From positions 1,871,087 to 1,935,086 of the forward strand of contig NW_022985551.1 of assembly GCF_010093815.1 (NCBI RefSeq): a stretch of DNA of 64,000 nucleotides, given 5' to 3'. The notes under the pieces are model-generated. The model saw only the letters and a program-made list of their open reading frames with translations, had not been told where the DNA came from and made no database searches. Shown in pieces: positions 1 to 64,000 of the stretch. Origin of the DNA: Pseudovirgaria hyperparasitica. Its lineage: Eukaryota; Ascomycota; Dothideomycetes; Acrospermales; Acrospermaceae. How positions within the stretch are numbered: the first letter of the stretch is position 1; each line of letters starts with the position of its first letter. Both the position numbers and the translations under genes were made by a program.

Positions 1-57
1 GACATGTGCCAAGGGGTATTGGACTGGGAGAAGGTCAAACTTGGTGAGCGTAGACTC

Positions 58-782
58 TCAACGACCTTTGGCGAAGAAAGTATCCCTGTAATACCTAGCC
101 TCAGCAATGCTCTCCAAGATGTCAGCCCGGGCCTCGTGCAGGTTCTTCTTCAAAGGCATGCTCTTGAGCGCCTCATCTGGTGCCCAGCGCCTGGCTGCTT
201 CCTTGAGTGAGCTGACATCGAGGATTCGATAGTGCAGATACCGCAGGACGCGGTCGTAGGGCGCTTTGGCAAGAAAACTTCGATCAGCGTGCACGGAATT
301 CCCGGCCAGCAGAGCTGTGCGCTCCGTCGGCACATGGCGCCGGATATACGCGAGGAGAGCATCGGCGGCCTGCTCCGAGGTCGTCGTGGACGCAACGACT
401 CGCTCGGTCAAACCGGAGTCGCCATGATGCTGCGTGCACCATGCGTCCATCTGGGCCATGCGCGATCTGGGGTGGTGGATGACAGTCTGGAAGCCTTGCG
501 AGTCTAGCATGTTCAGATCGTGGTCGGTAATGAAGCAGGCGATCTCAAGGAGGGACTCTGTCTCTGCGTTGAGTCCGGTCATCTGGGCTGTGTCAAACGG
601 TGTGGCTGGTCTTCGATGTCGCGTCGACGGACCTCGCAATCAATCCAGACCAAAGGTTCTCGAGACGCCATTGCAACTGCTGCGAAAGAGCGCGTCCAAG
701 TCCAAGTTCGACGCTGGAGTACACGATCACGTGCTGGATAGTAGCGAACGGACTGCAGTGGGATTGCGAACAATTTGTTCAT
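58..782 (-). CDS. REX2: Oligoribonuclease, DEDDh 3'-5' exonuclease (REX2/Orn type)
   Basis: Degrades short RNA oligomers to mononucleotides; the yeast counterpart is mitochondrial. Two exons, 782..633 and 582..58, join in phase across a 50-base intron (632..583, ending in CCCAG) and give 224 residues. The join restores the exonuclease I motif WIDCE-MTGLN, which is split between two frames in the raw DNA. Further conserved parts are GNSVHADRSFL, the YRILDVSSLKE segment and the C-terminal H-EARADI-ES motif carrying the last DEDDh residues. Two starts are possible: ATG at 782 adds a basic, acid-free, Arg-rich leader of 37 residues that looks like a mitochondrial presequence, and ATG at 671 (MASREPLVW) would give a short form. 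It is divergent from DNA polymerase alpha with 294 bases between the starts. Identity is well supported; choice of start is inferred. Confidence 0.88.
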
Positions 783-1076
783 TGATGTGTATCCGCAGTC
801 TGGATATTGCGTCTACCATCAATGGATGGCGTTGGTGTTGATGGTCTAACCACAATTGGTCGGAGGATCCACCGCGTCTCACGTCCAAGCTTTCCAATCC
901 AATTAGCGACGCGTCGGAGCGCGTACTCTCCCGGCCCTCAACACCAACACGCTGAACATCTCCAACCTCCGCATCCTCACAATGCAAACTTAACCCCATT
1001 CCTCAACAGTCCTCCACTAATGAATCCCGTATACGAATAGTCTGTCATTTCTATTTGAAAGGTCTCTCCGTCCAAC
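783..1076. promoter_or_regulatory. Divergent REX2/POL1 promoter with MluI cell-cycle box and CCAAT boxes
   Basis: This 294-base stretch between two divergent starts contains ACGCGT at 909-914, the MCB element bound by MBF-type G1/S factors in yeasts. It also has CCAAT at 894-898 and 899-903 and the inverse ATTGG at 855-859. The MCB lies about 165 bases upstream of the polymerase start. The motifs are read directly; function is inferred from yeast POL1 regulation. Confidence 0.5.
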
Positions 1077-4000
1077 ATGGCTTCTCGTGCCTCTGCCCTC
1101 CAGAAGCTTCGCGAGCTACGCAAGTCGGGCAAGACACGCTTGGAAAGTTACGAAGTCGCCGAAGAAACCGATCTGTACGATGTAGTGGATGAGGAAGGGT
1201 ACAAGAAGGTCATTCGTGGCCGGCTTGACCAGGACGACTTCGTTGTAGACGACAATGGCGAGGGCTACGCGGACGATGGTCGTGAGGATTGGGATGACCC
1301 CCATCGGTATGGCGACGAATCTGAGAGCGAGCAAGAGGCTCCTACCAAGGGAAAGACAGGTCCGCTTACATAGCTCTTACACACTGCTCCATGTCCGTAG
1401 TACTAACCCGTTCATACTTATAGCGAAGCGGAAACGCGAAGAGGATGAGAAGAAGAAAGAGAAAACGAACCACGATATCGGTAAATACTTCAACAACAAA
1501 CAAGCAGCAAAGGGTCCAAAGCCCAAGGTAAATCCGCTCCTCACGACGCACGTTTACCGTTGCTGACTCCCACCAGCCCGTGGCGACAGCCGAGGACGCC
1601 GCATTCATGGCAGACTTGCTTGGAGACATCGACACCAACATCCCCAGCCGACGTGCAGCGCCTCGACCAGTGAAGACAGAAACTCGCCGAAAGACTCGTG
1701 TGCTCTCACCGCCGATGTCCGAAAATCGGGTCAAACCCAGACCCACAAAGACGCACAATGACGATACCCACATGTTCGACACACCTCCCGCTGAGAATGA
1801 CTTTGATATGCCACCCATCGAGAACGACGACGCCCCCATGAGTGACCAGGTTCTTCCGTCGTCTCCGGTTGTCAAGGCAGTTGAACGGAAATCACAGGCA
1901 ATCAAGGTCGAGGAGGAGGATGACGACCTTATGGAAGTTGCACCAGCACTAGGCCATTCAGGCCCACAGTCTGCCAAGGTCAATATCGTTGGCAGTAGGC
2001 CCGTACCGAAACTCATCAAGAAACCGACCCTACCTACTCCGGGCAGCTCTTCTCCCGTGCATGCTCCTCCCGCGGACATGCTGGACGCCGCCGATCTGAA
2101 TAATGTCACAAGCAAGCTGAATATCATGAGCAGCCCCGCGCGAGAAAGTGTGCATGTTGGGAAGTTGGATCCGCAACATGCATTGGAGGAAGACGGCAGT
2201 CTGCGTATGTTCTGGCTGGACTACACTGAAGTGAACGGGAGCTTGTGCTTGTTTGGCAAGGTCAAGGACAAGTCCACCGATACTTTCGTCAGTTGCTTCA
2301 TCAAGGTCGACAACATTCTCAGAAAACTATACTTTCTTCCTCGAGAAAAGCGTCAGAAGCACGGTCGCGATACCGGCGAGGAGATCGAGATGGGTGATGT
2401 CTACCAGGAAGTCGACGGTCTGATGTCCCGTTTCCGAGTGACAGAGCACAAAATAAAGGACAGTTCCAGGAAGTACGCCTTTGAACTGCCTGATATACCA
2501 AAAGAAGCCGACTATCTCAAGCTCATGTACCCATATGATAAGGCAGCCCTGCCTACTGATCTGAAAGGAGAAACATTTTCGCACGTTTTCGGCACGAATA
2601 CGGGTTTGTTCGAACAATTTGTGCTCTGGAAGAACATTATGGGTCCGTGTTGGCTCAAGATCGAGGACGCAAACTTCAACGCTGTCAACAACGCGTCATG
2701 GTGTAAGCTCGAGGCTCAAGTCTCAAAGCCAAAGCTCATTACCACGCTGGGATCCTCTGATAACTTAGAAGCCCCTCCGCTGACATTGATGAGTATCTCG
2801 CTTCGAACAAAATTCAACGAAAAGGATAACAAGCCTGAAATTCTGATGGTTAGTTCCAGAGTCTACGAGAATGTTTCACTCCTAGACACTACTCCACCGG
2901 AAAAGCTTCCTTGCAAAACGTTTACGGTCATGCGGCCTGGATCTGAAGCGTTCCCTCCTGGATTCAAGACCGACACAGAGAAGCACCAAGGCACGATCAA
3001 GCTGGAGAAGAATGAACAGAGTCTCCTCAGCATCTTCATGGCAATTCTGCAAAAAGTCGATCCTGATGTGCTTGTAGGTCATCGCCTCGACGACTTTGAC
3101 TACCCAGTGCTCTTGAACCGTATGCGAGAGAAGAAGACCCCCGGCTGGCACCGGATTGGACGTCTAAAGAGAAGTGACTGGCCGAAAAACATGGGTAAAG
3201 GTGCTAGTAGTCATTTCCTCGAGAAGCAGCTAGCTGCCGGACGCCTACACTGCGACTTAGCCAACGACATGGGCAAATCACTCATGACAAAATGCCAATC
3301 TTGGAGTCTCAAGGAGATGTGTCAGCTTGTCCTTGGATCCGACAACAATCGACAAGAATTCGATTACGAGGCTGCCCTCAAGACTTGGGCGAAAGATCGC
3401 GCCGGACTTATGAACTACCTGAAGCATTGTGAGACTGATACATATTTCATTGCCGCCGTGGCTCTCAAGGTCCAGATGCTCCCTTTGAGTAAAGTCCTGA
3501 CAAATCTTGCGGGCAACTCGTGGGCAAGAACGTTGAGCGGAACTCGTGCCGAGCGTAATGAATACATTTTACTGCACGAGTTCTACAAGAACAAGTACAT
3601 CTGTCCCGATAAGACCTGGGGCAGGGGTAAACCCAAAGCCGAAGAGGAGCAGGCTGAAGGCGAAGAAGGCGCGGACACTAAGAAGAAAGACAAGTTCAAG
3701 GGTGGGCTCGTCTTTGAGCCGGAGAAAGGTCTATACGACAAGTTCATTCTTGTCATGGACTTCAACAGTCTGTATCCCAGTATCATTCAGGAATTCAACA
3801 TCTGCTTCACGACCGTGGAACGAGCGGACATATCGGAGGAAGATGATAAGGTTCCTGAGGTACCCAACTCAGATGAAGATCTTGGTATCCTCCCGAAACT
3901 TATTGCTACTCTTGTCAAGCGACGACGAGAAGTCAAGAAATTGATGAAGGATCCCAGCGCCAATCCAGATCAACTTGCGACTTGGGACATTAAGCAGATG

Positions 4001-5670
4001 GCTTTGAAGCTCACTGCCAACTCTATGTACGGGTGTCTTGGTTACACCAAGTCGCGTTTCTATGCTCGACCGCTGGCTATGCTCACAACGTTCAAGGGTC
4101 GTGAGATCCTACGGCGCACCAAAGATATGGCTGAAGCTCGACAACTGCGAGTCATTTACGGAGACACTGACTCTGTCATGATCAACACTAATATGGATAA
4201 CATGTCGGATGCTTTGAAAGTCGGTAACGAGTTCAAACGTGACGTTAACGACAGTTACAAGCTGCTGGAGATCGACATCGACAATGTTTTCAGGAGGTTG
4301 TTGCTTCATGCGAAGAAAAAGTATGCTGCCGTCAACATGGTGTCTATCGATGGCAAGTATGTTGAAAAATTAGAGGTCAAGGGTCTTGACATGAGACGAC
4401 GAGAGTACTGTGCACTATCAAAGGATACATCTTCGTAAGTCCTATGCCTCTTGCTATGTCATTCCCTTCTAACGAGAACCTAGACAATTGCTTAACTTCC
4501 TCCTCTCTGGCGAAGATCCCGAAACTGTCGTAGAGAAGATTCACGAATACCTCCGGGAGCTTTCGCAAAAGATGCGCGAGAACACCATTCCGATTCCCAA
4601 GTATACAATCTTTACAGTGAGTTGCTCATACAGACCTCGTGCCACTACATTGCTAACATATCCTCTAGCAATTGGGAAAGGATCCTAAGGACTATCCTAA
4701 TGGCAACAGCATGCCTTCAGTTCAGGTCGCGTTGCGTCAAATCGCCAAGGGCAAACACGTTCGAGCAAAGGACGTCATGTCCTTTGTGATTACTGGGGAG
4801 TCGAATGGATCTGCAGAAGGAGCTGCAAGGCACGCATTTACTCCAGAAGAGATCCGAGCTGATCCCACGCTCAAGCCCGACGTGGACTACTATTTGCACA
4901 AGCAGATACTTCCACCTGTCGAGCGTCTATGCGCACCAATTTCCGGAACCAACATTACCCGACTTGCGGAGTGCTTAGGCCTGGACACATCCAAATATCG
5001 AATCTCTCCTGTCGGTGGTAACAGCACTCAGAGTGAAGAATTCAGCATCCATCCTCTAGAATCGCAGATCCCCGACTCGGAGCGCTTTAAAGAGTGCTCC
5101 CCAATTATCCTCCGCTGTCGACATTGCACCTCTTCTGCCCCCTTCTTTGGCTTCGTCCCCTCCAAATCTTCTTCGGGCACCACTCTCGCCATGACGCACA
5201 CAGGCGTTACCTGCGCCAACATTGCTTGCGGCAAGCAGATCGAGTCATACAGCATCATCGCTCAATTGGAGTCTCAAATCCGCCAGCATGTCGCCCGATA
5301 CTATGCCGGCTGGCTCGTCTGCACTGATCCCGATTGCAGCAGCCGAACACGCCAGATGAGCGTTTATGGGCATCGCTGCCTAGGCCCTCGCGGCCTTGGA
5401 TCTGGCTGCCTCGGCAAGATGCAGTGGGAGTACACGGAGCGTGCGTTGTACAATCAGTTGCTGTACTCACAAGCTGTTTTCGATGTCGATCGGGCGACAA
5501 AGGGCAAAACCGAAGGCGATGAGGGCGAGAAGGTGAAGATCTTGGCAGAGGTCAATCGCGGCGGGTTTGGCGCGATAAAGGAGTGTGTGGGCAAGTGGCT
5601 GGAACGGAACGGAAGGGGCTGGGTTGCTATGGATAGTTTGTTTGGGTTTGCACTGAAGTCTATGGTTTAG
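1077..5670 (+). CDS. POL1: DNA polymerase alpha catalytic subunit
   Basis: Catalytic subunit of the polymerase alpha-primase complex, which extends RNA primers at origins and on the lagging strand in the nucleus. Exons 1077..1359, 1424..1527, 1577..4434, 4484..4616 and 4669..5670 join in frame to 1,459 residues, close to the yeast length. The N-terminus is acidic, with LRKSGKTRLESYE and a bipartite disordered stretch. The central part has an exonuclease-like fold without catalytic acids. Family B polymerase motifs are motif A DFNSLYPSI (about residue 857), motif B KLTANSMYG (about 943) and motif C YGDTDS (about 990). The C-terminus carries two Cys clusters (about 1275 and 1345), the zinc and Fe-S type modules that bind the B subunit. 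All four introns have GT..AG ends. It shares a promoter with REX2. Confidence 0.97.
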
Positions 5671-6459
5671 AGCTTGAGAAGACAGCTCAAGCAAATTTGG
5701 ATTTGGCGTTTGGAGCGCGCGATATACACGAGAGATTTACGCATTTCAGCTACTGGTGTTTTGCATGGTGGAATGACTCAGACGTTATTGGATCGACTTC
5801 TTAAGTGCCTTCATGTGGCTCCTCAGGCACAATCGCAGAAGGACTCTTTACTTTCACATTTCGCTCCAGTGTTGCAATTTCTTCTTGGAACTGTTTCTGT
5901 GATCCGGCCTTCATGGCATATTCCTTCGCAGAACGCTAGAGTCCAGGTACGGATAGCCACGATGAGGACTGGATATAATCGAAGAACCCAGACTGTCAGA
6001 TCAATATCAGACACGAGCGAGATCGTGTAACTAAACTTTGAGCCTGTAGATGTCTTCACATTCAAGTCACATCCCTATCTTTGTTCTAGCCGACTGACGC
6101 TGGCACCTACGTAAAATTACCTCCACAAGTGGAAAAAGTCAAAACATTCAGCAGTGGGTATTCGCTAGTGGTCACCCACCTAACTACTAATCCACCCCTA
6201 ACCAGCTTAAATAGGCGGGAGCGAACGGGACCGCTTGCTTTCTGGTTGGTATGGCCGAATGTGCTTGAGCTGGGCTTTCAAGAACGTATAAAGGCTTTCT
6301 GTCAATGCTTTAGGCTAGGAATTTAGCGCTTTACACCTACTGCTTCCAATATGTTGTAATACTTTCAATCCTGCAACATCTCGCGCCTTAAACTAGCTTC
6401 GATGAGAACACACTACGTTTACGATCCTTTAGAAAGCGTTTGCGTCTTCTAAGATCGCA
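5671..6459. other. Intergenic, no gene seen
   Basis: This lies between the polymerase stop and the YdeI-like start. Open frames up to 118 codons have no family signature or plausible splicing. A small inverted repeat (GTGGGT..ACCCAC) lies near 6154-6180. It probably holds the 3' end of POL1 and the promoter of the next gene. Confidence 0.5.
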
Positions 6460-7026
6460 ATGGCTGAATATCAAATCAGATCTTTCAAGAGCGCTTCCGC
6501 ATTTCGCCAATGGCTCCAAGCCAACAACAGCTCCATCCCAGGCATCTGGCTTCAAATCTACAAGAAAGCCAGCAAGATGGAAACAGTCACATACGCCGAC
6601 GCTCTTCAGGAAGCGCTTTGCTTTGGTTGGATCGATGGCCAGCGTAAATCCCACGACGCTACCTCGTTCATCCAGAAGTTCACGCCGCGCCGCCAGCGCA
6701 GCATGTGGTCGAAGCGCAACGTCGACTTTGTCGAGCAATTAATCGCGACGGGCCGCATGATGCCGGCTGGGCTTGTGGAGGTCGAGCGTGCAAAGGCGGA
6801 TGGGCGGTGGGATGCTAGCTATGCTGGTCAGAGGGACTTGAGTGTTCCAGATGAGTTCTTGAACGCGCTGGAGGGTGATCGCGATGCAGCGGATTTCTTC
6901 AAGACGTTGAGCAGGTCGAGCCGCTATGTTATCGCGCTGCAATTGCATAGTGCGAAGACGGCGAAGACGCGTCAGAGAAGGATGGAGAAGTATATTGCTA
7001 TGCTGAGGGAGGGACGTGGGCCATGA
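6460..7026 (+). CDS. YdeI/OmpD-associated (OmdA) family protein
   Basis: An intronless 188-residue protein. The N-terminal half contains FRQWLQANNSSIPGIWLQ-YKK, then YADALQEALCFGWIDG and FTPRRQRSMWSKRN. These are hallmarks of the YdeI/OmpD-associated family, called bacteriocin-protection proteins in bacteria. The C-terminal part is the helical FLNALEGDRDAADFF and HSAKTAKTRQRR segment. Biochemical role is unknown in fungi; the family is common in bacteria and patchy in fungi, so old acquisition from bacteria is conceivable but not shown here. It converges with the GT25 gene downstream. Confidence 0.82.
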   Translation: MAEYQIRSFKSASAFRQWLQANNSSIPGIWLQIYKKASKMETVTYADALQEALCFGWIDGQRKSHDATSFIQKFTPRRQRSMWSKRNVDFVEQLIATGRMMPAGLVEVERAKADGRWDASYAGQRDLSVPDEFLNALEGDRDAADFFKTLSRSSRYVIALQLHSAKTAKTRQRRMEKYIAMLREGRGP

Positions 7027-7336
7027 CACGCATACTACGATATCGTCGTTGTCACACAGTGGCTTTCATACGCACTCACGAACATCTATTCATTCGCACA
7101 TGGCTTGCTTGAGCTTTATCGTCCGAACAGCTTTTCGCTATTTCAACAATAGACGGAGCACCCTCCTTCCTTCAGCTTTTCGGATGGCCTCTTCAGGCGC
7201 AGGGAGAGGCTCTTCATACTCTAGATTCGCCGTATATCTTCTTAGGCAGATGAATCAGTTACTCATCGGGAGTAGCCTTAAGATGTATCGACCCCATAAT
7301 CTGCATTGGGGACCAGATTTACTAGATCACATACTG

Positions 7337-8428
7337 TTACCAGTCGCCTTTCCCTCTTTCATCTTCTCCCATGCATTCAATCAGAGGCTCCTCGCGCTGA
7401 TCTGTATTGCACCGAGCGCTGTGCCAAATATTCTGCGTCACGGCTTTCTCGACGACTTCCTCATCACTCTCCCCATTGATAAGGCTGTCACGATGGCCTG
7501 CAGCTTCGTGGTGGTGGAATAATTCTGGATTGACGCTCAAGCACCGCAACCTCTCTCCTTTGCACATAATGTGTAGCCAGATATCGAAACTCTCAGTGCC
7601 TTGGTCTTTCTCGGCTAGAATCTTTGTGGCTGCATCACCAGTCAACGCATATGCGAAGCTACATATCGGCCCTACGGACTTATGAATGGTGCGAATATGA
7701 CCTGGATCAGGAGCGATCGACTTTTCCCAGGAGTTGATATAGGGCGGTACCAGCGGGTCTTCGAAGCGAACCATAGGCCAATGCCAATCGATGTTCTCTC
7801 CGCAATGACCCAACCAAAGCAGATCCCAACTATCGCCATATGGCAAAAAAGTCGGACTCGTTGTGTCATTCCTCCCGTACCGCGTCAAATTGCGCATACC
7901 GGACGCGATGAGTGGCATATTTGGTCTAATATTCACATCCCAATCAGCGTCGTCTTCGATGATTAACGTCGTCCCTTGTTTGCTAGCTTCGCGAATAGCA
8001 TTCAGATGGCCGAGCCACGACAGGGCGAACGCTCTGCCGGACTCGCCATTCTGTTCCCTGATCAGGGCCTCGATCTGATCTTCAGTGGCCACCGATATCT
8101 CGGGTATCGTGATATCGAGCCTCGACCGGGACGCGGCTGCCAGCAGACCCTGTTGTCTCCATTTCAGTCTATCCGGAACATCCTTTGGGGCAATCGCAAT
8201 GATAGATTGAAACTGCTGCAAGTCAGCTATGGCTCTAACCATGCCCAAAGTCGGGATCATAGAACGTACGCCAAGCGTAGAATTATCGGCGCCACTACTA
8301 CCTCGCCAATGACCCAAAATCCCTGTCTCTCCGGACCTCCAGTAATGAAATAAGAAGAGAAGCCATATAACAACCCCTGTCCCTAGTAAGGCTTTGGATC
8401 TCAATATGCGCGAGGCTGGAAGCATCAT
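7337..8428 (-). CDS. GT25-family glycosyltransferase, type II membrane protein
   Basis: Probably transfers a sugar in the secretory pathway; donor and acceptor are unknown. Residues about 12-30 form one hydrophobic segment after a basic N-terminus, so a Golgi signal-anchor is likely. The catalytic region contains NSTLG, a Leu/Arg-rich helix, the metal-binding IIEDDADWD and LWLGHCGE, then SFAYALTGDAATKIL and FDIWLHIMC, matching fungal GT25 proteins. The frame is open across 8269..8216, but that stretch begins GTACGT, contains GCTGAC and ends TTGCAG, is 54 bases long and keeps frame. Removing it joins NSTLG directly to the QSIIAIAP strand, as in relatives. The spliced product is 345 residues, the unspliced one 363. 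Confidence 0.8.
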   Translation of the reverse strand: MMLPASRILRSKALLGTGVVIWLLFLFHYWRSGETGILGHWRGSSGADNSTLGVRSMIPTLGMVRAIADLQQFQSIIAIAPKDVPDRLKWRQQGLLAAASRSRLDITIPEISVATEDQIEALIREQNGESGRAFALSWLGHLNAIREASKQGTTLIIEDDADWDVNIRPNMPLIASGMRNLTRYGRNDTTSPTFLPYGDSWDLLWLGHCGENIDWHWPMVRFEDPLVPPYINSWEKSIAPDPGHIRTIHKSVGPICSFAYALTGDAATKILAEKDQGTESFDIWLHIMCKGERLRCLSVNPELFHHHEAAGHRDSLINGESDEEVVEKAVTQNIWHSARCNTDQREEPLIECMGEDERGKGDW

Positions 8429-9265
8429 TCAGTTGAGGTCCCACAATCCAGCACAATGTCTTCATGCAACATGACACACGTGGACTTAATATGTCTCGCA
8501 AAGAGAATCATTCATGCCACCATTAATTATAATAAAAATAGAACAGCTCCCAATAATTGCTTGCGTGAGGCGCCGCTGCGGCACAGTACTGCAGTTTTAG
8601 GCGCCAGCGTCCGGCCAATCACAGTCAACCAGCAAGTGCTCCACAACAGCCATGAAGGTTGCCAACCATATCGAACGGCGGCTAATACCTTCTGACAACC
8701 GTTGTTCATAGTTACAAGTACTTTATGCACCATAGTTTCTCTTCTCCACATCTAGAAGCTCATAACGATCCTGTCTAGACGCAAGTCAATATCAGTCTAT
8801 ATGTCTCAGTAACAGATATGTATGTTTCCGACGTCATATACGAGGAGAAGGCATACTAAACATGATGGAATAGCTTCAAGTTCATATGGGGCACCGGAAA
8901 CTTGACACCACGGCTGAAGTGCCAACTCATGAGGCAACAAAGACGCCTAGTACTGAAACGGCTTTTTCATGCTTCGTAGACCAGACGTTCGATTGTGAAC
9001 AGGATTGTACCCTGAACGTCCATAAAAGCGCCTATGATTCATTATTTTCGCCGTCTGTGATCGAATAACCTCCAAGGCCACTGAAGAATGGTCGCGTCGG
9101 GCGCTTCGGGCCTCCCCTTGCCCCATTTGAAGCTGGGTTGAGAGCGCGAGTCTGTAAATCTATGATATGTATATTTTGTCGCAAAACATATACACCTTGT
9201 GATCTGCTTCTGAGTCTAAGTCATCTTTTTGCGAGTTTCGTACGATACAATCCATACATTCTTTC
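8429..9265. other. Intergenic, divergent promoter region, no gene seen
   Basis: This lies between the divergent GT25 and pepsin-fold genes. Open frames are short (79 codons at most) and unrelated to known families. No tRNA, repeat or distinct motif was recognised. Confidence 0.45.
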
Positions 9266-10997
9266 GTGCTTTTCAGCACACGCCGTCGTTCAGGAATTCC
9301 AACTTCAATGACTTCGCTCTCTGTACTACTCCTTTTACTTCGTACTGTAGCTTATACATACGCTGCTGGACCAGAATGTAAATTCCGATCTATAAGCGTA
9401 CCTATTACAGATGTTCCCATCTCCAGTGCTGTCAAGTTCAGAGGGGCAGCACTCTCTATAGGCACTCCACCGCAGAATCTCAGCTTTCAACCTGTGCCGT
9501 ACGTCACAACAATGAAATATGGACAATGCAGATCTGACCCATCGTAGATATCTCCACAATGCATGGATATATAACGAGTCTGGATATTGCGATATCACTG
9601 TGTCAGCAAAAAAGTGTACAACTGAAAGAGGTGGGCTCCCTGTGTGGAAAGATTCTTCTACCTTTCATTCCGCGGGAAATTTATTTCCTGCCAGTGGCAG
9701 CCTGGTCGACAACTCAACGATTACCGAGGCAAGTTGGGCAAACGATACACTCTTAGTCACGTCGAATGTTAGTCTTGACGGCTTTCCATTGGGCATCATC
9801 GACCAAGACTTGACTGGATTACCGCAAAATCCTCTTGGTCTCGGTCGGAATTCGACTTTACTTACAAGACTTATACAAATGCGGACCATCAGTTCACGAG
9901 CATGGTCTTTCTGGTGGGGGCTTTCTGGTGCAGAGAAAAGTGCTCGAATGGATGGGGGCCTAGTCTTAGGAGGTTACGATGCAGCGAAGATAAAGAATGC
10001 CAAGAACCATACCGGTCAGATCACGGAGCCAGGCGATTGTCCGTCCGGCCTGGTAGTGGCAGTGACCGACATCCTGCTCAAGTTTCCAAACGGATCCATG
10101 CCTAGTCTGCTTCACTCCATGCCGGGAAGTACGAATCTAGAAGCGTGCTTATGCCCGGAATGTTCAAGCTTGATGACTTTTCCCCGTTCGTCATATTATC
10201 TCACACGTTTTCAAGAGATGAGTTACATGACCGAAATCCCTCAGACCATAGGAACAGACGGATCCAATTCCACCTTTATGGTGTACTTCTATCCGGAAGA
10301 TGTTTACCAGGGCGATATCATCATTGGTCTCGAATCTGGTCTCAATGTGACGATACCAAATAGTCAGTTCGTCGTCGCAGAAAATATGGTATCGAACGAT
10401 ACCGGTGTCGTCGCGTACAATTCTAAGATCCAGTATGTCATGTTAGGTCAGAACGAATACGAACATGTAGAAGTTTTGATGCTGGGCAAATACTTTTTCA
10501 CGGCTGCAGTCATGTTGGTCAATCACGAAATCGGTGAATTCACGCTTTGGGAGGCAAATCCAACCACGGATACCGATCTTGTTTCCATCCCAGCCTCACA
10601 GGACGATTCACTATGCCAGCCGAGTCCTACCGGCATCATCAATCCTATATTGCCGATGTCTACCCTGAATCCGTCCCAACAAGAACCCTCTTCAAAGTTT
10701 CCCATCGGAGCTATCATTGGTGTAATAATCGGTGGGGTAGCACTACTAGCCATTATTGTCATTATCAGCTTCTGTTATATACGCAGGAATAAAGCAAAGG
10801 CTCTACATACCGCGACAGTACCACCAATCCCTTCGTACGCCCAAAAACCAAAATGGAATCCAGGAGTCCAAGAGCTGGTAGGAGACCACGCCCCTGAGTT
10901 TGAGGGAAGCGAGCATTTCCAGAGCGAGATTTATACGCAATCGCCGAAGCTATCGCAAGCTCCGATGGAAGTAAGACAAGTATATGAGATAGGCTAA
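9266..10997 (+). CDS. Membrane-anchored pepsin-fold (peptidase A1-like) protein, probably non-catalytic
   Basis: Exons 9266..9498 and 9548..10997 join across a 49-base intron with GTACGT, CTGAC and TAG, giving 560 residues. A start at 9308 (MTSLSVLLLLL) would place the signal peptide right at the N-terminus and may be the true one. Pepsin-fold landmarks are the ALSIGTPPQNLSF strand, the cysteine-bounded RGGL loop, LGLGRNSTLLTRL, GGLVLGGYDAAKI and a late AVMLVN-EIGEFTLW segment. The positions of both catalytic aspartates are changed: WIYNE replaces the DTGS region and ACLCPECSSL replaces the second Asp motif. A Gly/Ile-rich membrane span at about residues 455-480 is followed by a basic cytoplasmic tail of about 80 residues. 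It could be a surface sensor or binding protein rather than an enzyme. Confidence 0.78.
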
Positions 10998-13830
10998 GCT
11001 AATATTAATACAGCCGACTTTTACATCAATACACTATGTATACATTGAAATGACAAAATTAATTCCTGCCCAAAGACACCAGGGAGAACCTGAGGACCTC
11101 AATCGATATCTCCATTGTGTTTGACATGGGTTGGGACCCGCATACATTATGAGACATGCTCATTTCTTTTGTGTCCATTGACTTCTCCTTACGGACGCCT
11201 GACACAGTTCTGTGTTCCCTCTCATAATCAACAAGCTCGAATCCCCTTTCACACACCTCGCAAATCTATCGCCTCCAATGCTACCCAGTTGTACCTCAAA
11301 TACAATGTGACCCCACATAACCTTCATCATATAGTCTCCATCTTCGCCCGAAATCCCATCTCCTCCCAGCACTCGTATCGAAGATCTTCTGGTCTTGTCT
11401 CCGAACCCCTCGCCAACCTAGACTATAGTACAGTGCGCACACTGTGTCTGGTAAGAGTTCCAAGTTATGCGCTGGCTTATTCATGGTGTTTGCGAGGATC
11501 GATTTTTAAAGTGACCTAGCCAATGGGACAAATGTATGGTGGTAATTTCGACAAAACAATGAATGAATTTGTGTTCCACATGCATTGGAGACGTACAGAC
11601 TGACGCGACAATGAGATGCATTCCTTCTACTAACCTACTATAGAATTTATCGATCGAGGAATCCTCGGGGTTCACTATTACTTCGGCTATCTAACAAATG
11701 GGATAGATTAGATGATAGGGAGAACTTGAGATATGAGAGTTGTATAGAGCGGAAGATTGGTAGACCAACTCTAAAGAAACTGAGGTACAGAGGGAGAAAA
11801 CAAGACTCAAGAGATAATTAGACAGAAGATATGGAGCATACAGCTACAGACAGAAACTGGATCGATCAATCGACTTCAAAGCTGCATTTGTGTACTCAAA
11901 CTAGTCTTCCGCCAACATGCAAAGTGGCCTTTTATGTTAAATAGCGTTTTCATGGATGCGTTAAAGACGTCAATAAAACGCATGTGTTCGTTGATCAGGG
12001 TGCTGTTCGAACTAGACATATCATACGACGATCTTCAGACATGACTGACATGGGATATGAGTAGCTGGCGGCAAGAGAGGTGTTAGTATACCCTTTGAAC
12101 AGTATAGAAGCGACATGCTCTTTAGTATTTAGAACATATAATCTCGCATGATAGTATGGAAGGAGTGTTTCCAGCTCGCCAATGCACTGACAGGACGATC
12201 TCTGCATACAGACATTTGAATAGAGAAGATCATCTTGAGGCCTATGTCGGGTTTCTACTTAAAATATCGTAGCATATTCTGGGAGTTGGACTCGAGTAAT
12301 GGCAGTCATGCTTTGAAATGCATACTTTATGTAAATATGGCTTGGATCTTAAACACAGTCAGTTGGTGCATTTGCTGAGAACGGCAATCACGAGATTTTT
12401 AAACTAGAGGCAGGGCTCGTATGCCTCTGGAGGAGAGCTAATACTGCTATTGTGAGTAGACATGTACGTTCTTGTAGAGATTGAGATAGACGTGGAATAT
12501 CTTCCGTTTGAACGACTAAGGGAGCTCGCTTGGTCAAGAATACTTGTGTTGTTCAACGATTAAATTCACGAGATCCTCATCCTATTGGTTCTGTGGCCTC
12601 GCTGGTACTCACCATGTCCCATTCCACCGACATTTTTTACGGTAACATAGCTGAGATGGAGGGTGGCCAGCACCACCTTCCTATACCACCTATTCCGAGC
12701 TGTACTATAGGGTATCAGTTGCAGCAATGCTCTGTAGACATAATATTGATGTTATTACAGAATTCTGAGTGTCAATATTTGGTCATCCTGCCGTCGTGGT
12801 TCAAAACTAGACAGGCGCGCATCGGCGCTATGTTACCGTAAAAAATGTGTACGAGAGGCTGCCATGATTAACTCAGCGTATGATCCTTCGACGATGTTGG
12901 TCCTGTCGCATTTACACAAGCCTTTGGCTCTATCTAGATTTTCAATTTCGTTGACGTCCAATCCGGCATTCGAGCTCGTCGGCCCACAGCATCATGACCA
13001 GTCTTGCTACAGCCGGCAGCCACATATACAAGCACAGAACAGAATACACGCTGAACTTCAACACACTTAACTACATCCATCGCCAGATCAACAGCTCGCC
13101 CCACAGGAATGTACCAGACTTCGTCGCGAGGCATGCAAAGAAATGAAGGTCATCCACGCAGTCCTTAGTCATGCCAGTCATAGCACCAACTACGGCACGT
13201 CGCGACGACACCACCCTCGCGGTAGCCGACGCCATCTGCGTGATTTTGTACGTTGGTGGAAGGCCGCATGACCATGTTGAAGCGTGGGATGGGTGAAGTC
13301 CCACGCTATAACGCAATTCTTTCAGCTACGGGTGTGCGGTGTGTGCATTGGGTGCAGCGTAGGGCCACACGGGCAGGGATGTTGATATTTCATATTGCAC
13401 CAGCATTGTATATGGGCTGGGGGTTTTTGCGTTGCAGCTAGAATGAAGTTTACGATGTTTACAACACTGTGCCGGGAAACACGATTATAGCCGCTGCGAT
13501 ATCGCTTAAGCCGAGATGATGATGTCGACTTCGAATCTGATGACGGCCGAAGCGCGGATCAGGTCGTGAAGTTGTGGCCTCAGGCATCATAGTCTGACCT
13601 GTCTCAGACTCCATGGAATTTCCATCGCGGACTCGCACTCACACTCACACGCCCCGACTAAAGTCAAGCTGTCTATCGAAATCTCTGCTATAGCTGTAGT
13701 CATATTCGTTCTGCCGCGCGTCTTCATTCGTAACATTAGACGGCGCGCGGCTCAGCCTCACTGACCGTGAGGTTTATATGCAGCGGCTTTCGTACTACCT
13801 AGTATCTCTGGTAGGAAACCACCAGACCAT
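10998..13830. other. Long gene-poor stretch
   Basis: About 2.8 kb with only short open frames (134 codons at most), none with a family signature. A perfect 9-bp hairpin (AGCGTGGGA / TCCCACGCT, 9-base loop) lies at 13281-13307. No transposon ends, tRNA or tandem repeats were recognised. Confidence 0.45.
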
Positions 13831-14478
13831 TTGGACAGCTCATTCCGCAGCAGATATTCACCTTTCCAAGCCATCATGACACACGACAAGGTTCTTATGT
13901 GTGCTGAAACTCCAAGCAGTGCTTTTGCTACAGCCCCGACCTCTCCTCCGCCATACGAGCTGTTGTCACCTACCCCAGCAAGCGAATTACCTGCTGCGAC
14001 GCCTACTTCATCTGTGAGCGAGCTTCAAGACTCCAACATAGTCCAGCGTCCACATGAGCTCCCAGTAGCTCTAGTCAGCTCGCGCAGTGATCTCCCATCC
14101 GACCTGTCACCGCAGTACCAATCAGAGCCCTCCTCAATCAAGCACAGCAAGATCGAGCCCGACTCGACAGTAACAGGCTCCTCCCTCGCCCACACGCACG
14201 TCATGAAATCTCAAGTCAGTAATTCCACTATCAAACACGGCACCATACAGGCGTCCAGCGTCAGTGAGGCGTCGACATTGAAACATTGCAACTTGACGCA
14301 GTCCCAGGTGAGCAAGAGCTCACTGGCGCATGTCAAGGTGGAGGAGAGTGTGATACAGGGCGCGACGTTGGCCCATTGCACAGTGCATAAGAGTACGATT
14401 GTTGGTGGGACCTATAAACATATGGTGATAAGAGACCAGCACGTCGTAAATGGCAATTTTATGGGGAAGAAGTCCTGA
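13831..14478 (+). CDS. Pentad-repeat (beta-solenoid-like) protein of unknown function
   Basis: Intronless. The first ATG gives 215 residues; ATG at 13876 (MTHDKVLMC) gives 200 and may be the start. The first half is Ser/Pro/Thr-rich and low in complexity. From about residue 103 nearly to the C-terminus the chain is made of 5-residue units of the form [S/A/G/C]-x-[V/I/L]-x-x, for example SQVSN, STIKH, GTIQA, SSLAH, STIVG. Units group in threes, giving a 15-residue period with His closing every second unit (SSLAH, STIKH, ATLAH, GTYKH). One unit carries a single inserted residue. This resembles pentapeptide-repeat or other beta-helix proteins but lacks the classical A-D/N-L-x-x consensus. No signal peptide or membrane span. 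I do not recognise a named family. Confidence 0.7.
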   Translation: MDSSFRSRYSPFQAIMTHDKVLMCAETPSSAFATAPTSPPPYELLSPTPASELPAATPTSSVSELQDSNIVQRPHELPVALVSSRSDLPSDLSPQYQSEPSSIKHSKIEPDSTVTGSSLAHTHVMKSQVSNSTIKHGTIQASSVSEASTLKHCNLTQSQVSKSSLAHVKVEESVIQGATLAHCTVHKSTIVGGTYKHMVIRDQHVVNGNFMGKKS

Positions 14479-14524
14479 GAAGAGACGGGTACTCCTTCAA
14501 AGCGACGACAATGTGGTAGGATAT

Positions 14525-15569
14525 TTATAGTTGAATAAGACCTTCTTCCTCATCACGGGACGTTCTCGACTCGTGCGGTTCAGCCTGTGCATCAGTCTCC
14601 GGCAGCTGTGTTTGCTCGTCTTCAGACCCATCCTCTTCGTCTGCGGGGACCAGTCTCTGCGCTTCTTCCGAATCTCCACTCTCCGTCGTCATTCGCTGCA
14701 ACTGCAACCCAACGTCATCATAAGGATACGGCCCCTCGCCTTTCCACCACTCCGGGATATCCAGACTACACCTCGCAATAAGCAGGATAAAATGCAGCAC
14801 AGCTACAAGCATAGGTAGCCCGGCCCCGGTCAGATCCAGCGGTAATAAGATCTGCTCACTAAAATACTCACACTCGCCCACCCGGTCGCGCGGAACATTT
14901 GAGTTCCAGCACATATTATCGCGGTCCAGCAGCTCAACCAAGTACACAAGTATCGCAAAAGCCAGCAGCGCCGCCCAGATGAGAAAGTCGTACATCGAAT
15001 TCAGCACCACCAGCCGGAAATACGTATTTTGCCGCGCCATTCGCAAATTGAAGCCTGTCCACGCTGCGTTGACGCCCCCCTTCTCAACCTGTCAGCTACT
15101 GCCCATCGTCTGTCGCGCAACATCGTAAGGAACAGCCAAGCCAGGTGATACTCACCAGTATCATCATCTCCCGCACCCCTAGCTCGCCATACCGATCCGT
15201 CTGCTGAGTCCACTCGTTCGCGAACGGTATGTGGTGTGCAATGTACATAGCCACGAGGAAACATCCCACCGATGCGACGGAGCATGCGATTGAGAGAGTG
15301 TATATGATGTATACATATTGAGGTGTTTGGTACGAGTTGTCTTGCGTGCTGTAGATGTATTCGTCGTCTGTGTCGGCGAAGCTCACGGTGCGACTAGGCG
15401 GGGGCCGCGGGGGCAGGGGCTTGTTGGTCGACGACGAGGGCGCTAGAGGGGCATCTTCGAGGGGAGCTGGAGGAACATCGAGCGGTATTGGCGTGTCGGT
15501 GAAGGAAATAGACGATTGAGGGGAATTCATTGCTTCCCGATTATGGGTGAACGAGTGGTGGTCGGACAA
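14525..15569 (-). CDS. Multi-span membrane protein, unknown function
   Basis: Exons 15569..15156 and 15088..14525 join in phase 0 across a 67-base intron with GTGAGT, AGCTGAC and CAG, giving 325 residues (a start at 15530 is also possible). The N-terminus is Pro/Ser-rich and disordered, with a KPLPPRPPP segment and VSFADTDDEY. About four hydrophobic spans follow: YVYIIYTLSIACSV.., a weak one after REMMILVEKGG, FLIWAALLAFAILVYLV, and MLVAVLHFILLIARC. The tail is acidic (EDEQTQLPE, SRDEEEGLIQL). The split MILV/EKGGVNAAWTGFN reading supports the splice. It ends 46 bases beyond the solenoid gene, tail to tail. Similar membrane proteins occur in fungi as hypothetical proteins. Confidence 0.72.
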
Positions 15570-16185
15570 TACCTATCCTATGCATGGATTGCATGGATGC
15601 ACTGCTGCAGGTGGGGGCCGGACAGGTATGTAGGAGAGAGCGCTAAACCGGATTTGTATCCGTCTATATCTGTTTGAATACATCGAGTTTCTTTTCGCTG
15701 AAAGTTTATGGTCACCGTTGAAACTATGATGTAATTTTCTCTGACGTGTCGACGTGATTCAAGACTAAGCTAAATGTCTTCAGAATCCTCAATTGCCCTG
15801 GCGTACCGTAACAATTTACTTGTTGATTGTGTTGTAAGATTTAAATAAGGAAGTTATGGTCCCCTTACAATTGTTCTAGCTAGTGTACTGGAAGAATGCT
15901 AATATGGGCTTCATTGTAGTTTGAATATCGTGTAGCAGCTTCAGAACTCAGTCGTCACGTTATGCCTTGTAATGCCTATAATAGTAAGGTTGGCATAACT
16001 ATTGAACGAAGACTGATTGTAATAGTTCGATTGAGAGAAATATTCGCTGTCGACGAGTCAAACATTCAGCCATAAACTTTGCACCTGCTCATTGCTACAT
16101 AAAATTATCGATTCAAGGTCTCGGCTTTAACACAGATTCCGCCACTCATACTCCATGGCACATATTAAACCACTAGTGAAACCAT
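15570..16185. other. Intergenic, no gene seen
   Basis: AT-rich stretch between the membrane-protein start and the sidA-type stop. No long frame, RNA or repeat was recognised. Confidence 0.45.
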
Positions 16186-18042
<1,857 letters not shown>

Positions 18043-18513
18043 TCAATCGTCCGAAGCTAGCAAAAATGGTTTGGTATGATGTCTAATAGTCGGCTCATCG
18101 ATGACGTACTGAGTCTGGCGAGACACAGGAGGCTTTTATGTACAGCTCGAGAGAGAAAAGCAAAGTCAAGGAATAAATAAGCCCGTACTTACACGCAAAG
18201 TCTAGAGGAAGAGTGTTGTCGATCAACAAGCCACGGCGCTACTCTAACAACTTCGTTAAAAGCCATTGACTTTGAGATATAGGGGGGTCCAGTGTATGCG
18301 ACCTATTCACCGTGCAGGGTTCTGCTTGGCGTGGGTCTGTAGACACGGTGTCCAGGATCTAAATTGAGGGTGAGCATGGTCAAGGAAAACTCTTCGCATG
18401 CAGAATGTCACGCTTAATGCCATGTTATTCAATTTGAATGCGTATTGCACAATGTGGAGAGTTCCACGAGTGGCTAAGAAGACGACCTTCCAGGATCAGG
18501 ATCTAATCTCCGG

Positions 18514-18522
18514 ATCAGATAA
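18514..18522 (+). promoter_or_regulatory. Iron-responsive GATA (SreA/SRE1) site ATCAGATAA
   Basis: A perfect match to the extended ATCWGATAA motif bound by fungal iron-repressor GATA factors. It lies 628 bases upstream of the sidA-type start. Binding is inferred from the motif and its position. Confidence 0.65.
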
Positions 18523-18825
18523 GACACCGGAGCTTCGAGCCATGCCCGAATAAGCCTACTTCTCTGTTCCTCTCTCCACTTATGTCTTGGAAGCGCAAAA
18601 TTTTCTCGCAGAAGAGCCCGGAAGAGCCTCGGTATAAAGCCCTTGAATCATGCAACATTCGAACTTAATGCTTGAGCCAGGGTTATTAAGCTCTTCGACG
18701 ACAGAGAAAGTGAATGAAGCTCAGCGGAGCATATCAGATGGCGCCCACATAGGGAACGCATGGTGTGTCCTTTAGAAACCAAGCTTGGGCCACAGCTCCG
18801 GCCGAGCAGGATCAGGACATTTGTC

Positions 18826-18834
18826 TTATCTGAT
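18826..18834 (-). promoter_or_regulatory. Iron-responsive GATA (SreA/SRE1) site, inverse TTATCTGAT
   Basis: The second perfect ATCWGATAA match, on the minus strand, about 940 bases upstream of the sidA-type start. It overlaps a 12-base palindrome, ATCTGATCAGAT (18828-18839), so a second near-match faces it on the other strand. Confidence 0.62.
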
Positions 18835-21403
18835 CAGATTAGACGTCATACGAGCCATCTCCGAGGCTCGGTGACATTGGTGGTGCGGCATAGCGCGCTT
18901 ATTTTCCACTAACGTCTATGTGGCTTGAACGTGGGTGTCGCAGCAATGGATTGCTTTTCGACGATTACGGATCCCACTCCTTCACCTTCTTCAGTGTGGA
19001 TTACTATATCATATACAAGCTATTCTGCATTGAGAGACGATAGTCAGAATACACCGTATTCGTCGTCTACCAGGAGTGCATCATGACCCAAGGTGGTATA
19101 CATAAGCGAACCGCGCTCATCGTCGCTATGTCAGGGCCTGGGTGGATTGTAGTTGGTCAATATAGGTCCCGTTTTTTGTTTTTCTATGGACGCGGAGGGC
19201 AATAAACGAAAATGCTGAGCATGTAGACTCACAGGAGACTAGCTCGCTATACGACTTATTACTTGGGAAAGATTGCCATCAAGGCTCATTGGTGTTGTAT
19301 TCAAAGTCATGGGTCTGAAAGGAATCGCGTCCTGCGGGATATGCTCTTCCATTCCGGATCGGGAGCCATCAACGGCCTTATGAGCTATGAGTCTGGTGTT
19401 TCTAAAGTCTTCGGACATTGTTGTGCCTCGTTGATAAGTAATTACCGGTAGATACGTCCAGAAGACATGCAACCTTCCATTCTGCGAAAAGTTCCCATGT
19501 TTCAGGGAGGTGGCCTGACACTGGCTCGGCGACTTGCACATTGCGAATGTGCCAATCATCTGGTCATGCATTGATTCATTAGATGAAGTAGGCGCTGTGA
19601 TGCTGTTGAATATTATATGGATACCGAAATTGCCCTCCGGGCGCTGCGGTCCAATCAACTACAAGGTATTCATGATGACTTCCACGCAGCTTGTGCACAT
19701 CAAGCTCTTTCTAGTTGTATGTTAACTCGATAAATCGTGCGTACATAGTAAAGTATAACTTGGAGTTCGTTGCCCCATACGGCCACAGGGATCGGCACAA
19801 TGTGGCACTATCAGTGCCTGCTTCTAGTCTCCAGACTCTAGGGCTCTTTGATCGAATATGCAAACATCTATGCTTTTAACAGTACGGTCTTGCATGCATG
19901 ACGGCCCGTTCTTCAGCCTCGTGGCAACTAGCCACTCGTCAGCGTCTGATATGTGCTGACACACGAAGTTCTGCGAACGCCTCATGTATAATTATGGTCC
20001 TTGTTACACAAAGAACAGTCGATTCGGACCGTCAACCAGTAAGTTGCTTTCTAGACCGGATGACTTTGCATGAACGTTGATGTCTGGCGAATGATTGGAC
20101 GCATGAGTATGTGTCTACCTTCTCAAGTAGTATAACATGGACGATCGATACAGCAGTGCAGTGACTATTCTCTGCAGTGGTGCTTTGATGGGTGGGTAGC
20201 TTAGGCCCGAGTGGGTAGGTTGAGCGTACTTATGTAGCCATAGTAGAGGACGTGGGGTATATGTATCCGCATGGATCTACCTGATCCTAGGCGTCGGATC
20301 CACCTGTTTTATTATTATGGTGGCTCACAACCATCACCTGAACAGTGAGGATGTTGGTGGCCGAAACAATGTTCGATACATCTTCCATAATCGGTCATGT
20401 CACAATACTGGTAGTGCGGGACCCTTTTTTAGACCCATTACAGCCCTGTCCTCACAAGCTCGTCGCGACTCACTACAGGCGCCCTCCATTCTACTATCCC
20501 CACGCTTTCGTCCAGGATGTTACATCGTTATAAAGCTAATGCTGGCTCGAATCGAGTCTCACCATCGGTAGACCGGTTCAGTATCCTAACATCAGAACGT
20601 GATTATGCTTTTTCAGCCATCTGAACAATTACAGTGTTTCGGTGAACATTCTAATTAGAGCGCAAAGGGCAAATGCCGACACGTGCCTGGGTCAACAGAC
20701 AGGGGAAGACAGCATCAACTAGTAGCATCTGTACGTTGATGTACCTTGAAATTCCGTGCAAATAGATCCAAACTTGTTTCTTGGTACAAATCCACACACT
20801 TCACTTTGAAAAGTGTAGGTCTTCAATCTGTGCGGTCTACATAATACGCCACCTAGTACAAAATATACACAACGCCACGATCCGAATACTGACATCAACG
20901 ACATCCACAGGATTCGAATTCGAGACTTCAACTACTCCGATACACTACTATTAATAGCTTTGATAATTACACCCATGAATCGCTTCCGATGGCTTGAGCT
21001 CGCTTATCAACGTACTTCTCCGATACTCGTATAATTGTGTTTCAATACCGACGATGCCACAGTCCAAGTCGACACAAATTTCTAGGAAGTCGCGTATTCA
21101 CGTGTACCCTGTTCGGGAGCATAGTTAGAATTGCGTACCGATTTTCATGTCAACAAGTTAGTTTGGATTGCGTTCGTAACAATCGTCTTTGACCTACCTC
21201 GACGAAGCTAATGAATAGCAGTCTGTTGCAAAGCGTCACTGTCTCAGTTCATGGCTAGTTTACGTCTCCGAATATCTCGTTATTCACCTATACTGGCTTT
21301 CAAAACCGCTGTATCCTTACAATTCTTCAAGTTGCGATCGAGTTGAAGTATTTCTCGGATGTAAACTGAATAGTTACTGTTCACCCGGCGTATACCTCAC
21401 AAG

Positions 21404-24400
21404 ATGGAAGATTCGACACTCAATGCGAGACCCCAGCTTTTAGTTGGCCCTGATGTCTTGCACGAACTTGTCAATAAACAATGTCCCTCAGATCACTGTG
21501 CAATCGATTTCCTGAACGACGATAGGACTAGAAGACGCTACACATATCAGACTCTACGGGACCAGAGCAAGACATGGGCACATCATCTAATACGGCATTT
21601 CGAGCGCACATCAGCCGGGTCCAGACCTACCGTGCCTGTGCTCATGCCCCAAGGGCCTGAGCTGTACATCACATTACTAGCCATACTCAGAGCTGGAGGA
21701 AGCTTTTGCACTCTGAGTATTGACGCACCTGCTGAGCGCATCAAATTCATCGTCAAAGATGTACATGCTCGTTTGCTATTGACAATAGAGTCTTATAGAA
21801 CCAAGCTTACGGCACTTGACGAGGTCGATGTCATTGCTCTTGGCTTCGATGAGGAGGACTCGCATGTAGATGTCAAGTCTGTGTTACCTACTGTGAAGTC
21901 TACAGACCTGGCCTATGTCATGTACACTTCAGGATCAACGGGCACGCCGAAAGGCGTGGGGATCCCCCATGGTGCAGTATGCCAGAGTCTGCTTGCACAT
22001 GAGCGACACATTCCACGGTTTTCCCGGTTTCTCCAATTCGCAGCACCGACGTTCGACGTATCGGTCTTTGAGATATTCTTCCCGTTCTTGCGGGGCTCTA
22101 CCTTGGTTGCGTGTGATAGATATTCCTTGTTAGACGACTTACCAGGAATTATGCGACTGATGGATGTAGATGCGGCGGAGTTGACTCCAACGGTCGCAGG
22201 TACGCTTCTCCAAACGCGAGCAGCTGTCCCGCAGCTGAAATTGCTATTGACAATCGGTGAGATGCTCACTCCACACGTCATCAACGAATTTGGAGCTGGT
22301 GAAGCTCGAGATAGTATACTTTGGGGAATGTATGGCCCAACGGAATGCTCCATACACTGCACACTGCAGCCTGCATTTAACTCCGAGGACCAAGTCGGTA
22401 ATATAGGATACCCACTCGACTCAGTCTCTGCTTTCATCATTGCTCCTGTGTCAGCAACTCATCATCCTGAGACTTTTAAGATTCTGCCCCTTGGCGAAAC
22501 AGGCGAGCTTGCGATTGGAGGTCATCAGCTTGCTGTTGGATATCTTAATCGCCAGGAACAAACGAGTTCTGCATTTATCAATACTGAGAATTACGGAACA
22601 GTCTATCGAACAGGCGACAAGGCAAAAATTCGGAACGATGGACGAATTGAATGTTTTGGCAGGCTCAGCAGCGGTCAGATCAAACTCAGAGGACAAAGAG
22701 TCGAATTGGGCGAGATCGAACAAGCTGCTCTCCAGGCCAGTCACTGCCGCACCGCAGTCGCATGTGTAGTATCTGGAGTTCTCGTCCTCTTCTGTCTGGT
22801 GTACACAGAAGTCAGTCGAGAACAGATCATAGAGTGTTGTCGGCGGTGGCTTCCAGAATTCATGGTTCCGGGAGACATTGTATTTGTCAAAGACTTGCCT
22901 CAGCTTCCTTCTGGAAAGGTCGATCGGAACGCACTTGAGCACAGATATATCGAACAAAGACGGCATATGCATATCGTTGAGTCTGAAGAGGAGGAAAATA
23001 TAGATAGCGTGATCCTTGAATGCGTCCTCGGACACTGCCAAAAGGTTCTAGGAGATCACGTCGGGCTGTCTACTCCTCTAGTGTCTGCGGGTGTCGATTC
23101 CCTTAATGCTATTAGACTTTCCTCATCTTTGCGGTCGGCTGGGTTCAAGATAGGGATGACCGATGTCCTAGAAGCGGAGAATGTTAAAAGTCTGGTACTG
23201 TATCTGGAGTCCTCGTCAAAACCAATTTCAGATGAGGCCGTCCAACAACAATCGAGAGCTCAGGCGACACTACACTCTTTCCTCGGACGAGGTATCCTGA
23301 GCAAGAACAAGAACAAAGTACAAGACATTCTACCATGCACGCCTTTGCAGGAGGCCATGTTGTCTGAAACTGCTGTCGATTCGGTCCGGTACTGCAATTG
23401 GGTCGAGCTTGAATTCACTCGAGAGCACAATATCTTTGCTATACGCAACGCCATCGAGAGACTTATTGATGAAAGTGAGGTACTTCGCACTGGATTCTAC
23501 CATGATAACGAACTACGTTCATTCGTACAAGTGATCTGGCAGCCTTCTGTGAAACCTCGCATTACGACCGTGCCATCGTTCGACCGCGAATACTCCCTAG
23601 GTACACCTCAGAAGCTTTTGCAACCACTAGCAGTCCAGATATGTACGACCAAATCTCCACCGAGGGTGCTCCTACAGCTTCCACATCATATCTATGATGG
23701 ATGGTCATTGGAGCTGATGTTGCAGGATCTCAGCAGCTACCTACGCGGGGAGGCTAAGGCTAAGAGAACGCAGTACAGCCAAGTGACAAAATATTTGACA
23801 ATGGAAGACCGCACTGCCGAAATGGAGATAGCTAGTTCATTTTGGTGTATCGAACTCCATGGTTTTCGGCCCAGACCGCTTCCGACGTTGTGTATCTCAG
23901 ATCCAGGAAACCGGAAAGCTTGCGTTTCATGGAGAATTCTGAGCAGCACTTATCCTAAAGCTCGAAAAGCAGCTCAAAAGATGAATATCAGTCCACAGGT
24001 CTACTTTCAAGTTGCTTTGTCCTGCCTAATCGGTGCGTACATCGGATCGCCGGAAGTGACTATCGGTCTTGTCACGTCCGGTCGAAGCCTCGCCTTGTCA
24101 GGAATCGAGTCAACAGTTGGTCCATGTATTGCAACACTTCCTTTGCGGATGCAACTGGGTCATTCACAAGAGATACAACAAGTCCTGTCTGATGTTCACA
24201 CCCTGAATCGAAGAGCAGTCAAGCATTGTTTGCTCCCGCTACGAGATATCAAAAAAATCGCCAATGTTCCGCTTGGAAATACAATGTTTGATGTTGTCTT
24301 TGCATGGCAGCAGACTACTCAGACATACGAAGATCTCGAGCGGCTTACCGTCAAACAGATCAAGAGCGCTGACTACCTTGAATCTAAACTCATGATTGAG

Positions 24401-27400
24401 ATCGAACCAAGCACTGAACAAATCACAGCCCGTGCCACTTTCGATCCGAATGCTCTGTCTAGATCCGTTGTTGAGACTCTTTTACTGCAAATTGATTCAC
24501 TTTCAGAGTTCTTCATGGATTGCCCCAACCGGCAATTGAACAATATTACAGAGTCTCTAAGCCAAGATTGTTTGTCTGTCGTTGCATCACGCAAAGCTTT
24601 CATACCTTTATCACTTGTTCCACCTCTCGAACAGACTGTGAAAAATATGGCCATTCTAATAATGCGACCACAATCCGATCTTTTGATACCAAAAGGGGCA
24701 CTTGGAGAAATTGTATTCTCTCCGCATCAAGATAGTGTTCTACTTGCCGCAACTAGAAAGCTTACGACTGAGTCTCAGAAACTGATACGTAGTGGTCAAT
24801 ATGGCAGAATACTTGGTGCCGGTCACGTACAAGTCATCGGTCCTATAGCCGAGATCGAGTCGCAATCGAAAGAGATTGAGATCAGCCACCCGCCCGAGAC
24901 TGCGAATGATACCGGCAACTGGACCAGAGGAGAGAAATTAGTGGCGGCAGCGCTCGCAGAATCACTCGATATTCCTGTGTCCATCATTAAGAAGGCCCTG
25001 CCCTTTGCTCGGTACGGTCTGGACTCTCTTATCGCGATCTCGATGTCAAGAATTTTGAAACGCCTCACTGGATATCATGTGCCTGTCTCGCTGATTCTAC
25101 AGAACCCGACGACTGTTGCATTAGCGTCACGAATTTCAAAAGACCCAGAGGAAATAGAACAACGTTCTAAGACCCGTGTTCACGATTTACAAAATATATT
25201 TTCCAAGGAAATAATAGACTGTATCTCCCTACAGTCAAGAAAGAAAGGCTTGGAACTTGCAAAAATTCTGCCATGTACACCTTTACAGGAGGCAATGCTT
25301 TCAGCTGAAATCAGTTCTACGTCTATCACATACGTTAACAGAATGCTGTTCCAAGTGCAAGGGGATTTGGGTCGACTCCAGCATGCGTGGGAAAGGGTCT
25401 GCGAAAGGCACGAAATTTTACGTACATGCTTCGTGCCGACCGACGACCCTCGTTTTACGTACGCCCAGGTTGTACTTAAAAACATTTCAGCAGTATGGAT
25501 AACTGAAGATACGGAAGAGGATTTACTGCCGTCCAGGGTTGAAAAGCATGCTCAAAGCTTCGCTAAGTCCATCCCAGACTCTACAGGACCACCTTTGAAA
25601 TTTACTTCTTTCATCACGCCTACTACCACATATATGTTATTCTGCTGCCATCATGCTATCTATGATGCAGAGGCAATGTCTATAGTACTATCCGACGTTC
25701 AAGATATATACAATGGCCTATTGTTATCGTCGCCGATATCATATGAACTATTCTTGAAGGACATGGTATCTACAGATATGGAGGGAGCAGATGAGTTCTG
25801 GTCTAGAGTTCTTGCAAACTTTGAGCCCACTGCGTTTCCTTACTTGAATGGAAAGTCGGCCAACTGGAGGAAAACTAAAAATATGAAGGCAATGGTGGTT
25901 GTAGATCTGGATGTCTCACTTGATGAAGTCACGCACGGCTGTAAAGGCTCATCAGTATCACTTTTATCCGCAACTCAAGCTGCCTGGGCAAAAATGCTTC
26001 AAAGTATACTCGGCGAGCAAGACGTTTGTTTCGGGAGTGTTTTCAGTGGTCGCACAACTAGCTCAGATGACCTTGATCGACTTGCGGCTCCTTGCTTCAA
26101 CACCTTGCCCATTCGAGCGGACATGTCGTTGAACACCCAGAATATCGACTTAATGCGCAGTCTAAGTAATCACAACGTAGAAGTCCTTCCTTATCAGTTG
26201 ACTCCACTACGACGTATTCAGTCGGTCATCGGAGTAACCGGACAGCAACTCTTTGACACACTTTTTATACTGCAACGACCGCCCAAAAAACTGGATGATC
26301 GAATATGGAAGCTTATCGAGGATGTAGGATCTATGGACTTCCCGCTTGTTGGTGAAGTCGTCCCAAGTCCAGCTACAGGCACTGTCACGCTCACGGTCCA
26401 TTACGACACGTCATATATTTCGGATCGTGATGCTCGTGTGTTGGCTAAAGTGTACACTGCAGCTCTGCGATCGTGTATCACTAACCCTTCAGCATCGACT
26501 GTTGAATTCTTAGGACTGTGCTCAGGCTCACTGTCCATAAGTAACCCTGAACCATGTATCCTTGAACAGGAAGAACATCGAGGTTTACAATCCGCGTTTG
26601 AGGATCAAGCAAGGCTCTGTCCAACAGCTACGGCGCTTTCTTTCTCTTGGGCTGACAAGAAATTCCAGACTTGGACTTTTGATGAACTAAATGGTATCGC
26701 TAACTCAATAGCCGAAGCTTTACTTCGTCTAAACGTTCGCATTGGAGACGCTGTGCCAATTCACGCTCCGAAGTCACCCATGTTCTATGCCAGTGTCCTT
26801 GGTATTCTGAAGGCTGGAGCCGCCTTTACGCCCATCGACCCTGATCTACCCCCATCACGGAAGCAGTATATGATTGATGAACTTGGAGCAAGGATCATGA
26901 TCTGCGACACTGAATCACCTCCTGGATGTCCTCCAGAAATCACATGTCTGACATTGTCGCAACCTCTCAAACCATCATCTCATAATCCAAAAGTCGATGG
27001 GTTTCATAGTGGATGCTTAGCGTATCGATTATACACCTCCGGGTCGACTGGAAAGCCCAAAGCAGTTAGTATGGAGCATAAAAGTCCCATGCATACTATT
27101 GAAAGCTCAAAAGATATCATTCCATGGGACCAGAATTCGAGGTTACTTCAATATGCTGCCACTACGTTCGACATGTGTTACTACGATTGCTTCTTGGCCT
27201 GGTCTTTCGGGTTCTGCTTGTATGCCGCAGAGCAGACTCTTTTGCTCAACAGCTTGATCGAAGTGATCGAAGATAATCAGATCACGCTTCTAGATTTGAC
27301 ACCTTCAGTAGCTAGAATACTGAAACCGTCGTTTGTTCCCTCGGTAAAGTATTTATACTGTATCGGCGAGCCTATGGCTCAAGAGATAGTCGATCGGTGG

Positions 27401-30400
27401 CCTGGAAAATGCGTCAACTCCTATGGTCCTACAGAAGCGGCATTCTGTTCCACAATACAGCTAATGGATAAGGAGACCAGCCCGGCTGTGATCGGCAAGC
27501 CTTTTCCCTCGGTGTCGTTCTACCTCTACTCTCCCTTAGGCCATTTTGATGTACCAATTCTTGGTGCTGGTGAGCTTTACTTAGGGGGCCCTCAAATTGC
27601 ACGAGAGTACCATGCCAACGTCGACTTGACACAAAGGCACTTCATTCAGGTTGATGGTCAAAAGCTGTACAAGACTGGTGATTTGGTTCGTATGCTCACC
27701 GATGGAACCTTTGAATTTATTGGCCGAAACGATGATCAAATTAAGATGCGGGGGCTACGTATAGAACTGGAAGAGATCACAACTGTCATCGAACAAGCCC
27801 ACCCAGACATCAAATCTGTCACAACACAAGTTCTAAGAACCTCTGAAGATAACAAAGGCCAGCTTGTCTCATTCATTCAGCCCAACATCAGCACAGTTGA
27901 TCAGACTAGTGACGCCATAATTGAAGCCGCCAAGCGATCTGCTAAGAGACAGCTGCCATCCTACATGGTGCCCTCATTTTTCCTTTCCATTGAAAACTTT
28001 CCCCTATCAGCTGCTGGAAAATTAGACAAGAAGGCTTTGAGCATGATATTGCATCGGAACATCCAGCAATCTTCAGACAAAACAGAGAATGTGGAGAGAG
28101 TCTGGACGCCACTTCAGTTAGAGCTTCGAAAGACTCTAGCTGCACTTGCTAGAACCCCATTGGCTAAAGTGTCACATGATACGTCTATCTATCAGCTCGG
28201 CCTTGATAGTATCAATGCTGTGCAAATTGCATCCAAGCTTCGTAAGATAGGCTTCAATGTTCTTGCGGAGCATGTGCTTCGACATCCAACTTGTGACTCG
28301 CTGTCTATATTCTTAGAAGATCATGGTGGCAGCAAAGGGTATGCAAAGCATCATGAGGGATTTGATTTTCGAAGTTTCGATGGTGAGTGTCGCCGGTCAC
28401 TGAGATCTTCCACTCGGATCAACACGAACGACTTTGTCGTAATCCGCCCCTGTACTCCGCTACAAAATGGTCTGCTTGCCAAGTTCATCCAGTCAGATGG
28501 TGAACTCTACTTGAATAGGTTTACGCTGCTCCTGGATCCCCAAATTAGCGTGAGTCAGACTAGGGAAGCCTGGTCAACAGTATGCCAGAATCACGAGATG
28601 CTACGTGTTGGCTTTATCAATCTACAAGTTGCCGGAAGTCAATTCTGTATGGTCAGCTACAAAGAGACGGCTGTGGAATCAAATCTCAGATTTTTTGAGG
28701 GGGTTTCCTGGTCGGAAACCAATTTCAGAGAATGGCAAGCAAGCTGCTCAAACGACATACTCCAAAGTCTCCACTTACCACCATGGCGCATAGTAGCGGT
28801 GGAAACCGAAGGTCGGGTCATGGTTTCCATGTCGATTCTACATGCACTATACGATGCACAAAGCTTCAATGCCATCATGGATAGTTTTGCTAAGACTCTT
28901 CAGTCCCAGAGACTAGCTCCAGAATTACCTATTGAGCCAGTTCTGAGTGATATCATACAGGCTAGCAAGATAAATGAAGCAGCAAAGTCCTTCTGGAAAA
29001 ACACACGAGACAGGATTTTTATCAACCGCTTCCCGAATCTACATCCAGTTCAAGTTAGCAGTTCTGGAAAACAGGTGCTCGTAGAACTCGCTTCTACTAC
29101 GCTTACTGATTTAGAACATGACTGTCGACATGCAAATATCACTCTTCAAGCGGCAGCGCAGGCAGCGTGGGCTCGTATCTTGGCAGCATACACTGGAGAG
29201 CAAGCGGTAACATTCGGCGTAGTACTTTCAGGTCGATCATCACACGAATCCGAGGAAGCTGTATTCCCGTGTTTCACAACTGTGCCGATCACTATTCGGA
29301 ACCACAATAGCAATCGCGAGCTACTACAAGTAATGATGGATACAAATGTGGCAGTCCGAGAGCATCAGTTCACACCTCTGAGTGACATTCAAAGGCTGAC
29401 AGGCTATCCAAACGAACCGTTGTTTGATACTATTTTCGCGTATCAAAAGCTTTCTAAAATTTCAGACGTAAGGTACTCTTGGAAATTAGAAGTAGAAGAG
29501 GCTAAAGACGATGTGAGTCCTGAACTGGGTTTAACAGTCTAGAACTAATATGAAAAAGCATGCTATCTCGATAGAATTGGAGCCGAACACGGAAAATCGG
29601 CTTCAATATCGGTTGACTTATGATGCGAGCTTGCTACCAGATGAACAAGCAGCAATTCTTATACAACAGCTTGATACCGTACTGACTGACCTAGTCAAAC
29701 TACCAGACGGGAACGCTGACGATTCATATAAAAGAAACCTGCACCTGTATTCTATTACACCTGCCAAAAACATCGTGATACCGTCCAGTGTCCAACTGCT
29801 GCACCAATTCGTGGAGCGAAGTGCGCTTGAACATCCAAAACGAATCGCATTGGAATTTGCGATAGGTTTTGATGAAACAGAACCACGATCAGAACTATGG
29901 ACATATGAGGATCTGGACCGCCTTGGGAATAAGATTGCAAATATGCTGGTAGACAGAGGTACCATACCGGGAAATCTCATAGCTATATGTTTCGATAAGT
30001 GTCCCGAGGCATATTTCTCGATCCTGGGCATCTTGAAGGCCGGGTGTGCCTATGTTGCCATTGATCCCACTGCACCAGCAGCACGAAAGATGTTCATCTA
30101 TGAAGATTCCGGAGCACAGTTGTTTTTGTCTACCCGAACACTCTCTCAAGATTTCATTCTTGATAGACCAGGAACACTCATCAATATGGATGATACTGAT
30201 CTGATGTCGTTCTCAGCCAATGCGCCTTCACTTTCCCGCTCAATCAGCCCACAAGATCGTAGCTACTGCTTGTATACTTCCGGTACGACGGGAACCCCAA
30301 AGGGCTGCGAGTTGACGCACGAGAACGCTGTTCAAGCAATGCTCGCATTTCAACAGCTTTTTTCAGGGCACTGGGATGACGCCTCTAGATGGCTCCAATT

Positions 30401-33400
30401 CGCCTCTTTCCACTTTGATGTTTCCGTCTTGGAGCAATATTGGAGCTGGTCTGTCGGTATCAGAGTTGTATCCGCTCCACGCGACCTGATTTTTGAAGAC
30501 TTGCAAGGAAGTATCCGAAAGCTTGGTATCACACATATCGATCTGACCCCGAGCTTGGCACGTCTAATCTATCCTAAGGACGTTCCGGATCTTTGCCGTG
30601 GAGTCTTCATCACGGGTGGGGAGCAATTGCGCCAAGATATTTTGGATGTATGGGGCCCCAAAGGAGTCATATACAACGGTTACGGTCCCACAGAGGCTAC
30701 AATTGGCTGCACGATGTATCCTAGGGTTCCTGCAAATGGCAAACCATCGAATATCGGACCTGCGTTCGATAACGTGGGCTCTTTTGTTCTACAACCTGAG
30801 ACAGATATACCTGTGTTTCGCGGTGCCATCGGCGAGCTGTGCGTCTCTGGCAAGCTCATAGGAAAAGGGTACCTCAATCAACCGGACCTGACGTCGGAGA
30901 AGTTCCCGACACTCAACAACTTCAAAGAAAGAGTCTACCGAACAGGAGATCTTGTCCGCATTTTGCACGACGGTACTTTTGATTTCCTTGGAAGATCTGA
31001 CGACCAAATCAAGCTACGAGGTCAGCGTTTGGAGATTGGTGAGATCAACTCTGTCATCAAGCAGAGTGTACGCCAGGTAGAAGACGTAACAACATTGGTG
31101 CTCAAGCACGAAAGACAACAAGGAGAGCAGCTTGTGTCTTACATTGTTATAGGAAAGTCATTACTAAGTAAAGGGGAACCAGAAGTGGTATCAGGAGCCT
31201 CCAGGATCGTGTCACTGGTCAAAGAGAAGTGCAAGAATCTATTGGCAACCTACATGGTCCCCACTCACATCATTCCGATCACTTCGATACCGCTGTCAGT
31301 AAACAATAAGGCAGACGGGAAACGGCTACGAGAAATCTACAACGGCCTATCTCGCGAAGTATTGCAGGAGCTTTCTGACACAACAGACTCGAAGCCTTTT
31401 TCAAGCACCGAGCGATTGATTTTAGACGCCGTAGACTCGATCGTCAGTGTGAACAGTGATCTTGCATCGAGAGACTCCAGCATCTTCGAGCTTGGTCTAG
31501 ACTCCATTACAGTGATAAGTCTCTCTATGAAATTGAAAGAGTCCGGGTTGAGATACGTCTCGCCTGCAATCATCATGAAGAATCCAACCGTGGGAAGGCT
31601 GGCAATGGCTCTGAGAAATACACAATTTTCGAACGAGGAGAGTGCCGTTCTCGAGGTAGTGCAATTAATAGCTGCAACCCATCACAAATATAAGTCTCTT
31701 GCCACGAATCTTCTCGGCGTCAAGACAGAGACTATAGCGAGCATTGCTCCTTGCACGCCACTACAACAAGGGATGATCTCCAGAGCTTTGAGAGTCGACA
31801 ACAAGGTTTATTTCAACACTTTTATTTTCGAGTTGGCTGCTACAACAGATATCAACCGATTGAAGACATCGTGGACCAGTGTCTACGGAGATGTGGAGAT
31901 TCTCCGTACTAGGTTTATGCCTACGGATGATGGATACATTCAAGTCGTCATCGAGAATTGTTCCCTACCATGCATTGCGGTGGATATCGCTGATGATAGC
32001 AACCTGGTAACTGCCTTGAAATCAGAGGCTCGAGCATGGCGAGATTGTAACAACGATATCATCGCGAAGCCCTTCCAGATTACCTTTGCTACGTCATCAA
32101 AACGTACGATCATGGCGGTTCACTTCTTCCACGCAATCTATGACGGCAACAGTCTATCAATGGTCTTCGAGCGCGTTGTGCAAGAGTATCGACACTATAA
32201 GACCACTACTCGAGGATTGAGTTTTAAAGATATGCTCCCGTATGGACCTCTACGGAAAGCACCAGGTGCACAGGATTTCTTTAAAACACAGTATTCGAAT
32301 GCTACACCACAACAATTTAAGCGCCAGTACAAGAGCTTGCATACATTGAATGCGACGGTCTCATCAGTATTCGCGTTAGACGACAGATATGAGGAAGTGA
32401 GGAAGGCGTTGAGAGTAACAGATCAAGCCATCGTTCAGGCATCCTGGAGTGCAGTACTCCAAAAAAAATTATCTGACTCGATTACTTTAGGCATCGTTGT
32501 CTCAGGAAGGACATTGGAATATCCCGATGCTGAATTGACGATAGGCCCGCTATTCAACACAATACCACTCCACATACAATTTGACAATACATCCACGTGG
32601 GCATATGTTGTAGAGAGATGCCACGAGTTCAATATGGGCGTCCTCCCATATCAGCATACTCCTCTTCGCGACGTTCTTAAGTGGACAGGCATGAATTCTG
32701 ACATGACCCCATTTGAGAATCTTCTGGTCTTTCAAAAGGAGAGATTACAGTCTATTGAATGGAACCGTAATGACCTATGGGATCTGACTGTTGAAGACAC
32801 TGAGCCTGATTATCCAATCGCGTTGGAGGTCATACAGAAGCAAGATGGGTCACTCCAGGCGACACTGGCTGTGAGGGGTGAGTTTATAGACTCAGAAGAA
32901 GCTAGAGAGCTCCTCGATCAATTTCAGGCGGCTGTCAAATCGTTGGTAAAGTCACCTCAGGATCTTGTATCAAACACCGTCGGCCCGTTCAGTTCCATCA
33001 CCAAGTCAGTCGAAGTCAACGTGGCGTCGGATCATGGCGTCTCAGTATCACAAACGTTCAATTGGACTCGGGAGAGCGAAGCTCTACGTTCTGAGCTGGC
33101 AGAAATGACAGGAATGAGCGCATCAACTATCCAGCCATCCACATCCATCTTTGACGTGGGCCTGGATAGTATCGACGCCATTAGTCTATCATCCAGGCTA
33201 CGAAAGCGCGGCTGGTCACTTCCAGTGTCTGCAATCATGCGGCATTTGACGATCGAGAAGATATCAAATCACTTTTTAGGGACCTCGCATAGCAAGACGG
33301 ATGATTTAAATTCTCTGGAAACCATAAAAGTGAAACAGGAAAAGTTAGAAAAGTACATGAGAAGTATTCGGCAGGGTGAGCTCATCGAGCGTGTTCTTCC

Positions 33401-36400
33401 AGCAACGCCACTCCAAGAATCGATGGTCGCAGAGATGTTTGCTTCAGATTTCAAACGGTACTTCAACCATGACCTGCTTAAGCTATCACCGAAAGTTGAT
33501 GTCGATCGCTTGAAAACAGCATGGGCAAATATCGTGCAAAGCAGTCCGATACTTCGAACAACGTTTCAGGTTGTGGAATCATCGGATTTTGACGCCTCCT
33601 ATGCTCAAGTCATCTACTCTTTCGTGGATCTTAATTGGCAAGAATGCAGCACTTCCGACAAAGATGTGGACGAAATTATAGCAGATATCTGCTTCGATGC
33701 AGCCTTTAAGGGTTTCAACACGAGTTTATTACAGCTTAGGCTTATAACAGTATCTCAAGAGAGCTATCTGTTACTCAGTATAGCACATGCTCTCTATGAC
33801 GGATGGTCTCTTGGGGTCTTACATGACCGGGTGAATGCTGCATATAATGGGAACGTGATTGAAGACCAACACCATGATGAAACGGTGTTTGAGATAGTCG
33901 GGTCTGGTGCTTTGAATAATGGCGATTTCTGGAAGGAGTTCCTCTCCGACACAAATGCTGCACCATTTCCAAGGCAGCGTGATCCAGACAACGGCGGTGA
34001 GGAAGACACAAATCGCCAGGAGTTCCAAAGTGCATTATCCCTTGTTATTGTGCGGGAAGCCTGCAAGAATCTCGGTGTCTCCCTGCAAACACTCAGTCAG
34101 ACTTGTTGGGCACTTGTACTCGCATCCTATACTCATAGTCTGGATGTCACGTTCGGAGTCGTACTATCTGGTCGGGATAGCGAGGTTTCGAATGGCTCCT
34201 TATTTCCGACTATGAATACGGTACCAGTACGATCTATTATCCATGGCACTTGCCAAGACTTACTTCGCTATATGCAGAGTAATATGGCCAAGATTAGACC
34301 GCATCAACATTTCCCACTACGAAAGATTCAATCTGTGACTGGAAGGCGTGGTGAAGACTTCTTCAACACCCTGTTCATATATCAGCGTAGACCAGAACGC
34401 CAAGGGGCTACAGCAGAACCTCTATACCAAAGCGTTGGTGGCAAGAGTGATACAGAATATCCTATTGCTGCCGAGATGGAGGCTGCCGACGGAAAGATTT
34501 GGTGGCGCTGCGCATGCCGCAATGACTACCTGGACATGGAAGGAGCAGATACACTCCTACAGCGACTTGATCACACTCTACAAATATTGGTCAGTGAACC
34601 CACTTCTTCAGTCTTTCACTTCAGCAACAACGGGATATCCGTCTGTGGACTTCCATCATTTAATGAGCAGCAACTATCACAAGTAGAACATATTCAGAGC
34701 CTTGCAGAGAGAACAGAAGTGGGCATTCAAGAACATTGGACAGAAAAGGAGGAAGTAGTGAGAAAGACAATCGCTCGAGTTGCTAAAGTATCTGAGGACG
34801 ACATCTTGCGAAGCACATCAGTCTTCCAGCTCGGTCTGGACTCGATCAGCGCCATCAAAGTTGTTTCCCTGTTACGGAGTAGCGGACTGAAAATCAGCGT
34901 CGGCGACTTGCTGAAAGCCGGCTCATGCATTCAGATAGCTCGTATGGTCTCCACCTCAACCGAAGCTAGAAAGGACATGACCGGCGAGACAATGAGGGAT
35001 CTTGAAACAGAGTATCTTGCGCTTTTACGAAAGAAATACTATCACAAAAAGGACGATGTCGACACGTTCTTGCCGGCCACGGCAGGTCAGACTTACATGT
35101 TGGTGGCATGGAAGAAGTCAGAGGGATACTCATTCTACCCAACATTCCATTATAAGCTATCAGGACAGGTTTCGCTGGAACGGCTCCAGGCCGCCTGGAC
35201 TGCTCTCGTCGATGAGCAGCCAATGCTGCGCACGACCTTTCTCTTGTATAAGGACCCGACACTAGATACACCACCGTTCATCCAAGCAACTTTGAAGAAA
35301 CGGCCGAGTCTGATCCGCCCGGGTTACTTAGAGAAAGATTTTGGTCAGCCTTTTGCTGATCTTTATGCGGACAAGTCAGACGATGGGTGGATCTTGAGTC
35401 TCAAGCTACATCACGCTCTCTATGACGGCGTCAGCCTTCCACTCTTACTGGATCGTCTTATTGTGCTGTGTCATAGACCTTCTGTCGGACCCAACCTCAG
35501 ATCTCTCATGTTGGACTTCACAGCTCTTCCTTCCATTGATGGCCTCTTGGACCAGCAAAAAGTTTTTTGGAAATCTTACTTCCAAGACCTTTCAGTGAAC
35601 CGCGGGCTTTCAACCAAATCGCCACTTTTACTACTTCAGCCGCGCGAAACGCCAACGAACAGATTCGAAGTATACCGATCACAAACGATTCGTCATCTAG
35701 ATCTCCGTAAAGTCGCCCAGCGGCATAGAATCACACTCCAAAGTATACTTCTGGCGGCCTATGCCCGCGTCTATGCAACATTCGATCCCACGAAACCCAG
35801 ACTCGACGGGGTCACAATTGGCATATACCTGGCCAATCGCTTCCATCCCAAGATGGAGTCACTCCCGTCGGCGACAATTCCATCTGTGAATCTTGTACCC
35901 ATCCGAGTCCATTCTCTGATGACCGAGTCGCTCATCGACAGTGCTATCAGAGTACATCAAGACCTCCTCGAAATCGGCTCATTCCCAAATGCCGCCACCA
36001 GCCTCGCAGATATATATAACTGGACCGCTGTTCGCGTCGATACCTTTGTGAATTTTATTCGTTTGCCGGGTGCGGAGCCGGGCGATGAATCTGGTTCCCT
36101 ATCACATACGGAGGTTGGGGTCGATCCAGTCCCTCCATCTCCATCAAATGCAAATGATCGGACAGGGAATACTGCGTCTGACACTCCGATCACATTAACA
36201 TCGCTAGATGCCGAGTTACGGGAACCACGTACCTGCGTTACAGAGCTGACCGCCGCCGGTCGACAGTCGTTGTCTTCATTTGATCGCATTGAATCGCGCT
36301 ACAGTGATGCATATTTGGTAAGTTGCGCCGTCTGGTCGGTTTACATTTGTGCATGGAGCGACGCTAATTAAGTATATGCAGCACGCACTAGACATTGAGA

Positions 36401-36522
36401 TTGCTGAGCGAGGGGATAAATTGGACATAGGAGCGTTCTGCCCCGAAGGCATGATGACTCTGGAAAATTTGACGCAGGTAGTGAAAGAATTGAGGGAAGT
36501 GTTAGGGAGAGCGATGGACTGA
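21404..36522 (+). CDS. sidC: Ferricrocin/ferrichrome-type siderophore NRPS (SidC/NPS2 class)
   Basis: Assembles a cyclic hexapeptide siderophore from hydroxyornithine units and small amino acids. Exons 21404..29512, 29559..36317 and 36382..36522 join in phase 0 to 5,002 residues. Intron 1 has GTGAGT, ACTAAT, AAG; intron 2 has GTAAGT, GCTAAT, GCAG. Order by motif: A1 (SGSTGTPKG near 21930), T1 (GVDSL, 23092), C1 (HHIYDG, 23684), shrunken A remnant (24640-24880), T2 (GLDSL, 25015), C2 (HHAIYDA, 25650), A2 (SGSTGKPKA, 27040), T3 (28200), C3 (HALYDA, 28840), A3 (SGTTGTPKG, 30280), T4 (31494), C4 (HAIYDG, 32130), T5 (33162), C5 (HALYDG, 33785), T6 (34834), C6 (HHALYDG, 35407). All six carriers keep the phosphopantetheine Ser. 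A3 ends with NNKADGKRL in place of the usual SGKxDR. The repeated T-C pairs at the C-terminus are the ferricrocin-synthetase signature. Product is inferred from class. Confidence 0.95.
24640..24880 (+). other. Degenerate adenylation-domain remnant inside the NRPS
   Basis: Between C1 and T2, only the tail of an adenylation domain is recognisable. IPKGALGEIVFS corresponds to core A6, SGQYGRILGAG to A7 (normally TGDYGRL) and VQVIGPIAEIES to A8 (normally VxxxGRxDxQVKxRG). The A3-A5 nucleotide-binding cores and the A10 lysine are absent. The frame stays open, so the remnant is translated as a linker of roughly 130 residues. Confidence 0.72.
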
Positions 36523-37025
36523 ACGGTAAAACTTTCCCTTTGAATGTGACGAGTTGTTTCGCGTTCGTTTTTGTTACACATGGCGTACGTGTTGAGCGAT
36601 TTGGCTTGTTTCAGAATGTATCTTACAAGCTTGTGAATTCATTCGCGTTACAGGTCACACACACGCAGTAGAGATGAAGTGCAATTACCATGGTTTAATT
36701 TGTGAAAACCGAGCTGATTGTGAAACAAACAACCTTTGAGATGTCCTGGCGCAAAGTGACTTGTTATTGCAATGGACCCAAGACAAAGAGTTCCCCAGCC
36801 GTCCAAGCATCCACGACAAAGGTTTAGTCCCACCAGCCCATATATAACGCCGATGCCCTATGTGCGCTCCCATATGCTACGTGCACCCTATATCCTGTGC
36901 ACACACACGCTCTTCCGATGATGCATGAGCGCTTACTGATATCTCGTAGCCGAAACTCCTAACCAGTAGACCCGCTGTAACCGTCGTGATGTCGTTATAA
37001 GTGGTCAGACCCAGCTTTACTGGCT
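36523..37025. other. Intergenic between convergent genes, no gene seen
   Basis: About 500 bases between the NRPS stop and the stop of the uncharacterised minus-strand gene. It presumably holds both 3' ends. Short frames only. Confidence 0.45.
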
Positions 37026-38487
37026 CTAGTTTTGCTGAGAAGCGCTCCGGGTCCGCTTTGATGCTTCGCCGTTGATCGGTTCGCCTGCACGTTTGCCCTT
37101 CCTTCCCAACAAAGGCGAGCGTGATCCGGACTTGCTGCGACGCCAGCTGTCAAAGGGGCTAGCCTTTGTCGAATTGGAAGCCGATACGCGTGCTGCTTTG
37201 TCGTTGACGTCGCTATCTTCGAAACGATCAGGGTATGCTTGAGTAGGCTCCTCAAAAGTGACAGGAGGTGCCTTCTTCTCTTTGCGACGGCTTGAGCGGG
37301 GAGTCGGGAGAGCGGTAAACTTGTTTTTGATCGGTGTCATGACTGCGGCAGGCTCGTCGTGCTCCGCTTCGTCGTCTTCGATATCGGTGACAGCTTCTTC
37401 GTCTGCGGCATTTGCGGCGGCGGCGCGAGCGCGGCGTTCTTCGTCAGTTGGGAAGAGAAGGCGTGGCCTGATGGACGACCGAGCAATACGCTTCGTAGCG
37501 CCAGCTTGACGGCACGCTTCCGTATCACTTGAGGTTATAGGCTCATCATCTGCGTTAGATTCGTCGAATGCGCGGAAGACACTCTTGCCACGACTACAGA
37601 AACGTTAGTGTTGCCATGGGCGCACAGCGAGAATCGAATACTCACAATACGTAGATAAGACCTTCACCATCTGCTACTGTCCTCTCCATCTCTTCTCTTT
37701 CCTTGGTCTTGGGCCCCTTGGCCTTCTCTGAGCGAGTCTGGATTCTCGCGGTACCGTTCGTGCGTGTACGCGTCATGAAAGGATTGTCCTCTGCCACATC
37801 TTCCTCTGGAAAACGTTCTTTAGAATCTGTGTAGATGGTAATGCTGCTAGAATCTTCATTGCCCTCGAGCTCTTCGAAGCTACCAAGAGACAGTGCGTTC
37901 TTTCCTCGGCTTTTCTTCTTTGGGGTGGGCATGGCGTCCTCGATAGTGGCAGGGCGATCGCCGAAGAGCACTCTTGCAGTACCTTTGAGAGATGCCTGCG
38001 GTTGTGGGGCGCGTTTGCGCGGTGTTTTCGCAGGTGTAGGAAGCATACCGAAAGCGTTGATTGCAACGCCCTTCGAGGGTCCCTCGTGTGCAGTCAGATC
38101 TGACTTGTCAGTCAGGCCGTCAAGTCGGGTGTGATGAGCTCCTTTCCGACCGATAAACGTGGGCTTGCGTACTGAGAGTTGGGGTATGGGGGAGGTGGGT
38201 GATGATGGAGGAGAGAGGTTCTGCGAGCTCTGCGGAAGTCCTGTCGGTGTGCTAGCGCGAATAGTTCTTTTGGCAGTACGTTTCTCAGATGGAGGAGTGG
38301 TGATAAGTTGCTGTGAATGATGATAGTCTTTGCGCTGGCTAGCTACGCGACTGGAGCGGCGCGGCGAATATGGCTCATAGCTGTCGTATTTCGGTCCGTG
38401 GAGAGGTGTAGGCGGTGTGTGAGGCCGCTGCGGCGGCGGCGGAGTGGTCTCCATAGAGACAGGTAAGAAGCGAAACGAGGTATTCAC
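37026..38487 (-). CDS. Uncharacterised basic, disordered, probably nuclear protein
   Basis: Exons 38487..37646 and 37593..37026 join across a 52-base intron (GTGAGT, CACTAAC, TAG), restoring the continuous motif GLIYVFRGKSVFRAFDES. The long frame gives 469 residues; the likelier start is ATG at 38454 (METTPPPPQRP), giving 458. The protein is rich in Ser, Pro, Lys and Arg, with many SP/TP sites suited to cyclin-dependent kinases. It has YSPRRSSRVASQRK, MLPTPAKTPRKR, MPTPKKKSRGK and a C-terminal KGKRAGEPINGEASKR resembling nuclear signals. Proteins with these motifs recur in ascomycetes, but I cannot name a function. It is divergent from DUO1, and their shared promoter has an MluI cell-cycle box, so a cell-cycle role is plausible. 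Confidence 0.72.
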
Positions 38488-39034
38488 TTCACTTGAGACT
38501 TTTCAGCCTTAGGTCGCTATCGCAATTACCCGTCTGGGAAGTTTTCAGGGACTCTTTCTTCAAAATTGCTGAGTGATGTCGCGGTCGCGCGGTAGCAATG
38601 ACGGGAGTGAGGAGGTAGTAGCGACAAGGTAAGTTGAATGCGATGAGAAATTTGACCTCCGTAGAGATGTTAAAAGGTTTGTGAGTTGTGCTTGAGGGGG
38701 AACGGAAATGGTGTGTTGTGGGATGCGGGAGGAATGAATCAAAATCAAAGAAGGTTGGGTTCAACTCGGAACGCGGAGGAGGCTGGGGATGGTCCTTGGC
38801 GGAGCGCACTGCCTCCAGAGATGTCCGTGCGCGGACACTAATAAACAAACACCACGACGCGTTTCTGGTTTCAGGGTCCAGAGGTGGGTGGTTCGGTCCC
38901 CTCCACGAAGTTAACACAATAGGATTTGCATTGAACAACGACACCAATCTTCATTTTACATCGTTCCAAGGACTAAACTAAGAGCTCTGTCACAGCCCCC
39001 CTATTCTAAGTCTCAGTCTCAGCTTGACATAGAC
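38488..39034. promoter_or_regulatory. Divergent promoter with MluI cell-cycle box
   Basis: Shared upstream region of the uncharacterised gene and DUO1. ACGCGT lies at 38857-38862 and CCAAT at 38944-38948. A minus-strand open frame of 152 codons here has no family signature and is treated as chance. Confidence 0.45.
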
Positions 39035-39794
39035 ATGGATTCATTAAACTTCTCCGATACCGAAGACAGCTTCCAGATAGACATAGACACTCCTGGGCGG
39101 AACGATCGCGAGATCCCGGATGCAACGTTGCAGTCTTCCTCATCAAATACCACAGCGCGGCCAGAGTCCCGGTACAGCTCAGAAGAAGCCCGGGAAGCTG
39201 CACTTCGGCGCGAGCTCGAGAACGTGCAAAATGTCAATAAGGCGATCGAAGACGTCGTCGCAAGTCTAGAGAAAGCAAAAGAGAACATGGGTGTAAGTAC
39301 CCTCACTGACTATATGACCAGTCATGCAATATCTGCTAATTGTCTTGTAGACTGTAAATAAAACTGTGACATCAGCTTCTACGTTACTGCAGACTTGGAC
39401 ACGCATTCTTTCCCAGACAGAGCATAACCAGCGATTGATCCTAAACCCAACTTGGCATGGGGCAACCCAGGATCTTCAGGACATCGAGTCAGAGGCGGTA
39501 GAGAAGCAGCAAGCGGCCGAGCGACGCCAGGTAGAGGAGCAGATGAGGAAAGAGGCTGCCGTGCGCAAAGCTGAGGATGACGAGAGGAAGAAAGCCGCTG
39601 CTACTATGACACGTGGTACGGGGAGGGGAAGGGTAACAAGAGGACGCGCCTCCAGCACGACCGCACCAGGAAGAACATACACAGGAGTTGGTGGGCAAGG
39701 GGGGCGTGGTTTAAGTAGGACCAATTCTACGAGAGGCAGCAGCAGTAGCAGCAGCGGCATTGGCCGAGGAGTCAGAGGCACGAGGAGAACTTGA
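39035..39794 (+). CDS. DUO1: DASH/Dam1 complex subunit Duo1
   Basis: Component of the microtubule-ringing DASH complex, which couples kinetochores to spindle microtubules. Exons 39035..39292 and 39351..39794 join in phase 0 (GTAAGT donor, TTGTAG acceptor) to 233 residues. The Duo1 core runs across the junction: a coiled-coil helix (LRRELENVQNVNKAIEDVVA), then ENMG-TVNKTV and LLQTWTRILSQTEHNQRLIL. The C-terminus is a Lys/Arg/Glu coiled coil followed by an RG- and Ser-rich tail (GRGRVTRGRA, GIGRGVRGTRR) that could contact microtubules. Its 3' end faces that of MCM10, 192 bases away. Confidence 0.9.
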
Positions 39795-39986
39795 GGGACG
39801 TGGAAAACGCTGATTGGCATTGTGTGGTGGCTGCAGACCACTGGTATAATGTGCCACTATGGGGCGAATACCCCTGTACAAATGATATTTTGATACCCAA
39901 ACCAAATTTACGAACTTGAACGAAGTTCAGTCTCGAACGCCTACTCCAAAAGACCCTCCAGACTCCAAGAAATGATCAAGTAGCCG

Positions 39987-42377
39987 CTAAATGATCTCCA
40001 ACCCGTCGTCGTCATCATCATCGTCAGGGGTATTTCCACGACCTCCTAGGCTTTCTCGACCGGGCAATCTTATGCCCTTCTCCTCAAGGATGAACCTGGC
40101 CTTCTTCTTGACCGGACTTGACTGTCGCACCTCCGGCTTTCTAATTGGACTTGGAAGACCGCGTCTATAAGCTCCGCCCCACCCTACAGCTTCACTTCCA
40201 GAGTTGAGCACTCGCTTCCGCTTGTTTGCATGGGCGAGGCTGACGTCACTAGCTTTTCGATTCAGCAGTCCCAGACTTGCTGCGTCTGTCTTCTCCTTTG
40301 GTCCATCCCTCGAGCTGTCCGACCCAGTGTTGGCATTGTATCCAGAAACATCGCCAACTTTCCGGCGCATATACTCCCCCCCAAGACCTGTACCCATCTG
40401 TCCAAGCTTTCTTGCTAGTTCCCGCTCCTTTTCTTTGTCTGCGAATCGCTTCCTAGACTGTTCAGCGCGAGAAAGCGTTCTCTCGATGCCGCCCCCGAAA
40501 TCCATATCTTCGTCATCGAGAATTTTAGCCGCACTGGGCGCAATGTATACCGTTTCGTGTATACTACGATCTCTAAACATGCCTTCTCTTTTAAGCTCGT
40601 CGCTTCGTTTCGTGCCGGCTGCGCCCTTTCGGAGACCGAACATGCCAGACCCACCACCAGACCGAGATCCAAATCCAGTCATCGTGTTGACCTCCATGCG
40701 CCCACTTTTCGTCTTTTCAATGGCGAGACTGACATGAAATTCGCAAACCTTCGTCTTGCGGAGATCCACCCAGGAGCCGCATTGCTTGCCGTCTTTCTTG
40801 ACTGCGTTGCAAAACCCCAGATCACGCGCAGATCCAATCTCAATGACACTGTCCTCGCTACTTGATAGCTTCAAGGAAAAGTTCCCAGTATCCTTATTCT
40901 TCGGCGGCATGATTCCCGGATTCAGTATTGCAACCACTGTGCCCACTGTCAACTTCCAGAATTCCGAGAACCCAGTTGCAAATAAATACATGTCCAATTC
41001 CCAGTGGAGATCTGAAAGCCGCAGTACCATAAATTTGGCTCGCCCTGCAGCTTGATCATCTTCGGCTTCCTCGTCCGGGTCGCCATTCGAGGTCTTCTGG
41101 TATTTCTTCTTATGGTTTAGAGGTGTTGATTTAGATGCAATGATCCCGAGAACAACGTAGTCTGCTTCAACGTCCGGAGGATCATAGTGGGGCGATTTAA
41201 CTTCCTTCAGTAGTTGGGGAATAGTGTATACTGTCTTTCCATCTAGATGTCGTGTCAATGTTGTATGTGGAACAATGCGCTTTGAGAGATGGATGCCAGA
41301 AAACGATTCAAAGAGTGATGGATCTATCGAAACAGCTGAATCCGGTTCTGTCTCGTATTGAGTGGTCGGGGAGGTGGCTCGAGATCTGAAGGATCTAAGA
41401 TTGTTTTCGGAAGATCTAGACGCCAATGAACGCTGCGATGACATGGATGTTTCAGAACGGCCTGTAAGCGTCGTTGATATGGATGGGGAGGAAGTGTGAA
41501 AAGATGCATCTTTATTTTGACGAGACAGTGCATCAGATGACTTAGTGAAGCCTTGCCGCAGATTCGGTTGTTGTCCTTGACTGTGCATTGATTGCTGCGA
41601 AGAAGTACGCATATCGCTGACGCCGTGCTGGTCCTTTTTGTTGAACCCAAAGCCACTGCTCCTGGACTTTAAAACACGTTCCTGTTTTTCATTGCGTTCG
41701 CGTTCTGCGTCTCTGATCTGGATCAACTTCTCGCTAAAGCTTTTGCCTCTGGGCGCCGCATGACCATCCCCGCCCTGTTGTGACGTGGGCCTGGGGTTTA
41801 ATTTCAGGTCGGCCCGAGTCTTCTCCAGCCTGGTAGAGAAGCTCGCGGCCCGCTTCAAGGACACATCTTGTGCTCTTAGGCCTTTGTCGATCCCTAAGAG
41901 CACGCGTGCTGGTGAAGGGGGAAGCTTTGGAGCTCTCTTATCATGTGTAGGAGATACGGGTATCTGGACAGTGAACGCCGGCGACTGGGCTCTCCTCGAG
42001 TGTGTAGACGTTCTAGTCTGTTCTGTGTCAGAGCTTCCTTGGGCGGCCTTTCGAGCCTTTGCCTGTTGCAATTTTTTTAGCTTCAACTGTGCTTGGATTT
42101 CTTGTAGCTTGAGCTGTAGCGTCTCCTCATCATCTTCGTCTTCATCCTCGGACATAGCTTTGTGTAATGCATTGAGTCGAGATGTAGGCTGCGGTCGCTT
42201 CGTTGGGGATGGTGATGCGTCGCGATTTAGTCGGCTTTCGAGTCTCTTTCGCCCGCTCGGGGACGTCAACAATGCCTCGTGTGGAGACCTTGGCGGCCAA
42301 TTTCTCTGCCTTTCCGGTACTTGTTAATGCGTCAGTCTTTTGCCCTCGTTTCCATTGACCACCTTACCTCGAGACAT
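39987..42377 (-). CDS. MCM10: Minichromosome maintenance protein 10
   Basis: Replication initiation factor that links the CMG helicase to polymerase alpha. No ATG opens the main frame, so a tiny first exon is needed: 42377..42368 (ATG TCT CGA G), a 48-base intron (GTAAGG, GACTGAC, ACAAG), then 42319..39987. This gives MSRVPERQRNWPPRSPHEALL and 780 residues in all. The N-terminus has a Gln/Leu/Lys coiled coil. The central OB fold includes GKTVYTIPQLL, ADYVVLGIIA, FMVLRLSDLHW and VAILNPGI. Directly after it is the CCCH zinc finger FCNAVKKDGKQCG..KVCEFH (C-x9-C-x11-C-x2-H). The C-terminus is basic (SSPVKKKARFILEEKG) and ends in a poly-Asp run. It is divergent from RNase H2B. Confidence 0.94.
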
Positions 42378-42710
42378 TGAATATCTAGGGGCCAAAGAGC
42401 CGGATGACGTTATTCGAACGACGCGCCCTAGATGCTGATCGTGACAACGAGTACTGGTCCATCACGATAGTGAAGGCTAGAATGTACAAGGTTCGCCGTG
42501 CCACATCCAGGTTGTTCACATATCCGAAACGGCTTAAAGAATGCGCACTGTCCAATCGACGGTCGTTAATGCTTGGGTTCTCGTCGCGTGAGTGAGCTAC
42601 GCCAAGACATAAACGACGCGTCGCCTAGCGCGAAACGACCGGGCGTTGATTGTGCTTGGATACATCCATTCGTGATCTCTCCCAAAAAGGTTCGTACAGC
42701 AATTGATACC
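42378..42710. promoter_or_regulatory. Divergent MCM10/RNase H2B promoter with MluI cell-cycle box
   Basis: A 333-base region containing ACGCGT at 42616-42621, a nearby GCGCGAAA (E2F/SBF-like) and CCAAT at 42552-42556. Elements were read directly; G1/S control is inferred. Confidence 0.45.
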
Positions 42711-44069
42711 ATGAAAACACGCTCAAAGCCCCCAAAGTCCTCAACTTCTAAGGAGGTAGAGGCGACCACACAGCAAACAACCGCATCCTTACCAGCGTGC
42801 GTCGATAATCCGCCTATACCTTTCGTTCTGCCAGAAGGTCTCTCCGAGAATGCGCGCATAGTCACCCTGGCAAATCCAGCTACTACGTCTCCCAACCGCT
42901 ATCTTTTCTGCCCAAGCAAAGGTTTCTATGAGTTCACAAGGATCGCTGCACCGAAGAGGTTACCGAGGAGCTGGCTCTTCAGTCCATCGCAAAATGGTCC
43001 CGTGGACGTAGCGAGTGTAGAGGGAGACTGTATAAAAACGAGTAAAGATGAGGATACAGGAAAGCCTGTGCCATTTTCGGATGGTTACGTGACTTCAGCA
43101 CCCGACTTGATGATAGCAACCCATATGGATCCGTTATTCCTCTTACTTCCAGTTCTGGCGCCTTCCGCGAAAGTCAAAGCACCTCAGAAACAAATGTTCT
43201 TATCCTTAGACGACCATCTCGAGAAACTCAGCGATTCGTCTCGGCACCTCAAATTCTTGTTGAATAACGTAAAAGCAAGGGAAATTCTAGAGAAGCGGAT
43301 GGCTGCTGTATGCGACGATGTTGATGCAGGTGGTGAGCAAATGTATAGATTATCAGACGAAAAGTTGGTTCAAGAGCTACTGTCCAAGGCAAAGAGGATG
43401 ACGGATAATGGCCTTCCCGCGTCCTTGGAGGAGAAATACGTTCGCCTTGTATTGCAGATACCGGTCCTCAGTGTTAAGCGAGAGGACAGCTCTACGAGCG
43501 TAGAAGTATCACAAGCAGACAACCTTATTGATACGGAGGGCACGCGGACGCCTTCCGACACCAGTGCAGAATCACAACTGTCGACCGATTCTGCGCTCAG
43601 CACAGAAACCGTAGCGACCTCTGTGTCAATCAGCACTGCGACGTCCGCATCCAAGACCCCACTTATCGAAGCCCCCGAAGGTATACCCGATCTCCTGCGC
43701 CTTAAAACAGCATTCTCCTTTATCCTCTCATCCTATGTCCCATGTCATCTCCATCCTACTCTCACATCCCACCTCTCGAGCCAGAAGGCTATCGACTTCA
43801 GCCCCCTCGATGCGCATCTAGCTCACATCGCCAGCTTGCGCGAGAAGGCCCAAGCCCTGCGCTCCATCACCGATAACATCAGCCGTAAGCGCGCAGCGGA
43901 CGACGATGATGAGGCCGCGGCGTTGCGCGCTGAGAAAAAATTGAAAAAGGAAGAAGAAGAACGAAAAAAGAAGTCCGAGAGCCGGGGTGTGAGAGACCTG
44001 AAGAAGGTGAATACAGCTGGGATGAAGAAACTGAGTTCGTTCTTCACGAAGGCCCCGGCAAAGAAGTGA
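42711..44069 (+). CDS. RNH202: Ribonuclease H2 subunit B
   Basis: Non-catalytic subunit of RNase H2, which removes ribonucleotides and R-loops from nuclear DNA. The first ATG in the open frame is at 42711 (MKTRSKPPKSS), giving 452 residues without introns. Family segments are RYLFCPSKGFYEFTRIAAPK, RSWLFSP, DLMIATHMDPLFLLLPVL and the helical DDHLEKLSDSSRHLKFLL. Later parts are a Ser/Thr-rich insert, then FILSSYVPCHLHPTL and FSPLDAHLAHIASLREKA. The C-terminus is highly charged and ends with MKKLSSFF (44022-44045), which resembles a PCNA-interacting box with Met in place of Gln. Confidence 0.9.
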   Translation: MKTRSKPPKSSTSKEVEATTQQTTASLPACVDNPPIPFVLPEGLSENARIVTLANPATTSPNRYLFCPSKGFYEFTRIAAPKRLPRSWLFSPSQNGPVDVASVEGDCIKTSKDEDTGKPVPFSDGYVTSAPDLMIATHMDPLFLLLPVLAPSAKVKAPQKQMFLSLDDHLEKLSDSSRHLKFLLNNVKAREILEKRMAAVCDDVDAGGEQMYRLSDEKLVQELLSKAKRMTDNGLPASLEEKYVRLVLQIPVLSVKREDSSTSVEVSQADNLIDTEGTRTPSDTSAESQLSTDSALSTETVATSVSISTATSASKTPLIEAPEGIPDLLRLKTAFSFILSSYVPCHLHPTLTSHLSSQKAIDFSPLDAHLAHIASLREKAQALRSITDNISRKRAADDDDEAAALRAEKKLKKEEEERKKKSESRGVRDLKKVNTAGMKKLSSFFTKAPAKK

Positions 44070-45856
44070 ATGGTCGAGTGATGTTTATTGCTCCGGGTAC
44101 ATGGGATACTTTAGTGCACTCCTCACTCGTACATTGATGGTATGAGGCCTGCCCGACGGGAACCTAAACCACCCACGAGCTGCTCTGAGAGACACTAATT
44201 GCACGGATACACCACAGACCCGACTTGCCACCATGTTAGTCCCTATCAGGTTCATGGACGCCTCCGTGGGCAAATATTACATAACGATCTGTCTCGGATC
44301 ATGTGATCCAGTAGCAATCGCGTCAGAATCGCTCTGGCAGCCAGTGACCCTTTTACGAGCTCCAACTAGACTATTCTATCTCGAGAGTTCGAAGCGGACT
44401 TCAATCAACAAGACCGTCGTCTGTGGCCGATTGCGAGATGAACAACAATTCAACAACGGATTTTGGATCTTTGCACAAAATTTGAACAGCACTGAGACTT
44501 TTGCGCATATCCATGGAAGTGCTCCGGCTCCTACGTGAGAATAACATCCCATATCAACCTGTCGACGAACGGATGTGGCGAATGAACATGCCCTAGGTGC
44601 CAGGAGGGAGCGATGGTAAAGGGTCAACTCCGACCGCATCTGGTGTAATGCGCATCGAAGAACTTTCGAACCGATCAACCAACGGTCGAAGGTATGGATT
44701 CGATAACAACAGACAGGAGAAGGAAAGCCCGTATTCTTGTCTAAGCATTCAACTGGTTCTCAAAAAAGATTTCGGCGGGTCGTAAAAGGATCCGAGCGCG
44801 GAAGTGCCGTCATATTTGAAGGATCGATTATATCGCACGCTCTTGTGAAATGGTAATCGTTTGTCATCACTCGAGGTTCGCTTGCAGATTTCTGTGACGT
44901 CTCACTGCACATTGTATCCAATCGTTCACTATATTCTAGATTTCTGTCTGAGCTTTGGTACATAGGCACAGTAGCATCTCGTTTCCAATTAATGCAAGAC
45001 GATTTCGGGTCTCTGCCCTCTAGCTTCTCGAAAAGTGCGCGAGGATGGGCTTACGCTCAAAAATGGAGAGACACAGTAGCACCCACTTTCCGACTGCCTT
45101 GCATGTGTGCCGTCGGTCCCTTGAAAAGATGAGCGCGTAAGTGGGCCTGTCTCTCGTGTTGGAGAGGCATAGTTGTCCCGATTACCGGAAGAAATCCAAC
45201 GCATTTTGAGGCTTCTTGCAACGCGTAGACAATCCGCGCAGCTCTGATACTTGAGGCTCCAGTTTCACGATCATAGAGGCGGATAGAAACTTGCATCTCC
45301 TCTCACTTTAGACAGATTGACAAAGAGGCACTGCAATGTACTTCTGTAGAATAGAAAGGAGGCAAAGGAACACACTATGTGTGGATTCTGCGAGCCGGTT
45401 TCGAATTCAAGTGAAAAATTCGACTCGGGTTTTCCAGAGGGTTTGCAAGATCTCGAATATATGGACTCGCATAAAGTGCACAATCCAACGCTGGCCGAGC
45501 TCACAGTCAATAATCCGGTCTTGCTATCTTTATGCGCACTAAGCTGATCATGGCCGGGTGCTTCATTGCTACTAGCTCAACGGGAGGGGGGAGTCGCGCC
45601 GGCGCCAAAAGCTTTAGCAACGGAAGCATAAGGCTTTTAGAGGCCGAGATCTCTGGTATGGAGTGGAAGTACAGCTACCCTCGGACTCGCAGTCGGGGAA
45701 GTTCTATACGTTGTACAGGGCATGGGATCGGCTGTCCAGGTCTGGTGACCTCGAAATTCATACTACTTGTATTGATGTCATGGGATGAGACGACATGGTC
45801 TAGCAGGAGAGGGGTAGGCTGAAATATTGACCGTGCCCAGGATTTCCTAGGCAGAT
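44070..45856. other. Gene-poor stretch, nothing recognised
   Basis: About 1.8 kb between the RNase H2B stop and the HNH-gene stop. Frames up to 101 codons on both strands lack family signatures or credible splice joins. No repeats or RNA genes were recognised. Confidence 0.45.
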
Positions 45857-47242
45857 TCAACGCATTGGTCGTTTTTCTTCTGTTCTCACGGGCATTCCAG
45901 TGTTTCTGCGCTTCCGAGCTCTTATGGCTGGGGAACCCTCTCGATTTTGTGAATGGTTACTAGAAGGGGTTGAAATTTCAGTATCAGGGATGGTAGTCCC
46001 TTCGGTCAACTGAGAAATTTCGCGTTGTGTATCCTCCGGAGCTCTGCACAAGTCAGAATCACGGTACCTCTTCCGTCCTCGAGATGGCGTGCGAGACAAT
46101 CCATTTGGTGACGGGCTGTGAAAATTGTCGTCGTCATCAACATCTCCCTCGGTCCGTGATCTTTTCGTTGGGCTTTTACTGGAACGCTTATTGGACGAAC
46201 TTCGGGGCTTTCTAGGAGGCAGAGACACGTCCGCCTCCTCAAGCTTCATAGTTTGTAGATTCCACTTCCATGCAGTTCTTCCGAGACCATCGTGTTTGAA
46301 GAACGTTGCAAGACTGAATACTTTGATGGCGTATGCGGCGAAAAGATATTGAACACTAATTCCAGAAATCCGGTGCAATGATGTATTCTGATATAATGTC
46401 GTTAACTCGCCGGCAGTATCGGGTCGTATAACATGTAAAACGAGTGACAGGGCTGATGTCGATTGAGAAGGAGATTGATAGATGGGCACTTCCCCGTCGT
46501 TGATTGGTGCATGTATGTGTTTGGGCAAGATGGTCATTTTATCCGAGTCAAGAAGAGTATGGATGTCTGCACGAAGTACGACGACGTTGGCAGGAGAGTT
46601 GATGCACAGTTCATTAGCATCAGCTTCTGCTAGCTTGTATACTTCCATGTTGTTTCTGTCAAACCACTCCAGCAGTCTGCTGTGTATCAAGTGAGATTTC
46701 TGTGTTCCCATTTGGTGGCCCGTTACTCTACAGCTGATATCTCGATTGAAAACGGAACGCAAGTCGTCATACCGGCCATGCGCGCGATCCGGCTGAGGGG
46801 GTATGTAGAGGGACTTCCAATAATGTGGCAAACGATCATGAGGAAAGGGCCAGTCGTCAAAAGTTAGAACTATCGGATACATTTCTATATTTCTCAGTGA
46901 TGGACTTGCCCTGCGAAGTAATTACATGCCTTTGTGTGTTACATGGAAGTAATATCGCTCCAAGGTCAGCAGATGCTCTGGGTCATGAGGAACGCGGGTA
47001 CCATTTGGCTCATTTTCCGTGAAGAAAGTATCGATGAACTCGTTGCCGGCTAGTATACCGCAAGCCAGACGCGCAGTCTCTAAATGGATGCCAAACGCGC
47101 CGTTGTTGCTTTTATCAACTGCGGGTAGCACGATGAGCGTGTTTCTGGGATAGCAGTAGCCAGGGTGACAGAAATAAACTTTCTTTGGTGATGGAGATTC
47201 CCTAAATGAAGCACTGCTCTGTGCGACACGATATTGAATCAT
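45857..47242 (-). CDS. HNH-nuclease-domain protein, gene interrupted by one stop or a micro-intron
   Basis: Two open segments in the same frame, 47242..46925 and 46921..45857, are separated by a single TAA at 46924-46922. The first segment carries the fungal N-terminal module (KKVYFCHPGY, ARLACGILAGNEF, ERYYFHVTHKG). The second continues with ASPSLRNIEMYPIVLTFDDW and the HNH_2-type core CRVTGHQMGTQKSHLIH, then NSPANVVVLRADIHTLLD. The last third is disordered, basic and Ser-rich. Relatives run through this junction uninterrupted. The stop lies within GTAATTACTTCGCAG (46925-46911), a GT..AG stretch of 15 bases whose removal keeps frame, far shorter than normal fungal introns. A nonsense allele is equally possible. 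Function in fungi is unknown. Confidence 0.68.
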
Positions 47243-47760
47243 GATGAGGGGGGTGGGATGATCAAGACGGTCAAGACGGTCAAGTCCTTCGCAAGGCAGT
47301 TCGCGAAGGATGGTGTTGAGGCAGAAAGTTCACCGCCTGGCAGAACCGAGGCCTAATTTGTGAGGCCTCAGGCAAAGACGGTGGCCACGACGAATGCATT
47401 TCCAACAGCAACACCACAATCAGTCTTCAACTTTAGTATTCGAGTTGCGTTTCACTTAAAACTTCTTCCCTCAGCTACTTGGGCCAATTCTGGCCTAGAC
47501 TTTGTGGATGTACATTATAAATAGCTAGAGCCACGTTTTTTCAACTGACTTGCCATTTGCGAGCCGAGCAGGACAAGATTGCTCTCCTCTATCGGAACAC
47601 CCACATGGTCTACACGGCGGGATGGTTTTTGATGGCTCTCGTGCAAGCGCTTTTTCGCGTGCTTTCTGCCACTGTGTGGTGGGTTTGGGGCGAGAATAGT
47701 TTAGGATGTTGGTCGTTGGGATGCTGTATTTTGGGGAGGTGGGACTTTCATTGTGATTAC
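47243..47760. other. Intergenic, no gene seen
   Basis: About 520 bases between the HNH-gene start and the stop of the PEP-mutase family gene. Short direct repeats of GTCAAGACG lie near 47260-47285; nothing else was recognised. Confidence 0.4.
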
Positions 47761-48724
47761 CTAGATACTACCAAGTGCTTTGCCCCCGGATATCTCATCA
47801 ATCTTCATTGCGTCTTTTAGTCCACATAGCTCAGACAATCCCCGTGGGCCTTTTTCGCCATAGTTCACTTTGCCATCCGATTTCAGCGCTTTCAGGGCCT
47901 CTGTTGACGCCTTCTGTGATGCTTCAAGTAGCATGAGTGGTACAATCGTCATCCTGAAGCCGAGGTCCTGTGCCTGTCTCATCGACCAGTTCGGCGTCAG
48001 TCCGCCCGGCACGAGGTTCAGCAGCATAGGCGTCTCGCCCATGATCTCACAGACCGCTGTCGCCTGCGCTTCATTCCTGATGCCTTCAAGAAACGCCACA
48101 TCTGCACCCGCACCGATTGCAGCACGCAGCCGCTCGATCGCTTCATCAAAGCCTGGCCCGGCAAGCGCGTCGGTGCGGGCAATGATGATGATATCGCTCT
48201 GCGCTCTCGTGCGCGCTTCGACGGCGGCCTTGATCCGGCTCACGAATTCTTCCTTCGTGACGAGCTCCTTGCCTAGCAGATGGCCGCAGCGCTTCGTCTG
48301 GACTTGGTCCTCGAGATGGAATGCAGCAACGCCGGCTTGGATGTACTGGCTGACGGTCCGCGCGACGGCGATAGGGCCGCCGTAGCCGGTATCTGCGTCG
48401 GCGATGAGGGGGATCGAGGGATCGAGGTTGGCGATGAGAGAGGCATTCGCAATCATGTCAGATGCGGTTGCAAGGCCCAAGTCGGGCCAGCCGATGCGCG
48501 AGAGGGAAGTGCCACTGGGGCCAGGAGGGTTAGTTCTCATCGTTCGACAGGATGAGGTCTGTCACGTACAAACCAGTCATGTACAAAGCGTCGAAACCGA
48601 CGTTGAGAGCTAGACGAGCTGTGAAACCATCGTATACCCCTGGTGCTACGACCATCCTGCTCTTATCGTTTAATAGTTCCCGGAGGCGCGTGGAGGCACG
48701 CACTGTTGGAGCTTGCGATGCCAT
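47761..48724 (-). CDS. PEP mutase / isocitrate lyase superfamily enzyme
   Basis: A cytosolic TIM-barrel lyase or mutase of the carboxyvinyl-carboxyphosphonate phosphorylmutase-like group; the substrate cannot be told from sequence. Exons 48724..48570 and 48514..47761 join across a 55-base intron (GTACGT, AACTAACC, CCCCAG), giving 302 residues. Motifs are VVAPGVYDGFTARLA, YMTGFGTSLSRIGWPDLG across the intron, the metal-binding ADADTGYGG, the catalytic loop KRCGH, IIARTDA, and EGIR followed by NLVPGG. Fungal relatives include oxaloacetate hydrolases and methylisocitrate lyase-like proteins. Phenylalanine stands where many relatives have Ala in the MTGxGTS motif, so the exact splice site deserves care. 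Confidence 0.86.
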
Positions 48725-51182
48725 GCTTCTAAATGAGTTTGACAGTCTTGATATGAAGATATACTGTTCTCACGAGTCTTGATATATTTACCAAGGTCAT
48801 TTCTACTATAATGCTTTGTGCGGGCTTGTCAGAAGTGACGTGCTGTGGCAAGTCAGCTCTACCGAGCTTGGTCTCAAACCTTGGAGCTTTTGATGGAGCT
48901 CCAGCTGCTGCATGTCCCGATATCGGATCATGACGAGGTTCATATGGCGTTGTCAATATGGAACCTGTACATCATGTTGTCCTGCACGATCTCTAGCTTT
49001 AGTGATCGGACGCGTGATGGAACGTTCATTAGGATTGTTTGGGACAAGACTCAAGAGTGAACAGCACGGTTCATTGGCGGTGTTAGCTGCCTCAGGCACG
49101 AATTCCAACCCGATTAGACAAGGTGCAGATGGGTTTACGCTGGCTCCTGTTCATTGCACCTTGTAAACCAAGACAAAAGCAAAGATGCGTGAGTAGATAG
49201 TATCAACAAATACGTCAGCTGCGCACCTCGTATTTCAACCTCGCCAAACGACTGATGGCTGTCCACCGCACTAACGACGCATATCAAACGCCTTTCGTAC
49301 TGAGGGCGCGTGTCGGCCCGGCAAACACGAGCCACGACGCCACCATTTGGCATTACCACAACTGCTCCAGTCAAGTAATTTTCCTATGAGCGGCAGCAGT
49401 CAGCCAGGATCCGGGGGTGTGCCGAATGCGACCGAATCCTCCGAGTCAAGCCCAAAGTCCGTCCTAGCGGCCTCCGGACGGACCGCTCGCGTACAATCAA
49501 GGTTTATTTCGACGACATGACATGACATGGCATGGGAAACACGCTCTTCAGCTATCCACGGTCAAGCATGGCACTCCGGCGAACGCGTTCTAGACGGATG
49601 CGAGTGCTGGGTTCGAGTGTAAGCGAGGATGAGCATGTCGCAAGGATGCGCGGGCGTGCCGAATCTGATGCCCTGGTCGTGCTGGATATGGACTGATTCA
49701 GGATAGTCAGGGTCGAGGATGGATGCGGATATGGCTGCAAGTCATGGCGTGTCCATCGTATTGGCAATTGCCTACCGATATGGTGGCGCTGTCTCGTTAC
49801 GGGCGAGTCAGGGGTTCAGGGAGTGGATACGGCAGGGCTGAATCGCGTGCTGTATACGGTTTCCTGTCACGCTGTAAGCGGCTTGCTTGTCTGCTTTCGC
49901 GAACGACCGGTTACCTGGTTTGTCCAATATGGCGTTCCCGGTTTGGGTGCCGCTCGTTTGGGAATCCTCTGCTGATGCAGGATGCATGTTCTCCACTGTA
50001 GATACACAGCACTACACGTCAGACAGCCCTGTGGAGCGGCTGACAAGTCCCAGCCTTGCCAAACGCCTCTCAATATCCTTCGACCACATACAGAAGATTC
50101 TAGCGAGCATCATAGTCCCAAAATCTCCACACCATGTCTCCACCATGGTCCCGCCAGAGAGGACAGACTAATGGCACCGAGTCGTAAACCACATAGACAA
50201 TCAAACAAGATCCGCAAATGCAATCCCCATCTACCTATCCCTCCACCTTTCGACCACATACAGAATGTTCTAGCGAGCATGATAATCCCAAAACTCTCCA
50301 CTCCCCGTCTCCACTCCCCACCATAGTCTCGCCCCAGACAAACAAGAACACCGAATCATGAACCGTGTAGACAATCAACCAAAATCCCAGGAACACTCCA
50401 TTCCTACCACTTTCACTCATTCTCCGAGCAAGTCTAGACCCCGAGCTGCCCCATCCATCCATCTTGACCCCGCCCACTCAACACGTGGCCATCAGTCCAC
50501 CAGCCCGAAATTCCCACAAGCTGCATCCCACTCCACAGTTCCCCCCTTGCAGTACAGGGGCATACAGTACGGATATGTTACAATTACAGATATAATACAG
50601 ACTGGAGGAGAGGGGAGGGGGAGGTCTGCGTTCTTGTACAGTAGGAGGGTCAGGGGATAGGGTCAGGGATGTAGTGTTTGAAGCATGTGTATCTTGTGGC
50701 GCTGGTGGATAATGAGTTTGGGAAATTGGTGTTGAGGGTTGTGTATGTGTGGTGCGGTGTTGTTTGCGGTTGAGTTTGAGAAGATGGGGGAGTATAGCAT
50801 AATTGAATGAGTATGGATCAACCTGTGGATCTGAACATCACTGGTATGTTGAGGATCGTATGTCGCAATGTTTAGATATGGACCTCGTCCGTCTTGGACT
50901 TTGGAGAGATGTCACGAATGAAGCCGTAGTCTTGGTGAGAAATAAAGTCGGCAGAGACTATAGCACCGATATGATTGATGATAGCTCAAATATGTGCATT
51001 TTTCATGTTGTGATCATTATATATATTATTTTCAGGAAGAATCTCGTTTCGCGACCGTAACCCATAATCTCATGAACCCCAAATCCCCGTCTATAGTGTG
51101 TGCGTGTATTACAAGGAGACCCGATTCCCGGCATCACCATGCCAAAACAAAACGACGCAAGAGCACCAAGTAAAGCCCTCTT
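48725..51182. other. Gene-poor stretch with a diverged direct duplication
   Basis: About 2.5 kb between the PEP-mutase gene start and the GT2 stop. Only short frames are present. The one structured part is the two-copy repeat at 50077-50386, listed separately. Confidence 0.45.
50077..50386 (+). repeat. Two-copy imperfect tandem direct repeat, about 140 bases per copy
   Basis: Copy one is about 50077-50214 and copy two about 50247-50386, offset 170-174 bases. Both start with TTCGACCACATACAGAA, continue with TTCTAGCGAGCAT and end in AGACAATCAA followed by an A-rich run. They differ by scattered substitutions and small indels, so the duplication is not recent. No coding potential or transposon ends were seen. 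Confidence 0.72.
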
Positions 51183-54079
51183 TTAGTAATTAAAGACCAT
51201 CAAACTCGGATTCAGCATCAGCGGCATCAGCGCGTGACTCGCCAACGTAATGCTCATGGGCACAATCGCGGCAATGCTATTGATTTCCCAGCCGCGGGGC
51301 GCGAAGCAGCCCAGGTAGATCATACCGCCGACAAGCGGCACCAAGATGGCATACAGCCACTTGAAGCTGTTAAAGATTTTGGGCATCTCCTTGAAGAAAT
51401 TCGAGTTTTCCTTCTCCTTAGCGGTAGCGCCCCACTGCATATCGATCTTAAACATATGTGCGAGGATGGCGAGGTTGAGATGGAAGGGCAGGCCGCCGAA
51501 GAAGACGGCGAACATGGGCATCCACTTGAAGTTCTCGAGCAGGGCGGGGAAGAGGGCCTTTTCGCCGAGGCGGTAGCGCAGGACGGCGAGGGCGACGTTG
51601 CCGAGGAGCGAGAAGACGATGACGAGCGAGAGGAAGACTTTCCAGGACTCCATGTAGAACTTGTCGAGGTGGCCGTTGAACCAGCCGATAAGGAAGTAGT
51701 TGAGGATGGTGAGCGGGAAGCCGGAGGCGAGGGCGTAGTAGGATGAGATGTAGCCGAGTATGGTGATCTTGGAGCTCAGCTGCATGTCGGACCATAGGAA
51801 TGTGCGGAAGAGCGGGGTGAAGGGAGACTTCCAGAGCCATTGGTGGACAGGGTTGAAGACGAGCTCGTTGCAACCGTATGCGTACTTTTCCCATCGTGCA
51901 AGTTCGTCGTAGATTGTGAGTGAGACACCCTCCTTGAATTGGTTGTCGTGGTAGGTGGCTAGGCGGACGATATTGCCGGCGATCTGGAGACGAAGAGCGA
52001 TGTCAAAATCCTCTGATACGTGCGATTCGGACCAGAAAGCGATATACCCATTTTCTTCGTGGCGACCAACAGACTGTACAGCTTGCCAGCGAAGGAAAGC
52101 GTTGTGGCCGACGAAAGGGGCGCTGCATCAGTCAGTACTGGAATTGCATTAGAGGGAAAAAGGCACTTACGTTTCGCCAGATCCAACAGCAAAACTAACA
52201 GCAGAGTAGATAAGATTGGTGAAGAAGGTGATACCATTCTCAAAGTAGTCCCAGGAGACTTGCATGACACCAGTGGAATGTTGGATGATGGCGACTTCTG
52301 GGCTAAGATACATCTCCGCAGCACCATATAGGAGACAGTCGGCAGGCTTCCGAGACGTTAGTGATTGAGACTGAGACTTGACAGAAATGACTTACCACTT
52401 GGGTATCAGAGTCGACGATGAGGATGAACTCTCCAACACGAATGTTCCCATCAGCCTTTGCTCTCGGGTTTTCATCGAGAACCTGTTTGAGGGCAGCCTT
52501 GTAAAGTCGCTCTTCCTCGCGGTCGTCAAGATAGCCATCCTTCTCCAGCTCATTGACCATCTGATCAAGTTTGTCCTCGACCTTGTTGGAAATGTTCAGG
52601 GCAAAGTTCATGTTGGAAGCCTTCTTGAATTTGCCCTTGCGTATAAAACCGTCATCGTTGTGCTTTGGGCGGGAGACCCAACCGATGTTGTTGTCGTGAT
52701 AGAACTCAACACGCTCTCTGGCCTCGTCCTCGGAAAGATGTGCGAGACCATCGTCGTTGATGAAGATGGATGCGGTGCCCCCGTGAGACTCGTAGTGAGA
52801 AATGGCCTGCTTCAAACTAGTAACAGTTGGGATGATGACACCTTGAAGAGACTCCTTGTATACTGGCATCTGGATGGTCATTGGTGGCGGCCTGAAGCCG
52901 CTGGCATATGCACGTGAGAGGTCTGGCTTGATAGCAGAGAAGAACCTGGTGTTTTTCTTCAACCCACCGATCGGCCCAATGAGCTGGAAAAGATCTGTGA
53001 ACAGACAGATGGCGAAGAACATACTGAACAGCATGAAGATGGGTACAGTAGCCAGTAGAGCCATGCGTATGAAGTTTCCATCGGTCAGTGACTGGAGCAC
53101 AAGATTCGCGCTCCCGAAGCCAAGCATCAACACGACTAGGAGGCATACTGAGAAACCGACCATAACACTCGAAACGAAGACGAGGGGACGTCCCAGCGAC
53201 TCAGGATTTTGGGCCTCTTCATCGATGGAGGATACTTCTTCGGTCGCCTCAACGGGCTCTTTCTTCTCATCAAGGGGCAAGTTGTGTGTTGAGTTTGCTT
53301 CCGAGTTCACAACGGAATGTTGATTAGTCATGTTCAGAGGCGTGCCAAGAGCCGAAAACGGGGATGCGGTCGAGCCCCAGATCTGCCACACACGTCAGTT
53401 CTGACTTCACCTCATCTGTGTCCATCTTGGAACGATAGAAAGACCTACCATTGCAAGCAATTTTCCTTCAATGTTTGCAGCATGGTTCAGGATCTTATCT
53501 AGCTCGTCATGCCATACTAGCAGCAGCTTCTCCTCGCGCACCAGCGCAGCATATTGGAACTTTCGGATGCTTCCAGACGAAGACGAGGCGATCTCTGCCA
53601 ACGAGTTCACGATCTGGAGTTGCGATCCGTTAGGTAAGGCCAGATCGGTCTGATGTGGTTGAATAGTAGAGAAGATAACATCTGTTGTCTGGGTGCTCAT
53701 GGTGAACGCGACGGCTACGTTAATCTTCTGGACTGCTGCAAGAAGCCAGGCATTGACAGGCTCCGGATCGCAGACGTATTCACCGCGTGCCCTGCGTAGG
53801 AGAACACCATAGGCGCTGTGTTCCCGCTCGCTCACGCTCGGTAACCATTGATTGCCTGTTATTCTGCCGGACAGATATTTGATCATCTGTGCACGTGTAA
53901 GGACACGAGTAGCGACTGATAAGGGGAAAGACACTTACAGCCTTGTACTTCATGGCATCGTCGATGAATGTCATAGTGTTCCGCGAAACGGCGACAGGTC
54001 TATGATTTGATGATCGCTGAGACGTGTGCGATGCTCTGGAGGACATGCTGTCCGGGGTAATAGGAGAAATGGTGTCCAT
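51183..54079 (-). CDS. Family 2 glycosyltransferase, polytopic membrane protein (ZtGT2/FgGT2-like)
   Basis: A processive-type inverting glycosyltransferase, probably making a wall or surface polysaccharide. Exons 54079..53939, 53886..53449, 53382..52396, 52346..52171 and 52122..51183 join in frame to 893 residues; all introns (48-66 bases) have GTRRGT donors. Two membrane spans (VFVSSVMVGFSVCLLVV; LLATVPIFMLFSMFF) precede the GT2 domain. The catalytic part shows QMPVYKESLQGVI, INDDG, IVDSDTQV (DxD), GHNAFLRW, SEDFDIALRLQ and RWEKYAYGCNELV (in place of QxxRW). Four or five C-terminal spans follow. By memory this matches the conserved fungal GT2 needed for hyphal growth on surfaces in Zymoseptoria and Fusarium; the assignment to that group is inference. 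Confidence 0.86.
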
Positions 54080-57000
54080 TTTGGAGATTAAGGTGGGTGG
54101 AGGAAGAAGAGAAAGTAGGACGAATCGCTGATCTCGAGAACCTTGAACGCACAAGAGCGTTAAAAAGGGCTCTTCGAATTCAGAACTCTAGACCTCTTGA
54201 AAGCTCAATTGATAATACGACTCGAGCAACGGCAATTTTTGATACTCAGTCAAGATGAAAGAATACTCTCGAGCTTTAGGAAGGACCCTGGAAGAGATAT
54301 ACCTATGGTAGACGATCGACGGAGCTTACCCTCAGCTGAGATGTAGAGAGGTAGGATGACGGCAGGTTCCCTCGGTGGTTGAGGCTTGGAGATGGTGGAA
54401 GCTCAAAAGAAAATCTGGACGAAAAAAGATCCAGACCTTCGAGCCGACGCGATGAGAGTTGCCGCGAGCGGATATGGGTCCCAGGAGTATGGTTGATGGC
54501 TCCACATGTGTCAGATCAAAAGGAAAGCTGTGATAGGGAAAAATAGATCCTTGAAGACGACACTTTCCTAGCGAAAGCTGAATCGGTGATCGCATACTGC
54601 GGCGGCGCCGGCAGAGACGCCAGTCAGCGCAATCGATGGCGTTTGTAGCCCTGAAGCACATGGTGGAGCATGCTGAACAGATTCGGTCAAACCACCCATG
54701 CACCGCGTGCATATACCAGAGGCGCCAGCATCGATAGCTTAGACAACAAGGGGGGATGGAAAAGAAGCTACAGAAGGACCCTCGGGCATGATGGCTGGTG
54801 TGAGATTTGAGATAGATATGCAGTAGCGCGGCTTCGTCCAAAATGGGTCAATGAAATATTACGGTGCCAATTGAGTAAGTAGACCAAAGCTGGTTTCCAA
54901 GTGAGGACTAGTCTTTGAAGTTCAGGCATCAAACTCCACGCGCAACGAAGTCCCTTGTATATGACACGGTAGGGGAGGGCTGGTGATTAGTTAGTGGAGG
55001 GCATGTGCCGCTTGTGGGGGTTGGGTAGAGTATTGTTTGGAAGCAGTGATTTATAGCGTGCATGATGAGCCGACACACCCCAAACGATTGCCAAGATGCT
55101 ATGCAAAACACAGAGCGGGACAGGAATTGAAAGTCGAAGGACCACAGCGTAACATACGAGATATGTAACAGCGCCGCATATAACAGAGGGACCTAGCAAT
55201 AACATCAGAACATTTGCTGTCCCTGTGCGTTGTGATGGATGAATATATTCCAATCCCTCCATAAAAGTCATAACGAGAAGCATTAATGTTTCTGTCTTGA
55301 CCAATAGGATACAAATTCCCTTGTCGGCACCTGGTAGCTTTAGCAGCAGCAGACAGGTACGCAAGGGAGGGGCATGTGCCAAATAATGGTCAATTGGTTT
55401 GGTATTATTGTATTACGAAAGCACCACAGCAATTGGAAACGAACGCTGAGGGGGCAGAAGTGTATAATAAGAAGAAGGCCACCATGTTGGCCACTGCAAA
55501 GGTGTAAAGAGGGAGACGTCGGGGACGATGCCATTTTGGTACGGGTACATCCGAACACGCACTCGGCAATGGACGATACTCGTGCCTGAGCCTTGTAAAT
55601 TTTTACATTTGCCATTTGCAACTTTTGGGTCTCTCGCCAAGAACCCCCCATGCCCATGCGTAGGCGTAGACGTAGGCTGTGCTGTGACAGTTCACACGAG
55701 CTAGCACGGAGCAAAGAAAGATGGCGGGAGACCGTCACAGACGGCGGGAGATGGCGGATTGAGATGGGAGCCAACGAGAACTAAGCTCTGTAGCTCCTTG
55801 TCTGGTGAAGCAGAGAAGGTTCAGAATATTTAATATGGACTGAGATGGACCGCCGAGTGCTTAGCACGAGAAGCAGGGTTGTTGTCGACGAACAGAGGGA
55901 TGGCATGCACTCGCGTTCTGTGTATGATGGCAATTAATGGATTACCAGTAGAAGACATTTTCACGAATCCACTTTAATTGAGAGCAAGAATATGTGGAGA
56001 ATGGTTCAAAGTAACGAAGCATCAACATTTCTGAAGAGTTTTCTAGGACACCGGAAGAGAATGTCAGTCTGTATGTGTGAGTGGTTGGTGGTGGTGGCGG
56101 TGTATCCATTAATTATTATCTATCATGTACCATGTATCTTGTATTATGTATTATATATCATGCATTTGAGTATTATATATCACGAAGAAGTAGAGGATGG
56201 AAAGTTGCGCCTTCTTCGGCGGCGGAAGATCGGCAGGGCAGTCCAGTACGTACGTACCTACCTAGTTGGGTATGTAAGTAGATACTTTACTTCCACAGAC
56301 TCGAGCTTAGTCAGTCTAATACAACAGGCCTGCCAGTGCCAGTGGAATGTTACCTTACCTTCTAATACTTTACCTCTACACACTGAACAGACGCAGCTCA
56401 GAGCAGACGCCTGTTCATCTCGTTTCCATTTCCATTCACGACATTCAAGCCATGACAGTCGATTCGTATCGCATCGCACCTCATACCGCTTTCTCGCAAG
56501 GTCTCCGCCTCCGCACTAGCCGTGTCCCAGTTGCGTACAAGCACGCACAGCAGTACTATGTAGTGCGTACGCAACGACACAAACGTGGTCAATCTCGATG
56601 AACCGATAAAGAGTGGACCGTCCATATCAAGCGAACGCCTCTAGCAATTGCCATGGCCGCGAGGCATAGGCAAGCGAGTGCGTCCCAATAAGCAACACGG
56701 CTGACACGGGTGGCATTTCTCGCTCAGCCAGCTATAGAGAGGTAGAGAGGGACAAGCTCAACGCCATTTCGGCATCAAGGCGGCGCTACGAGCCATGGTT
56801 GTGTGATTTTGGCTGCTGGCTGCTGGCTTGTGCAAGGGCCAGCAGCTTATATGCGCCGAAATCTAGAAGCCATTTGAGTCCGTTGGCGCCCGTTCAAGCC
56901 ACTACAGACATCAACAACACCAAACACCATCTCTCCACGCAACACCCCAGCGCACTAGAGATAACAGCCTCGTCTTGCAAGCCACGGCCCTCGGCACCCC

Positions 57001-58252
57001 TACACTCCCCTTGTCCCATGTCAGACCGCACGGACCATCTAGCATCGACACGATAACCGTCAGCATCAGTAGTCTCACAAAATGTTGTACAATACTCCAA
57101 GAGTCCAAATGCAAGTCTTGATGTCTAATCTCATCACCTCACACGCTGACGCAGACCTGATTTCTGCAGAACGTCGTGCTTTTCTATGTAGGCGGGCCTT
57201 GTGTGATACATGTAAAACGCCAAACGCCGTTGAAGATCTGCGCTGGATCGACGTGGAGAACAGCAACATGCCGATCCGGTTCAACTGGGAGACGCTGCTA
57301 AACAAGCAGAAGTTTGTGGTACGCCTCAATCTCTTCCGCGGTAGGCCCCGTCCATCTATCGATACGCTTGGCTTGGTGTACCCGATCGAATCCACCCCGA
57401 TCGTGATTGGGCCCTCTTTGGTAGACCCTCACCCTTGTCTACAAGTATTTGTTACATTGTATATACCTGTGGAGCCTGCGGGCCTTCGGGCGCTCGGGCA
57501 TAGCCACTTATGATTATTCTACGAACTCGGCACTTTGCAACTTGGCTCACTTGTTCTTACTGTACCATGCGGAGAGTATGTTACTCCTCGCAACATGTGC
57601 ATGACGGAGTTGCTCCTCCCGACAAGTCTGATTTTGCTTTCACAGGGGAATTTTCTATGTCTCAACATCTCATATTATACAGTATACCGTTTCGAGCTAG
57701 TTCGTGTTTATGCAGGTCAGCAAGAAGACAGCCAGGATGACCCCTTTGGGCGAGTGGGTCCCCAGATAAGGTTACGGCAGTGGTGTATTGCACTTGCGAG
57801 CTATGCAACTAACACTGAGTCAATAGTCCCTCGGTTTGTATCTATCCATGTCGCCTAGCTTTGCATGATGATCCCTCCCGCATCCATGCAGATAGTCGCA
57901 CAATTCATGACCTGCTCGTGGCTCCTAGACCACCTGTCAAATAATTACGTGGGTTGCTAAAAAGGAACGCCTCTAGAACGCCGCCGACGCATGGAATTCT
58001 CCATACGCCGCGGCAGTCAAAAGAAAGAAAAAAAAGTCTACAGGCCTGTCAAGACAGCTTCTGGAACCACTCTTCAGCTGGGCTGTATCACATCAAGCCC
58101 CATATCAGACATGGGGATAGCCGCGAATATTGTTTCCATCTGAAGTTGTATTATTATTATTATTATTCATATCGCGCTCTCTCGCGAGAGAACATTGACT
58201 GATCCGCACCACCCAAACACCCAGACACTCAGCCAACACTCCCCTCTCCACC
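54080..58252. other. Long gene-poor stretch between divergent cell-surface genes
   Basis: About 4.2 kb between the GT2 and GH16 starts. Open frames (up to 175 codons) lack family signatures, and no splice chain was convincing. A TTA/ATT microsatellite lies at about 58150-58167, and low-complexity TATC/ATTA-rich sequence at about 56100-56190. It may contain long promoters or non-coding transcripts. Confidence 0.45.
58150..58167 (+). repeat. TTA trinucleotide microsatellite
   Basis: Six consecutive TTA units about 85 bases upstream of the GH16 start. Confidence 0.8.
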
Positions 58253-59935
58253 ATGTCCCAGACACCCCCTACTGTCCGTGGGCCTTTCTCGGACAGCGCC
58301 GCAGTCTCTTCAGCTTCATCCATAAGACCGTCTCTGCTTTCAGAGACACACTCATTCTCCGATGGAGGTGCCTATACGGGCAAGCACAGATTCACTAGCT
58401 ACAAGCTAAAGGGAGAGTATGTATCTCGACATCGGACCTGTCTACGACATGACATGATGCTGATAGCTGGCAGATATGAGAGACCATGGGTAAGCGACAA
58501 GAGGATGAAGAAGTGGAAATATAGCAACTATATCATCTGGGTGTTCATTGGGATTGGATTCGTGCTCGCGGCGTATATCAATTACACTGCTGCAATGAAA
58601 GTCGAGAACAAGCCCGTAAGTGAAGCTGCTGTGCAGGCAAAGGGTTAGGTTGCTGACCTGACATTTTGTAGATGTGTCTGATCATGGAGGACAATTTTGA
58701 GCGATTTAATGAAGACAATTGGTTCCACGAGGTCCAAGTCAATGGGTTCGGGTCGGGAACTTTCGACTGGACGACGACGGACGAGAAGAATACGTTTGTT
58801 GACAGTGAGGGTCTTCACATTGTTCCGACCCTCACGACCGACACAGCTGGAATTACGAGAGACCAGATCTTTGACGGATACACGCTCAACCTGACGCAAG
58901 CAGGAGGCGACGGCAGCTGCACTGGAAGTAGCAATAGTGAATGCTCGATCCACTCTAACGGTACGCTTGGACAGATCATTCCTCCTGTGCGGTCTGCAAG
59001 GCTTTCGACGCGGGGCAAGAAGAGCATCAGATATGGACGCATTGAGGTAACAGCCAAGTTTCCTCAGGGAGACTGGCTGTGGCCAGCAATTTGTACGTGT
59101 GACTTGATTCTATGGCAGGCTGTAGCTAACAGAAGAAGGGATGATGCCAGAGGATAGTGTGTACGGAGTTTGGCCCAGAAGTGGAGAACTAGACATTGCC
59201 GAAGGACGAGGCAACGGAGTTGACTATGCTCTCGGGGGCCGCGACATCTACACGAGTTCAATGCACTGGGGTAAGTGTAGATTCTGGCGCAATAGGGTAT
59301 GAGGATTTAGAGGCTGACGCAGTATACAATGCAGGACCGACGACAAGCACAGACGCATTCTGGCGAGCAACCCGAGGACGTCAGCTTCGACGGACAGACT
59401 TCAGCAAAGGGTTCCACACATTCGGCATAGAGTGGTCATCGGACTACCTCTTCACGTATGTGGACAGCAGACTGCAGCAGGTCATGTATTGGCGATTCAA
59501 GAACGAGCAGACGATGTGGGAGCGCGGTGACTTTGGGCCGGCGACGGAGAATTCGAGCATTGTATCGAACCCATGGGCTGGTGCAGCGGGCAACGCGGCA
59601 CCGTTCGACCAGAACTTCTACCTTATCTTGAACGTGGCAGTGGGTGGACGCAACGGCTGGTTCCGGTAAGTGGGCGTCCGACACGCAAGCATCACGCGAT
59701 ATACTGACAGTCGGACTAGGGACGGTGAAGGTGGTAAGCCGTGGACGGATGCTGGAAACAGTGCATACGACTTTTACAAGAGTGAGTTTGTACAGAAACC
59801 AGTGTGCTAGTGAGTACAGAAACGCTGACTTTCCTGTGCGCAGACATTGACCAATGGCTGCCGACTTGGGGCGAGGGCAACGCTCGCGGCATGACGGTCA
59901 AGTCAGTGAAGATGTGGCAAGAGGGAGCATGCTAA
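58253..59935 (+). CDS. Membrane-anchored GH16 beta-glucanase or transglycosidase
   Basis: Likely cleaves or remodels beta-1,3-glucan at the cell surface. Seven exons, 58253..58416, 58474..58615, 58672..59092, 59139..59270, 59335..59665, 59720..59781 and 59844..59935, join in frame to 447 residues. A Ser-rich cytoplasmic N-terminus and a YIIWVFIGIGFVLAAYI span at about residue 75 make a type II protein. The GH16 domain begins at MEDNFERFNEDNW. The catalytic motif is GELDIAEGRG (E-x-D-x-x-E), with FHTFGIEWSSDYLFTYVD, FYLILNVAVGG and a C-terminal VKMWQEGAC. The acceptor of intron 4 is ambiguous between 59322 and 59334, but both keep frame. ATG has a good context (CCACCATG). Confidence 0.9.
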
Positions 59936-61670
59936 AAAAGGCTGATGATCGAGTTCTGCATTTTTTTTCAGCTCGTGTTGTACAGTGCTCGCTGTACATT
60001 GTTGCAGCAGGTTGCATGGGTTTGCTACATCAGGGTCTGTCTGATGATAGCTAGATGGACAAACGCGGCGTACATTCAGGGCGTACATGGGACGAGATTA
60101 TTGCTGGGGTGTAACGATGTATGAGATATAGACCGATTATAGCATGGTGTTCTTTTAGTGACTGACTGATTGACTGCATGTAATTTGCATATTGATATGG
60201 GTATATACATATATATCCATATACGTATATGAGTGTACGTATGTACCTATCTATATATATGCACGTCGAATGTGGTGTTTCGAATTGATATATGCACTAC
60301 CCCCACCGCTACTGCTGATGACACCTGAGCGGATAGAATAGACAGATAGACAGGTAGATAAGACAGATATCGGTCAACATCTAGCCCAGAAGGCTGCATG
60401 GCAGTGCATGAAGTAGTAGTGGTGGTGGGCTCGATGGATGTTGATAAGGATGATGAGCGTTAGAGACGTGGTGTGACATTACAGTGCATGTTGGTTGGTG
60501 GTGCAAGCTGGAGTATACGAGTAAACATGCATTCATTCATTCATCCCGGGAGCGTTTCGGTGTGACGTTGGGATAAGACGTGGTAAGGTATTGAGGCGGT
60601 GCTGTACTGTGGTCCAGGAATGTTAAATACTGGGGTGTGCTGTGGTATACCGTATCATACTATGGTATGCGGTACTTGTGCTATGATATACTGCATATCA
60701 TCCCATACCGACATTGATAATGCGTAATTACTGTACCCACTCGTCAGTTGCATTTTCGTACCGTCATCGGTCCTTCTGGAGCCCTTCTATGCAGGCTGGC
60801 AGATAGACAAACAGGCAGGTAAACTAATCACTCGTGTTCTTCCAATATGATGTGCATATATATCAGCGAGGGGCAGTGAAAGCACATATCAGCACGAGTC
60901 AGAGTCAGAGTGAGAGTCAGAGGATGGATGGGCGGGAGGAGCCATGATAATACGAGGTGGCGTTCATCCGGGGGGGCTTTTGGTGTACGGCAGCCCAAAT
61001 GTGGTATTGGGACCCCTCCCCCCCCCTGGCCAAGACCATGACCACGACTCATCCCTGCCGCCATGTTGCTCCCACGCACTACACATGCACCCGCTGCAAC
61101 GTCTTCTATTGATTTTTGCCCTTCACTGCATTTTCTCACCACCAATGTCCTATCCCAATACAATCTCAATCCTAACTCCAACTCGACGCCTCCATGGGGC
61201 TACCACCCGTCAGCCCAACTAGCCAAGTGCTTCATACTTTCCATGAGCCTCTACACACTCGTGTGTTGTGCCGCTAATAGCCCTATGCCTCATCTGGTCA
61301 ATGTATTCACTTGCTCGGCCGACACTTCATGGGGCATGAGAGAGCCTCCTCACCGACTATGGATGTTGTCCGTCTCGGCCTTTCAGCCCTCTTTTGCGCC
61401 TCGCTGACAGAATGGAGAACTCCAGATCTGTCTTTTCTGAATCGGTACTGCTGACGTCTACCGGACCTGACTGCCATCACTTGACCTGGACGCATCGTAT
61501 TGTAGCACTGCCATGTTGTTCTTCGTGTGTGTGTTTTTCACTCCATTAAATATGTCGCTGTCCCTGCTTGTTTGGCCCCCTCTCCAGCCCGTCGTTGTCT
61601 CTCCCTGACCTTGACTTCGGTTGCTGTCTTGCCTCCATTCAGGCACAATAGGTCGATAGCTTAGCCAAGG
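59936..61670. other. Gene-poor stretch with simple sequence
   Basis: About 1.7 kb between the GH16 stop and the WSC gene start. Low-complexity TATA/CATA-rich DNA lies at about 60190-60265, TGGTATRC-like repeats at 60635-60690, GTCAGA repeats at 60897-60922, and a C9 run near 61018. No gene was recognised. Confidence 0.5.
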
Positions 61671-64000
61671 ATGACGAGCCTATTCTCAATCTGCCTGTTC
61701 CTGTCTGCTTCTTGGGTGAGTGAGCTCGCTTCCGGTCCTGTCTATGCACGTCAACCTGACTGAGCCCCTGGCTGACATTTATCTCTTGGCGATATAGTTT
61801 GCTGCTCCCTCCAGTGCTAGATCCCTGCCGTGGGCAAGCAATGTACATCTTGCCGCACGCGACTTGACGCCTGCTTCGAAGCTCCCTGGTAACTGGACAT
61901 ATCAAGGATGCTATTCGTGTGTTTCTCTATCTATCCAGATTATGTGCTTTGTTGACGTGCTGATCCTCATCTTGCAGTGATAGCACGGGGTCCCGCACCC
62001 TGAGCAATGGCGGCTACAATAGCGGAAACCAAATGACCGGCGAGGTGTGTATCTCGTACTGTAGCCAGAACGGCTTCATCTATGCTGGAACAGAGTATGC
62101 CGGGGAGTGCTGTATGTTGATCTCGTCACACTTTTGTTGTATTAAAGGCGCCCCAATGCTGGATCATGGCTTTGTCGATCCATACTACAATCACTGACCA
62201 TGTTGCTCCTCTGATTTAGACTGCGGAGCTCGTCTCTCGAGCACAGCGACCGAGAGTCCGGATTCGGACTGTAACATGGCCTGTAATGGTGATGCGGCGC
62301 AGGCATGTGGTGGTCCAGGCCGTCTTACAGTATATTGGAACGGACAGTCCCCTGCTGCGGATCCTATCGTCAATCCAGGTCCAGCTGGATGGAAGTCTTT
62401 GGGCTGTTATGAGTACGTGAAATTCAATCCTGCCATGATACACCCCCTATATCACACATCTCGATCAACCCCAGTCTCCAATTGCTTGGCACTATTGTAC
62501 ATACTAACAAAAGGGGCAGAGATGGCGGTTCCCGCACGCTCTCCCAGGGCGTTGCCGTACAGGGAGATTTGACCGTCGCCAAGTGTACGGCTGCGTGCAA
62601 GGCGGGCAAATACAAGTATGCTGGGGTCGAATACTCGTACGAATGCTGTGAGTCGGTCCAAACGACCTAGACCGTCCCGGAAGCCGTCTAATGTCTGCTA
62701 GATTGCGGTAACACAATCGACAACGGCCATGGCCCCAAGTCTGATGGCTGTACGATGACATGCAAGGGGAACAGTACCGAGTTTTGTGGTGGTGCGAACC
62801 GCATCAACCTGTACGGACCGCCAGACGCCGTTCAGTCGTCTGCACCAAATTCTCAACCTTCCCCGACTGTTGATCCGGGCACCGCCGTTGATCGGCCAAA
62901 CACTGATGCTCCAGTACCTGCTCAGACCACACCGTCTGAGGTTGATGTAGCCACCACGCCTACTGGTGCTGTTGCCACGGCGGCACCGAGAGAGACTGGC
63001 TCGGCTAACCAGCTGCCGCAAGGCTGGACCTATGCAGGCTGCTATGTAGATGGCCAATATGGCCGTATTCTGGTGCATGGACCGCCCGATAGCGACTCTT
63101 TGACCATCAATGGGTGTGTGTCGACATGCGTGCAGATGGGATACTCTGTTGCAGGGATGGAATACTCCAGGCAGTGCTTCTGTGACAACTACATCCGTAA
63201 TGGCGCGCTCAACACTACGGACTCGGACTGTAGCATGGCTTGTTCCGGGGCTGCTGACCAGAAGTGCGGTGGACCGGACAGAGTGAGTGTGTATGGTCAA
63301 GCGCCGGTGAAGATCATTCAGCGGCCCGAACAGCAGACGGATAACTTGCCTGGTAACTTCAAGTATATTGGCTGTCGCACGTGGGTTACCCTGGGGCGTT
63401 TCCACGACGATACTTTGATATACTAATTCATGACAGGGACGACTCTGGTGGTACAAGGACATTACCGTACAAAGCTGTCTACGCAAACACCAACAATGCC
63501 ACCACATGCCTGACCTCATGCATGACGTTCGGCTACAACGCGGGCGGCATGGAGTACGGCGAGGAGTGCTACTGCGGCGACCCAGACATGGTCCCGGCGG
63601 GAACCACCTTTGTCGATGATTCCGAGTGCAACACTCCTTGTCCCGGGAATCCGGAAGCGTTCTGCGGCGCCGGAAATCGCATGTCCTACTACGAATATCA
63701 GGGCGATCAGCTCCAGGTCTGGAACTACCCCTCTGGCAATGATGCTGGAAGGTACGAGTTTCTCATCTACGCGCCGACTGTTGCCCTCATCACCACTTTG
63801 GGGGTCAATGGGAAGGTTACTTTCCAGGAGAAGTTCGGTACTCAGTACAATGGCACTGGCTCATACGAGTTTGACCCCTTTTACGAGGACAATTACGATG
63901 CGGCCTGGCGCGAGATGATTGGTCTTCGGACGGACATTTTCTGCGCAGCCGGTCTCGTTCTTCCGGATAGAGCTGGTCGACAAGTCACCTTTGGCGGCTG
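61671..64000 (+). CDS. Secreted protein with four WSC domains and a copper radical (glyoxal) oxidase domain, 3' end outside window
   Basis: Exons 61671..61715, 61798..61916, 61978..62111, 62220..62412, 62520..62647, 62702..63380 and 63437 to beyond 64000 join in frame. A signal peptide (MTSLFSICLFLSASW) is followed by four Cys-rich carbohydrate-binding WSC domains. They start at WTYQGCYSD, WKSLGCYED, WTYAGCYVD and FKYIGCRTD, and carry repeated C-YCG or CFC and ACGG/KCGG/FCG-G patterns. A Pro/Thr-rich linker separates domains 2 and 3. After the last WSC, YEFLIYAPTVALITTLG, YDAAWREMIGLRTDIFC and AAGLVLPDRAGRQVTFGG resemble the start of an AA5_1 copper radical oxidase, which makes H2O2 from aldehydes. 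Catalytic Tyr and His residues lie beyond the window, so the oxidase call is partial. Introns sit repeatedly inside the WSC domains. Confidence 0.82.

What the first reader, a model, noticed from the sequence alone, without database searches (positions are those of the whole stretch)
24640..24880. Shrunken adenylation domain leaves an extra T-C unit in the siderophore NRPS
The order read by motif is A-T-C-(A remnant)-T-C-A-T-C-A-T-C-T-C-T-C: three full A domains but six T and six C domains. The Aspergillus SidC layout, as I remember it, is three A-T-C modules plus two T-C pairs. Here one A domain has collapsed to its A6-A8 tail while its T and C stay intact. The neighbouring module must then load this carrier, or it is skipped. 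Degenerate A domains have been reported in some ferrichrome synthetases; whether this form is described for this lineage I cannot check.
Basis: partly seen in the sequence, partly recalled or inferred. Interest (0 to 1): 0.72.

Follow-up and report, generated by a model that had tools for sequence, protein, structure and literature searches.

The report
Eroded module in fungal siderophore synthetase
A fungal enzyme that builds an iron-carrying peptide seems to have lost almost all of one of its amino-acid-selecting domains but kept the rest of that station, so a neighbouring domain probably feeds it now and the product may have changed.

Summary
The gene (21404-36522 +, two introns, 5,002 aa) reads A-T-C-[remnant]-T-C-A-T-C-A-T-C-T-C-T-C: three A, six T, six C. 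The 91 residues between C1 and T2 carry a decayed piece of an A domain, from just after core A5 to about A7 (24635-24841). Pfam misses it; profiles made from this genome's own A domains find it, weakly but above nearly all shuffles.

The comparison with SidC misleads. Six C domains mark the NPS2 lineage, and the three intact A domains match published Cochliobolus NPS2 pockets AMP1, AMP3 and AMP4 at 17/17 positions each. So the eroded domain sits in the AMP2 slot (predicted serine). By the published model the T-C is not extra: it is old module 2 without its A domain. The pattern fits none of Types I-VI as described in the text I read; nearest are Type V (four A) and Type III (S. pombe Sib1).

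Most likely A1 loads T2 with glycine (n+1 loading, shown elsewhere for SidC and SidD), giving ferrichrome (Gly3) rather than ferricrocin. Neither loading nor product is shown, and no fungal orthologue could be compared. A new variant of a known kind: a half-finished A-domain loss.

The parts
21404..36522 (+). NPS2-lineage ferrichrome-type siderophore synthetase gene; exons 21404-29512, 29559-36317, 36382-36522; 5,002 aa
   Evidence: Reading frames; introns chosen by splice motifs, frame and continuity of the C-domain ends; no transcript data
21413..23008 (+). A1 (aa 4-535); pocket 17/17 identical to ChNPS2 and FgNPS2 AMP1 (predicted Gly)
22976..23179 (+). T1 (aa 525-592), AGVDS serine
23312..24604 (+). 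C1 (aa 637-1067), HHIYDG
24605..24877 (+). 91-aa C1-T2 insert (aa 1068-1158) holding the A-domain remnant; GC3 0.319
24635..24841 (+). recognisable remnant of an A domain (aa 1078-1146), from after core A5 to about A7; no P-loop, A5, A8 or A10 motif in the 91-aa gap
24878..25111 (+). T2 (aa 1159-1236), GLDS serine intact
25253..26548 (+). C2 (aa 1284-1715), HHAIYDA intact
26543..28081 (+). A2 (aa 1714-2226); pocket 17/17 identical to ChNPS2 AMP3 (predicted Gly)
28064..28291 (+). T3 (aa 2221-2296)
28427..29783 (+). C3 (aa 2342-2778), crosses intron 1
29775..31379 (+). A3 (aa 2776-3310); pocket 17/17 identical to ChNPS2 AMP4 (predicted N5-acyl-N5-hydroxyornithine, AHO)
31365..33026 (+). T4-C4 (aa 3306-3859)
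33024..34676 (+). T5-C5 (aa 3859-4409), no spacer before T5
34695..36296 (+). T6-C6 (aa 4416-4949), terminal C domain
16340..18042 (-). neighbouring L-ornithine N5-monooxygenase (SidA-type) in two overlapping open frames, the enzyme that starts the hydroxamate building block
   Evidence: Pfam PF13434 at 2.5e-78 and 6e-16

Best explanation
This is a ferrichrome-type siderophore synthetase of the NPS2 lineage that descends from the four-A layout (Type V: AMP1-AMP2-AMP3-AMP4). The AMP2 domain, predicted by others to select serine, has been cut down and decayed to about 70 recognisable residues and cannot adenylate, since the P-loop, the pocket and the catalytic lysine are gone. T2 and C2 keep their motifs. 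Mechanism (inferred): A1 loads glycine onto T1 and also onto T2 one module downstream, as SidD A1 and SidC A3 do for modules without a working A domain; A2 loads glycine onto T3; A3 loads acyl-hydroxyornithine onto T4, T5 and T6. The C domains then join and close a six-residue ring, Gly-Gly-Gly-AHO-AHO-AHO (ferrichrome), where four-A relatives make ferricrocin. The remnant is most likely a relic still being worn away, since the two other A-less junctions of the same protein, whose A domains are thought to have been lost earlier, have no spacer. Shown: domain order, remnant similarity, pocket identity, intact T2 and C2 motifs. Inferred: which A domain was lost (by elimination), loading route, product, relic status.
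For: Domain order and six C domains. The remnant matches the right stretch of the A-domain profile; 0, 1 or 5 of 10,000 shuffles (by profile) and 0 of 432 open-frame tiles reach its score. A1/A2/A3 pockets are 17/17 identical to ChNPS2 AMP1/AMP3/AMP4 of Bushley 2008 Table 2, so AMP2 is the one missing. C2 is at most 28% identical to the 15 other C domains compared, which argues against a recent T-C duplication. T2 GLDS and C2 HHAIYDA are intact. SidA is next door. Codon usage in the remnant looks relaxed: GC3 0.319; 39 of 4,912 windows of 91 codons are as low, and the gene's lowest window (from codon 1047) overlaps it. SidC A3 loads carriers one and two modules downstream, with a C domain in front of the carrier needed for detectable loading (PMC10192304 section 7; model in sections 4 and 11). 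S. pombe Sib1, which also lacks the AMP2 domain, makes ferrichrome (PMC2644324 sections 22, 26, 27).
Against: No orthologue was available, so AMP2 identity rests on elimination and position, not on similarity of the remnant to AMP2. Pfam does not see the remnant. The general A profile scores it at only 5.1 bits alone and at -1.2 bits inside the whole frame, below chance hits elsewhere. Substrate assignments for AMP1-AMP3 are published predictions; Bushley et al. say the 10-residue code failed. A2 (upstream loading) could serve T2 instead of A1. Single-sequence AlphaFold gave no usable fold (pLDDT 38).
Confidence: 0.66

Rival explanations
1. The product is still ferricrocin: A1 activates serine (as SidC A1 does) or both Ser and Gly, and the order of loading differs from the published NPS2 prediction.
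For: SidC A1 loads serine (PMC10192304 section 10); NPS2 assignments are predictions made partly by default.
Against: Window A1 pocket is 17/17 ChNPS2 AMP1 and 13/17 Sib1 AMP1; SidC AMP1 is not among its five best matches. Sib1 makes all-glycine ferrichrome.
Confidence: 0.2
2. The remnant is not mere debris: the kept part of the A-domain core is a folded platform that positions C1, T2 and the loading A domain.
Confidence: 0.15
3. Artefact: a complete A domain was lost in assembly or gene modelling (repeat collapse, missed intron or frame).
For: A domains are repeated in this gene and could be collapsed.
Against: A collapse would leave a junction inside normal A sequence, but in a MAFFT alignment the linker is only 22, 23 and 25% identical to its paralogues and its motifs are gone. 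In other frames of 21001-37000 the best A-profile hit is E 0.75. My intron-consensus scan starts no intron in 24300-25000, though that scan is strict and did not give intron 1 its exact end. The window lies in a 2.3 Mb contig.
Confidence: 0.03
4. The C1-T2 insert is an unrelated linker and the T-C pair arose by T-C duplication, not A loss.
For: Similarity is low, Pfam is silent, and the general profile over whole frames gives the remnant -1.2 bits.
Against: Shuffle and tile tests, collinear position, a 91-aa length found only at this A-less junction, no close C-domain twin.
Confidence: 0.05

Closest known systems
Type V NPS2 ferrichrome synthetase (Cochliobolus heterostrophus NPS2, Dothideomycetes)
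   Same: Six C domains, terminal T-C-T-C, three A pockets identical at 17/17 positions each
   Different: Type V has four complete A domains; here AMP2 is a remnant
Type III synthetase (Schizosaccharomyces pombe Sib1)
   Same: A-less T-C right after the first A-T-C module
   Different: In Sib1 the next A domain is degenerate; here it is intact. A remnant at the lost AMP2 position is not mentioned in the sections I read
Type IV NPS2 (Fusarium graminearum NPS2)
   Same: Three A and six C domains, NPS2 lineage
   Different: Type IV lacks AMP3 (T-C after the second module); here AMP2 is lost (T-C after the first)
Truncated A domain (dA) of SidD/NPS6 module 2
   Same: A domain lost its N-terminal part; in SidD the T domain is loaded by A1 upstream
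   Different: SidD/NPS6 dA lacks about 290 N-terminal residues; here the A8-A10 end is gone too and only about 70 residues are recognisable
SidC (Aspergillus nidulans, Type II)
   Same: Ferrichrome family; A3 loads A-less downstream modules
   Different: Five C domains. A Type II-like gene is separately present in this genome (contig C22)

Membership tests
NPS2-lineage ferrichrome synthetase | six C domains and terminal T-C-T-C | tested here: met
NPS2-lineage ferrichrome synthetase | first and last A pockets of the NPS2 kind | tested here: met
   17/17 with ChNPS2 AMP1 and AMP4
NPS2-lineage ferrichrome synthetase | A and C domains group with NPS2 orthologues in a tree | not testable with these tools
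   No fungal reference sequences held; only the genome's own paralogues were compared
Type V (Bushley) | four complete A-T-C modules | tested here: not met
   Three complete A domains; a remnant at the AMP2 position
[quoted passage not shown]
   It follows the first module
Type III (Sib1) | internal T-C after the first complete module | tested here: met
Type III (Sib1) | degenerate A domain in the next complete module | tested here: not met
   A2 has the five core motifs looked for and a 17/17 ChNPS2 AMP3 pocket
Type II (SidC) | five C domains | tested here: not met
   six C domains
SidD/NPS6-type truncated A domain | N-terminal about 290 residues lost | tested here: met
   No P-loop or A5 motif in the C1-T2 gap
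SidD/NPS6-type truncated A domain | C-terminal part of the A domain kept (implied by an N-terminal truncation) | tested here: not met
   No A8 or A10 motif in the gap

The most novel reading that the evidence does not exclude
The kept A-domain fragment is a selected mini-subdomain that docks T2 to A1, so that erosion of one A domain converted a ferricrocin synthetase into a ferrichrome synthetase: a natural switch of product by domain erosion.
Probability: 0.12. Interest if true: 0.62.

Novelty: new variant of a known kind. Interest (0 to 1): 0.42.

Why it matters
Ferrichrome synthetases are thought to descend from a six-module ancestor by repeated loss of A domains, a history inferred from trees and layouts. 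This gene appears to hold a loss caught half way, which argues for A-domain erosion rather than T-C duplication at this module. It also gives a natural test of an unproven assignment: if the product is ferrichrome, that supports AMP2 as the serine domain; if ferricrocin, the published NPS2 assignments need revision.

Full report
What is there. The introns rest on splice motifs, frame and sensible C-domain ends, not on transcripts; intron 1 ends in AAG, and my consensus scan gave it only with a longer end that breaks the frame. Profiles built from the gene's own domains give A-T-C-[91 aa]-T-C-A-T-C-A-T-C-T-C-T-C, three A, six T and six C. Pfam agrees on kinds and numbers: 2+1 AMP-binding, 3+3 condensation and 3+3 carrier stretches in the two frames. 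All six T domains have the acceptor serine, and all six C domains have an xHxxxD[A/G] motif.

The remnant. Between C1 (ends aa 1067) and T2 (starts 1159) lie 91 residues, while the other A-less junctions C4-T5 and C5-T6 have 0 and 6. A profile of the three own A domains matches aa 1078-1146 (24635-24841) at 10.4 bits, in the order expected from after core A5 to about A7. Of 10,000 shuffles 0 reach that score; 1 does with a six-sequence ferrichrome profile (8.4 bits), and 5 with a 17-sequence general profile (5.1 bits). Of 432 open-frame 141-aa tiles from this genome, chosen not to overlap A domains or the remnant, none reaches the score with any of the three profiles. Against this, Pfam and a PDB sequence search find nothing there, and the general profile run over whole frames gives the remnant only -1.2 bits, below the best chance hit of another frame at 2.3 bits. 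P-loop, A5, A8 and A10 motifs are absent from the gap. Codon third positions in the insert are GC-poor: 0.319 against 0.437-0.603 in the six other segments measured. Of 4,912 windows of 91 codons 39 are as low, and the lowest one of the gene (from codon 1047) overlaps the insert. This fits relaxed constraint but does not prove it.

Which A domain was lost. Reading the 17 pocket positions of Bushley et al. 2008 (PMC2644324, Table 2, section 22, part 1 of 2 read) from an alignment gives 17/17 identity of A1 with ChNPS2 AMP1, of A2 with ChNPS2 AMP3, and of A3 with ChNPS2 AMP4. ChNPS2 is the four-A Type V enzyme. By elimination and by position the remnant stands where AMP2, predicted to take serine, should be. 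A direct comparison with an AMP2 sequence was not possible.

Context. A SidA-type ornithine monooxygenase lies 3.4 kb upstream on the other strand. A monooxygenase gene of this kind near NPS2 is reported for Cladosporium fulvum and Alternaria, with further genes between or beside them (passages of PMC3895014 and PMC7046739). The genome also holds a second, Type II (SidC-like) synthetase on contig C22, with three A, five T and five C domains, whose A2 pocket matches SidC AMP2 at 14/17 with one position missing at my fetch edge. So this gene is not the organism's only ferrichrome-type synthetase and not its SidC.

How it probably works. Jenner et al. 2023 (PMC10192304; abstract and sections 4, 7, 10 and 11 read) showed that SidC A3 loads carriers one and two modules downstream, saw no loading of carriers without the C domain in front, and cite their earlier demonstration that SidD A1 loads T2 past a truncated A domain. 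The same rule would let A1 charge T2 here. A1 and A2 are both predicted glycine domains, so T2 should get glycine whichever serves it, and the ring should be Gly3-AHO3, ferrichrome. S. pombe Sib1, which also lacks AMP2, makes ferrichrome (PMC2644324 sections 22, 26 and 27). These steps are inferred; nothing here shows loading or product.

Known or new. Bushley et al. (abstract and sections 15, 16, 18, 22 part 1, 26 and 27 read, and passages; figures not held) describe Types I-VI. As described, none has AMP2 lost with AMP3 intact; Type III is the nearest skeleton and Type V the nearest in pockets. Layouts in passages of other papers: A-T-C-A-T-C-T-C-A-T-C-T-C-T-C for Cladosporium sphaerospermum (PMC4886633) and Phialocephala, there called type IV (PMC5148876), nearly the same for Ceratocystidaceae (PMC6563098), grouping with type IV for a Rhynchosporium gene (PMC5118889), 'type IV' for C. 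fulvum Nps2 (PMC3895014; its scheme not seen), four A domains for Alternaria Nps2 (PMC7046739), and T-C-T-C-T-C-A-T-C-T-C-T-C for Cladophialophora bantiana (PMC5003357). In nine searches (three of them listed only part of their hits) and in these nine papers, opened as sections or passages, I saw no report of this layout. Subscription papers are mostly not in the library; Schwecke 2006 I know only through Bushley.

Verdict. It is a new variant of a known kind, of moderate interest as a half-finished A-domain loss with a clear chemical prediction.

Noticed in passing
G000 contig C22:70500-88500 (L011, L012): A second ferrichrome synthetase of the SidC kind (A-T-C-A-T-C-A-T-C-T-C-T-C), with an AMP-binding enzyme on the opposite strand next to it (L012:6968-7999), possibly an acyl-CoA ligase for a different hydroxamate.
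   Followed up: partly
L023 (G000 C40:6070-9089): The only exact match to a conserved 5.8S motif in the assembly lies in an rDNA copy that by eye looks heavily C-to-T mutated, as repeat-induced point mutation would leave; not measured.
   Followed up: no
window 24542-24814 (codons 1047-1137): The lowest 91-codon GC3 window of the part of the gene scanned (0.264) covers the end of C1 and most of the remnant.
   Followed up: partly
window 1532-4438 and 39987-44069: Neighbours with family B DNA polymerase, Mcm10-type zinc-finger/OB and RNase H2 subunit domains, so the siderophore genes sit near ordinary conserved genes.
   Followed up: no
literature, PMC5003357 (passage): Cladophialophora bantiana SidC is reported with a single A domain and six T and six C domains, a more extreme case of A-domain loss that may deserve the same remnant search.
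   Followed up: no
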